Of a stretch of 64,000 bases of DNA, positions 1-64,000 are shown in pieces (the first letter of the stretch is position 1; each line of letters opens with the position of its first letter). The notes below the pieces were generated by a model, which was not told the origin of the DNA, made no database searches, and saw only the letters and a list, made by a program, of their open reading frames with translations. The stretch is from Sinohyriopsis cumingii (taxonomy: Eukaryota > Mollusca > Bivalvia > Unionida > Unionidae), in assembly GCA_028554795.2 (NCBI GenBank), contig CM068841.1, forward strand, positions 27,025,721 to 27,089,720, in the 5' to 3' direction. The position numbers and the translations under genes were made by a program.

Positions 1-3000
1 AGCTGAATGAGGCGTGATCTCCTTCGACTCAAAGGCTCCATTCTATTAAGGTACCACTTGAAAGCACGAACTGGGATATGGTGAACTTGTGTATGGATTT
101 GTTGCTGACAACACCACTTTAGAAAGTCCCACAGCAGAGCCAAAGGTCTTGGGACTTGGTTCTTCCTTGTCATTTGAAATAAATCACCACTGTAAGACTG
201 TAGAGTTGACAGAGAGAATGAGAACTCGCTTGCCATGGAAATATTCCTGCCACCAGTGAAAGGCTTTGACAATGGCTATCATCTCCAGAATTTATTGATA
301 TGTGAAGGTGATACCATGGTTTGGATTTCAATGCCCAATCCTTTGGGAGATGAAATATGTTGCCTGTGTATTGAACTCCATACCTAGGTGATCAAATTGT
401 TGAAATGGTACTAGGTTGGATTTTTCCTTGCTGACGAATAGTCCTGATTGGTAACAAAGGTGATCATGTCTTGTTAGATGTAACATGAAGGTATGCACTG
501 TTTAACTCCACACTGATGGCAAAGTCTCCCTCCTCAATGGCATTCAAAGTGTGCTGTGATTTTTCCATTGAGAACCAAGGGGCATGGATGAATTGATTGA
601 GGGCACTTAGGCTGATAACCAGAGTGACATTTGCCTTTGGGACCAAGAAAAGTCTGGAACAAATGATAGGTATGTGAGAACTGTGGTTTTCGCTGGGTGG
701 AGTTTCAATAGGACAGCTTTTAAAGGTTCGTGTCCTATAAGTGGCTCCTGGGTCTTTTTGTTGATATCCTGCACTATCCCTGTATCAATACTGTGTTTGT
801 GAGAGGAAGTGAAATTGGTCTCCTAGTTGGATTGTTTGCAGACTTTTTTAGTCTAGTCATCAAACAGAAGGTTAGATTATAAAGGCTGTGCTATCAGCTT
901 GGCCTTATGGTGATCCTTCAGGACAGTGCAATTGTAAATATGTAGCTACAGTTATGGCATTGGCCAAAGTGTACTGAGTGGTTCTGTTCAGCACTTGGGC
1001 CATTCCTGAGACTGACTTCCATGAATGCCCTGAGGTATTCAGAGTGAGAGAAGGTAAGCTACATTCTGCATGTTGGAAGATAGCCATAGACACGAAAGTC
1101 CAACATCAAAGCCATGGCAACGATATTGCACACTAAAGTGTTGTATTTCATCAAAGGCCATCTGGTCCATATGTATGGAGTGTGGCTTTGTCATCCCCAA
1201 AGCAGCAATATCACTGTAAACTGCTGGGGCTTCCAAATGAATGACTGGTTTGTGGCAAAGGTAGAATCGACACTGAACTGTTGATGAAAGAGGGTCAGAA
1301 AGTCAGTAACTCTCCCAGACTGGAAGTAATTAAAGTCAGACTCTTCCATTTTGTCGTAAGATCAACAAATAATAGAGCTCTGGTCCAGGTTGTTGATGGA
1401 CTGGAAGGAGAACAACACTCTGGGGGTCTAAAGCTCAGAAGGCTGAATCATCCTGTCCCATCAGATGATGTAGAACAGATCACAGCAGTAGAGAACAAAC
1501 ATCATCTTGGTTGCACAAGGTGAGATTATGGTCCCCTGTAATGCTTGAGACTTACCTGGCAAAAAGTGATGAGATCTGTCGCTCACTAAACATGCAGAAT
1601 GCTCTGAATTAGAAACTGTGACTTCAAGACAGTCACTGAGTAGTCTCTTTTCGTGGTAGAGTGTAGAGAAATAGCAAAGCGACATCTGTTGAGATGTGAG
1701 GAACTATTCATGGCATTGTGCCGAATGAGTGACTGAAGATGGCATGAAGGTTACATGGGTCCATGCACATCTGTTAAAGTCGGGTTTGACATACTGGAAA
1801 ATAAGCTATTAGTGATTGAAACAGTAATACTGATGTTTTGGTCCTTTGTGATCCCTAGTATATGATCTAGGCCAGTCACAACAGAAACAGGCCATCTGTG
1901 TGGGGAGGATATCAAAAGGATCATCAGTTGGGATGGGTTATGGGAAGTTTGATCTATGTAACCTGTCTGTGTATCTGTTGAGTGTGAATGAACTTGGCTG
2001 TATGTTAGCTCTGTCCCTCGCTATTCCATAGTAGGAATCAAGTAGAACCCCTGTAACCCCTGTAAGCAATGTAGACTGAGTTGCCAACAATGGTGACTCA
2101 GAGTCTGTCAATGTCTGGCACATCGTGGCTGAAGAGTAAGATGATTTATCTTGTCCGTAAGAACCTCTCAAACTGATGAAAGGTCAACATGCAGACTGGT
2201 GATGTCTTCATCCTGAGCTGTGTTTCTGCACTTTGCCCATTGTTCTAATCTGTAAGACAAATTCAGCAAAACATATAAAACTGTAGACCTGTACCTGTCT
2301 TTCAGAATGCAATGTCCGTGCAGAGCTAAATCTTAACAGGCTGACCCAGAAACTGATAAAATCTAATAAAGCAATGAAGTGTACAGGTAAAATATAATGA
2401 CAATACCACCTGTATGGAGGAGAAGTATAAACCTGTGGGCATGCCCATAAGATGACTGAATAAAGTGGGGAGGGGGCGCAGAGCTAAACCAAATGATGGA
2501 TACCTGTGAAAATGTGATAGCAGATGATCTCAATTAAACTGCTAGCTGTAGGAAAGGTCAAGGACATGTACAGGTAGAATCAAAGAAGCATGGTGTTCCA
2601 AGGCAAAGGATGCTATGGTAAGGTAAACTCACCTGTATGGTCCCAGAAATGATGGAATTATACGTATATAAGGAGCTTCTTAAGAACATATAGACCTGCA
2701 TACATTCCAATATTGTAGCCCAAACCAAGCTTGCAAAGTCGCATAGGCTACTCATGCGAGTGACTAAGTGATCTTTAAATGTGATGGAATGTTATGACTC
2801 AAGTGTCACCTATAAAAACATACATGAGCATGACAAGACAGAGTAAAACATGTATAGAAATCTTAACTGTACTTATCCAATCAGAGCGGAAACTATATAG
2901 AAATTACACAAGTTTCTATATTACACAAAAACACCTTCACATAAAAAGGAACTGAGGCAACCATTATAGACAATTACAAAATAGGTGTGACAATATCCAT

Positions 3001-3260
3001 TATGAGGCAATTTCATGTAGGGAAAAAGGCCCACAGACCGCCTGTACAAACAAAAGACATTGGAATAGAAACTCCTGAATATGTACCCATTCATAATGGA
3101 ATTACACATACATTAGGTGTTTTTATAAGCACTAGAGACTTGCACAAACAAAATATTATAGCCCAAACTTAGACTCCCCGTGCCAGTACCTAAACATGTG
3201 ACGAAGACAAAGTGTAAGCAAACTGTATAGGCAGAACTTTATCGGGATAGAAAGAGATCT
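1..3260 (-). mobile_element. DIRS-type retrotransposon relic, copy 1 (runs off window start)
   Basis: About 1-1740 and 2990-3260 align on the same strand with 54720-57010 of the complete DIRS-like element. They share the RNase H-like and RT blocks and the 5' region (for example CAGTACCTAAACATGTG against CAAGTACCTAAATGTG). Minus-strand reading at 464-646 gives an RT fragment with SALNQFIHAPWFSM and GDFAISVELNSAYLH. Relative to copy 2 it lacks about 330 bp of the RNase H region and part of the RT, and it carries about 1.3 kb (1740-2990) that copy 2 lacks. That extra part could be an upstream gag-like region or an unrelated insertion. No terminal repeat was seen near 3260. Multiple stops and frame changes show it is dead. 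Confidence 0.75.
464..646 (-). pseudogene. DIRS reverse transcriptase fragment (copy 1)
   Basis: A 60-codon open stretch containing LSALNQFIHAPWFSMEKSQ and FAISVELNSAYLH. The paralogue at 55628-55876 reads VGLDGAYLHFPI at the same place, the RT motif A area (usually xDLKDAYLHIPI in DIRS). Here the aspartate is replaced by asparagine and the frame stops soon after. Confidence 0.7.
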
Positions 3261-3649
3261 GCAGTGTCAATTGACAAAAATTGGCTAAATCTATTTGAAT
3301 GCAAACCTGAATACAAACACAAAATATGCTGACTAATTATTTATATTCAGCTATCACTTTAATGAGTCTACATGTCTAACTTTCACTGAATGACCATGAA
3401 GTCTACAAATTCTGCAATGAGTATGACAAAGTGTTCAATCAGAATGCTGTATCACTTTCATATTCTTTTTTCAAATTTGTAAAGCAGTGCTCGTTTGTCC
3501 TTTTTCTGATCTGTCATGTTCTGAAGTTTAAAAAGATCCAGTCATATAACTTCTAAAAGTCACACTTTAAAAGCCCGTTTTGCATAACACTTGGCACCAT
3601 TTCTTCAAAATTAAAGGCTAATACGTTACCTAACAATATTAATACATTG
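3261..3649. other. AT-rich spacer, nothing recognised
   Basis: Between the DIRS relic and repeat A. No coding motif, tandem structure or splice-framed exon could be seen on either strand. Confidence 0.5.
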
Positions 3650-5390
3650 TGAACACGCCACAGCACACTATGTTATAACACAAATTTGGATATAACACAG
3701 TTGTGACATGGCTCCCGAAATTTCACATACATGTACTTTTCTAATACAAATTTTTTTTTCTTTCTTTCTTAAAAGTACAAAAAGTAACATTTAAAAGTTT
3801 ATTATCATTTCTGGGGATCAGAGAATTCTAACAGAAGAAGATCGTGCAGTGGTTCCTGCAATTTCATATATATGTATTTATCTCGTACACGAAAAGAGTT
3901 TCTTCTCTGTGAAAGTAAGAAAATAACAGGTAAAAATTTGCCGATGTTGAAAGTTGCGACTTATTTTCATTACTGGCAACAAAATATATTATCTGGTTAT
4001 TCACCCACCCACCCCAGACACTGTTGACTGTTTAGACCTGTAACCCGGATTTGGAGTGAAGAAATTCAGAGGCACCATGAAAGGAAGCCACAAACTTGAT
4101 ATAAAATGCACTGGAATTTATATATTGTTAGATAAACAAATTCATTGTTCATACTGACTAACCACCTCAACAGCGCATAGTTATATCATAATCTGCTTAT
4201 TCTGACATCTGGACTGAGTACTGTATACTGTATGATCTTGGTATTTTGTTTTCTTAAACATTTTTGGTAGAGGAGATCAACTGGACAAAATATTATCTCA
4301 CAATGGATCTTTCCGACAAAATAGTATCGGATTCTCGGCTGCACGCTCGTAATTAATATGTTTATTCTGACTGACCTCTGTGAGTGGACGGTAAGTAAAA
4401 TTCCTCTTCTTTTTGCTTATTGAATTAAATCCTTTGGAACACTTATATTTTCTGTAGTAATCCCTGTCAGAACAGAACATCTGTGTATTCAACGTCTGTT
4501 AGCCTTTTTTTAAAAAAAATCAAATTCTGACGCATGCATGAAAGGTAGTATCATTGTCACTAGAAATGTCACAAAAACACACACACACACAAAAATAACA
4601 CAAAAAAAGCACAAACAATAACAGAGATCTACTTGTTTGTCTGTCTATGCCATTGGGACTAGGTACAATCAACCACTTTTGAAAGCAGGAAAAGTATTTG
4701 CTACAATTGACAAAACAACAGCAAATTCCTTTTGTTTTTAAAATGTAACCAGAAACAATAGTTTTGCTGAAACTTCAAAGAAAACTGATGAGAAGAAGAA
4801 AAAATCAGTATCAATCAATACTCTACAGTTATTTGATGTTGCCGCCACAATGAGAAACATACATCTGTTTGGTCCTCCAAAGCTGTCCTTTACCAGTACC
4901 TTCAATAACATGTGGTGTTTAATTCATCAAAGAAAGCCGACTACAATTTTCAATAAAAAATAAATAACCTTTTATCAAAGGAAGTTAGCAGCAAGTTTTA
5001 AATAAAAGTAATTGAATCTGATAGATTGTTGTATTTACCAAAGTGAATGGAACAAGATTATTGTACCATGAAAGGTTCATTTCTGCAGAAAAATGTATAC
5101 TTATGGTAGCTACCAATGGCAGCATAAAACGCCATCAAGTTAACTGAAGATGGGGTGGTATCTTGCAAAGATTTTGTTTAACTTTCTAATTTGTTCAAGT
5201 TTTCAATTCCCTATCAATAGTCTCACCCCCATGGTAGCCTCAGCAAGAGATTTCTGTCTCCAGCTGACCATAATCTAGACCAATTTAAGTACATGTACAT
5301 GTACCATGTAAACAGCTACATCCATGTTCTATTTGTGACAATTGTAGTGAATTGTTAAGTGACAATCAGATATAGATCAAAATGAGGACT
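3650..5390 (-). repeat. Dispersed repeat A, copy 1 (decayed DNA transposon?)
   Basis: The reverse complement aligns over its whole length with 39985-41570. Shared blocks include the end GGATATAACACAGTTGTG (against CAATCGTGTTATATCC), ATGTATTTATCTCGTACACG, the coding-like block at 4298-4492 and the far end TGAATTGTTAAGTGACAATC. Minus-strand 4298-4492 encodes a YRKYKCSKGFNSISKKKRNF block followed by TEVSQNK. Copy 2 gives YRKYECSEVFNSM, KRNFTYHP and TEVSQNK, so an element protein was probably once encoded. I do not recognise the family. Confidence 0.6.
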
Positions 5391-5669
5391 ACCATTTTTT
5401 GTAATATATATGTGTTATTTGTGTTTTCTGATGGGATATGAGACATATATGAAATTTATAACATGTGATCTATACTCGAATTCATGGATTTATTATATAC
5501 AAGTACAGTACCTAATGGATTATGGATTGTACTACACAAATGTAAGTTGTCTATATACAAGTTTTTCAGACTAGTTTGCTTTCATTTAATCAAAATCACG
5601 TAGTTTTGCTCCCACTTTTATTACCTCCCCCACAAAATTTAGGAAAGTGCATCATTTTCATCAGTTAAC

Positions 5670-6336
5670 TGACTTGGTTGGTTATAACACGGTGATATCT
5701 ATAGTGTGGTTGAGTTCTATGAACCCCAACTACTGTGGTTGGTTATAACATGGTGAGATCTATAAAGTGGTTGAGTTCTATGAACCCCAACTACTGTGGT
5801 TGGTTATAACACGGTGAAATCTATAAAGTGGTTGAGTTCTATGAACTCAACTACCGTGGTTGGTTATAATACGGTGAGATCTATAAAGTGGTTGAGTTCT
5901 ATGAACCCAACTACCGTGGTTGGTTATAACACGGTGAAATCTATAAAGTGGTTGAGTTCTATGAACCCAACTACCGTGGTTGGTTATAATATGGTGAGAT
6001 CTATAAAGTGGTTGAGTTCTATGAACCCAACTACCGTGGTTGGTTATAACATGGTGAAATCTATAAAGTGGTTGAGTTCTATGAACCCAACTACCGTGGT
6101 TGGTTATAACACGGTGAAATCTATAAAGTGGTTGAGTTCTATGAACCCAACTACCGTGGTTGGTTATAATACGGTGAGATCTATAAAGTGGTTGAGTTCT
6201 ATGAACCCAACTACCGTGGTTGGTTATAACACAGCGAAATCTATAAAGTGGTTGAGTTCTATGAACCCAACTACCGTGGTTGGTTATAACACGGTGAGAT
6301 CTATAATGTGGTTGAGTTCTATCATCCCCAACTACA
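5670..6336. repeat. 60-bp minisatellite, about 11 copies, dimeric pattern
   Basis: The unit contains CGTGGTTGGTTATAACACGG and GTGGTTGAGTTCTATGAACC. Units begin near 5678, 5739, 5800 and then every 60 bp to about 6280. The first two are 61 bp long. They alternate between a GAGATC and a GAAATC version, giving a 120-bp dimer over most of the array. Because 60 is divisible by 3, the array is open on both strands for about 180 codons. These are not considered genes. It lies in the intron after the HR1 exon or downstream of the gene. Confidence 0.95.
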
Positions 6337-6953
6337 CTGTATAATGAATTTGTGAGGCAAAGTTTCAAGAAACATGTTTTCATGGAAATGTGTCATGCAG
6401 GTGCTATAAACAGAAAATAAGGGAAGTACAAGTAGGTACAGAAAGGACAAATTTGCTCTTTTGCCATTCTTTGCAGCAGTCAATATTTTTAAAATATGCT
6501 GAAATTTATATGATTGGGATTAAAAAGATGATAATGAAAATGAAAAACATGTCTTTTTATTGCTTTATTTTTTTAAAATTATTTTTTAATGGACCAGAAA
6601 AGAATACATTAGGTACAGGCAAGTGTAAGACACACTAAGGCAGAAAAAAGCATGATTATACCAAAAGCTTAATGGTTGTCAAGTATGTAGTCACCTGTAG
6701 CTTCGCCAATCAAACCATAATTTTCACTTCACTCATGAAATATCTCCTTATATCTAATCAACAAATGTAGATATCCTTTATTTTATTTCACTGACTTTTA
6801 TTTTCTGAACATGATCTTATTACAATACAAGAAAATAGGATAGCATAAATGTGCTTTTATTCAATATGTAGAGTTCTACATTAAAACATAAATTGTCTAA
6901 ATGGTACAGTAAGTGTATATCACTTTAATTTCTTTGCATTCCATTCATCTTAC
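6337..6953. other. Sequence 3' of the HR1 exon, no feature
   Basis: AT-rich with poly-T and poly-A runs around 6540-6590. The 82-codon plus-strand frame starting at 6390 has low-complexity composition and no motif. Nothing else is visible. Confidence 0.4.
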
Positions 6954-7062
6954 CTTCTCTTCCTTTCTTTTCTCTTTCAATTGACTGTCTCAGATGTAAT
7001 AAATACTGCTGTAAAGTTGATTTCCTGTGGTCTGTTTTCATTGTAAACTGTTTATCCTCTGC
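6954..7062 (-). CDS. NOSTRIN: Nostrin-like exon h (HR1-like helix)
   Basis: 109 nt: 36 codons plus one base, with an ATTCCAG acceptor and a GTAAGA donor. It begins AEDKQFTMKTDHRKSTLQQY and ends EREKKGREG. Nostrin has the corresponding RRKSLL…LQRDIE…DKEGLER stretch, the HR1/coiled-coil domain between F-BAR and SH3. It ends in phase 1, so at least one more exon must follow at lower coordinates. None was recognised between 3300 and 6950, and 1-3260 is retrotransposon. Confidence 0.82.
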
Positions 7063-9569
7063 CTGGAATATGAACTGGCATTGTATTGAAAGTAAACTAA
7101 ATTAATTACTAATATTGTAGTGAATAGAAAGAAACTAAATTACTGGGTATGAAAGCTGAAATTGGCATTGTAATGAAGAAGAAAAAATATTGGCATGAGG
7201 GATGAAATTGATATTGTAATTAAAGGAAACTAGATTATTGGCATAATGGTTGTTTTGAATTAATAACTAAATATGTGTGCTTGTAAAGTTGATGTTACTC
7301 ATCTGTAACATCAATGATCACTATGGTTTGATGAACATTATGGTTGGTGTAAATATACATGCGCATGGGCTCTCATATATATTTCAAGGAAATGTGTCAA
7401 AACTGTTTTAAATGTTTTCACCTTTTTCATTTTCTGGTGAAGTTTTAGAAACAAAATTTAAATTGCTTGTTGGAATCAAACTACAAACAACACATACCCT
7501 TATCAGTGAGCATGTAATATGCCAGCACATCAGGATCTATATTTATAGTTCACCTGATTATTTCTAACAAGCTGCATAGACCCAGATCTGCCAGTGCATT
7601 GTACAACAGTAGATCCCTGTCTGTTAAGTTTGCTACTGGACTTGATGTATAAGCAAATATATTCTGTATGCAATAATTCAGTTTACTACATAATGGTTCA
7701 ATACACCATAAAATATGCTGACTCAGGGATAGGCATTAACAGCTGTCAAATTGCCCAAGGCCAACTGAAATCTGACTTCTTTTTGTTAAAACTAACTGTA
7801 TGAACAAGCAAATGACATGAAGGATACTGATCCACTCATTTAATTTCCATGACAATATATGAAAAGAACTGACTACTATTTACAAATAGTATCAACTTTT
7901 GCAAAGCATATAAACATTAGTATCACTTCAACTTGCCTATAACATATTTACAGTTTCTCTGGACATTTGGGCAAGTGAATTTCACTACTTGCCAGAACAT
8001 ATAAAGACAATTATTTTATTAGTTGATGCCCAACAATGTGACATTGTGTCTAAATCTTAATCAAACTTTTCAATATCACTCATTTAAATTATTTGAGACC
8101 AATAAAAATTTCAAGATGAACTGTTTCTGACATGCTCAATATGGTGAAAGATACTCATTGCATACTTGGATACTGAGTTCCAGTAAAACATATATACAAC
8201 CAAAAAAATGGCATTGTCAATGTGGAGAATCAACCATAGATCCAACTATGCAACTTTGAATTTTGTATAATTTTCATATGAACTCTCAGAGTACCCTGGC
8301 ATTTTACCTAGGTACCTTCTATGCTGAAAGGTAATTCCTCAAATTAGAGGTTTTGAGATTATTGTAAGTGATTTTATTACCACTTCCAGTCATACATCAG
8401 CTTTCAAACTTTCCACTTAGATGATCAAAGCTAAAGCAAAATAGTTCAACCAATCAAGTATTCACATTATCACATAAAGGTAAACAATTGCCTTTTATTC
8501 ACCCCAAACAAACTCTATAGCCCATTTTGAACTACACCAATGACTGGCACCTGATTTGCAAAAAGGGCAAACTTAACTCTTATTCTTGCATATTTAAGGG
8601 CAGCATAAATCATATCATAATGATGACTTATCTTTTTTTAATTTAATGAGAAACATCAAAAACAGAACTTAACACTGTCTTTTCAATGAAAGGTAATCAG
8701 TTAGTTATTGTTTGAAATGGACAAAAGCAAACCTTGCAATGAACCAATCAATTTCAGTCGCCAGCCAAAATATCATCTGTTTCAATGCATGATACACTGG
8801 TTGTTCACTGTATTTTGCACTTGGCTGTACTAGAGATAAACAATTCAACACAGCATACTCACATAGCAATCTATAAGAAACTGTTCTAGAACATTGCTGC
8901 TGGTGCCTCGTTGTTGGGCCACAGTTTTAATATCACCATTCATATCAACCGACAATATTGCTTCATGAAGTTTATCACAACTCTGAAAGGTAAAATAGAT
9001 AATTAAATTAAAAAAGCATACATTTCGCATGAAGTAAAACAGCCTGCACAGTGAATCTAAGAGCAAAAACTAACTCTATAAGAAAAGTGTAAAGTACTCA
9101 TTTGTGACAGATTTATGTTTTAATTATTTTTAATTTTGTATTTCACCTCTATATATTTCACAGCTTAAAAAAGACTTGTCTGGATACATGGATTATACAG
9201 TATGACATGTTACTGATAACACATTTCATGTACAAATCATACTTTTGAAATAACACATTTAATATCAAGATGTCATATCAGACATAAATATGATGTTGGA
9301 GATGTCTGAATGTGCTTTTAGGCATTTATATAACATCACATAACAAGAATAATTAAATATTGTATTTTCACTCATTTTCTGTCACACTTCTGAAATACAC
9401 TGATCAATTTTGATGTATTGTTTATCGCAGCTCACATAGCCCCAAGAAGACCTGATATCACTCACCTGGTACTTGATGTATGACACTTAATCACACACAT
9501 ATTGAAACCGCAGAGGCAAAAGAAAAGTTTGACGAAGATAACTGCCACATATTTATTATCTATTCTAGA

Positions 9570-9624
<55 letters not shown>

Positions 9625-12600
9625 CACTTTCTCAGAATAAAATGGGCAAGGCATATACACAACTAGCCCTGTCTTTTGGATCACTTCTTGCCCATGGAGA
9701 CTTGGCCCCAATTCCTAATATAAAAAATGTGTTACAACTCTATGGACTTAAACTAAGTAACAGAAAAGAGCAATAACCAACAAGTTTTGTCAAATTCAAC
9801 AAATAATTTATTTCCCTACAAAACAAAAGTGACATTTAAAAAAAAGAAGTTACAGTATTTGTGAATTAAATCCCAAATAGTCTTAAAGGTTTTATCACAA
9901 GTCCAAATGTATAAAGTTTCAACTGAATTCCAGTGACATTCCAAATAAGTTCCAATGGTAAATGTGTTGATGTCTCGGTAGTCTCAGATGTGGTATAGTG
10001 TCAGTGGCTTGAATTGTGATGATATACTAACAGTCTTTTGATGTATTACAGTAATATAATCCAAAAATATTCTTGTCTGAATGCACAAAATTCCAAATTA
10101 ATGTAGCAATCAAAGAATATTAGTAATAAGTACACTGTATTTCCAGTGAAGAATAATGTGAATAATTAATTTTGCCTGAATGAAAATCTGAACACAACAA
10201 TAAGACTAACAATAATAAACAAACAAGAGATGCAGACGCTAGCACTTTTGATTTGTAAACAAATCATGTACACTCCCGTAGTAGGTGCTTAACATTTTGG
10301 TTGATTAAATTTGTTTCTGAATGAAGTAAAGCAGATGTTTTGTGGACTGCCACAGACCAACTGCTTTGGCACATTCCGCATTAACTTTTTTGATACAATG
10401 TTTCAGATTTAGGCTGGTTATACAGTAGATGCCAGAAAAGTCCTTACAAATAATATGCAAGTGACAAGGCATAAACTGTCTTCTTTAGCTGGTGATAAGA
10501 ATAGCAAAAAAATATATAAAAGTTTTACATCCTGAATTTCCTCAAATTGTACTTTATTTGTTCTGCAAATCCGAATTACATGAGCCATGTCATAGGTTCT
10601 CAATCTTGATTACATATTTTGAAATTGTACTGTAATTTTGAACATAAGTGCAATTACATCCTCCTTACTGCACCCAAAATGAAATAAGCATTAAATTCCA
10701 TAGCGTCTTTTTGATAATTGCAATTGAAAGACTTCATATTTTTCCCAAATTATGATTTCAAACATTCAATGACAGAAACAGAAACACATTTGGAGATGTC
10801 AACATGCTTCTCCCTCGTTTCTTCAATCTGATATATTTCATGTGGAATAGTCACATATAAATCCAGTCCATGATCATGAAATTTCGTAGAATTGAGAAAA
10901 AAATACCAAATTTTATTCGTTCCAGATCAAAAGGAAAAGTTGATGCATTGTGCATTCAACTATTTTAACTAGACACGCTATTTTCTTTCAAATGTTATGT
11001 CTAGTGCGCAACTAAGTTCAAATGTATCTGGTCGGAGGTATGTGCACAGTAATAATATTGTTGCGTAATGATGAATCTGTGCTTGTGTTTTTAGTTTGGA
11101 ATACGGCATATATTCAGTTACTTTGTTTCTTGTAGTGTATTTTGTTAATATAATTAAGCATTAGGTAGAATAAGAAAATGAGCATATAATAAAAAGGTTA
11201 CTGCATTTGTATGGAAAAATATGAGCTCATTTTGTCAGATGGATATACTGCACTCCCAAGGTCATGCAGTATTCCATCCGAAAAACTCATTCATATTTTC
11301 CCATACAAATGCAGTAACCTATAAATAAAACATATAATCATTAAGAAAAACCAACAAATAATACAAATTAAATATACATAACAGCCCTACCCTTAAAGTA
11401 TATACAATTATCATTAAACAGGGAGTTAATTTGTGCAGTCAGCACAGATTCCTGGGTTTACCCTTACCCCTCTGTGACCCTGCCCATGAAGTCATAACCT
11501 GGAAATCATTGAGATGCCCCAAAAAGGAAACTGCAGTGGCTCAGTGGTTAAGGCACTGAACTCTTAATCAGAAGGTAGTGGGTTTCATTCACACCATCCA
11601 ATCAACCTGGATCTTGCTTATAATCATAATCATCTCAGATCCTGACATGAGCTTACAGGGCAAAATCAGTTCAGTCTCTAGAGTGTTCACAAATCTAGTT
11701 AATCACCTACTGCTAATAATCAAACTCAGCTGATATATTTTCTGACACAGGCTTACATGCCAGATATGACAAAATCTGATCAGAATATGGCCTCTAATAT
11801 GTTCACATATTCAGTCAATTAGATGCAAAATCACCTTATTAATATGCATGGCTGTTGTTCATAATCAAACTCATTTCATGTCCTGATGATTGAAGCTTAC
11901 ATATCAAAACTGATAAGAAACTGATCAGAAATATGGCCTCTAGTGTCTTCAGAAGCTTATTCAATCAAATGCAAGATCTCCTCAATAATATCTGTGGATG
12001 TCATTCATAATCAAACTCACCTGAGAGCTTAATAAAATAAATTACATATATATAAATTGACCAGAAGTATAGCCTCTAGTGTGTTCACAAGCTTGGCCAA
12101 TCAGATGCAAGACCTATTCATTATTATGAGTGGATGTCACTCATAAATGAACCCAACCAAGATTTTGATCATATAAGCTTACAAATCTGATAACAAATAT
12201 GACCTCAAGAATGCTCATAAGTTCAGCCAATCAGACGCAAGATCACTCATAAATATATGTAGATGTCACTCATAATTGAGCTCATATGAGATCTGGATGA
12301 TATAAACTGATATAAAAAAATCTGATAAAAAAATATGGCCTCTAGAGTGTTCACATGCTCATCAAGTCAGATGCAAGATCACCTCAGTAATATGATAACA
12401 CTCTTCTGAGATCTTGATGAAAATAGCTTCCAAACCAAATCTTTTCAGAAAAAATAGTCACTAGTGTGTTCAAAATCTCAGCCAATCACATACAAGACCA
12501 AATCATTAGTATGAGTGGATGTTGCTCATAAGTGAACTCACTTGAGATCTCTTACATACCATATCTGCTCTTTATATGATCTGAAATATGGCTTCAATAG

Positions 12601-15600
12601 TGTTAACAAGCCAAGCCATTCAGATTCAAGAATACATTATCAATATGCATGAATGTCATTTATAATCAAACTTATCTTAGGTTATGATCATATATTAAGC
12701 TTATATACCAAATCTAATAAAAAGAAATATGCTCTCTAGAGTGTTCACAAGAGAATCAGACAGAAGATTGACTTATTAATGTATATGGATGTGACTCATA
12801 ATCAAACTGAAGTTCTGATGAGATTAAATACCAATCTCATCAGGAAAATACAACCTCTAGAGTGTCTACAACCTCATCCAATCAGATGCCAGATCAACTC
12901 ACTAATAATGCATGGATGTCATATAATCAAACTTGCCTGAGATCTCGATAAAATAAGCTAGCATACCAAAAACTCGGATCAAAATCCCATCAGAAAAGGC
13001 CTCAAGAATGTTCACAAGCTCAGCCAATCATATGCAAGATCACTTTAGGAATACATGTAGATGTCACTCATAATCAAATGCAACTTAGATTTAGATGATA
13101 GAAGCAATGCATACAAAATGTGATCAGAAATATGGCCTCTGGAGAGTTCACAAACTCGGGCAATCTGATGGAATAACACCCCATTAATATGTTTGCCAGC
13201 TGCTCATAAACCCATCCGAGGACTTCTTGATTTAAGCTTACACATCAAATCTGTCAAAAATATGGCCCTTGGAGTGCTCATACGCACAACCAAGCAGATT
13301 ATAGATCATCTTATTGATATGTAATGCTAACATTCATAACTGAACTCATCCAAGATCTTCATGATATAAACTTACACACCAAGTGTGAACAAAATCTGCT
13401 CAGAAATGAAGTCTCTAGAGTGAACACAGGCATGTTTTGACAGAGAGACAGATGAAAGATGCAGGGATGCACCAGAAGCTCACTGAGCATATTGGCCAGG
13501 CATGATAAAAATCATTCAACTTGTTTAACATATTCTAAATGAACTGAAAACACAAAGATTTTTACTATGTTAAGGAAACCTAATCATTATAACAACTGAC
13601 AAAAATATTAATGGCACATTTTATTCCATGTGATAAAATAGGGTTTCCAAGGATGACAGTCTCTCAAATTGCAATGATATATCCATATCCCAGCCCATCT
13701 ACTTTGCAAAAACTTCAACATAAAACATAAACAAAGATGATGAAAATGGTGTTATTCATGTTCAAGATGCTAATGATAATTCTAATGTTGATGACAATGA
13801 TGCTACAGTTACCAGAAAGGTAATTTTTATGTCTCAACATGCTCTTGAGGGTGAGACAAAGAAGTGTGATATATCCTATCCTGAAATTTTTTAAACAGTT
13901 TTCATTGTCTGTGCATTTTTATTCAAGCGGTCAACCCAAACAATATATCTATCAGAGAAGCCATTCAGTTTTCTGCTACCTATAATCAACACTTTCTCAT
14001 TTACTGGTTTAAAGTTACATATTATAAATTTACATTAATTTATATATATATCTGTATTTTTTGTAACTCCTTGTACATGATTTTATCTGATTTTTATTCA
14101 TGGTTGTAAATTGTACAGAATATCTTTAGTTAAATTTTGCCTACATGACCTGGGTGTCTAGAGAGTTTAGTGTTTCAGAGGATCTATAAATAAATATGTG
14201 TTGACAATTATAATTAATAATCCTCATAATAAGACTTAATGGCACCTATGGCTTAATTTCTTGTTGGTTGATGGGGTTTCAACATTTCTAGAAGGATTCA
14301 ATAAATTTCCATTGGTTGGGCTAGGTCACATGAATAGGCCGGTTTGGCATAAAATGAATAGTAAGTTCCATTATGTGGGGTCTATTGCAAAATATAGTCA
14401 CAATAGATGGTGTATATAAAGGGAGAACTGAGTAGTCAGTTTCATTCTGATTTTGGAGTCATCCTCATTTCTTGTGTTCTTGTTGCAAGTCTGCAGTCGT
14501 GTTTTATGTTTGTTATAGAACAGGAAAACCATTTGTTTGGACTATGGAACTAGAAAGTGCTCATTATTTGGACTATAATATTATTTTGGTACTGTTGTGA
14601 ATTATTCGAAGGAGTTCAGGATGATGCCATCTTGACAGCATCATGATTCTTCATGGTCCACTACATTTTTTTTTGAAATTTATACAGAACTTTTTATTCA
14701 TTTAGGACTTACATAAAATTTTATCAGGATTATTCTGGATTCATATCATAATAGTGTATGTTTTGCAAAACTTGATGGTTTTACTTCTTTCTTTTATTAG
14801 TTTGTGACCACAGATTCATAATACTATGTCATACATGTGAGAAAATGGTAGAAAACAGTACAAGCATTGTAGATTTGTTTAAAAATCCATCTTTTTGCGA
14901 TGGAAATTAATTTATCCACGCTGTTGTCCATCATAGACCAAATATGGTAATCGTCGTGCATGTCCATATCATGGCTCATGATGGATTGATAAAGTTTTAT
15001 TGCCCCCACGGGTAAATCACGGCAATATAATTATGCAATAGCGGACATCCACTGCATCGCCCCCATGGGTAAATCATAGCAATATGATTATGTAATAGCG
15101 GACATCCACTGCATCGCCCCCATGGGTAAATCATAGCAATATAATTATGTAATAGCGGACATCCACTGCATCACCCCCATGGGTAAATCATAGCAATATA
15201 ATTATGTAATAGCGGACATCCACTGCATCACTTGGAACTTACAAATTGGCTGTACTACTGCAGACAGTGCAGAATGCTTATTTTATGCCTTATAATATTC
15301 AAAGAACTGCACTCTAAAATGCATTAACATAAATGTATTGCAAGAAATGAAGGATACATATCTGAGCAAAGAATCTCATGACAACATTTAGACACTTCAC
15401 AATATGCATAAAATTGAATGGTGCAGTGATTTCAAAAACTGTGGCTGAGAGAGATATTCTGCTTTAAAGAAACAAAACAAAAAAGAAATCAAATGCAAGT
15501 TTCACATGTAAGTATTAGTGGAATGATAAGACAAGAAGACACATGAAGCAATCTGTAACACGACTTCATGGAATATTCAATTATTAAAATAAAAAATATG

Positions 15601-18600
15601 TTATCAGTGAGATAAATCATAAATGACTCATGCACATGCTTTTCAATCAACTTTGAAAGAGTTGGGAAGATAATGTGTTGTTTTGTTTTAGCCTGTGTAA
15701 ACATCTTTGTTACTTTATTTCTCCAAATTTTATACTCTTCACTACCTAAAGAAGTCTCCTTTCTTAACAACATCCATTACTGCTGGTTGATGATTATGTT
15801 TTATTCTAAACATTTTGTTATGATGAATGTTGAATGAATACATTCCAAAACAAGTCTATCCAAATACTTTAGATATTAAGTTTGCCTTTAAATATTGTTA
15901 CACTGGGATACCCATAGAATCTGTTCCAAATCCATTAGAAATTTGATGTTCAAATTCTTAAAAGAGATGCAAGATTTTTTTTCTACAGATGCTTTTTATT
16001 ACTTTCATTCCTTGCTTTTGTGTGTCAGTAGAATGACATAGTGATGACCCAATCTTATGAGCACAAACTTTAAAAACTTTTTCTGGATGATCATCAAGGA
16101 ATCTTGAATTTGTCTGTTATTCTAGTGGGTTCCTTAACTCATAACCACAATTGCCATGTTAATGTGTCTTGACACAGTACCCTAATTACAAACTCTGTAA
16201 CATCAACACCAATTAGGATACAGATGGTATTACAGAAAATGGTCAAGATGCAGTTGTATGATGATATCAAATAATGTTGATTTTTTTCTCGTGTAATTTT
16301 GTATATTTTTCTTTTTTTCAGGCCAAAAATTACCAGTTTTGGAACTGGAGTTCATGTTCAGATTATAGATTTTTTTTCTCCATTGGATCTAAATTAGACC
16401 GGTCTAAACTGCACAAAGATAAATCTTTGCAAATAGCCAAATAGGTTTCAGATTTGGGGTAAAATGGGTCCAGGACATGAAAATCTTGAGTCAAATATAA
16501 AGAACAAAAACAAAAACCAACAAAAAGCCAAGTACAATTTTCACACTTCTACCTAGTATGTGCAACCTAAATAGCCAATCAAAAACGTCTTGTATATTCC
16601 TAAGCATCCAATTACATGAAAATCTCTTAGAAACAGATATGTATGGATCCATTCAAAAATAACCCCAAAAATGCACTTTATACTCCCATTTCAGGTAATA
16701 ATTGAAACAATTTCCAGGGGGTAAGGAATTAACTAAAAAAGGTTCCAAATCAGTACAGCATTTACATATCTGTTTATTATAGTAAAACCCTGTTAATATC
16801 ACCAAGAATGCAAGAGTTTTTGTCATTATTCAGAACTTTTTCTATTTCTAATTCAAAATATGTATTCCAATTATACAGGATGTGGGTGGCCTGTATATGA
16901 AGTCAATAAGAAAGGGCTTGGAATTCTGCAGAGAAATCTATATCCAAACCGATTCCATTTCATTCAGTTCAGGATCTTCACACTGTTTTCTATAATAACA
17001 ATTCTTTATTACACATAAAACAATAGCCCACCACCTCCTGTTTCTCTTTACAGAAACGTTCATCATAATTATTTACTAACAAAAATTTTTCTAAATGATT
17101 CTCCTTTAACAATGTTTCATAAATTCAACATCAACAATCTATGTATACATCTTATTTGATCTATTTTGCCCTTGTATCATGATATTTCAATAAGTGATAT
17201 CTTACATAAAAATGTCTATGAAATTTGTGAAAAGATGGGACTTTTCATTTTTTTAATTTTTATGCTACTTTCTTTAATTTATTTAAATTGGTCTTAGAAA
17301 TAGTATGAAAATTAAAGGGAAACAAAGACAAACTAATAAACTAGCACTTTTATGAATTATCATTTGAGAATACAAAAACTTGACACCTCTACATGCAGAA
17401 CAGTATATAATTTCTCCATGTGTGTAGGCTTGCATGTATGTAGTTGATAAATATGCATGTGCATTGTAATCAGGCAATTTTTCTTATGTACTCAGGCGTG
17501 GAGCTGGGATTAGGATATATTCAAGAAGTTTAAACATGGTATTTTTTCTGTTACACTTTCATTTGTTCTTATGCCTGGCTAAATATCTGTGCAATTTTAC
17601 TATTGTATTTTGTATGGATAAAGGTATGCAGTTGACATCAGCTGTGGTCAGGTTTACGGTGTCACAGAGTTTCCCATCTTTTTGTTTAGTGTGTCAACTC
17701 TCAGAATGCAACCAATCAGATCAGTTATGGGTGCCATAAACCTACTAAAGCTATAATAAAATCCGTGAGTTCTACTAGATTGAGTAGATATCTACAAAAT
17801 TTAATGGACATCCTATAGATGTTGTGGACATCCAATTTTTGGTTAAAATATGCATGTCTGCATAAATCTATAATTCTGAACTGACAAATCCACTTCTGCA
17901 GTTGAAATTCTCATCCTCAATAGTCTTGTGTCTAGGAACAATATAAACACTATTTTAGATAATCAGTCTGCACTTTACCTGTGTTAGTCTTGGACCTAGG
18001 ACTGATATGTGACTGTTGTATTGATTAAGGTAGTCTGACATTTTGGCGATTCTCTCCTCCTCCAAAGCTTGAAACTGTGCACAGGCCTAAAACATGATAC
18101 AATCCAGTATAAGTCACACATATTCCAAGAAATGTTATGTCTTGCCTGCCTCTGATGTAACCCCACTGTATTTAAGAAACACTTTAGGAAATGTATTTTC
18201 TAACTAACCAGTTTATCCTGCAAAAGGTGCAAGGCCAGTCCTGTGTTTCAAAACAAAGAGGCATAAAAGTAACAAGTAACGAATGTTTCAGCAGACATTT
18301 TGCATCTACAAAGAGAAAATCCCGCACTTTGGTTAACTGATACCCCAACTTATTAGGATCCAAGACGAAATCCAAATAAGGAATCTTAATAATAGTGACA
18401 CAGATCTTGCTATCACCATAAGAAAAAGTAATTTCTGTCTTGCTATGCTTTAGGCAGGTGAGACTATAAACAAATGAGCAAATTATAAAAATCATTGAAG
18501 ATTTAGACTTATTTCATCCTTATCATATTATAATATGCACACATTCTTTGTGCTGAATGATAATGAAACATTTTCTATCAAATAAATCATCATAAAATAA

Positions 18601-21600
18601 CACAAATTAATCTCACTCATCAATGTTCTGTTGACTGTGGTGTCTCATATACGTCTGTATACATGTCTGTATACATCATGTATCTTTCTTCCACAACTTT
18701 TCACACAAAACTAACACTGTTAACCATAATGCTTAAGCAGATAAGACACATTGTTAACCATAATGCTTAAGCAGATAAGACACATTGTTAACCATAATGC
18801 TTAAGCAGATAAGACACATTGTTAACCATAATGCTCAAGTAAGTAAGGGCTGTTCCATTAAAACATACATGGGACTGGCTGAAAGCAGTTTTGAAATTGG
18901 GTAGCCACTTTAGATGTGACTGAGGCTTTTCAGGACCCACTGATAAAATGTACTGAGCAACAAATTCACCCACCATTAGAACTTTTTTTGGGGGGGGATA
19001 TATATATAAATATATATACTCTCATACAGGTTAGAGAATTTTTAAATCATACTCTATGGAGATTCGAACCTAGGTCTGCAGTTAAACTGCACCCAAGCAT
19101 TGCCTGCACACACACGCATATATTCCCTCACAACTAAGCACATATCACCAAAAAATGATGCTACTCAATCGGTATTATATGCACTTGTGTAATTCTATTA
19201 TCAAGCATTCTTCTATTGAATCCAAGGATAGCACTTTCTGTTCTGTCTGGTGTATATTTATAATTCTCTCTCTCTCTATATATATATAGTCACACAACCA
19301 GGCGAAGTGGGTGACTTTCCTGAGAAAACTTCACCTTTTTCTGTTAGGAAAGTAAAATGACTTTGACCCTATGATTTTTGGGTTGTATACTGAGTGAATG
19401 TCAATTTCCAATGCTCCCTTGCAGTAGCCAGTTATTTCCAGTGTTGCTGATTGACCATTAACCCTTTCCCCGAGTAAGTTATAGCAGAGATGTGTGAAAG
19501 GGCCTATATGTATCTGGTTATAGCAACTATCACTGGTCAATTTCTGCAAGTTATCATTTGATGATAAAAACATACACATTTGCGTTTTGATACTTAAACA
19601 ATTGTATGCAAATAGCAATTTGTGTTTTAATAACAGAATTGGTGACCTGAAGATATTAACTGCCGCATGTACATTATTTTCTTCTTAAAATTTGTTTGAA
19701 ACTATAAGTGAACTTGTCAGGGGTAATAATGGCGGACATTGCTTTGTCTGGGAAATACTAGTCTGTTAGATTGTTTGTTTTTGTAAAAATTTGGACAAAT
19801 ATATTAAGGAAAATATTCTTCACATAGAAAGCAAAGTCTAAATATTAAGTTATTGAAGACTTAGCATAAAACTGCACTTACATAGGTCCCAACATATCGG
19901 ACAATGCTACATCGTGGAATTAGACAACAGTGTCAGGTCAAAATTGTTTTCACGCTTTTTTGAGAAAATAAGGATAAAAAGCAGCAAAGCAAATACTTTT
20001 TAACTAATGTCTTATGTTACTACACATATGTAGACAAATAATAAAACCATAAACTTGCAATCCAATCAATGGACTGTTGTAACAAAGCTAGAATGTGAGT
20101 AGTTACATCAAGACAGTTCCTCTTTCTAAAAACAGATGCACTCACATGTTGATGGTTAAAATGGTTTTAGTTCATTCATATACCGACTGTAATGCTTCAT
20201 TGTGTTATTTATCAATATTAAAAGTAATGTTTTATAGGCAAAAAAGAAATTAAGACGAACAAAATGGTATGAAGGCATGTGTATACTTGCTCTCATGTAC
20301 ATGTTACATGCAAGTAGTAAAGATTATTTATTAATGATTCAATGAAAATGGGCATTGTTTTATAATATTACAAATGAGAAAAGATTACCAGATTATGTTA
20401 CAATTTATTGTTTACTTGACACAGGTTTTTGTACATCATGCAGTTAACATCATATATATCATGTAATAAACAATAAACAATTTATACTGGTATGATTACC
20501 CACACATATTTTTTCTTCAAATTTGTAATTGTAATTTAATTGTCAGACATTTGTCAAATTAAGTCGTCATGAAAAAAAAACTAGCCAATAAGTTGTACTA
20601 TCTGCTGAAAATGTCAACATACATGTATATGTACAAGCTGGTGTGTCATAAAAATCACTTTTGTGTGGAAACATCTCTGTTTATTAACTTTATGACAAGA
20701 AAATTTGTCCTTTATTTCGATGGATCAAAACTGCTGATAGTCATTTTTTTAAATTATTAACCTGAGACACATTTTCATGTTTTTGAATGACATGCAGTTC
20801 ATAAAGAAAGTTAGGCATGTCAATCTAAGCTGTACTCAGTTATTCATACAAAACAATTTTTCTTTTCATGCTTTAATTGCACAGAGTCTGCAACCAGAGA
20901 TTTCCAAATTAATGATCATGAATAAGGTGTTGATCACGCCTTTAGTAATTAAACTGTCATTGCTTACCTGGCTTCGACATGTCAGGTGATAAAAATATAA
21001 TTTGAGCTTATTTTCTCTGATGGACCACACAAACTCAAAACCAATCATACCTGGTATCAAAGGAAAATTACAACAAAGCCTTTGAAATTATAACAATTAG
21101 GAATATGGCCATGAAAATTAAACTTCAACCTTCTAACAAAAACAAACGTTTTAGCCAAGATTGTAAACATTGTGTTGAAGATCACAGTTCTAAATCTAGT
21201 GTGTATTTCTGAAGGACTATCACTTGCAGACCAGCTCCAGCTGTGCCATCATGTTTATGTTATAGTGTATAAGGGCTGGGCCCATTGCCAGCCTATAGAT
21301 ATTCAGCCCTTATACACTATTATTCGAAAAAGGGTACAAACAAATTGAAAGGTGTGCACATACTATAGGTTGTTTGTTGTTGGCTATGGCAAATAGATTT
21401 TATTGTAGCGTTAATAAAGTTTTTGTCATTAGGTGTGCATGCACTACTTGATCTTATTCCCTCCCAGCACAAACAGTCAAACTTCACCCACCCACCCCAT
21501 GTGTACATGCAAAATAGTCAGTCCCAAACAAAATAAAGATTAATCCAAAGCCAACATAACATTCACTTTGAAAGTAACATATCAACCAAAAAAGTGACCA

Positions 21601-24600
21601 ATAGTGCATTCATTATGAAAATTATACAAGTGAATAAAAAATAGGCATGGAGTGTAAAGAAGCAATTATGTTACATGCTATGTATATTTTGGAGATAATA
21701 AACATACCAAAAACTTGGTTTACTGTTCAAATGTTCAGCAAATTGACATGCACATAGACAAAATCTAAATATAAAGTCAACAATGTTAATTCAACCTGCT
21801 ACTTTGGTATCAATGTATTTAAATTTTGTGGAGAAAATGAGATAGGAAGATTCTAAGCAGAAAGTTGTAACAATCTTCTACTTGTATACAAGCCAAAACT
21901 GACCATGCTGTTACTACATACTTGCATGGTTATGTCCAACACCAATCAAAATAAGAACTGTTACCTATTAAGAATCAGAAGCATCAGTGAAAAATCCCCA
22001 ACATAAAAGTTACTTTTTAATTAGGTATGCATATTATCATTTCTAAGCAGAAATAATTGGAAGATTGGGTGAACAATGATTTACTACTCATCAACTGAAC
22101 CCGATTTCATTAAAATTGTCACAGTAATTAAACAAAATTAAAGCAACTGAATCCTTGAAACCAGTCCCTTTAAAGTGTCACATGAGATACCTCATACAAA
22201 CATACAATTGTAATGCCAATGTTATTATATTAAAGCATCACATGATATACTTCATACAAACAAACAATTGTAATGCCAATGTTATTATGTTCAAGAGTCA
22301 CATAAGATATTTCATACACACATACAATTGTAATGCCAATGTTATTATTAAAGTGTCACATGAGATACCTCATACAAACATACAATTGTAATGCCAATGT
22401 TATTATGTTAAGGTGTCACATGAGATACTTCATACACACATGCAATTGTTGTTGTTGTTGTTGTAGGGTTTAATGCCATTTTCCAGCACACGATAGGCTA
22501 TACATGGCAGCTAGTATTAATGGTGGAGGAAGAACCCGGGAAATCCCCAGAAAGAACCACCGACCCTCGAGAAGCTACTGGTAAGCTTTCTCACATACCC
22601 ACATCGGCCGAATCCGAGACTCGAACCCACGCAGACAGAGGTGAGATGGCAGTGATCCGTAGTAACGGAGAGCGCTTTAGACCACTCGGCCACTCGGGGC
22701 CCCACATGCAATTGTAATGCCAATGTTATTATGTTCAAGTGTCACATGAGATATTTCATACAAACATACAATTGTAATGCCAATGTTATTATGTTCAAGT
22801 GTCACATGCATGAGATATTTCATACAAACATACAATTGTAATGCTAATGTTATTATGTTCAAGTGTCACATGAGATACTTCATACACACATACAATTGTA
22901 ATGCCAATGTTATTATCTTAAAGTGTCACATAAGATACTTCATACATACATACAATTGTAATGCTAATGTTATTATGTTCAAGTGTCACATGAGATATTT
23001 TGTACACACATACAATTGTAATGCCAATGTTATTATCTTAAAGTGTCACATAAGATACTTCATACATACATACAATTGTAATGCCAATGTTATTATGTTA
23101 AAGTGTCACATAAGATACTTAATACAAACATATGAATGTAATGCCAATGTTACTACACCTCTCCCTTGATAACTTGCTCACAATGGGGTCCACAAGCATA
23201 GACCGCACTATAAGTGAGGCACAAGTTACCAAGGGACCTCCAAAAATTGGAAAAAATTGCTTTGACATCGAGAAAACTGTGGTGGGAAGTGGCGTTAGGG
23301 AACTGGGCTGTTTACTGACTGAATCCTCATTTTACAATCACGTTGATAATAATTTTTAATAATGCGCTCTTTCTAATGAAGTTGTTTGTTATTCTATTTA
23401 AATAACATTTATTTTAAAAATGTCCAACATATGAAAGATTGTTCCAACTGGTTTCAACAACCATTGCGTGTACGTTAAAAAATCTGGGTATTACGTCACT
23501 ACTTTTTGTTTTCTTGATGAGTCTGGTTCCCATAGTGGTGTTTAATATTATCCTGCCAAATCGGGAGTCCCAAGAGCAGGGAACTAGACTAACTGTTGAT
23601 ACACCACCAAACAAGATTCTTTTTTTCTTTCAAAAACACACTACATTTATTTTGTGTGACAATCGTCTGCGTCGAAACTCAATATTTGCATTGTTCAATT
23701 AGTACAATATTGATGTCGTGATTTCATTGGAAGTAACAATGAAACTTCTTATCATCCTTGAAGATAACATCTCTAAGTGCCAGTTCAATAATTCTCCAAA
23801 ACTCGCTTGTCAACAATGGAACGTATCTTTGAAATCAAGCTCTTTATTTTACAAAGTATTCATTTCGCTTAGCTGCCTTGTTATCTTTGATCACAGTTTT
23901 GAAAGAGTCTGATAATATAAGGCAGTTTATGTAACATACACAATAACATTTATAAGTGTCTAATTGATCAAATGAAGTGAGTTCACCCGACATACAACCG
24001 GGGCCGCTAGATTTTAAGTTTGTTGGATTTTCGTTCCTTTTAACTTTTCTTTTATCCCACCTGCTTTATTTGATGCAAAACACACAATTAACGTGATAAT
24101 ACAAAGGAGGCCAGCTTTCAGTGCAACAATATGACAAATACTTTCAGAAGTCAGTTATCAAAGCAAGGTCGGCACTTAACTAGGTTCTCAGAGAAATGCT
24201 CGCAGACATAGCTGTTACAGTAGATTGACGCATTTCACGTTTAATTTCAAGAGGACACACTGCATTTATGACAATTACACTTAAAAGGAACTAAAAGATA
24301 GAACTAGAACACAAATTTCAATTGATAAAAAAATTATTTATTTTGTATTTATTTATTAAAGTACTGCTTCCACTCGGTGTAAGTGACATTTTCATTGATC
24401 AAAATTTCCTTACATATCGTTAATTGCAATGTAATAAGAAGGTCGTTTGGAAAGAAAATGGAAAAAACTGTATGATCTAATTTTAAATCTGATATTCCAT
24501 AGTGATGATTAAAATTTCCAGGTCCTATTTACCGTTTTCAATGATAAAACGAGCGATACATCAAAAAGCTTCCGTTACCAATTTTGATTGCGATTTTCTT

Positions 24601-27501
24601 CAAGTTCAACAAATAGGGATCAATATTTAGGATATTTTCTGGTTTTAAAAAATGGGATCCATGTCTGACCCCACATTATAAGCGGGTTCGCAAGTTATCA
24701 GGGCACGAGTTATCAAGGGAGTGGTGTATGTGAAAGTTTCACATATGATACTTCATACACACAAGCAATTTTAATGCCAATATTATTATGCTCTGCACTG
24801 CTTCCATTCCAACTTTAAAACACCTCAATCTGATAATTTCCTCTGATAACCATTAAACAGTCAAATTTTGTGAAGCCATATTCCAAAACATTGGAATTAT
24901 CTATTGGAACTTGATTTGGAATGACTGCATGTTGTAGTTAAAATCTGCAATGGATGCTCCATTGCACATGAACTTTCGTTTCTGTTGGGGAAAAAAAGAA
25001 AAGAAAGAGAAAACTGGTAACACTCCTTCACCCAATTGACACAAGGTAATTAATGCAAATTCTGACCCCTCACCAATTCTGTGCATGTTAGTCATCTTGA
25101 GTTAATTGGATGAAGAGAAGTATGTTTTTGACTGACAGAAATGAGTGGCTATGACAAAAATGTTTGTAATGATTGATTAGCTTGCTTAAAAAAAATAACA
25201 GAACTTACCTCTACTGTGAACAATTATTTCTCTAGGCTGTGCTTTCTCAACTAAAGACCGACTTCTTCCACAGTCGAAAACATGTCTCACTGCCATTACT
25301 GTCACGATATGGTACATTCAATTCTTTTCGCAGTGTGCATTGTATCGGATCTGAATGATGCCAACCAAGTCTCACAAGACAGAAATTACTGTGGCCACAG
25401 AATTTATAAGGAGATCTATTCAGGAATCTGCTAGTTTTCCTTGTTGTTAAGAAATTAAGGGTATAGATTTTCACTGCTTATGATTAGTAAAACTACAAAT
25501 GCATTGTCACATGGTAGGCTTTCCATGACCTATTTATAGCTGATCAATGAGAAAGTTTTATAATCTATGTCCAATCCAAGTAACTGACACAGAAATACAG
25601 CGTGCATAACCAAACAGAATTTGATGACAGGATATCTAGATTAAAGTGGAAGTATTTGATTACATTTAGCTTGCACTTTTAGACAGATCTCCAGAGCCAG
25701 TCATTTTAACCACCTATAAAAGCGATTTTATTGAACTGTTTAATCTAGGGACAGAAACAACTGTGAAACCAAACTACCCTGGCATATATGTTTTTAAAAG
25801 TACTTTCCCTGGGTCCCATGTATGTTTTAATGGAACAGCCCTAAGACACATTGTTAACCATAATGCTTAAGTAGGTGAGATACACTATTAATGATAATTC
25901 TTACACTATTAATGATAATGCTTACACTATTAATGATAATGCTTAAGTACACGAGATGCATTGTTAACCATAATACTAAAGTGACACAGGCAAGAAAGAA
26001 ACTCCTTGCATATCAGTGTACAAACTTCAGATTTATTATCCTAAAGTCACAGGGAATGCAATAACAAACCTGACACCCCTAAAAAGACCTTTTCTGTAGG
26101 GCAGTCAATATTTTTCATAGGTGAGACTCATTTTCAATATGTTATAATGATATATCATGTACTGCTGTTGTCAAATTGTTAAAGTTCTTAAGTGTGATCT
26201 GATGCAGCAAAGGTAACATTATATTCAAATAAAAAGTTCATAAAGTAAACTTAGACCATAACAACCTCCAGTTCAGTTTAAGAAACTGCAGTCCCAAACC
26301 CCATGGAGGTTAATGACTTCTTGTATGATCTCTCAGTTTGACGTAAACCTTATTTGTCTTTTTAAAATTTGATAAGGCAATGGCTATAACATTTCCTGTT
26401 GTGGGCAATACTCAATTAATATGATAAAATATTCAGCGAATAAATTGTTGCCTTTCCTGATTCTTTTTCCATAGGATCTACATGTTCCTTTTTATACATT
26501 ATACCTTTTTATATGCAATATTGTCACTGGTCATTATAAGTTATAAATGATATCCCAATCACCTGTATTTACTTATATGAGTTTGCTTAATTTCTCTACA
26601 TTTGGAATTCTCAAGCCTAAATGTTAATTGTTTTTAGCATTCACTATTAATGATATACCAGGCATGCAAGGTGTAACTTCAGGGAAAATAGGGAAGGCTT
26701 GGATCAAGACACATGTACTACGAAGTGACTATTTTATTGACCAACTTTTGACCAAATGAGGAATGTGCACTTATTAAGACATGCTGGGGTACTGCATCAA
26801 ATACACTTGCTGAAATAGTTACCTTAAATATAACAAGTTTTTTTGTACTACCTTGGAAATGGAGAAATCCCATTCCTGTCTGGCCACCTCTGCCTTTTCA
26901 GACAGATCACAGTATTCCTGGTCTGCTTTACGTAAACACTCTGAAAGCTTCTTCACTTTACCCTCCAACTGTAAGGGAGATAATGCTTTTGCATTATTTA
27001 CAACAAACTGCAAAGAATTTCAGTTAAACTTGCATTTATTTTTCTACTCATTTGATCGCTGCAGTACAAAACTTTAGTTAAATAACATCTGACTAGTAAT
27101 GATGCTGCATAACAAATGCATAAATGAATTCAATTTTCTTCTGATAAATGTTTCGTCTAATTATGTACAACAAAAAATATTACAACGGAAACCTTCTCTT
27201 AAGGTATTATTAAATCCATTAACATCAATGTTTATGTCTGGTACTTATTATATGTAATACCTTGATAATTATGTTTTGATTACCAAGATTATAAATTCTG
27301 ACCATTTGTCAGTCATGGTAGCTTAGCTGGCAGAGCATCGTATTCATAATCCTGGTTTCATGGGTTTAATACCTGCCTAGGCAAGTGTGGATTGGCTGCC
27401 TAATTCCATCCTTGGAAAAGGTACTTAGCTCCCATTCCCTTAGTGTGATAAAGCCAATGATGTCTCAAAGTGCCATTAAAACCAATAAAACCAACCAATA
27501 T

Positions 27502-27557
<56 letters not shown>

Positions 27558-30500
27558 TAAAAAACAAAATTCCAAGCACTGATTACATAAAATAAATGAA
27601 CATGAGACAACTAAAAATTACTGGTTATATTTTCTTAAATTGTAAATCATAATATCTCAACAACATCATTGCATTTTGTTAATGTAGTAAATGTGGCATA
27701 TTTGTAACAGAACCTTGGCAACTAATGGCATATTGCCTACCATCACAATCTTTAACATAAATAATACTTTTGTGAATCCAATTTAATGCTTGTAAAAATG
27801 TTTGTAATTTACAGCTTAAGTATTCCTCATCACTAGAACTAATCTAAATGGCTTACTTTAGATAAGTCTTTGTCTTTTCCCTTTCCTCCTGAAGACAAGG
27901 TTTCCTCTGTCTTCTCATAGTCTTTTGCTGTTGAATAACAATTTTTCTTGGCCTGAAAAAATCCCCCACAGATCTTTACTTTATTTGCAGGGATTGATCA
28001 GAACCTGACAAATCTTGTGCCCAGAACTAGGAGCTACAAGCATGCTGGATCATGACTACCATACATTTAATAAATGCTGCCCAGTGGACATGCTACACGA
28101 TATCATGAGTTCTACATTTCTGTTATAAAATAGCCTGTAACTATAACATTGTTCATAAAGGAGACTAAAGTCTTATTCAAAGATAAAAGCAAAAGAAAAG
28201 CCATGAAGCTACAGGCTTCATATTCAAGTACTGTCTTCAGGTACAGAAGCTAAGCTACCAGATTCTTTCTGTGGTTAGTCCAGCGGCTACCTGTAGGGCT
28301 ACCAAATTCTATCCCTGGATGGTCTTAAAGCAGCCTGCTGGGCTACCATCTGTTACCGAAATGAACAGTTTAATTATCAGTATTCAGTAGTTGCACTCAT
28401 TATTCCTATGCATATCTTTATAAAGACAGTACTCAAGGATTACCTATAAGACTTGCCTCAATTAAATGCAAAAAGTCCTGCAATTTCCACTGCCTTTTTC
28501 AAAAACTGAATAATTATAGAAGTCCACTTATGACCACTTACTGTGTGTTTCATATATGATACAAGAAGTTGCCACTAACATGGTCACCCTCCCAAGCCCT
28601 GCCCCAATATCCTACAAAAAGGCTGGATGACTGAACTGGATGTGATACTGAATCAAACACAGGCAATAACTCAGTAAAATTTGATCACATTCTTTCTTAA
28701 AATTTATATCGTCCAAGATCTTGCTAAATATGAAGTTTCCAAGCTGATATGATTAAAAACAGCAACAAAAGTAAATGGTAGTTTATGTCAGTCAATGGCC
28801 AAACCTGTCTGTAAAAAGAGACAAAATCTACTCATTATCAACCTCATCTGAGACTTTGTTCAGATGAAGCTACACAGCCAATTCAGTTCAATCAATTAGA
28901 AGATGTGAAATTCAATGCTAGATTGTTCATATCCCTATGGAATACTGTCTTTCAAGGCCCATAACAATGTAAATTTGGGGTAAAAATCTGGTCATCTTCA
29001 AACTCATGCAAGATTTTGCTCAGCTAAAGTTTCTCTGCAAACTTTAAATGGAGTAAGACCATTTTGGTGGCCTAGTGGTTAAAGAAACCACCTCAGATAC
29101 AGGAGGTGGCAAGTTCAAACGAACGTGGCGTCATACCAAAGACTTATAAAAATTATACTAACTGCGGGCTCGATAGGTATTCATTTAAGAGGTTAGTGTA
29201 AGGACTGGTCAGCCTGGTGTCAGGATAGTCAGGATAATATGATTGGATGGGACATCATGCTACCATGAAAAGGAACCCAAGTTAGCTTCCATATTTTGGC
29301 CATTTTTGTACATTATAAAAAGAAAAACTTGCACAATTAAAAGAATCCAAAGTTGGCTTCTGAGGCTGGCTTGCTTTGCAATAAAATAATCTTTGTATTG
29401 AGATCCTTAAAAAAAAAAGATAAACCGGCTTCAAAGCATCCAAAGTCTGCTTGTTTTGTAATAAAAATAATCACTATCTTTCATGTCCTGTCAGTAAGTT
29501 CAAATAAGGAGTTTACCGCTTGCTGCCATTTGTGTTTATTCACCACCCAGGCTTCTATGTGCTTGGCATATATAGTTATAATTAATACAAAAATGACATC
29601 TGCACGTAAATAGTATACACAGCAATAACTTGCTTTAACACATTAACCCCTGGTTATGAGTTTATGTGGCAGGAGGTAGTAGCCTACTGCTGAACTCTGT
29701 AGTGTCAAGGTCATGTATGATAAACTAAAATGGGTGGTATTATAGAAAGGTAGATGTAGCTATACAATGATATCAAATAATCTGGAATTTCTAGTTGCAC
29801 TACAAAATACAGAGAGAAAAACTTCATTTTTTGGACCCGTTATTTTTCTACCCAAAATTCACATGTGGTCGGAATCCGATTGTGTCCGCATTTTAGACTT
29901 TTTGGTCTCAGATCTAAGGTAGACTGGTATGAACTGCAAACAGACAGATGAACCTTTGCAAAAAGTAGGATAAAATGGGCATTTGGAATAAAGAGTGGTC
30001 TTGATAAAAAAAAATAATGGGTCCGTTAATTTAAAAAAAGAAAAAAAACTGCAACTTTTACCTTTCTGCTCACATGTGAGCCAAACAGCCAACGAAAAAC
30101 AATGTTTCTAACACAACTAGGCAGTATGTTATTGGAAGATCACCTGGAAGTTGGTTTTTTCGAATGTATTCAGAAATAGCTTTCAAAATGTGTTTCCTAC
30201 TTGAATTTCAGATGATAACAACAAAACCCTCCAGGGATTAATGTGTTAATGATACATTTGTAACCCGTGCTAGTGAAAAGATTTTCACTTTCACTCAAGT
30301 GAATGTGTTTTTAAATAATTATTTTTATTTGCAAGATAATGTCCTATAATGTCCTATAGTTGACCTAAATATAATTCAATTTTAGTTATTTTGCACCTAA
30401 CATCATGTCATGCATTAATTGTCTTCAAGATATCGGTTGATTATTTCCCTCTCCTTTGTGATTTTGTTGGATCCAGTTTTCAGTCAGAAAACATATTCAA

Positions 30501-33500
30501 ACCTTTGAGCACAACCAAACACAATTTGTTTCTCAATGGTCACGTCAATGAACAATGTATCGTGTGTTATCGGACATAAGCGATACACTCTACAGCATAG
30601 ATGACTACGCTACATACCTGTATATGGAGTTTGTGGATATATTTTATTCTTTAATGCTCATAATAAATAAAGGAATAAATGATAACAATACAGGATTCTT
30701 TCTTTTTATTATCAGATAAGCATTTTGTTTATCTATTTTACTGGTACGTGAGATAAGGAGGGCATAAATTAAATACAAATTTATTTGCTTCTTAAGTCTT
30801 GAGACATATGACCTAGGTAAAAAAAAGTTTCACCATAAGTTCTGGGACAGGAAAAAAAATATTTATTTTATGGTGTCCCAATATATACGGTAAATATGGT
30901 AATCCATTTAAGATGTTCAAGGGCCATAACCATGTAAGAATGAGTATAAATCAACTTATCATCTGAGGTCATCTTAACATCAAAATTCACAATCAGTTTC
31001 GCTGAAATAAAAAGAGTAAATACTAACATGTTCACAAGCCAGTAGGATACCTATTCTAAATGACAAACAGTGGTCAAAATCTAGATGTCATCAAATCTAA
31101 CCTAGCCCTCACTGGGTTGAGTGTACTTATCATCAAACTCAAAGGTCTTGTAGAGATGAAATTTCACATAAAATCTGGGTGAAATCCAGCAATAAATCTT
31201 GAGTTTCGAGTATTCACAAGATAAGACAATCAGGGTCCATAACTGTGCCCATCATTGAACTGATTTGAATTCTTTTTAAGATTATGCTTCAAGGCAAATT
31301 CAGTGGGAATCTAAGAATAATGTTGAAGATTAATTGTTTACAAGGCTGTGCATTAGTAATGCATATCCTAAGATGATCTTGGGACAAGACTCTAAAAGAT
31401 ATGTGCAAATGTGCCCACCATCGTGATCATGCAAGCTTTTGTCAAGATGAAGTTTCACAGCCAATTTACTTCAAATCTAATAATAAATGTGAATTCCAGA
31501 GCATTCAAAAGGCAAATGGATGGAAACACCTAAGGAAGATTAAATCTAAGTCTCCTCATCTTAGACGTGGGGGAGAATCACTTTGGTTTGATATGACATC
31601 AGCAAGAGCTGATGAAAATATTCAATTAAAGAAAAGAAAAGTAATATCTAACCCACTTTGTTTTATTAAATGCATGCATTTAACTAGTGCCAACCCAAAT
31701 ATGATGACTTTAGCTGTGTTGACTTTAACTGGGATCTGGTGCTCATCTGGGCTGCCACCACAATCAATGTTTGTCTCCCAGAGATAAAAGCTTCTGAAAG
31801 TTGACTGCATGAGAGTCAACAGCTTCCGTTAGGTCTTGGAAAATATTACATTGAAAAGCAAGGTTCATTGAGATCACTTTAAGAGCTGAAATCCTCATGA
31901 GGTGAGTCTGATCATTTCAGAGACACCAAGCATATAAGCCACTTCAGTTGCTAAGATAGGTAGTATCCTGCTTCCCGGCCTTCACCACGGAAAGAGTTTA
32001 TTGTATGTGCTACAACATCTCTATATGCACTCAAGTATTGCTCGAAGGTGCATATAGGGTCTTGCATGTTCACTACTCCTGAAGTGTTGTTCAAAGAGAG
32101 GGACTATATGATGACTCTGATTACTCAGAGAACAAATACCAACTTTTTGGCCATAAAACTTGACTGCATCATGTGGACCACTGGACTGTCAGATCTGAAC
32201 GGAAGATAGTTTGGGTCAACTGAAAAGAAATTAACTCACTCACCTGGCAGTCTGATTCTTGTTGTTGTTGTGGGGTTTAAAGCCATTTTTCAGCACATGA
32301 TAGGCTATGCATGGCGGCCAGTATTAATAGTGGAGGAAGAACCCGGGGAAACCCCAGGAAGAACCACCAACCCACGAGAAGCTGCTGGCAAACTTTCTCA
32401 CACACCCACATTAGCCGAATCCTAGACTCAAACCCACACAAACAGAGGTGAGATGGCAATGATCCATAACAGACAGCACTTTAGACCACTCAGCCACTCA
32501 GGGCCCCCTGCATCTATGACGAGTAGGGAATCCAAATAAACTGCATCTATGATAAGTAGGGAATCAAAATAAACTACATCTATGATGAGTAGGGAATCAA
32601 AATAAACTGCATCTATGATGAGTAGGGAATCAAAATAAACTGCATCTATGATGAGTAGGGAATAATAATAAACTGCATCTATGATGAGTAGGGAATCCAA
32701 ATAAACTGCATCTATGATGAGTAGGGAATCCAAATAAACTGCATCTATGATAAGTAGGGAATAATAATAAACTGCATCTATGACGAGTAGAGAATCAAAA
32801 TAAACCGCATCTATGACAAGTAGGGAATCAAAATAAACTGCATCTATGATGAGTAGGGAATAATAATAAACTGCATCTATGATGAGTAGGGAATAATAAT
32901 AAACTGCATCTATGATGAGTAGGGAATCCAAATAAACTGCATCTATAATGAGTAGGGAATCAAAATAAACTGCATCTATGACGAGTAGAGAATCAAAATA
33001 AACCGCATCTATGACAAGTAGGGAATCAAAATAAACTGCATCTATGATGAGTAGGGAATCCAAATAAACTGCATCTATGACGAGTAGAGAATCAAAATAA
33101 ACTGCATCTATGATGAGTAGGGAATCAAAATAAACTGCATCTATGATGAGTAGGGAATCCAAATAAACTGCATCTATAATGAGTAGGGAATCAAAATAAA
33201 CTGCATCTATGACGAGTAGAGAATCAAAATAAACTGCATCTATGACAAGTAGGGAATCAAAATAAACTGCATCTATGATGAGTAGGGAATCCAAATAAAC
33301 TGCATCTATGACAAGTAGAGAATCAAAATAAACTGCATCTATGACGAGTAGGGAATCAAAATAAACTGCATCTATGATGAGTAGGGAATCCAAATAAACT
33401 GCATCTATGATGAGTAGGGAATCCAAATAAACTGCATCTATGATGAGTAGGGAATCAAAATAAACTGCATCTATGACGAGTAGGGAATCAAAATAAACTG

Positions 33501-36500
33501 CATCTATGATGAGTAGGGAATCCAAATAAACTGCATCTATAATGAGTAGGGAATCCAAATAAACTGCATCTATGATGAGTAGGGAATCAAAATAAACTGC
33601 ATCTATGATGAGTAGGGAATAATAATAAACTGCATCTATGATGAGTAGGGAATCCAAATAAACTGCATCTATAATGAGTAGGGAATCAAAATAAACTGCA
33701 TCTATGACGAGTAGAGAATCAAAATAAACTGCATCTATGACAAGTAGGGAATCAAAATAAACTGCATCTATGATGAGTAGGGAATCCAAATAAACTGCAT
33801 CTATGACAAGTAGAGAATCAAAATAAACTGCATCTATGACGAGTAGGGAATCAAAATAAACTGCATCTATGATGAGTAGGGAATCCAAATAAACTGCATC
33901 TATGATGAGTAGGGAATCCAAATAAACTGCATCTATGATGAGTAGGGAATAATAATAAACTGCATCTATGATGAGTAGGGAATCCAAATAAACTGCATCT
34001 ATGATGAGTAGGGAATCCAAATAAACTGCATCTATGATGAGTAGGGAATAATAATAAACTGCATCTATGATGAGTAGGGAATCCAAATAAACTGCATCTA
34101 TGATGAGTAGGGAATAATAATAAACTGCATCTATGATGAGTAGGGAATCAAAATAAACTGCATCTATGACGAGTAGAGAATCAAAATAAACTGCATCTAT
34201 GATGAGTAGGGAATCAAAATAAACTGCATCTATGATGAGTAGGGAATCCAAATAAACTGCATCTATGATGAGTAGGGAATCCAAATAAACTGCATCTATG
34301 ATGAGTAGGGAATAATAATAAACTGCATCTATGATGAGTAGGGAATCCAAATAAACTGCATCTATAATGAGTAGGGAATCCAAATAAACTGCATCTATGA
34401 TGAGTAGGGAATAATAATAAACTGCATCTATGATGAGTAGGGAATCCAAATAAACTGCATCTATGATGAGTAGGGAATAATAATAAACTGCATCTATGAT
34501 GAGTAGGGAATCAAAATAAACTGCATCTATGACGAGTAGAGAATCAAAATAAACTGCATCTATGATGAGTAGGGAATCAAAATAAACTGCATCTATGATG
34601 AGTAGGGAATCCAAATAAACTGCATCTGTAATGAGTAGGGAATCCAAATAAACTGCATCTATGATGAGTAGAGAATCAAAATAAACTGCATCTATGACGA
34701 GTAGGGAATCAAAATAAACTGCATCTATGATGAGTAGAGAATCAAAATAAACTGCATCTATGATGAGTAGGGAATCCAAATAAACTGCATCTATGATGAG
34801 TAGGGAATCCAAATAAACTGCATCTGTAATGAGTAGGGAATCCAAATAAACTGCATCTATGACGAGTAGAGAATCAAAATAAACTGCATCTATGACGAGT
34901 AGGGAATCAAAATAAACTGCATCTATGATGAGTAGGGAATCCAAATAAACTGCATCTATGATAAGTAGGGAATCCAAATAAACTGCATCTATGATAAGTA
35001 GGGAATAATAATAAACTGCATCTATGATGAGTAGGGAATCCAAATAAACTGCATCTATGATGAGTAGGGAATCCAAATAAACTGCATCTATGATAAGTAG
35101 GGAATAATAATAAACTGCATCTATGATGAGTAGGGAATCCAAATAAACTGCATCTATGACGAGTAGAGAATCAAAATAAACCGCATCTATGACAAGTAGG
35201 GAATCAAAATAAACTGCATCTATGATGAGTAGGGAATCCAAATAAACTGCATCTATAATGAGTAGGGAATCAAAATAAACTGCATCTATGATGAGTAGGG
35301 AATAATAATAAACTGCATCTATGATGAGTAGGGAATAATAATAAACCGCATCTATGACAAGTAGGGAATCAAAATAAACTGCATCTATGATGAGTAGGGA
35401 ATCAAAATAAACTGCATCTATGATGAGTAGGGAATCCAAATAAACTGCATCTATGATGAGTAGGGAATAATAATAAACTGCATCTATGATGAGTAGGGAA
35501 TCCAAATAAACTGCATCTATGATGAGTAGGGAATAATAATAAACTGCATCTATGATGAGTAGGGAATCCAAATAAACTGCATCTATGATGAGTAGGGAAT
35601 AATAATAAACTGCATCTATGATGAGTAGGGAATCCAAATAAACTGCATCTATGATGAGTAGGGAATAATAATAAACTGCATCTATGATGAGTAGGGAATC
35701 AAAATAAACTGCATCTATGACGAGTAGAGAATCAAAATAAACTGCATCTATGATGAGTAGGGAATCAAAATAAACTGCATCTATGATGAGTAGGGAATCC
35801 AAATAAACTGCATCTGTAATGAGTAGGGAATCCAAAAATAAACTGCATCTATGACGAGTAGAGAATCAAAATAAACTGCATCTATGACGAGTAGGGAATC
35901 AAAATAAACTGCATCTATGATGAGTAGAGAATCAAAATAAACTGCATCTATGATGAGTAGGGAATCAAAATAAACTGCATCTATGATGAGTAGGGAATCC
36001 AAATAAACTGCATCTGTAATGAGTAGGGAATCCAAATAAACTGCATCTATGACGAGTAGAGAATCAAAATAAACTGCATCTATGACGAGTAGGGAATCAA
36101 AATAAACTGCATCTATGATGAGTAGGGAATCAAAATAAACTGCATCTATGATGAGTAGGGAATAATAATAAAATGCATCTATGATGAGTAGGGAATCATA
36201 ATAAAATACATCTATGATGAGTAGGGAATCATAATAAAATACATCTATGACAAGTAGGGAATCATAATAAAATACATCTATGACAAGTAGGGAATCATAA
36301 TAAAATACATCTATGACGAGTAGGGAATCATAATAAAATACATATATGACGAGTAGGGAATAACAATAGACTGTATAAGGCTATTTCTTGTGACCCATGA
36401 ACTAAAACTTCGCCTGCATTTACAGAAAAGTTTAAACAATGAATGACCCCTCACCCTCAAGAAAGAGGATGTAGCTAGTATCTCTTCTCAAAGATGAACT

Positions 36501-39500
36501 TTTTCATCACAGGCAGTTTTAATTAAGAGGCAAATGGATGACGATATCAAATTAAACCCATCACACTAGCATGAAAGATAATTTCCATTTCCATTGCAAT
36601 AACATGACTACTTTTTCCGCCATTCACCAAGTGAACTGATTCAACCCTCTGTCAGTTATACAAACTGCCTGATCTATAAAATCTGCTTCCTTTTTGAATT
36701 TGGCATACTGACATCTCTGAGTTTCACTGACAATGGAACTGGAGTATTGTGAGTACAAGATAAGAAATGTTTGCTCATTGACTCCTTTATTTATACAATG
36801 CTTTCCTCATGAAGCACCTGGTCACTTTTGAAAGCAGATGACCATTATATATATGGCATTAAAATAGGTAATTAATAATTTCAGAATTTCCCAGGAGGAA
36901 ATTAGAATGGCCATTGTGACCAGGTGAATGCTGTGTAAAGGTGCCTGTTAGAACAGGTTTGGCTGTAATTAAATTCACTACTCTAATGAATTTCCTGCAC
37001 TTTACTGAGCAAAGCAGTTGCATATTTTGTCTTGTCAAAAACAAAATCTAACATTTGTGCCCATACCTACAATAAAAGGAAATTCGTACATTTCATACGT
37101 AGTGATGACTGAAATCACCATTACCTTATACTCATCTGCTCTTTTATCTGCAACTGCTTTATAGGCTTTGTCAACTGTTGCTTCAATCTGTTTTGATAAA
37201 TAACACAAAATTAGTCATTCCAGCTTGTACAGATGTCAACTGTTGCTTCAATCTGTTTTGATAAATAACACAAAATTAGTCATTCCAACTTGTACAGATG
37301 TCAACTGTTGCTTCAATCTGTTTTGATAAATAACACAAAATTAGTCATTCCAACTTGTACAGATGTCAACTGTTGCTTCAATCTGTTTTGATAAATAGGA
37401 GGAAATTAGTCACTCTAACTTGTACAGATTTGCATATATTTGTCAGATTTTGCTTAAAAATTAGACACACATATAGATCTATCCAAAAATGTACAAGGGA
37501 CTAAAGTTTGGTTCCCGTAATCAACAAAACCACGAACAAAATGTAACATCTTTATCATGTAGAGATGGTTGTTTTGTTTTGTTTGTGTTCCTTTCCACCT
37601 TTTTTAAAAGATCAAACTTAGTCCTAATTTAGGTTAATAGAATGCACTGTTTTATCTCTAACAGGTCCATATATTTTTCCTCTTATAACAAAGCTCTGTT
37701 CATATCAAATGAGACCTATACTGATTTATGCTATGAAAACTCTAAAGGTGATCAGAACATTCACAACACACACACCAAAATTCTGTCAGCACTTACTACA
37801 TACACATATACTGACTTGGATGACAGATCCAACTGCAAGCTGCACAGACGAATATCTGCCACAGTACCGACAGATCAGGGTCAATATTGTTTGCAGTTGG
37901 ACCCAACCTACAAGTGAGTATAAACAGTAGATGACAAGTTACAATGTTAAGATTGGATACACTGTATATTAGAATCTGAAACAAAGTAATTTAAAGAATT
38001 TAAATTGTATACGAGTGATGTATTATAGAATTGAGTATGATGCTTTTCTTGTTCTATTCTTTGTCAAACCTCCCACAATACTTACCTCTCATCAGCAGCA
38101 ATTTTCTGCTTTACCAGCCTATATATTTCACCTGCTTTTACAACCCATTCACATAAAGACAAAATGTTCCCAAACTCAAGCTGACTTATTAAAAGAGACT
38201 ACACAATATTTAAGCTGATTAGTTGTGTCATCACAGAGACAACACAATATTTAAGCTGATTAGTTTAGTGTCATCTCAGAGACAATACAATCTTTAAGCT
38301 GATTATTTTAGTGTCATCACAGAGACAACACAATATTTAAGCTGATTATTTTAGTGTCACCACAGAGACAACACAATCTTTAAGCTGATTAGTTTAGTGT
38401 CATCACAGAGACAACACAATCTTTAAGCTGATTAGTTTAGTGTCATCACAAAGGTACTAACTGGCTTCCTGGCCTTGTGTTGTGCCTCTACTAGCTGTTT
38501 CATGGGCTTGCTGATATCCTCATACAGAGCTGCGGCAAAATTCCTGCAAAAAAAATGTGTTCAATGAATAAAAACATGGTTTCATGGAATGCAATGTCTC
38601 AAATGTTGTATGTACAAACTGATGAAGCTCTCTCTCTCTCTCTCTTTCTCTTTCTCTGTAATTATGGGACACACAAACCTTAACACATAGCCTGACATTG
38701 AATATTTATACTGATGTCACTTTTATACGACTCAGACAAACCTTAGTACAATAGTTACTATATTTACAATATATAATTCTCACACTTTTAACCCGATTCT
38801 TATCTTCAGTCTGTCCAGGAATGAGACCAAAGTACACTGGAGTTTCATCCATGTTATTGATCATATTGTCAGTGAAAATCTTGTTCTCTTCTGGCCTATA
38901 CAAATTCATCGAATGATTTTTTCCTCCAAATCTTCTGGGAAATGCTGGATCATTAATGTCCATGAACAATGTGCTAGATTGTGCCACTTAAAAAACTGTT
39001 CTATTGTTTCAGTTTATTTTCAAAACTCCTGTGAATACAATTAAAAAGTAACCGAAGTTGGAATTCCTTTTCTTGGTCAATTTTGTATATATAAAAATAA
39101 TTTAAAAATTGGCACACTTAAAAGAATCCAAAGTTGCCTTCCAGGGCTTGCTTGCTTTGTAATAAAATAACCTTTATATCTGATATCCTGCCAGTAAGTT
39201 CAAACAATGACTTTATTCTTGCCTACCAGGTGTGTTACTGAACACCTAGGCTTCTATTTGTTTGCCTATTATAATTATATTTGATACAAAAACAGGCATT
39301 GATGTTTACAGGGTAAAATCACAGCATTAATGTGTATATGATGTAACCCATAAAAGCAACAAAGTGAACACATTTTCTAAGCATAATTTTTAATTGTGAG
39401 ACACTGTCATATTGTTAACCTGGATATAATACACTCTTGGTTATTTTGTACCTTACAATGTGAGATGCATGAATGGCAGGTGCCTTCAAGCAACAGGTTG

Positions 39501-42500
39501 ATATTTCTCTCTCTCATTTGCAACTTGCTGTATCCAGTTTTCAGTCTGATAACATCCAAACCTTTGAGGACAACCAAACAAGATTTGTTTCTCTATATTA
39601 CAACCAATAACCAACATGTTATGTTACCCAACAAAAGTGATACACACTATGGATGCATAAACTATATATTATGGAGTTTGTGGATATATTATTGCCTTTA
39701 ATAAATTGCCCATTAAAACAAAAAAGGGAATAAATGATACAATGTTAGTTTCTTTTATTTTATTATCAAATAAGTGATTTTTTTTATCTATTTTACTGTA
39801 TCATGCAGTTTTGGGGGAGGGCACAAATTAAACACAATTTATTTCATTTCCTAAGTCTTTGGATATATAATCAAGGTGGAAAAAAAATTCTCCAAAAGTT
39901 CTGGGACAGGAATTTTTTTATTTTATTGTGTTTTAATAGAAACAGTAAATAACATAATAATGGTACACATAGTTAATTGATATTTATCCGATTGTCACTT
40001 AACAATTCACTACAATTGTCGCAAGTAGCACATGACTATAGCTGTTAACATGCTCATGTACATGTACTTAAATTGGCCTAGATTCTGGTAAGATGGAGAC
40101 AGTATCATCTTGCCGAGGCTACCCTGGGGATATCTCATCTTCAACTGACTTGATGGCCATATATATAGTTTCAAAAGATTGGAAATTTAATTTGCATTTT
40201 ATGCCACCGTTGGTAGTGATCGTATTTTTTTCTTCTTCTGCAGAATTAAACTTTCATGGCAAAATAAACGTGTTCCAGTCTCTTTGGAACATGCAACAAC
40301 AATCTTTCAGATTCCTTTGATATTATTTAAGTTTGGTGATGAAAGGTTATTTGTTTTTACTGAAAACTGTAGTCGGCTTTCTCTGATAAAGGAAGCATGT
40401 GTTATTGAAGTTACCACTAAAAAACAGCTTTTCAAACAGATGTCTGTTTCTTATTGTGGCAGCATCATCAAATAATCATAGAACATTGCTTGAGACTGTT
40501 TTCTTTTATTTGCTTAGTATTTATACAGAACAACTTGTGCTTCAAAGGTTATCAGTTTTCTTTGACGTTCCAGCAAAACAACTTTATCTAAATACATTTT
40601 AAAAGCATAATAAATTAGCCATCATTTGGTCAATTATACCAGTTACTTTTCCTGCCTTCAAAAGTTGTTCAAGTGTAGCTCGTCCCGGTACAAAAGATAA
40701 ACCAACAAGTATATTTCCTTATTGGGGGGAGGGGTGTTGCATTTCAAGTTGCAAACAGACAATGAATACAAAGGTATCCGGTTCCGTTCTCACTGGGATT
40801 TTTACAGAAAATATGAGTGTTCTGAAGTATTTAATTCTATGAATGAAATGAAGAGGAATTTTACTTACCATCCATATACAGAGGTCAGTCAAAATAAAAC
40901 ATTAATTACTATTTTATCTGAAAGATCCATTATGAGACAGTGCCTTGTCCAGTTGATCTCCGCTACCAGAAATGTTTCTTTTTTAAATTTTTAAATGCAA
41001 AGATCTCGCAGCATACAGTATTCAGGTCAGATGCTCGAATAACTGATTATGATATAACAATGCATTGTTAAGATGGTTAATCAATCTGAACAATGAATTT
41101 ATCTAACTTTATATAAATTCCAGTGCATTTTATATCAAGTTTGCGGCTTTCATGGTGCCTCTGAATTTCTTTGCTCCAAACCTAAGTTGTATAATTAAGG
41201 GAAGGGGGGTCACCAGATTGTATATTTTCACCAGCAAGGAAAATAATGTGCAATTCGTGACATTGGCAAACCCCAGCATGATCCCTGAATAAACTTTTTA
41301 CCTGTCATTTTTCTGTACATTTAATAAGAAAAAAACTCTTTTCGTGTACAAGATAAATACATGTATATAAAATTGAGGGAGCCATGTAATACATCATATA
41401 TTAGAATTCAGAAATGATCTCTTCCCAAAAAAGACAAAACTTTTTACACGTTACTTTTCATACTTTTAAGAAAAGGACAAAAATGTGTATGAAAAATGTA
41501 TATGAAATTTCAGGATCCACACCACAATCGTGTTATATCCAAATCTTTAATATAATGGAGGGTGCTATAGGGTGTTATATTTGATACAAACAGGCATTGA
41601 TGTTTGCAGGGTAAACTCACAGCATTAACATGTACATGTTGTAACCCATAGTAGGGTCACACCGTATTTAATCTTGATGCTAGTGTCACTTGTATGTGAC
41701 TTACACAAACCATAATATAATAACTTAGCACACACCTTTATGCTGATGACACATGTCATTTGTATGTAACTTATAAAAACCTTAATACTGTACATGTACG
41801 ATACTCAATATGGCCACTTTATAGTGATGACACTTGTATGTGACCTATACAACCCTTAGTACAATATTTAACAAGGAATCTTGATGCTGATATCATCTGA
41901 CTTACACGAATCTAAATACAATAACTTACACTAGATCTTGATGTAAATGTAACTTTCATGAGACTTAGACAAAACTTAATAAAATACTTAAGATGGAATC
42001 TTTACACTGATGTCCCTTTTATGTGACTAACACAAACCTTAATAAAGGTATGTGCAACCTATGACCCATGACCTGGTTTCATCCAGCTTCATTTACATCA
42101 TATGAATAAATTTAAAAAATCGCTATCCAGCCTACGTCCTGGAGGAAGTTGCACATGCCTGCATTAATACAGTAGCTAACAGGCATCTTTATGCTGATGT
42201 CATTAACAATACCAAAAAAGAAATAACTAGACATTATCAGAAATCTTTAGTGAAAACCCCATGCTGATATGGCCATCTATTTCGGAGTACGGTTGTCCCC
42301 TTCATGAATGGCTCCCCTGACCATTTACCACCAACATTTTATGGCCAGAATTTCTTGGCACCTACAAGTTTGTGTTCAAAAACAAGTTTGTGTTCAAAAG
42401 TACCCCTCAAGAAAGGCCACCCCTCTAATGTGACCATCAGTGTAAAAATGTAAAACACATCACAAGCAGACACATTTTATTTTAATGTGTGAAGAACCAA

Positions 42501-45500
42501 TACTTAACTGATACAGTAATTTAAGTAATCCAATTATCTTTATTGATGTCCATTATCCAAAGTCAGGTTTTCGTTACTGAAAGAAGTGCTGGTTAAAGGA
42601 TACATGTATCATTCAGGTTAATATCATATCATTAACAATGACGTTTACAGGAAATGGGGTCAACAACGTTAGAATAGAATTTGGGGCTTCACACAGCAGA
42701 TTTTGTCTTTGATGATTACCACCAGACATAACTGTCAAGATAATAACATGGTCAGCATAGGTAAAATATAGTTTTTGTAGATTAACACACAGTGAGAAAT
42801 TAACCTTGAACAAAACAGGATACCAGACAAAAACCAAAAAAATCATGTGACAGTACAGCTGTCATTTCCATTATAGACCAAGCATTTCATCTACTCTACA
42901 AATGTTTCATCCACATAATTAAATTACAGTACAATTAGCAACATAGGCAAAAATCATTACAAAACTTTAACATATAATCAAAGTAAAAGTTATTCAACTT
43001 GACAACAATGGGGAGAGCTCAAGTACTCTTGGGAAGACTCAAATAAACAAGATTGTAACAGATAAGGAGACTATTCTTCAGCAGTAGGAAAATGGAGCAA
43101 AATGAAAGAGAATTATTTTAAATGCTAAGCAATGTATGTACTAAGGTTAAGATTGACATTTTTTAATGGTTTTTTAATTTGCATGCCAACACTACCCCAC
43201 TAACATCTCATGCTTATGAATAAGAACTATTAAATAAGTCTGTTGTAATGACAAGAAGAACCTTTTAATAATTAATGCTAATTTTAAATGGAGATTGTTG
43301 TTGTTGTTGTTGTTGTTGTAGGGTTTAACGCCATTTTTCAGCACATGATAGGCTATTCATGGCAGCCAGTATTATTGGTGGAGGAAGAACCCGGGAAAAC
43401 CCCAGAAAGAACCACCGACCCACAAGAAGCTACTGGCAAGCTTACTCAGATACCCACATTGGCCGAATCGGAGACTCGAACCCATGCAGACAGAGGTGAG
43501 ATGGCAATGATCCGTAATGGAAAGCGCTTTAGACCACTCGGCCACTCGGGGCCCCTTAAAGAGATAAATGCTTTGAAGTTATATGTAGCTTCTTACTACA
43601 TACACATAATTCTCACAAATATTATCCCCCTCTGGAAAGGCCACCCATCTTATTATATAGTCACTTTCCAGTGCTGAAGGAGTGCCGTATAACACCCATC
43701 TTATAGTCACTTTCCAGTGCTGAAGGAGTGCCGTATAACACCCATCTTATAGTCACTTTCCAGTGCTGAAGGAATGCTGTATAACACCCATCTTATAGTC
43801 ACTTTCCAGTGCTGAAGGAGTGCCGTATAACACCCATCTTATAGTCACTTTCCAGTGCTGAAGGAGTGCCATATAACACCCATCTTATAGTCACTTTCCA
43901 GTGCTGAAGGAATGCCGTATAACACCCATCTTATTATATAGTCACTTTCCACTGCTGAAGGAATGCTGTATAACACCCATCTTATAGTCACTTTCCAGTG
44001 CTGAAGGAGTGCCGTATAACACCCATCTTATTATATAGTCACTTTCCAGTGCTGAAGGAATGCCGTATAACACCCATCTTATAGTCACTTTCCAGTACTG
44101 AAGGAGTGCTGTATAACACCCATCTTATAGTCACTTTCCAGTGCTGAAGGAATGCTGTATAACACCCATCTTATTATATAGTCACTTTCCAGTACTGAAG
44201 GAGTGCTGTATAACACCCATCTTATAGTCACTTTCCAGTGCTGAAGGAATGCCGTATAACACCCATCTTATTATATAGTCACTTTCCAGTACTGAAGGAG
44301 TGCCGTATAACACCCATCTTATAGTCACTTTCCAGTGCTGAAGGAATGCCGTTTAACACCCATCTTATTATATAGTCACTTTCCAGTGCTGAAGGAGTGC
44401 CGTATAACACCCATCTTATAGTCACTTTCCAGTGCTGAATGAGTGCCGTATAACACCCATCTTATAGTCACTTTCCAGTGATGAAAGAGTGCCATATAAC
44501 ACCCATCTTATAGTCACTTTCCAGTGCTGAACGAGTGCCGTATAAGAGGGGGACCACAGTAGTAGCAAAACGATTTTCCAAATGGCTGCCATGGAAGTCA
44601 TACTCTATGTACAGAGCACCATTTTTATTTAAGACCAACCAGACCTTGGGAAGAATGTACCTGTAAAGTTTGATGGCAATCTTCCCACTAGTTTAGAAGA
44701 CTAGATATAAGAAACTTCTGCTAACAGATGCTGATTGTCATACTAAGATGCCAATGCATACGTTTTTCTGGTATACAACCAGTGGCTCTATAAAAAGGAA
44801 AAATGATACATGCTCATTCAACAAATCTTTAAAATTAAAAACAAGAGTCCCTTGAAGGGACTGACACTCCACTAGGCAAAAAGAATTTCCAGGAATTTAA
44901 AAAAGACCATTTCTTCCTTTTAGCTGTAAAGTCTTTAAACCATCTCTGATATTGTTCAGCAGCAACAAGCTTTTGGTCTGATACACATAACAGATATCAG
45001 CTTGAGATTTAGGACAAAGAGGACATCATTAGAAGTCTTTTGGTAAAGTCCCGATCATCCATTCTGGGAAAGTAGCGACAACAAGACTTTTTAGACAGAT
45101 GTCATGGCAGCCATACTGGATGTATGACTGACACCATTTTCGTTCTGAACCAACTAGGCCTTGTAAGAAGTCTGCTGATGAGGGCCAGTTGACATAGACA
45201 TCCATTTGGAGAGGAGTAGAGATAATAATATTTTCAAAATATGACTTTCCATTTTAGAATGGCAATAACAAGATTTTAAAAATGCCAGCTGTGATGGACA
45301 TACTGGAAATCACATAAGCACAATTTTATTTAAGACCATCTGGACATGATAATTAACATTTTGGTGTAAACCCTACATCAATATGACTTTCTGTTCAAGT
45401 AGAGTTATGATAACAAGATGTTTAAAATGGCTGCCATGGGGGCCATATTAATGTGAAAGCTTTCTTTAGTACCACCTAAATATCATAACAAGTCTTTTAA

Positions 45501-46571
45501 TATGACCATCTATTCTGAAGGAGTAGCAATAACAAGAGTTTCAAAATGGATGCCATGGGGGCCATATGAGACATCAGATCAGCACTATTTGTATTCAGCA
45601 CCAATTAGAAATCATAATGAATCGTTCAGTGAAAACCCCATGCTTATATGACCATCTATTCATGAGAAGTAGTGATAACAAATATTTTCAAGATGGCTGC
45701 CATGGTGGCCATATTAGATGTCTGAACAAAACCATTTTCATTTAGGACCATCTAAACCACACGATGAATGCATGTGTAAAGTTTACAGGCAATCATCCAG
45801 CAGTTTAACAGGAGTATTGATAACAAACTTGTGCAAATGGACAGATAGATGACAGTCGACAGATGATGGACAACGGACATCAGATCATCCAATAAGCTCT
45901 TCTGGTCTTTGCACATTATAGTGGCCATATCAAAAAGACAAAGGGATGAATCTCATGGCAAGTGGCACAAAGGGTTTTAAATTATTTTAGTTATTGGCTC
46001 ATAGTCACCTTAAATATTTCTTGCTATGTAAGTGCAAGTATTTTATGAGGTAATTAGGTCCTATTCATGTCAGATTGAAGCAAATTACATTTGTTTAGTT
46101 ACCAGCAAGCACACTGAGATTATAGTTGAAAATGAGACACTAGGTCACCTCAGATTGTGTCCAAAACAAGAAGTTCAGGAAAAAATGAAACTGTAAAAAA
46201 ACGTCTGAAACGCTTCGGGCTCGACTAATGTGGGTATGTGAGAAAGCTTGCCGGTAGCTTCTCATGGGTTGGTGGTTCTTTCCAGGGTTTTCCCACGTTC
46301 TTCCTCCACCATTAATACGGGCCGCCATGTATAGCCTATCTTATGCTGAAAAATGGCATTAAACCCCATTACAACAACAACAACTGTCTGAAACAGAGCA
46401 AAGCATTAAAAAATTATTTTGGCAAACAAATACAAACACTAAACCACTTTTAAACAAAAAGGAAGGGGATGCTTAGTGTTATTTTGATATTTATATTTCA
46501 ATACTTACTTGTGAAGCTCTGCCTCTTGTTCCATAATTGTACCAACAGCTTTCCACCCAGCTATCATTGTC
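6954..46571 (-). CDS. NOSTRIN: Nostrin-like F-BAR/HR1 protein gene, partial, eight exons
   Basis: Eight minus-strand segments with AG/GT borders splice into one open frame of about 252 residues. The order is that of nostrin: F-BAR coiled coil (WKAVGTIMEQEAELHK, then YEDISKPMKQLVEAQHK), a lysine-rich linker helix, the late F-BAR helix with NQYNSHISVLG, and an HR1-like helix (KSTLQQYLLHLRQSIEREK). In vertebrates nostrin is a membrane-binding F-BAR/SH3 adaptor that recruits dynamin and N-WASP in endocytosis and binds endothelial NO synthase; whether the NO synthase link holds here is unknown. Introns after the first two exons are nearly all phase 0. The N-terminal F-BAR start and the SH3 domain are missing; they may lie outside the window or in short exons I did not recognise. 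Another F-BAR family is possible, but the NQYNSHI stretch and the HR1 exon favour nostrin. Confidence 0.8.
7070..7260. repeat. Degenerate short tandem repeat upstream of the HR1 exon
   Basis: Imperfect recurrences of GGCATTGTA-TGAAG/AAA followed by AAACTA(A/G)ATTA, roughly every 50-60 bp, starting immediately upstream of the splice acceptor at 7063. Weakly conserved. Confidence 0.4.
7500..8000 (+). repeat. Dispersed repeat E, copy 1
   Basis: Shares GACCCAGATCTGCCA(G/T)TGCAT, CAACAGTAGATC and ACTTG(A/T)-GTAAGCAAATATAT with 59830-59990 in the same orientation. Past 7720 it holds GGCATTAACAGCTGTCAAATT and mirrored 'gcaagtgaa/cttgccag' pieces. Family unknown; no coding content. Confidence 0.5.
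8863..8982 (-). CDS. NOSTRIN: Nostrin-like exon g (linker after F-BAR)
   Basis: 120 nt, 40 codons, phase 0/0, with a TTTCAG acceptor and a GTGAGT donor. It encodes SCDKLHEAILSVDMNGDIKT, then VAQQRGTSSNVLEQFLIDCY. The pattern C-x-(Q/K)-x-H-x-AI-x(3)-D-x(3)-DI-x-(A/T)-V and the final LxDxY match the segment after the F-BAR domain of vertebrate nostrin. Confidence 0.85.
9000..11190. other. Intron sequence, mostly unique AT-rich
   Basis: Apart from the TA run, no repeat unit, exon-like frame or mobile-element end was recognised. Confidence 0.4.
9572..9621. repeat. (TA)n dinucleotide run, about 25 units
   Basis: Uninterrupted TA repeat in the intron between exons f and g. Confidence 0.97.
11195..11320. 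mobile_element. 126-bp fold-back (hairpin) element
   Basis: The left arm starts AGGTTACTGCATTTGTATGG and the right arm ends with its reverse complement. Pairing continues inward through AAAATATGA and GATGGA-TACTGCA to a centre near 11258. The arms are about 60 bp with a few mismatches and small bulges. The form is that of a short MITE-like fold-back element with no coding capacity. Confidence 0.8.
11523..11640 (+). mobile_element. tRNA-derived SINE head (family D)
   Basis: GCAGTGGCTCAGTGGTTAAG resembles a pol III A box, with a further AGGTAGTGGGTTTCATTC about 30 bp on that resembles a degraded B box. The cloverleaf is not intact and sequence continues directly into the 135-bp degenerate array, so this is a SINE relic and not a tRNA gene. 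Confidence 0.55.
11640..13440. repeat. Degenerate ~135-bp tandem array, about 13 units
   Basis: Recurring blocks in fixed order: ATATGGCCTCTAG-GTGTTCACA, then CAATCAGATGCAAGATCA, then TTATTAATATGCATGGATGT, then CTCATAATCAAACTCA, then GAGATCTTGATGA, AAGCTTACATACCAAATCTG. The cycle repeats roughly every 130-140 bp with heavy divergence. It is an old satellite-like array. Similar phrasing recurs at 28800-29050 and 30900-31560, suggesting the same dispersed family. Confidence 0.75.
13441..14190. other. Unique intron sequence
   Basis: No motif-bearing frame, tandem unit or element end was recognised. A small GATGATGAAAATG-rich patch lies near 13740-13800. Confidence 0.35.
14190..14780 (+). mobile_element. 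Possible solo LTR or promoter-bearing repeat
   Basis: GTGTATATAAAGGGAGAACT at about 14410 is a good TATA box and is followed about 25 bp downstream by an initiator-like TCAGTTTCATTC. Upstream sequence is moderately GC-rich compared with its surroundings, with ATTGGTTGGGCTAGGTCAC. This layout suits an LTR promoter. No second copy, no clear TG…CA ends and no target duplication could be confirmed. Confidence 0.3.
15002..15231. repeat. 57-bp tandem repeat, four copies
   Basis: Units beginning GCCCCCATGGGTAAATCA at 15002, 15059, 15116 and 15173, each ending GCGGACATCCACTGCATC. Identity is high, so the expansion is young. Confidence 0.95.
15232..16129. other. Unique intron sequence
   Basis: The 94-codon minus-strand frame at 15489-15773 has no recognisable domain and no splice-consistent partner. 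Nothing else supported. Confidence 0.35.
16130..16770. repeat. Dispersed repeat F, copy related to 29639-30245
   Basis: Shares with 29639-30245, in the same orientation, the blocks ATGATATCAAATAAT, GATCTAA-ATTAGACCGGTCTAAACTGC (against ATCTAAGGTAGACTGGTATGAACTGC), ATCTTTGCAAA, AAAATGGG and a late TTCAG-T-ATAA-CAA with CCAGGG. It is diverged and its ends are unclear. Confidence 0.5.
16771..17970. other. Unique intron sequence
   Basis: No repeat or exon recognised up to the donor of exon f. Confidence 0.35.
17979..18086 (-). CDS. NOSTRIN: Nostrin-like exon f (end of F-BAR)
   Basis: 108 nt, 36 codons, phase 0/0, with a TTTTAG acceptor and a GTAAAG donor. It encodes ACAQFQALEEERIAKMSDYL and then NQYNSHISVLGPRLTQ. 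The EEER-I and NQY-x-SHIS-x-G motifs correspond closely to EKERIQ and NQYSQHISLFG of nostrin and are the strongest single argument for that assignment. The preceding intron (about 8.8 kb) contains the 7-kb inverted-repeat element. Confidence 0.88.
18720..18846. repeat. 34-bp minisatellite, left part, split by insertion
   Basis: Units TTAACCATAATGCTTAAGCA… start at 18720, 18754, 18788 and 18822; the last is cut at TAA (18844-18846) by the inverted-repeat element. The array resumes at 25842 in register. Confidence 0.95.
18847..18875 (+). repeat. Left 29-bp terminal inverted repeat
   Basis: Begins GGGCTGTTCCATTAAAAC and ends ATGGGAC. It matches 25813-25841 on the other strand without mismatch; similarity stops inward of base 29. 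Confidence 0.9.
18880..21260. other. Interior of 7-kb element, left part, no gene recognised
   Basis: Contains a G8 run near 18989 followed by TATATATAAATATATATA, a CT/TA microsatellite at 19266-19290 and otherwise AT-rich sequence. Open frames (for example 19331-19618 minus, 95 codons) carry no motif. Confidence 0.4.
21262..21321. mobile_element. 60-bp perfect-stem hairpin
   Basis: TAGTGTATAAGGGCTG at the left end is repeated inverted as CAGCCCTTATACACTA at the right, with a centre GGGCCCATTGCCAGCCT. It could be a tiny MITE or an RNA hairpin. No second copy was found in the window. Confidence 0.7.
22155..23155. repeat. 60-bp minisatellite, main part, about 12 copies, split by a SINE
   Basis: The unit contains GTGTCACATGAGATACTTCA, TACACACATACAATTG and TAATGCCAATGTTATTATGT. 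The array is interrupted at 22449-22703 by a SINE and cut at 23154 by a TA-flanked transposon. The remainder is at 24727-24790. The 60-bp period leaves plus-strand frames open (for example 22777-23169); these are not genes. Confidence 0.95.
22449..22703 (-). mobile_element. tRNA-derived SINE (family S), full length, with 11-bp target duplication
   Basis: On the minus strand the head GGGGCCCCGAGTGGCCGAGT carries a pol III A box (TGGCCGAGTGGT) and GGTTCGAGTCT as B box, as in Ser/Leu-type tRNA. It is followed by a body with GTTCTTCCTCC and CTATCGTGTGCTGGAAAATG and an (AAC)n tail. The 11-bp duplication ACATGCAATTG occurs at 22438-22448 and 22704-22714. The body resembles the V-SINE-like mollusc families (RUDI-type) in style; exact family not verified. 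Confidence 0.92.
23156..24726. mobile_element. 1571-bp TA-flanked DNA transposon, non-autonomous (Tc1/mariner/pogo type)
   Basis: The left end CACCTCTCCCTTGATAACTT and the right end, reversed, CACCACTCCCTTGATAACTC are inverted repeats with few mismatches. TA flanks at 23154-23155 and 24727-24728. Removing it restores the 60-bp minisatellite unit (ATGCCAATGTTAC|TA|TGTGAAAG). Each end also has a second, subterminal copy of the motif (CAAGTTACCAAGGG at 23221; CAAGTTATCAGGGC at 24691). No transposase frame is recognisable. Confidence 0.85.
24727..24790. repeat. 60-bp minisatellite, right remnant after transposon
   Basis: TTTCACATATGATACTTCAT and CAATTTTAATGCCAATATTA are the diverged last unit of the array left of the transposon. 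Confidence 0.85.
24791..25812. other. Interior of 7-kb element, right part
   Basis: No gene recognised. The minus-strand frame at 25247-25474 (75 codons, with LGWHHSDPIQCTLRKELNV) has coding-like composition but no family match I can name. It may be a transposon-protein relic. Confidence 0.35.
25813..25841 (-). repeat. Right 29-bp terminal inverted repeat
   Basis: Reverse complement of 18847-18875, followed by the TAA duplicate and the resumed minisatellite. Confidence 0.9.
25842..25985. repeat. 34-bp minisatellite, right part after insertion
   Basis: Begins TAAGACACATTGTTAACCAT in register with the array at 18720-18846. It then degrades into a shorter ~21-bp motif TTACACTATTAATGATAATG repeated three times, and ends with one more full-type unit. 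Confidence 0.9.
25986..26851. other. Intron sequence next to exon e
   Basis: No repeat or further exon recognised. Confidence 0.35.
26852..26968 (-). CDS. NOSTRIN: Nostrin-like exon e (F-BAR helix)
   Basis: 117 nt, 39 codons, phase 0/0, with a TTACAG acceptor and an AAG|GTAGTA donor. It encodes LEGKVKKLSECLRKADQEYC, then DLSEKAEVARQEWDFSISK. The KL-x(6)-ADQEYCDL pattern and the later R-x-EWD match the third F-BAR helix (K-x(2)-KEDENYYQ…RLKWE in nostrin). The intron before it is only about 0.9 kb. Confidence 0.88.
27309..27500 (+). mobile_element. tRNA-derived SINE (family C) with AT-rich tail
   Basis: GGTAGCTTAGCTGGCAGAGC is an A-box-bearing tRNA-like head; CATGGGTTTAATACCTG sits where the B box would be. 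The body CCTAGGCAAGTGTGGATTGG follows, ending in ACCAATAAAACCAACC and a long (AT)n at 27508-27555. The 61568-61697 segment has the same organisation. Confidence 0.7.
27508..27555. repeat. (AT)n microsatellite at SINE tail
   Basis: About 24 uninterrupted AT units directly after the family C SINE. Confidence 0.95.
27857..27952 (-). CDS. NOSTRIN: Nostrin-like exon d (F-BAR linker region)
   Basis: 96 nt, 32 codons, phase 0/0, with a TTTTTCAG acceptor and a GTAAGC donor. The product begins AKKNCYSTAKDYEKTEETLS and continues with a G/K/D-rich stretch (SGGKGKDKDLSK). It matches the KAKKK-x(4)-TKK-x-E region of nostrin F-BAR. The intron before it is about 9.2 kb and holds the 33-bp array. Confidence 0.85.
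28000..28680. other. Intron, unique
   Basis: GCTACCAGATTC…GGGCTACCA recurs loosely at 28250-28350. Nothing else identified. Confidence 0.3.
28800..29050 (+). repeat. Degenerate repeat related to the 11640-13440 family
   Basis: Two loose units of AAATCT-CTCAT-ATCAACCTCATC…GATTTTGTTCAG-TGAAGCT…CACAGCCAATTCAG, similar in phrasing to 30900-31560. Confidence 0.45.
29060..29270 (+). mobile_element. tRNA-derived SINE (family B), copy 1
   Basis: The head TTGGTGGCCTAGTGGTTAAA holds an A box and GGCAAGTTCAAACG a decayed B box. The body CATACCAAAGACTTATAAAA and CAGGATAATATGATTGGATG with GGGACATCATGCTA is shared in opposite orientation with 47690-47889. Confidence 0.8.
29340..30900 (+). repeat. Dispersed repeat G, copy 1, with a nested MITE
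   Basis: Aligns in the same orientation with 39060-39960. Shared blocks: GAATCCAAAGTTG-CTTC, CTTGCTTTG-AATAAAATAA, TCCTG(T/C)CAGTAAGTTCAAA, TCCAGTTTTCAGTC, TTTGAG-ACAACCAAACA, GGAGTTTGTGGATATATT, GTTCTGGGACAGGAA. The far end CAATATATACGGTAAATATG looks like a DNA-transposon tip. Copy 1 is split by the 29639-30245 MITE. A pogo-type fragment lies next to copy 2, so repeat G may be the non-coding remainder of that element. Confidence 0.65.
29639..30245. mobile_element. 607-bp MITE with TTAA flanks (piggyBac-like)
   Basis: The left end CACATTAACCCCTGG and the reversed right end CACATTAATCCCTGG are 15-bp inverted repeats with one mismatch. TTAA lies on both sides (29635-29638 and 30246-30249). Copy 2 of repeat G is uninterrupted at this place, giving an empty-site comparison. 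No coding capacity; the TTAA duplication suggests piggyBac mobilisation. Confidence 0.65.
30900..31560 (+). repeat. Degenerate repeats, same style as 28800-29050
   Basis: Recurring AGGGCCATAAC-ATGT, CATCAAACTCA-AGGTCTTGTAGAGATGAA and CAATAAATCTTGAGTTTCGAG-ATTCACAAG modules, strongly diverged. Confidence 0.45.
31561..32260. other. Intron sequence, unique
   Basis: The plus-strand frame at 31401-31787 (128 codons) crosses the repeat and carries no motif. It is read as chance. Confidence 0.35.
32261..32507 (-). mobile_element. SINE family S, at the edge of the 33-bp array
   Basis: Minus-strand head GGGGGCCCTGAGTGGCTGAG, same body as 22449-22703 and tail (AAC)n at 32261-32272. Its 5' end abuts the first unit of the 33-bp minisatellite at 32508. 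No exact target duplication was seen. Confidence 0.9.
32508..36366. repeat. 33-bp minisatellite, about 117 units, 3.86 kb
   Basis: The unit is ACTGCATCTATGATGAGTAG plus GGAATCCAAATAA, in three main junction versions (GAATCC, GAATCA, GAATAATA) and with GATGAG/GACGAG/GACAAG/GATAAG variation. The last units (36165-36366) are diverged (ATAATAAAATACATC). As 33 is a multiple of 3, a minus-strand frame stays open for 1135 codons (32428-35835) and breaks at 35832 by a 2-bp length change. It lies on the sense strand of a nostrin intron and is not considered a gene. Confidence 0.97.
36367..37124. other. Intron between 33-bp array and exon c
   Basis: Unique sequence; nothing recognised. Confidence 0.35.
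37125..37187 (-). CDS. NOSTRIN: Nostrin-like exon c (F-BAR helix)
   Basis: 63 nt, 21 codons, phase 0 on both sides. It encodes IEATVDKAYKAVADKRADEY and a final lysine. The acceptor is AAAACAG and the donor is GTAATG. The first 18 exon bases and the acceptor are copied three more times upstream in the transcript (37235-37429), so this exon has three decoy acceptors (see findings). Only the copy at 37187 leads into an open frame. Confidence 0.85.
37170..37429. repeat. 65-bp tandem duplication containing the exon c splice acceptor, four copies
   Basis: Copies start GTCAACTGTTGCTTCAATCT at 37170, 37235, 37300 and 37365. Each contains, on the minus strand, the acceptor AAAACAG and the first 18 bases of exon c. 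The last copy is the most diverged (TAAATAGGAGGAAATT). Confidence 0.95.
38183..38455. repeat. 43-bp minisatellite next to exon b donor, six copies
   Basis: The unit is TTTAAGCTGATTAGTTTAGT plus GTCATCACAGAGACAACACAA, mostly 43 bp. AAGCTGATT occurs at 38212, 38253, 38296, 38339, 38382 and 38425. It stops about 5-8 bp before the GTTAGT donor of exon b. Confidence 0.93.
38462..38543 (-). CDS. NOSTRIN: Nostrin-like exon b (F-BAR helix)
   Basis: 82 nt: one base completing the split lysine codon, then 27 codons that include NFAAALYEDISKPMKQLVEA. The acceptor is TTTGCAG and the donor is GTTAGT. It ends in phase 0 with KARKP. In nostrin the equivalent segment is the I-x-KP-x(6)-Q-x(2)-KRK stretch of the F-BAR domain. 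A 43-bp minisatellite begins only about 10 bp inside the intron, next to the donor. Confidence 0.85.
38627..38656. repeat. (CT)n microsatellite
   Basis: CTCTCTCTCTCTCTCTTT run. Confidence 0.9.
38706..38987 (-). pseudogene. Pogo/Tigger-type transposase fragment
   Basis: Minus-strand open stretch with NNMDETPVYFGLIPGQT and NRVKSVRI. It matches the first catalytic aspartate motif of pogo-superfamily DDE transposases (xNMDETPxYF…GxKTVR, known of the family). The second and third catalytic motifs are missing and the frame stops soon after, so this is a remnant. It adjoins repeat G copy 2. Confidence 0.7.
39060..39960 (+). repeat. Dispersed repeat G, copy 2
   Basis: See 29340-30900 for shared blocks; this copy lacks the nested MITE. 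A short piece of the family (TTTGATACAAACAGGCATTG and TGTAACCCATA) recurs at 41578-41655. Confidence 0.65.
39985..41570 (+). repeat. Dispersed repeat A, copy 2 (inverted relative to 3650-5390)
   Basis: Starts near GTCACTTAACAATTCACTAC and ends near ACACCACAATCGTGTTATAT. The plus-strand coding-like block at 40773-40994 carries YRKYECSEVFNSM and TEVSQNK, as in copy 1. Another block encodes FLIVAASSNN. Both are too short and broken to be functional. Confidence 0.6.
41655..42210 (+). repeat. Degenerate ~73-bp tandem repeat
   Basis: About six loose units of ATCTT(G/T)ATGCTGATGTCAC, TTGTATGTGACTTACACAAA and CCTTAATACAATAACTTA. Another unit lies at 38695-38765. Interrupted at 42044-42156 by a small inverted-repeat element. 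Confidence 0.7.
42044..42156. mobile_element. ~110-bp inverted-repeat insertion (MITE-like)
   Basis: The left end AGGTATGTGCAACCT and the reversed right end AGGCATGTGCAACTTCC form imperfect inverted repeats. It splits a unit of the 73-bp array. The target duplication is not clear. Confidence 0.5.
42211..43290. other. Intron, unique
   Basis: No feature recognised. The 77-codon minus frame at 42613-42846 has no motif. Confidence 0.3.
43295..43555 (-). mobile_element. SINE family S, full length
   Basis: Minus-strand head GGGGCCCCGAGTGGCCGAGT with A and B boxes, the shared body and an (AAC)n tail of about nine units. It lies about 85 bp from the start of the 46-bp array. The plus frame 43288-43677 is a shadow of this SINE. 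Confidence 0.92.
43640..44545. repeat. 46/51-bp minisatellite, about 19 copies
   Basis: The unit is CTTATAGTCACTTTCCAGTG plus CTGAAGGAGTGCCGTATAAC and ACCCAT, 46 bp. A second version has CTTATTATATAGTC and is 51 bp (positions 43981→44027 = 46, 44027→44078 = 51). The long form is scattered irregularly among short ones. Confidence 0.95.
44550..45960 (+). repeat. Degenerate dispersed repeat with 'aaaatggctgccatgg' modules
   Basis: Recurring modules: ATGGCTGCCATGG-GGCCATATT, then ATTTAGGACCATCTAAAC, then CCATCTATTC-GAAGTAG-GATAACAA. They recur about every 150-200 bp. Near its end there is a low-complexity ACAGATAGATGACAGTCGAC tract. It looks like an old multi-copy element; family not recognised. 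Confidence 0.55.
46212..46385 (+). mobile_element. SINE family S, 5'-truncated, with 9-bp target duplication
   Basis: The body and (CAA)n tail are as in the other copies, but the tRNA-like head is missing; it starts at GCTTCGGGCTCGACTAATG. The duplication GTCTGAAAC is at 46203-46211 and 46386-46394. It lies on the plus strand, antisense to nostrin, about 115 bp from exon a. Confidence 0.9.
46509..46571 (-). CDS. NOSTRIN: Nostrin-like exon a (F-BAR helix, most upstream exon seen)
   Basis: 63 nt between a CCAG acceptor and a GTAAGT donor. It starts with one base completing a codon and then encodes TMIAGWKAVGTIMEQEAELH plus two bases of a lysine codon. The W-x(3)-G-x(2)-M-x(3)-AELH spacing is typical of the first long F-BAR helix, where vertebrate nostrin has W-x(3)-G-x(2)-x-ADLH. 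The split AA|G codon is completed by the first base of the next exon, which supports the join. A preceding exon is required by the phase but was not identified between 46572 and 64000. Confidence 0.85.
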
Positions 46572-46889
46572 CTGGAATTAGGACAAGTAAAAAAGTTCAA
46601 TATATTTATACAAACATTTACAGTATAAATGCATAAAAATGTGCCACCTATTTGGGTCTATTTTTCAAGCCTGGCAAGACATCAATATGTGTCTGTTTCT
46701 TCAATTCTAGGTACATAACTGGGTCAGTATCTCTCAGTAAATGAATAGGTCCAAAATCAACATCAAGTTTAACCACTTGAAATGTAATCTGAGTTTTATG
46801 TAAAACTCAGGACACAAGAAGAAAATATCATATTTGCCTTTATATATTTACAAGAAGGCTAAGTCCTGCACATCATGCCCATGACCAGA

Positions 46890-47410
46890 GCACAGGTGTA
46901 AAATGTATGACCTTGACACTAAGGTCAAAAGACTGAAATAGCATGTTACAGAATTAATCATTTTAGCTGAAAAATAATTCATTATAAGTATGAAAAAATC
47001 CAACAATTGGTTTGGGAAATACATGCAAATGAAAGAAAACTTTAAACAAAACCTACAACAAATTTTCTAAAGGTGTGACCTTGACCCCAAGGTCAGAGGC
47101 AATGAGCTTGTTGTAGAACCAATTGTCTTAGCTCTATAATGATTCAGCCCAAATAAGGTGAGAATCTATCAAGAGGTTTAGGAAACATAAGCAAATTAAA
47201 GACTTTAATCAAAACTTTAACACAAATGTACTATGACTGAGACTCTGACCTCAACTTAAAAGGGGCTAGTGAGCTTGTTGTAGAAAGAATTTTTTCAGTT
47301 TTATAATACTACAAGCCAAATATGATTTGAATGTAAGAAGGGGTTCAGGAAATATATGCAATGAAAAACTTTAACCAACTCTAACAAACTGTTGATTTCA
47401 AAGATAATGC
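46890..47410 (+). repeat. Degenerate ~160-bp repeat, three units
   Basis: GTGTGACCTTGACCC-AAGGTCA-AGGC, then GAGCTTGTTGTAGAA-CAATT-TTTTAGCT, then TTAGGAAA-ATATGCAAAT and AAACTTTAA-CAAAAC modules recur three times. Confidence 0.65.
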
Positions 47411-47689
47411 CATGGGAGGAAGAAAATAGACTACTATGTCTCACTGCCAACAAAGATTCCCTTGACAAAAATTCGAATAATGTGGTCAGCCGTTTTCATC
47501 ACTTATTATTTACATGTAGAAAATGAGGTGTCTTGAGTAGACACATGAAATGAAAATTACAGTAGTAAATGTACACTGATTTGGCACCTTTTAGGGACCC
47601 TGGGAATAAAAAATACCAGTGTGCGTTAAATAAATATGGATAATTTGGAAATGTCTACAAAACATGTTCTTAATTAATACCACAGACAT

Positions 47690-47889
47690 GTAGCATGATG
47701 TCCCACCCAGTCACATTATCCTGACATCTGACAGACCAGTCCTAATACTAATCTCTTAATGCCGAGTGCTATGCAAGACAGCTGCTAGTACCATTTTATA
47801 AGTCTTTGGTATGACTCAGCCAGGGTTGGAACCCACAACCTCACATATCCATGAATGATGCTCTAACCACTTAGGCCACCAGAGCTGTC
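47690..47889 (-). mobile_element. tRNA-derived SINE (family B), copy 2
   Basis: The minus-strand head CTGGTGGCCTAAGTGGTTAG has an A box and TGGGTTCCAACCC a B-box-like block, followed by the same body as 29060-29270 (GTCATACCAAAGACTTATAA). Confidence 0.85.
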
Positions 47890-47939
47890 CTGTCATTTTG
47901 TAAACTCAAATAAATTTTAAAAGAATTTTAAGGAAATAC

Positions 47940-48400
47940 ATATGTCTAATACAGATACATTTTTATTTTCAAATAACCTTGACCTGGCATGAGCTGCATT
48001 AGGAAATGTATAGGTGTATGGATACAAAAGGACAAAGCTTCCTGAACTTATGCCATTAAAATATGATTGCTATGCTCACAGAGTTTTGGAACAAAAAAAA
48101 ATCTTAAAACTGACCATAGATTGGTCTAATGGAACTAGATTGAAGCATGTGGATACAAAATGGCAACGCTTACTGATTAATGATTCCAGAGTTAAGCACG
48201 ATAATGTTTCCTCTCATGGGCTAGGATCTATAGAAAAACTTAACTGGAAAACTTTTCCAATGATTCTGACCATGCCCAAGGGCTGAAGGGAGGGAGGAAT
48301 CATACAAGAAGACATGAATGAGCAGTCCAAGTACAACAGCTCTGCCCCTTTAGGGCATGGAAATTATATCCTGCCAGAAAAACTTTAATAAAAAACTTTC
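47940..48400. other. Intergenic or intronic, possibly old repeat
   Basis: The plus frame 48014-48286 (90 codons, basic) has no motif; its recurring 'gtggatacaaaatggcaacgctt' phrase at 48020 and 48150 suggests a decayed repeat. Confidence 0.3.
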
Positions 48401-48408
48401 ACCATGTA

Positions 48409-50597
48409 CAGTTGACTCCACTTAACTGCACATCGGTTAACTGCACACTCCGAATAACTGCACATAGTCACGCCGGTCCCGTTTTTTCCAATGCTTTTCA
48501 ATGGGAACAAACTTCGGATAACTGTACTTCGCTTAAATGCACACTCCAGATAATAGCATGATAAATTTTCTGCCTATGGCACATTATTCAAAACAATTTT
48601 ACTCCAGTTAACTGCACAATGTATATTCAGGATCAGTTGTTGCCAGTCCACTGCTGTAGTGCTTCAAATAAGCCAAAAATTAAGCCAGTAAATGCGACTT
48701 TGTAAATGACTGTCATGTAAAGTACGCCATAGGTTGTAGATATGGTAGATACATGTATGTCTCTGCCCACCAGGGAGCAATAGTGTGGGAACAATCACAG
48801 TACAGCATGGGAAACATTGCTCTAAACCGTGATTTGAACTAGGGGGTAATCATTGGAAGTTCAACCTTGAATTTATGAGCATTTATTTTAGAGTCTAAAA
48901 AGACTAGTCGCAAGTGTAAATCCCTGACGTCAGCTCAAAGGTTTGAAGTCATAAAATGCGTTGAGAACAACAGAAGTCAGGTCTCTGTTGCACTTGAGTC
49001 ACAGTGTGATTTCGTGAATCCTCAAGAACAAGAAGATTATTGAAGACTGGCAAAATAACAGCAATCCTTCTCAGAAGCGCAAATGGGGTGGCAAGTCCGT
49101 AGATGTTGAAGAAGCGCTGTTACAATGGTTCAATCAAGCTCGCAGTCGACAGATTCCGATAAGTGGGCCACTGTTGTTTGAAAAAGCTAATCATTTGGCA
49201 AATGGTTCGGGTTTGCATAATTTCAATTTAAACGACAACATGGCAAAAAACAGGATGCAGACGACTTTGGAGCTGAATGATGGGTAACTGATGTTCTACC
49301 CAAAATCCTTAAAGACTACCAACCAAAAGACATCTTCAATGCCGATGAAACTGGGTTGTACTGGCGGGCATTACCTGATGGGGCTTTGTCTTTCAAAGGA
49401 GCAGAAGCACAGGGATGTAAGATTGCCAAAGATCGTTTGACCATTTTGTTAGCATGCAGTATGGATGGTAGCGAAAAATTGGATGCCTTGGTGATTGGTA
49501 AAAGCACATTCCCTTGAATGTTTTAAGAATTTGAAAAAGCTGCCAGTACAGTATGAGGCAAACAAAAATGCCTGGATGACGACAGAAATTTGAAGAGATG
49601 GTTGAAGCGCGTTGACAATCAAATGTGTTTGCAAAGAGAGGCATCATTATGCTGTGCAACAATTGTGCAGCTCATGGCGATGGCATCAAACTGTCAAATG
49701 TTAAGATTGTTTTCCTTCCTCCGAACACAACTTCACTGATTCAACCAATGGATGAAGGAATTATAGCGAATTTCAAGAAGTTCTATAGATCACTTGTTAT
49801 TCAAAAACTGCTGTCAGACATTGATGGATCATCTCCCAAAGAAAAAGCATCCAACCAGACAAGGAAGCTGACAGCTTTAGATGCACTTCATATGATTAGA
49901 AATGCCTGGAGCAATGTAACACAGTCAACCGTAGCAAACTGCTATAGGCGGCCCAGTTTTTCAGTGCCTTCTGATGACGAGTCACTTGATGACCCCACCT
50001 ATATCGGCGAAACCCCATTCAAAATGCCACATGGCATGAATGTAGAAGAATTCGAACAATATGTTGCAATAGATGACAGTCTTCAGACGGAAGGTGAAAT
50101 CGATGACTCAACCATCGTTACAGCTCTTACAGAGACAAAACAAGAAGAAAATGACAAAAGAAGTGATGATGATGATGCAGTAAATGACCAGGTTTCATTT
50201 AAAGTCGCTATACAGTCACTCCAGAATTTATGCAGATTCATGGAACAGAGACAATGTGAGCTGTTTGAACCGTTTTACATAATGGAGTCAGCGATTCACC
50301 AACTTATTAGTAAAACATGTGTGCAGATATCAATTGCCGATTTCTTTCGGAAATCAGAAATTTCGTTGTGTTTGATTCAACAATATGATGTTAGTGCTGT
50401 TCATTGTAGACTCTTGTTTCATTTAAGTAAACGTTGAAAGACTGGATTCTAATCATCTTTTTACGCTATTCTTCACCTATATTCGTGCCGTGCTGATTTA
50501 AAGCTGTACTGTACCGTACTTCAGTTAACTGCACACTCCAGTTAACTGCACAGTCTCGTGACAGGCCCAAGGCTGTGCAGTTAACTGGAGTCGACTG
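48409..50597 (+). mobile_element. Tigger/pogo-type DNA transposon, 2189 bp
   Basis: The inverted ends CAGTTGACTCCACTTAACTG (left) and CAGTCGACTCCAGTTAACTG (right, reversed) continue into subterminal 'taactgcac' repeats. TA flanks at 48407-48408 and 50598-50599. A TA duplication plus a CENP-B-type transposase defines the pogo/Tigger group (known of the family). The internal gene is decayed. It lies upstream of the nostrin exons seen. Confidence 0.93.
48900..50437 (+). pseudogene. Tigger-type transposase, frameshifted and catalytically altered
   Basis: In order: a psq-like N-terminal helix-turn-helix with SAQRFEVIKCVENNRSQVSV (48930-49010); after a frame change, a CENP-B type DNA-binding domain with LLQWFNQARSRQIPISGPLL (about 49110-49180); after another stop, DDE motif 1 DIFNADETGLYWRALPDGAL (49328-49390); then the C-terminal frame 49625-50437 (270 codons) with IIMLCNNCAAH, VFLPPNTTSLIQPMDEGII and FKKFYR. 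The usual second catalytic motif is DNCxAH; here it is NNCAAH, so an Asp is replaced by Asn. At least three frame breaks (near 49035, 49290 and 49517) plus this change show it cannot act. Confidence 0.92.
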
Positions 50598-50599
50598 TA

Positions 50600-51240
50600 C
50601 ATATAGAAAAAAAGTGACAAAAACGTTTCTCCAAGAATTTCACATGATCCTCACCTTGCCTGTACATGGTCAGATTTTGTTGTCCAAAGAAAAAACATGG
50701 AGACAGAGGAAATTGCGTGAAAAAGACTGAAGATCCTGGAACATGTCCATATCAATACAGAACTCAATGAAAACTGTCTTTCAACAACATTTGTTCATGG
50801 AATATGGGTGAGCAGCATCAAGAATTGGCAAAATGAGTGAACTTAATTTTATCTCAGTTTTGATTTCAAAATTTTTCTTAAGTCTGGAAAAAGGCAGGGA
50901 AGAAAGCCTGATGCTATATACACATTGTTATCACTGTAAATAGATGCTTGGCACAATGCCTGATGCAAAACAAATGCAAATATAATGCAACCTTTCTCAT
51001 CAAATCAATTTAAATGCATAACAGTGGAGGTAAAGTGAAATTGTATTCCCATCCGTGCATTTTGTCACTAAAACAGATATAAAAGAAAATGGCTGAATAT
51101 TTTTTGAAGAAAATAATGCTGAAAGATACAAAGCGTGAGGATAATACACACGGAGCAAACACCTTATTTTTTATGGATAATTTTAATAGACTGACAGAAT
51201 TATTTAAGCCTTTGCTAGTAATGATGCTATTAACTTAACT
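50600..51240. other. Unique AT-rich sequence
   Basis: No exon or repeat recognised. Confidence 0.35.
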
Positions 51241-51244
51241 ATGT

Positions 51245-52090
51245 ATGCCAATGTCACAAAATTCCATTTTCACAGCCATTGATTTGTGTATACCAATGTT
51301 AAATTTAACTTTGTGTATGCCAATGTCACAAAATCACATTTTCACAGCCATTGATTTGTGTATATAAATGCTAAATTTAACTTTGTGTATGCCAATGTCA
51401 CAAAATCACATTTTCACAGCCACTGATTTGTGTATACCAGTGTTACAAAATCCCATTTTCACAGCCATTGATTTGTGTATACCAATGTTAAAAAATCCCA
51501 TTTTCACAGCCACTAATTTGCGTATACCAATGTTACAAAATCCCATTTTCATAGCCATTGATTTGTGTATACCAATGTTACAAAATCCCATTTTCACAGC
51601 TACTGATTTGTATATACCAATGTTACAAAATCCCATTTTCACAGCCATTGATTTGTGTATACCAATGTTAAAAAATCCCATTTTCACAGCCACTGATTTG
51701 TGTATACCAATGTTACAAAATCCCATTTTCACAGCCACTGATTTGTGTATACCAATGTTAAAAAATCCCATTTTCACAGCCATTGATTTGTGTATACCGA
51801 TGTTACAAAATCCCATTTTCACAGCCACTGATTTGTGTATACCAATGTTACAAAATCCCATTTTTACAGCCACTGATTTGTGTATACCAATGTTAAAAAA
51901 TCCCATTTTCACAGCCACTAATTTACGTATACCAATGTTACAAAATCCCTTTTTCACAGCCATTGATTTGTGTATACCAATGTTACAAAATCCCATTTTT
52001 ACACCATTAATTTAATTTGTAATTGCCAATGACACAAAATCTCATTTTCACAGCCAGTGATTTAACTTTGTGTATGCCAAAATCCTATTT
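51245..52090. repeat. 45-bp minisatellite, about 16 copies
   Basis: Unit CCAATGTTACAAAATCCCAT, TTTCACAGCCA(T/C)TGATTTG and TGTATA. The first units (51245-51410) are longer, with an extra AAATTTAACTTTG piece, and the end (52010-52090) is diverged. The period of 45 keeps both strands open (51368-52015 plus, 51406-51996 minus); both frames are read as by-products. Confidence 0.95.
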
Positions 52091-52445
52091 TCACCATGTC
52101 TGAATGCATATGCTTGTTTATTTCCAGTAGTTACAATTGCAGGAGCAACATGTCTTATTGCTAAGATATAATGCTGGTGAAACACAAATCCAATACAAGT
52201 TCTTTATATAACCATAGTTACTTGACTACACCGCCTTGGAAATTGAGTAGTTACATAATATGAAATGCATAGGAAGTATTCATCAGAGATGACTTTCTCC
52301 CTGAAAATATATTAAGTTAGCATAAGAATTTGTAATTTTCTTCCCAATAACATCATCTCTGGTGAGGTTTGAGCCACACTGTAGTTACATATTAGAAATG
52401 CAGTAAAACATCTCAGTACATATGTGCTTTTCTTGCTAAATGTTG

Positions 52446-52781
52446 TCGCTAATATGCCAAGTAAATAGCTTACCTCCTTGGTAGATATTACCTGTAATAT
52501 GCCAAGTAAATAGCTTACCTCCTTGGTAGATATCGCCTCTAATATGCCAAGTAAATAGCTTACCTCCTTGGTAGATATCGCCTCTAATATGCCAAGTAAA
52601 TAGCTTACCACCTTGGTAGATATTGCCTCTAATATCTACAAGTAAATAGCTTACCTCCTTGGTAGATATTACCTGTAATATGTCAAGTAAATAGCTTACT
52701 TCCTTGGTAGATATTACCTGTAATATACCAAGTAAATAGCTTACCTCATTGGTAGATTTTGCCTCTAATATGCCAACTAAA
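52446..52781. repeat. Second 45-bp minisatellite, left part, split by DIRS-like element
   Basis: Unit GCCAAGTAAATAGCTTACCT, CCTTGGTAGATATTACCTGT, AATAT; about seven and a half copies. The last unit is cut after ATGCCAACTAAA at 52781 and resumes at 57357 with TAGCTTACCTCC. Confidence 0.95.
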
Positions 52782-53065
52782 CCAATATTTCCAAGTATAA
52801 TATGTTTCTTTGAAAATACTGAGTCAATCTTAATACCTTCAGACAACTATCACTACCTCGCAAATCCAATCCTCCCAGATACTACTTTTAGCTAAAGGGA
52901 GCTAAAAGTTGTCTGCTGACCTATTTGTCAGTTGGGCAAAGTGATCTCCCCATGCATATAAGACTCGGTATCACAGTGTAAGAATATCCCAGTTATTACT
53001 GGAGCAGAGGGCAGGCTCCCTATGGATGTAACTGTGGGAAGGCTTGGAGGGTGTATGTGTATGAT

Positions 53066-53140
53066 GATTGGGTAAGTATTTTGTCAGAAATATATTTTAC
53101 TAGGGAAAATTGGTTTCTTCTTTGAATACATTACCCAATC
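53066..53140. repeat. DIRS internal complementary region (tip-to-tip junction)
   Basis: The minus-strand reading GATTGGGTAATGTATTCAAA then GAAGAAA equals the right tip ending at 57356. It is followed at once (53113/53114) by CCAATTTTCCCTAGTA, equal to the left tip starting at 52782 (CCAATATTTCCAAGTA). This is the circle-junction template expected for DIRS replication. Confidence 0.85.
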
Positions 53141-54100
53141 ATAATACCTCAGGAGAATAGGTAAGACACAGAGGGAGGTACATTCCCTTACCCCAGAGAT
53201 AACAACTCTGGTCCTGTAAGGTATTAGCTTCTAGGTAACCCAACTGAAGGAGACTCCATCTGTTAGGGCACGGCTTCATAAGGGCAAGAAAAAACAATTT
53301 CATGAAAATCCAGCGGAAGTCATGAAGCCACATCTTAGGAAGCTGTTGATTGATCTGGAAGGAAGACATGTTGAGCTGCAGATATAGGTCCTACTAGATT
53401 TAATTGGCCTCTCTGGGAGGACAGATCTTAGAGCTAGAGAATGTGGACTCCAATATCCATCCTACTGCTTGAACCTCTTCAGCTGAAGTGAGTAAAAGTT
53501 CACTGAGCAGGGGTTATTTCCCTATATGCTGAGAAAATAACCCCCTTACTGCAGAATGTGATAATCTGTTCCAATCAATACTCCTGTCCTTTTATTGGAA
53601 GTAAAAAGAGACATGATCTCCTTTGAAGCAACAGCTCTGTTCATATTAATGAATCACCTGAAAACCTGGAAAGGGTCTTATAGGTGACTTTATTTGATGT
53701 ATGCAGATGAGTCAGGTTTTGTGAGAAAAGTTTAGCTACCCATGGAAGAGAGATGGTTCTTGGCAATGAAAGAAGACGTCATCATGAATAAGACTGACCT
53801 GTCTAGTCGGAACTTGCATGTAAATTGGGTCTGCTAGCTGATAGGGCATGAATTTCAAGAATTCTGCAAGCAGTTGCAAATAAACCAGGTCTTGTATGAA
53901 AAAGGGGTGCCAGAGACACCATTGAGAATGGTTCATAAAGTGTCTTATCCAGCCAGGTTAATAAACAATATAGGTTCTGCTTTGGGCCTAGGGTTAACAT
54001 TTCTAGCCATGTATACACAAAGTTAGTGAGAAGGTCAGACAAGTCCTGGGTTTGTCCAATATCCAATCTCTTATGATGATGAAAGATGTTGGCGATCATT
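53105..54100 (-). pseudogene. DIRS tyrosine recombinase remnant
   Basis: Minus-strand pieces include KRLDIGQTQDLSDLLTNFV, DKTLYEPFSMVSLAPLF, RILEIHALSASRP and QVSLIHDD (53736-54099). Further on, LHDFRWIFMKLFFLALM and LLQLGYLEANTLQDQS (53139-53369) fit the H-x-x-R and terminal region of DIRS recombinases. The frames do not connect. Confidence 0.8.
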
Positions 54101-54455
54101 GAGCGTTAACCTTGGACCATATTTGGTGTTATCTTGCTCTTTTCGAAGAGCCAGAGTAGGAAGTTAGCTATCTGTGGTATCAGTGCCTGGAGAGGTAAGA
54201 TATGTTCATTTGCACACCACTGGGTGAAACTGTGCAACTGACATCATATGCTTTTGGAGTGGAGGGCCATCATGACTGAGCAATTCTCTAATGACAGGTT
54301 GCAAAAATGTTTAATTCTGAGGGCCTGTTTGAGATGATCCAGACATGCATGTTCGGGTCTCCAGACAAGTATGAAACAACTGCCATTGTGGTTATATGAG
54401 TAGATGAAGAAAAACCCACATTCTGCGGGTTCCAATGCAAGATTGATGAGTTAGT

Positions 54456-55080
54456 TTATACACAACAGAGTGGTGCTATGAGGATAAGGCTACAGGTTGA
54501 TTCCTTTGCTTTCTGTATCACTTTGGAATCAGAGGTGTTGTGGGGTTGCTGTACGAGTTCAGGTTTATCCAATCCAACAGTAGGGCATCCATCACCATAG
54601 CTGTTGGGTCTGGGACAGGAGAGACAAAGGATGGGGTTTTGGCATTCCAAATTGTCACAAACAGGCCCACCAACAGTTGGTCCCATTGGATACAGATGTG
54701 ACTGAAAACTGAGGGATGGAGAGATGATTGCATCTTTACTAGTTGATTGTTCTGTGACAAAGGGTCGGTTAGTGCATTGAGGAGTTACAGGATATGGTGA
54801 ACCTGTATAGCTTGTTGATGATGACACCACTTCAAAAAGTCCCACACCATGACGCAAAGGTCTGGGGACTGGGGTCCTCATTGTTGCTGGAGATAAATCA
54901 CTATTGTAGGATTGAGATGATCCTTGTTGCTGAGAGAAGTCACTGCTGCGGAGTTGTCAGACAGAATGAAAACTCCTTTGCCATCTAAATATTCTTGCCC
55001 CCAATGAAAGGCGTTCACGATTTCCAGAATTATTGATATGAAAATGTCATTCCTAGGGAAAGCATGCACCGCTGGCATCC
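54456..55080 (-). pseudogene. DIRS RNase H and connector remnant
   Basis: Minus-strand 54878-55078 holds GVFILSDNSAAVTSLSNKD, the RNase H SDN motif. 54456-54881 holds PSLSFQSHLYPMGPTVGGPV and PILCLSCPRPNSYGDG in alternating frames. These correspond to the segment between RNase H and recombinase in DIRS elements. Confidence 0.78.
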
Positions 55081-55099
55081 CGAAATGATGTTAATGATG

Positions 55100-55900
55100 G
55101 CTCCCAAGCATTATGTACTTGCATCAGTACAGAATGTAATCTTAAGTGGGTGGATGCATATATTCATACCCACTGTGAGCCAAGTTAGGTTTTGCTCTGA
55201 ATTCCATCAATGGTGCCTCAATTAAGTGCCAATGTTGAGAGGATGGTTCATTGGGCAAACATGAGGACTCCATTCATGCAGAAAAAAAGTAGCAATGAGG
55301 AAGAAGGTGACCTGGGACTATGATGTCTGCTGCTGTGTGGAGGAGAGAATTCCTCAAAAGTAAGGTGCTACCATGGGTCGTTTCAATGTCTGATCCCAAG
55401 GGAGACAAAATATGGTGCCTGTGTATTGAAGTCCATATCTAGGTGAACAAATTGTTGAGATCGTACAAGGTCAGATTTTTTTCCTTGTTGATGAGAAGTT
55501 CAGATTGGTAACAAGGGCTATTATGACTGGTTAGAACTAACTCAATGATGTTGCTGCAGGATGTTGTCCAGATAACTTGATGTTGCCACCATAAAAATAG
55601 TCGGGACATGTGCTGTTACTCGATTTGTCAGACAAGGGGGCCTACGTTCAGCCTCAATTGGGATGCTCTGAATTGATAGACAATGTTGTAGGTGGATCGC
55701 AGGAACATCCTGGGAGCCTTATGAATAGGGAAATGAAGGTATGCACCATCTAAACCCACAGTGATGGCAAAGTCTGCCTCATGGATGGCATTCAAACTGC
55801 ACTGTGGTATTTCCAGTGGGAACCAAGGGGTGTGGATAAATGGATTGAGGGTGCTTAGACCAATGTAGAGAGTCATTTGCCATTGGGACCAAAGAAAGGG
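55100..55900 (-). pseudogene. DIRS reverse transcriptase remnant
   Basis: Minus-strand 55628-55876 has LSTLNPFIHTPWFPLEIPQ and VGLDGAYLHFPIHKAPRMFL (RT motif A region). 55370-55480 has FVHLDMDFNTQAPYF in another frame. The start of RNase H reads ITFCTDAST near 55120. Broken by stops. Confidence 0.78.
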
Positions 55901-57124
55901 TGTGGAACAAATGACAGAACCCTCCCAGGAACTAAATCCACATGGTATGAAATTGTTGGAGCTTCAATAGGACAGCTTTCCGAGGTTTGTGTCCTATAGG
56001 TGGTCCTTGGGTCCTTTTGTTGATTCCCCATACTATCCCTGTATCAATGCTGTGGCTGCAGAAGGAAGGGAAACATGTCTCCTTGATGGCTTGCTAGCAT
56101 ACTTCATCCATTGGGATGTTAAACAGAAGGTAGAGGATAGAGGCTGTGCTCTTAATTTGAGACTGACTCCCATACATGCCCTGAGGTATTCTGAGTGGGA
56201 GAAGATAAGCTATGTTTCATCGGTTGGAAGATAACCTGAGAGAACAGAAGTCCAACAACAAAGTCATGGTAACGATATCGCTCACTAACTGCACAGTGTC
56301 AATAAGGACCATCTGATCCATATGTATGGAGTGTGCCTATGTTATCCCCAATGCGGCGAGATCACTGTCAATGCTGGGTTTCCAAATGCAAACCTGGTGG
56401 GAGTGCAAAAGTTAGAACCAATGACAAACTGATGATGAAGGCAGGCCTGAAATGATGTAACTCTCCCAGACTATGAAAATAACTAAGTAAGATCAACAGA
56501 TGCTGGAGTACTGGTGCATGTTGTTGAAGGAGTTGGAGGAAGATGACAAAGCTCCAGGGGCAGTAAAACGTCCTCAATGGAGGTTCAGAAGGCAGAATCA
56601 TTCCGTACCCTTGTGTATGGTAGAGTAAACAATGGTATTGGTCGAACAAGCAACATCATCTTGATTGTCTGGAGTGAGGCTATGATCTCCTGTAATGCAC
56701 GACATTGACCTGATGAAAAGGGATGAGGTCTGTCACTCACTGAACTAAAAGAATGCTCTGAATTAGAAACTGACTTCAACATACTTTAAATTTGGCACCC
56801 AGATGCTACAAAAGATTTGGATAGGAACTCACCAGTATGTACCCATTTCTAAAGGAATTACACATATAGAGGAGTTATATGAGCACATGAGACTTGTACA
56901 TATAAATAAGTATAGCATGAACTGAGTGTCGCTTAGGCTCCACATGCAAGTACCTAAATGTGCGACTATGACAAAGTGTGGCAACATGTAAAGGCAGGAC
57001 TTTGTCATGATAGAAAGTGAGAAAAAGTTGGAAATATAGGTGGAGTATATTTTCCTTAGAAGTGAAAAACTCCTCCAACTTATAGTGGTATATCTTCCAC
57101 GTAGCTTCTGGCTTTTGCGAGGTG
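55900..57124 (-). mobile_element. DIRS 5' region
   Basis: Shares long blocks with copy 1 (for example GGTTTGTGTCCTATAGGTGG and CACATGCAAGTACCTAAA). No gag-like domain could be named. Copy 1 carries about 1.3 kb more within this stretch. Confidence 0.6.
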
Positions 57125-57356
57125 TCTCATGACAAGAGGGTGCTTCTTGGCACGAGCAGAAGTAATAACTGTGATACTCCTACATTGTGCCTTGAAGTCT
57201 TATATGTAAGGGGAGATCACTGTGCCTAACCGCCAATAGGTTGCAGACAAGGTTGAGCTCCCTTTAGCTAAAGTAGACTCTGGGAGGGCTGGATTTGTGA
57301 GGTAGTGGTAGTTCTCCAAAGGTTATTATGATTGGGTAAGGTATTCAAAGAAGAAA

Positions 57357-57463
57357 TAGCTTACCTCCTTGGTACATATTATCTGTAATATACCAAGTAA
57401 ATAGCTTACCTCCTTGGCAGATATTGCCTCTAATATTGCAAGTAAATAGCTTACCACCTTACT
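57357..57463. repeat. Second 45-bp minisatellite, right part
   Basis: Resumes TAGCTTACCTCCTTGGTACA in register with 52446-52781, runs about 2.4 units and ends at CTTACCACCTTA. Confidence 0.93.
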
Positions 57464-59750
57464 GGTCAATGGTGTAACTTGGAAATGTCTATACATTTCC
57501 AACATAACAGTAAGTTAAAAGAGAACAGTCTATGCCAAATACATGACTGAAAAATCACAACCTCTGGAAAACATATTTGTACCTACACCTTGATTTTAAA
57601 CATTAAGTGGCAATCCAATTTTAAATTAATAAACCTTGATTAACTCCTATAAAGCCCACACCAAAATAATGTGTGTTTGTGGTTAGCCAACTGTGAAGTG
57701 TCAAATTTTGAATTGCAGCAAACTTTAAAGTTGGATGCATTGAGCATTAAATTTTATCGCATTTTAGCCAGAAAAGTCTTCGTGAAGGGTCACTATCACG
57801 TTTCTTTGTTCACCTCCCCCATGTCAATGTAAACATCAAAGGGACAGCATTCCAACACGGTGAAATTGACCGGGGTATCTTAACAAGGTCCTTAGAAAGT
57901 AAATATTTGAGCTACCAATCCTAACCGCTTGGCAGAAACCTTATGTCCACTTATCAATTTTTCGAAGGGAAATTGTCACGCACTGTCGTTCACAGATTCT
58001 GAGTTGTCTTGACCTGATGAAAGGAATTATTTCTTTGGGAAAAATTACACACCACTCCCTATGATTTGGCAGAATAAATTAGGATGCAAACTTCAGAACA
58101 ATCAGACTTTAAAGCGATGACCTTAGCTGAAATTCTTTAGTCTGGAAATTTTCTAGAAGAGGAAACTTAATTCTCAACTCCGTGGAAAGCATAAAGAGAT
58201 TAGTGCCTTCCTCATGGAACAAGAAAGGGACTAGGTGGTCATCTTGTTAAAAGAAAGACATGTTTAGTGCTAGGATGCACAAGTTCTGAAAGAGATCAGC
58301 AAAAAGGTACTCAATTTTAGTTTCACATAATATTCTATTATTCAATTGTTTGTTAATGCAAATGTGTTTGCTATGACTAGGTTTCCATATTCTGTATCAT
58401 TTATTCAATTCATGGAAATGTGTTGATGCTAGAGTTATTAAGCAATTTATTTTATTCAATTTCATGGAAAGTGTTTTTGCTAGAATTGTTATGTAATTTA
58501 CCTTTATATTATACAGTTATTAGTTCATTGTTAGAACTGACTGCATGTGATCCAAATGTTCATATGTGTATGATTTCATAGGGTTACATGAAATAACTTC
58601 CTTTGTTTGTTAGGACGATACAGATGTCATTAGTTAATGATACATACCTAATTATATCTGATTTTGTAATGCTTGGATAATCTTGTAGGTTAAGGATTGT
58701 TGTGAGTTACATTTTGTGAATTTCATGCAATAGTAATCGAACATGTAGTAGCATATGTAAAATAATACGGTAATATTCGACAGACGTTCACATGGTAATT
58801 TAAGACTTGCCACTGGAAGCAAGGTCAATGGCCTACCGTACGAAGTCAGAATTTACGCAGTGTGTGGATAGCAACAAGCTCTCAGTAACTTAAGTGAATT
58901 GTATGTACCTCTAGAGAGCAGGGTATACAGAATTATGGGGTAATTTTGTCCTTTAAAGAACAGCTGAGAGAAAGATGAGACAGACTTAGGACAGAAATCT
59001 GGGGAAAAGAAAGAAGGACAAGGTCAGAATAAAAGGACCAGGAAGTCCATAGGGGGGCAAAGCACAGAGCTTAGGAAGGATGAACTTGGAGACATTGATA
59101 TACAGTCAAAGGGAAGAAAGGTGATGCAATCAATCATGGACATTGCACTCTTTTCACCTCTCATTATGATGATGAAATAAATCCACCTGTTACGTTCTAT
59201 TGATATAATCTAACTTGAATTGGAATTGCCGTTATTAATTTGTTCTAATTAAATTTGTTATTTTCTTGTCAAAGGGGGCTCATATTGCTTTATTACTCCC
59301 CAGTATTCTTGCTCAGTTCTCTGTTGAAATTCCATTCTTCTTTCACTCCCACCAGGCGATAATATCGAGGTCATCCTCTAGATAACGCCAGCCAAATCCA
59401 ATTAACCACCCTTCTTACTAAGAAGGCGACGTTACACCAACCATTCCTATTTTTCACTGCTGACTCAAGACCTCTGACCCCACCCCCTATAATTTTTAAA
59501 AAAAAAAAACAATTTTAAAATCGCTTTTTAACAATTTCCTGAAACTGATCTGTGGAGCCCAGTACCTGAAGTTCTTAGTAATTATATATATTAATCGTTA
59601 TAATATCCCTTTTTATATATAAAAAAAATCACTACTTACCCTAATTTTAAAACCAGTGCAATAGAAAATGCACATATTTGGGGGGAGGCTAAGTAATTAA
59701 AGATATAATCAACTAAGAAAAAAAAGACTTCACCTCAACTAAAATTACGA
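57464..59750. other. Unique sequence, no gene recognised
   Basis: Slightly richer in GC than the flanks between 57750 and 58100 and between 58780 and 59100. I looked for N-terminal nostrin exons on the minus strand and found none. AATAAA near 59176 might belong to an old LTR or other transcript, with no support. A poly-A/poly-T patch lies at 59490-59640. Confidence 0.35.
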
Positions 59751-59829
59751 CATCTGAAAATTATCAAAAGGCACTGTAAATGTAAGACATTACTATATAA
59801 AATTGTTTAAAAGTTGAGTCAAACTGCAA

Positions 59830-60010
59830 AGACCCAGATTTGCCATTGCATAATGCACCAGCTGATATGGGTTTAAGTGGTTTGTGAGGAGTAATCAAAC
59901 AAGATAGACCCTGTCCTACAAGTGCATTATACAATGATAGATCAGGCTCTATGTTATTTGAAGTTGGACTGGACTTGTAAGCAAATATATACGGTAATCA
60001 ACACCAAATC
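59830..60010 (+). repeat. Dispersed repeat E, copy 2
   Basis: Shares AGACCCAGATTTGCCATTGC and ACTTGTAAGCAAATATAT with 7570-7665. Confidence 0.5.
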
Positions 60011-60159
60011 ATGTCCATGTACAGGAATATCTGCATCGAGTTCAGGACTATAACCTGAACTTGATAACCCTTAGAAATGTTGGCTTAACATAACAAATGC
60101 ATGGACATGCCAACATCTTATTTTTGTATGGATATTATCTAACCCTGCCCATGGGTAAA

Positions 60160-61205
60160 GTAAAAAAAGTCCAGCCTTTCTTCCAAGGACAGCATGGAAT
60201 ATATAAAGCCTGTCCAAAGACAAGAAGAAAAATGTCCAGACTTTCTTCCAAGGACAGCAAGGAATATATCAAACCTGTCCAAAGACATTGAGAAAAATGT
60301 CCAGCTTTTCTTCCAAGGACAGCATGGAACATACCAAGCCTGTCCAAAGACAAGAAGAAAAATGTCCAGCTTTTCTTCCAAGGACAGCATGGAATATATC
60401 AAACCTGTCCACAGACATTGAGAAAAATGTCCAGACTTTCTTGCAAGGAAAGCATATAATATAATCAAGCCTGTCCAAAAACATTGAGAAAAATGTCCAG
60501 CCTTTCTTCCAAGGATAGCATGCAATATATCAAACCTGTCCAACGACATTGAGAAAAATGTCCAGTCTTTCTTCCAAGGACAGCATGGAATATATCAAAC
60601 CTGTCCAAAGACATTGAGAAAAATGTCCAGACTTTCTTCCAAGGGCAGCATGGAATATATAAAACCTGTCCAAAGATATTGAGAAAAATGTCCAGACTTT
60701 CTTCCAAGGAAAGCATGTAATATAATCAAGCCTGTCCAACGACATTGAGAAAAATTTTCAGCCTTTCTTCCAAGGAAAACATATAATATAATCAAGCCTG
60801 CCCACAGACACTGAGAAAAATGTCCAGACTTTCTTCCAAGGAAAACATATAATATAATCAAGCCTGTCCAAAGACATTGACAAAAATGTCCAGCCTTTCT
60901 TCCAAGGATAGCATGCAATATATCAAACCTGTCCAAAGACATTGAGAAAAATGTCCAGACTTTCTTCCAAGGACAGCAAGGAATATATCAAACCTGTCCA
61001 AAGACATTGAGAAAAATGTCCAGCCTTTCTTCCAAGGACAGCATGGAATATATAAAACCTGTCCAAAGATATTGAGAAAAATGTCCAGACTTTCTTCCAA
61101 GGAAAGCATGTAATATAATCAAGCCTGTCCAACAACATTGAAAAAAATGTTCAGCCTTTCTTCCAAGGACAGCATGGAATATAATCAAGCCTGTCCACAG
61201 ATAAT
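60160..61205. repeat. 65-bp minisatellite, 16 units, with six-unit higher-order repeat
   Basis: Unit GAATATATCAAACCTGTCCA, AAGACATTGAGAAAAATGTC, CAGCCTTTCTTCCAAGGACA, GCATG. Variants include ATATAATCAAGCCTGTCC and ACAAGAAGAAAAATGTCC. Variant order repeats with a 393-bp offset (six units). Several overlapping minus-strand frames of 66-136 codons are by-products. Confidence 0.95.
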
Positions 61206-61567
61206 GTGGAAAATGTCCATTTTTTCATGGAAAGGATACAAAATGTCTCTGCGTAATATTCCATAAACACCACAGGCACCTTCCAGATTCTCATTACCAG
61301 GTCTTTCCTTGGAAAGAGGCTGAAAAATTGTTCAAATAATGCAGCCTTTTCTATAAATAGAAAACACAACTTCAATCTGCATGGAAAATATGGAAACTGT
61401 ACAGTCAGTATCAGAAAGAGGATAATGGTGCATCAATATGAAGGATGTGAAATTATGCCAAATGAATCACACCTGTGTCTGACCAGTGCTATAGCAGATA
61501 AGAAAATTACACCTGATGAAGAAAACTTTAATGAAATCCATTGATTCACCAAAGGTTAGTTATCATA
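61206..61567. other. Unique sequence
   Basis: No feature recognised. Confidence 0.3.
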
Positions 61568-61697
61568 AAACTTACCCTATGTCAGCAAAACTTTAGTTGG
61601 TTGAGCATCCAACTAATAATCCAAAGGTTGTTGGTTTGCTACCCACCTAGGCCTGCCTTAAGGTGTCCTACCTACTTGGTTACCATTTCCTCAGCAT
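61568..61697 (+). mobile_element. tRNA-derived SINE (family C), copy 2
   Basis: TTTAGTTGGTTGAGCATCCA and AGGTTGTTGGTTTGCTACCC look like A-box and B-box regions of a tRNA head; CACCTAGGC then matches the body start at 27370. Confidence 0.55.
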
Positions 61698-61726
61698 GAT
61701 ATATTCAATTGTTGTTGTTGCTGATA

Positions 61727-61992
61727 TTCAATTGTTGTTGTTGCTGTTGTTGTTCTAGGGTTTAACGCCATTTTTCAGCACAAGATAGGCTATACATGGC
61801 GGCCAGTATAACTGGTGGAGGAAGAACCCTGGAAAACCCAGGGAAGAACCACCGACCCACGAAAAGCTACTGGCAGGCTTTCCCACGTACCCATGCTAGC
61901 CGAGCCTTGGACTCGAACCCACGAAGACAGAGGTGAGATGGCAGTGATCCGGAACAGTGAATGCTTTAGACCACTCGGCCACTCAGGGCCCC
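61727..61992 (-). mobile_element. SINE family S, full length
   Basis: Minus-strand head GGGGCCCTGAGTGGCCGAGT with A and B boxes, standard body and an expanded (AAC)n tail. GATATAT occurs at 61698-61704 and 61993-61999 as a likely 7-bp target duplication. Confidence 0.9.
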
Positions 61993-62055
61993 GATATATC
62001 TAATAATGTAATAATAATAATAAAGACTTTATTTTCACAGGGTAACTCAATTAGT

Positions 62056-62745
62056 TACAAATAATGATAAAACTGAGGCCATTCTGATCACAACACAAAG
62101 ACTTTCTCAGTCACATCCTTTACCTCAAACAATAAATATCAGTAACACCAACATTAAATTCACACAGTCAGTACAAAACCTAGGTGTACCATGATCAGAG
62201 TACACCTCCCCACTGCTCTGTACCCTACACTGGCTATCCATTCAATCCAGAATCAAACACAAAATTTGTTCTATGTGCTACGTTTCCCTGATGGACTCCA
62301 GTCCAACATACCTATCCGACCTCACCCATGTTTACACACCAGCAAGATACATATGCTCCTCTTCTGACAATCGTATACTCATTATTCCCACTACAAAAAC
62401 AAAGTCATATGGACAATGTTCTTTTGCATACCAGGGCCAGCAATGTCGAATGAATTGCCCACTGAACTGAACTTAGACACAAAGACATAGTGATCCCATT
62501 CAAGAGTGCTCTTAAAACTCACTTATTTCAACTGCAAGAACAAATTTAAAGACCTAATAATGTTCCCTACCTTAAATATTTTCAGCATGTTTTTTATATT
62601 TTTTAATTTCATGGTGTTTGTTTTTTGTAATAATATCATTATATATGGGTTTTTATGTTACAGGTGTTGTCTAATGTTGTAAAGTGCTTAGAGCTTCTAA
62701 AGATTAGATGCTATACAAAGTCATCATTATTATTATCTAAGATAC
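62056..62745 (+). mobile_element. LINE 3' relic (CR1/L2-type), internally deleted
   Basis: Plus strand: DNKTEAILITTQRLSQSH and NIKFTQSVQNLGVP belong to the RT palm/thumb region. Directly afterwards comes LHW-type YPFNPESN and MCYVSLMDSSPTYLSDLTHV, RYICSSSDNRILIIPTTKTK and FKSALKTHLFQLQ, the conserved end of CR1/L2-like RT proteins. The segment normally between 'KNLGV' and 'LHWLP' is missing (deletion near 62190). The 3' end is (ATT)n at 62728-62741. Confidence 0.85.
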
Positions 62746-62899
62746 AACCTAATAATATTTATGTTCACACACTGACACATACACACATGCATACACAGAT
62801 ATACAGTAGTAAACAACTATTCATATAAATGGTAAAAACTGCTTCTGAAATGAAAATGAAGCAAAGGAGGTGGGTGGTGTAACATGTACTTTAATAAGT

Positions 62900-63530
62900 A
62901 CATCATTTTTTATGATTTCATCCATCTAATACACCTATTAAGTAAATAAGAGATACTTGGAGCTGATTTAATGTCATGTGGAATGTTATTCCAAACAAGT
63001 GCACCTGAAAAATTGAAAGCTATTTTAGAATAGCTTCTTTTATGGATTGGGTACTTTGAAATATTGCACTTTTAATGCTCTTAGATTTGGGTACCAGTAG
63101 ATTCTCTTTCCTGGATAATGGTGTTTATGTAAGTGGGGGCAGATTTTGTAAAAACCTTGTACATCATTTTAGTCTAACTCAAAAATATTCTTTCATGTAT
63201 TGGTAATAATCCAAATGTAAGCATTACAGTTTGAACATTTTCTATTTGCTGATCAAGAATTATTTTACATGCCCTTTCTTGGAGTCTGGAAATTTTTCTC
63301 ATATTTGTAGCAGCTATGTTCCCCCAAATTATACTACAGTAGTCAATATGTGGTTCAATGTAACTTTTGTAAAAAGTAACTCTGTAATATAATGGAATAA
63401 AGGCCTTGATATTTTTTAGAAGCCAAAGGTAAGAGTTTATTTTCTTTGAAAAATAATTTATATGATGAGACCATTGCAAGTTAGTATCTACGAATATTCC
63501 AACAATTCTATCTAAACATATTATTTACAG
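62900..63530 (-). mobile_element. LINE RT C-terminal relic (jockey/CR1 superclade)
   Basis: Minus-strand 63174-63479 reads QWSHHINYFSKKINSYLWLL, YKSYIEPHIDYCSIIWGNI and ISRLQERACKIIL, the classical HI-x(2)-I-x-KK…PHxDYCxxxWG…LQxRAxxII pattern. Further downstream (62930-63170), FTKSAPTY and NFSGALVWNNIPHDIKSAPS complete the ORF end. The 5' part is absent. Confidence 0.85.
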
Positions 63531-64000
63531 ATCATTGTTATCTTAGAAAACATGCAGCATATCAGTTTGCAATCTGGCTCTTTCTGCCATGTAGTTATCT
63601 GCAAGACCTTTGTTCTGTACCTATTGAGGATCTTATCATTATTATCTATAAAGCTTTGGCCTCACATGTATATATAGCATGTTATTCTGTCATTGGCGGA
63701 AACAGGTGCTCTTCAAGGAAATGGAACTGTTTTCATCAGTCACATGTGTCACCTGAAGTATCCTATATAAACAAACCACCTGCATGAGGTATCTCATATT
63801 TTTTGTTTGATTATGATTTACTGGTTAACATGTGTTACCTTTTTCCATTGATGTTTTTAGCAGATGTTATTGTTGTCTATCTTTAAAGATGCTATGTATA
63901 CATGTTAGGCTGAAGGCTTTATGGAAAATAATTAACCCCTCATCCAAGCATTTGTGATAGATGAGGGACATTATTGGAAGCTAGAGGCTGAGCATGTATA
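63531..64000. other. Unique sequence to the window end
   Basis: No exon, repeat unit or element end recognised. Confidence 0.3.

Follow-up and report, generated by a model that had tools for sequence, protein, structure and literature searches.

The question raised by this locus is how a 4,575-bp element came to lie within a 45-bp minisatellite while leaving the repeat in register on both of its sides. In the 64-kb stretch of DNA analyzed here (the window), TRF placed period-45 repeats at positions 52449 to 52781 and 57354 to 57460, with ∼90% matches to the unit consensus. TRF together with unit-by-unit matching delimited a left part (52449 to 52781, ∼7.4 units), whose terminal bases are ATGCCAACTAAA, and a right part (57357 to 57463), which restarts in register with TAGCTTACC. 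The array stops and restarts at phase 17 of the unit, with the insert between: when all 45 phases were tried, 83/90 bases of the left flank matched up to phase 17 (next best, 32 bases) and 91/100 bases of the right flank matched from phase 17 (next best, 36 bases). Put back together, the split unit matches the 45-bp unit at 41/45 positions. An earlier note on this DNA had claimed that the array halves rejoin into a normal unit, so that the site is known to the base, and that the element measures 4,575 bp; both claims are upheld, the element occupying 52782 to 57356. Growth or homogenization of the array after the insertion would make the apparent register secondary, and it is true that minisatellites can turn over and that the units match their consensus at only ∼90%. 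However, the phase is identical to the base on both sides, the split unit is recovered upon rejoining, and unequal exchange over a 4.6-kb insert would not rebuild one split unit; we consider such a history very improbable. The unique left flank, when searched, occurred once in the assembly, and no empty second allele was found there.

We then looked into the architecture of the element, which codes on the minus strand. BLAST aligned inverted terminal repeats at 52806 to 53000 (plus strand) and 57161 to 57352 (minus strand) with 79.6% identity; in a separate count over ungapped aligned columns, 160/187 agree. A 24-bp extension (52782 to 52805, minus strand) lies outside the repeat at the coding 3' end, where it is matched by the internal region and unmatched by the right end. 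The internal complementary region (53059 to 53157) consists of two halves, one matching the left tip (53059 to 53116, 77.6%) and the other the right tip (53114 to 53157, 91.1%; BLAST), and they join at TTT 53114 to 53116, which is AAA on the minus strand. The agreement between tips and internal region is clear but aged, since the left half matches the left tip at only 42/55 aligned bases. The prediction of the two tips from this region, made in the earlier note, thus stands, whereas the extent given there (53066 to 53140) was somewhat too narrow. On the coding strand, TTT is found at both ends of the element, and the junction is AAA. In the window, the left AAA (52779 to 52781) is the target triplet within the repeat unit, and the right AAA (57354 to 57356) corresponds, by the definition that the internal junction provides, to the final three bases of the element. 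Judging by the register and the split unit, nothing apart from the shared triplet was duplicated at this target. The inverted repeats, the internal region with its 3-bp junction, the short extension on a single side, the TTT and AAA termini, and the absence of a longer target duplication together support a DIRS1-like retrotransposon. A second copy of the family is present in the same window; neither this copy nor the internal deletion described below figures in the earlier note.

The window element is old and broken: sister copies are 73 to 81% identical to it over stretches of >1 kb, and comparison with them located an internal deletion joint at 56779 to 56781, where 15/15 comparable copies carry extra sequence (1.17 to 1.56 kb in 12 copies and 0.52, 1.80, and 1.95 kb in three others). 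After insertion, the copy would thus have decayed and lost ∼1.4 kb. Of the pieces scanned with Pfam, 10 from the minus strand of the window copy and 6 from other copies, none had a relevant match. Against solved structures, a four-piece reverse-transcriptase profile had no match up to an E value of 1, the recombinase frame of the relative L102 had none up to an E value of 5, and a frame of the relative L100 matched a single chain (E value of 0.95). As the window pieces and the structure searches were uninformative, domain identity was drawn from these two relatives. The stretch from 55628 to 55876 (minus strand) is 41/77 identical to the L100 frame, and RVT_1 was recognized by Pfam in the L102 frame (36.1 bits; cutoff, 29.6), L100 falling just under the cutoff. 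The stretch from 54878 to 55078 (minus strand) matches both relatives, and the L100 frame matched RT_RNaseH below the cutoff (E value of 0.0024; Pfam). Through these better-kept relatives, the two stretches are supported as reverse-transcriptase and RNase H remnants, respectively. A probable tyrosine-recombinase remnant lies at 53803 to 54099 (minus strand; tblastn to L102, E value of 1.8e-19). The L102 frame that it matches gave Flp_C only, below the cutoff (E value of 0.082), and no recombinase domain scored above the library cutoff in the window pieces or in this frame (Pfam). The arginine box has what we take to be a typical look. A methyltransferase domain had no Pfam match in the scanned pieces of the window copy and of its relatives, whose frames are broken.

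We propose that, very probably, a circle with its tips joined via one AAA recombined into the AAA of a 45-bp unit through the action of a tyrosine recombinase. The tips of the DIRS1-like circle would be joined through a single AAA (GAAG-AAA-CCAAT), and the recombinase would recombine this circle with the AAA inside one 45-bp unit. Exchange over the shared triplet would leave one AAA at each end and split the unit 17|28; as nothing else would be lost or duplicated, the register would be preserved, and the internal complementary region would retain, within the element itself, a record of its tips in their joined state. The register, the tips, the junction, and the AAA at both ends are observed directly, and the tips and the junction recur in sister copies. 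That the intermediate is circular, that the recombinase exchanges the strands, and that the internal region serves to join the ends would follow by analogy with published models. By itself, the window site is ambiguous, as AAA on both sides can also be read as a 3-bp target duplication, but the internal junction has a single AAA, and this, along with the sister copies, leads us to favor the circle.

The same tips were found in the same genome at 46 kept left ends (of 50 read) and 36 right ends. These numbers cover the best candidates of the genome searches, the only ones scored, and tips were located by similarity to the window copy or by typed tip strings, which may favor well-kept ends. Among left ends, we removed L014, L074, and L081, which had <7/10 tip bases, as well as L078, whose flank is that of L054. 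Among small right loci, we removed L047, L057, L061, L064, L065, and L066, which are left ends read backwards, as well as L067 (internal region) and L068 (repeat of L017). Long copies provided right tips in 9/20 cases, and the window copy gave one more. L025 was omitted because its tip was unreadable, even though its score reached the threshold, and the remaining long copies, including L019, had no match at the threshold. The right boundary of L024 was shifted manually by 3 bases. Copies ending at other positions, which the earlier note had named as evidence against its reading, were looked for among these ends and did not turn up; its remark that intact DIRS boundaries are rarely available was overstated, the same tips being legible in dozens of copies here. 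The triplet is AAA at 29/46 left ends and 30/36 right ends, and the internal junction is AAA in 12/15 readable copies and GAA in the other 3. Left triplets of ATA, ACA, TCA, ATG, or CCA occur in L013, L022, L050, L054, L051, L066, L089, L084, L015, and L052. Exact identity of the triplet is therefore not general, given that 17/46 left and 6/36 right triplets, and these three junctions, differ from AAA.

The copy L013 provided a test by sister units, as it lies inside a different repeat. Sister units were sought among the sequences collected, and apart from the window the joint was readable only in L013 and L079. For L013, ATA stands at the joint in three sister units and also at the left end of the copy, whereas its right end and internal junction are AAA; the match of the triplets therefore need not be exact. 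In the unit closest to the right flank, GGAA rather than ATGATA precedes the joint, so that 1/4 boundaries is not ATA. These data bear on an ordinary target-site duplication, in which a 3-bp staggered cut would have duplicated AAA with no circle involved. AAA on either side of the window copy, and on each side in 7/13 copies with both ends, would fit such a cut, but the two sides of L013 differ despite the ATA of its three sister units, the right triplet is almost invariant and the same as the internal junction, and DIRS elements are described as lacking target duplication (PMC3266345). We regard a staggered cut as improbable. Together with the structure and the internal AAA, the sister copies instead support insertion by a tyrosine recombinase with only AAA shared and no target duplication, as the earlier note had it.

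Beyond the triplet, the target consensus is A, G, AAA, pyrimidine, which resembles the circle junction AAG-AAA-CC; the base before AAA is T at the window site, G being commoner among sister copies. To us, the chances are about evenly balanced that the DIRS recombinase prefers sites of ∼6 bases like the circle junction, tolerates mismatches in the triplet, and resolves directionally, the left junction keeping the bases of the target and the right junction those of the element. Alternatively, every non-AAA left triplet could have arisen from AAA by subsequent mutation, and the wider motif could simply reflect local base composition. The copies are indeed old, ∼9% of bases at neighboring left-tip positions being off the majority; taken singly, positions 1 and 3 of the left triplet stay within this rate (P values of 0.14 and 0.44), and pooled AAA counts separate left from right with a P value of only 0.05. 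However, left position 2 does exceed it (11/46; P = 0.003), departures are more frequent at left than at right ends at triplet positions 1 and 2 (P values of 0.016 and 0.0098), ATA occurs at four kept sites as well as in the three L013 sister units, and flank composition served as the background in the test of the motif. This alternative is a real possibility, albeit one we find somewhat doubtful. We rejected the idea that non-AAA left ends stem from a subfamily whose junction is ATA: among the kept copies with such an end, the internal junction is AAA in 4/4 readable cases (L012, L013, L015, and L019). L022 also has a non-AAA left end, and its internal junction is unreadable.

An insertion into a tandem repeat records its own empty site, because sister units show the prior sequence. 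A genome rich in both old DIRS copies and minisatellites allows the 3-bp integration model to be tested without recourse to a relative. Our results confirm the geometry of this model in the present genome and suggest that the target is read over ∼6 bases with triplet mismatches allowed, which bears on where DIRS elements land and on how their recombinase exchanges strands. The additions to the published model are modest: a wider target motif and the inexact triplet match in L013.

Among known systems, a Crypton identity was rejected on account of the inverted terminal repeats of the window element. To our knowledge, Cryptons have no reverse transcriptase. They resemble our case in having a tyrosine recombinase, which is only probable in the window element, and short direct repeats on which recombination is thought to act, but are described without terminal inverted repeats (PMC3212892). 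Ngaro-like retrotransposons have split direct repeats (PMC9210276); this identity was also rejected, since the window element has inverted repeats and the only direct-repeat family of at least 18 bp in 52000 to 58000 is the minisatellite. Xenopus DIRS-like families have TTT at both ends, like the window element, a likeness of termini in another host (PMC9210276). The remaining comparisons draw on PMC3266345. There, DIRS1-like elements have inverted terminal repeats, an extension of the right terminus that only the internal region matches, a pair of internal complementary regions that lie toward the coding 3' end and overlap by a 3-bp circular junction, and a terminal trinucleotide that complements this junction and is commonly NTT. 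In our element, the presence of AAA at the tips, in the target, and at the internal junction agrees with this model and therefore assigns it to a known kind, although the window copy differs in being internally deleted, with broken frames and a methyltransferase domain unrecognized in the scanned pieces. DIRS1-like elements from Aplysia and Lottia have the same structural plan but ATT or AAT termini instead of TTT, extensions of 46 to 49 bp instead of 24 bp, and repeats mostly conserved over 31 to 36 bp (141 in one) compared to ∼190 bp (PMC3266345). Near in termini is the DIRS1-like AcDIRS2 of Anolis carolinensis, which has inverted repeats, two internal complementary regions that join on a 3-bp junction, a coding-3'-end extension (28 bp, against 24 bp here), a TTT start, and an AAA junction in common with the window element and differs from it by an end listed as TGT rather than TTT (PMC3266345).

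The 45-bp minisatellite was detected as two tandem arrays, at 52449-52781 and 57354-57460, with an insert of 4575 bp (52782-57356) between them. When all 45 phases were tested, the left part ended at phase 17 (83/90 matches; next best, 32) and the right part picked up at phase 17 (91/100 matches; next best, 36), and the split unit, once rejoined across the element, agreed with the repeat unit at 41/45 positions. This bears out the claim of the earlier note that a 4575-bp element sits in register within the minisatellite. In the assembly (2.9 Gb, 1138 contigs; window, C18:27025721-27089720), a search with the unique left flank (52064-52448) found it once, with no second occurrence.

BLAST comparison of the two ends delimited inverted terminal repeats at 52806-53000 and 57161-57352 (79.6% identity by BLAST; 160/187 ungapped columns), with a 24-bp extension (52782-52805) outside the left one. 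The internal complementary region (53059-53157) consists of the reverse complement of the left tip, then that of the right tip, joined at TTT 53114-53116 (AAA on the minus strand), and so predicts the element tips, as had been proposed. The coding (minus) strand has TTT at its start, TTT at its end, and AAA at the junction.

Sister ends were sampled from 20 long stretches with copies and from short stretches around tips found in two further genome searches. Copies ending at different positions, which the earlier note had named as contrary evidence, were looked for; instead, 46/50 left ends agreed with the tip CCAATTTTTC at 7/10 bases or more, and 36 right ends finished with GAAG (or a variant) and then a triplet. 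The boundaries of the window element are those of the family. The triplet was AAA in 29/46 left ends and 30/36 right ends, and the internal junction, readable in 15/21 copies, was AAA in 12 and GAA in 3. Two left ends on different contigs (L054 on C107 and L078 on C427) have a flank in common (92% over 77 bases) and an ATA triplet, and may represent a duplicated insertion or two haplotypes.

Taken alone, the AAA on both sides of the window site fits both a target duplication and a shared triplet. The family separates the two, since the internal junction contains a single AAA, the right triplet hardly varies, and the two sides differ in L013, a copy on contig C10 inside a repeat with ∼90-bp units. 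L013 has CATG-ATA-CCAAT at the left end, GGAG-AAA-CAG at the right end, and AAA at the internal junction. CATG-ATA-CAT occurs in three sister units of the repeat (two left, one right), and the right flank follows as the next in-register unit (87 bp to the next CATGATA versus 91 bp between the two left units). The simplest reading of these sequences would be a target triplet ATA and an element triplet AAA, one kept at each end. Against an ATA target, the unit most similar to the right flank has GGAA before it, without ATGATA, and the right flank begins with CAG, where the sister units have CAT. Another left end, L079, lies in a different tandem array, the third of this kind, with TAG-AAA-AG at the joint position of its units. 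Since L079 and L013 are also insertions inside tandem repeats, their preinsertion sites are legible from sister units.

We then evaluated the bases flanking the triplet against flank composition (44 positions inspected). Position −2 was A in 31/46 sites (p 9.5e-6), position −1 was G in 23/46 (p 2.9e-8) and G or A in 38/46, and position +1 was a pyrimidine in 33/36 (p 8e-8). Further out, the strongest signal was A at −4 (27/46, p 1e-3), and the other positions had p values above 0.02. The circle junction is AAG-AAA-CC, so the likeness between it and the targets extends to both flanks. The window site, where positions −1 and +1 are both T, fits this motif only partially. Left triplets were more variable than right ones at position 1 (p 0.016) and position 2 (p 0.0098), not at position 3 (p 0.74). 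When the AAA counts were pooled, the two sides differed only at p 0.05. Relative to a background of 9.4%, taken from neighboring left-tip positions, left triplets exceeded expectation at position 2 (p 0.003) and at positions 1 and 2 pooled (p 0.002), not at positions 1 (p 0.14) or 3 (p 0.44). Some of this variation may be due to later mutation; L013 is a single direct case.

No relevant Pfam match was found in 10 pieces of the window copy. Piece 55628-55876 is identical at 41/77 positions to a 396-aa frame of the copy L100, which scores 29.1 bits for RVT_1 (cutoff, 29.6), and also matches a frame of the copy L102 with RVT_1 at 36.1 bits. RNase H is weaker than the reverse transcriptase (E 0.0024 in L100). 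For piece 53803-54099, the match is an L102 frame (E 1.8e-19) for which the library gave a single hint, below cutoff (E 0.082), to the tyrosine-recombinase family Flp_C; the arginine box of this putative recombinase frame seems typical of DIRS recombinases. A ∼101-bp unit in the RNase H region (54837-54941), whose length is no multiple of three, is single in the window copy and tandem in sister copies (up to 9 in L013, 7 in L012, and 5 in L015; 1 to 9 across 21 sequences).

The window copy is internally deleted near its coding 5′ end, since all 15 comparable sequences (14 fetched copies and a second copy in the window) hold extra sequence at 56779-56781, of 1.17 to 1.56 kb in 12 and of 0.52 kb (L011), 1.80 kb (L009), and 1.95 kb (L010) in the remaining three. 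It is also old, because among listed matches of more than 1 kb other copies are 73 to 81% identical to it. The second copy, in the same orientation at 74-3257, is 66 to 79% identical in pieces, and no match to the right terminal repeat was found for it.

Elsewhere in the window, an open frame at 49616-50437 matches the DDE_1 transposase (E 2.9e-19) and presumably belongs to a pogo/Tigger-type transposon. A 33-bp unit is repeated 117 times at 32508-36373, where one frame stays open over 1145 aa, the unit length being divisible by three. Related short dispersed repeats (22446-22537, 32251-32344, 43300-43399, 46330-46384, and 61737-61836), which we assume to be SINE-like, are also present in many fetched loci. 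On contig C322 (657743-1217490), five reverse-transcriptase matches of equal score and query range lie ∼131 to 149 kb apart, a spacing that suggests a very large tandem duplication.

The structure, triplet, and insertion mode of the element are already published; in the part of the literature searched, no wider DIRS target motif was found, and we make no claim that the motif is new. According to PMC3266345, the DIRS1 plan comprises inverted terminal repeats, a pair of internal complementary regions that overlap by a 3-bp circular junction, and a right extension; termini are mostly NTT, and integration takes place at a genomic triplet identical to that of the junction and leaves no target duplication. 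The anatomy of the window element is this plan. AcDIRS2 of Anolis is listed there with TTT at its start, TGT at its end, and AAA at the junction, whereas the window element has TTT, TTT, and AAA. Like the window element, the DIRS-like families of Xenopus start and finish with TTT (PMC9210276).
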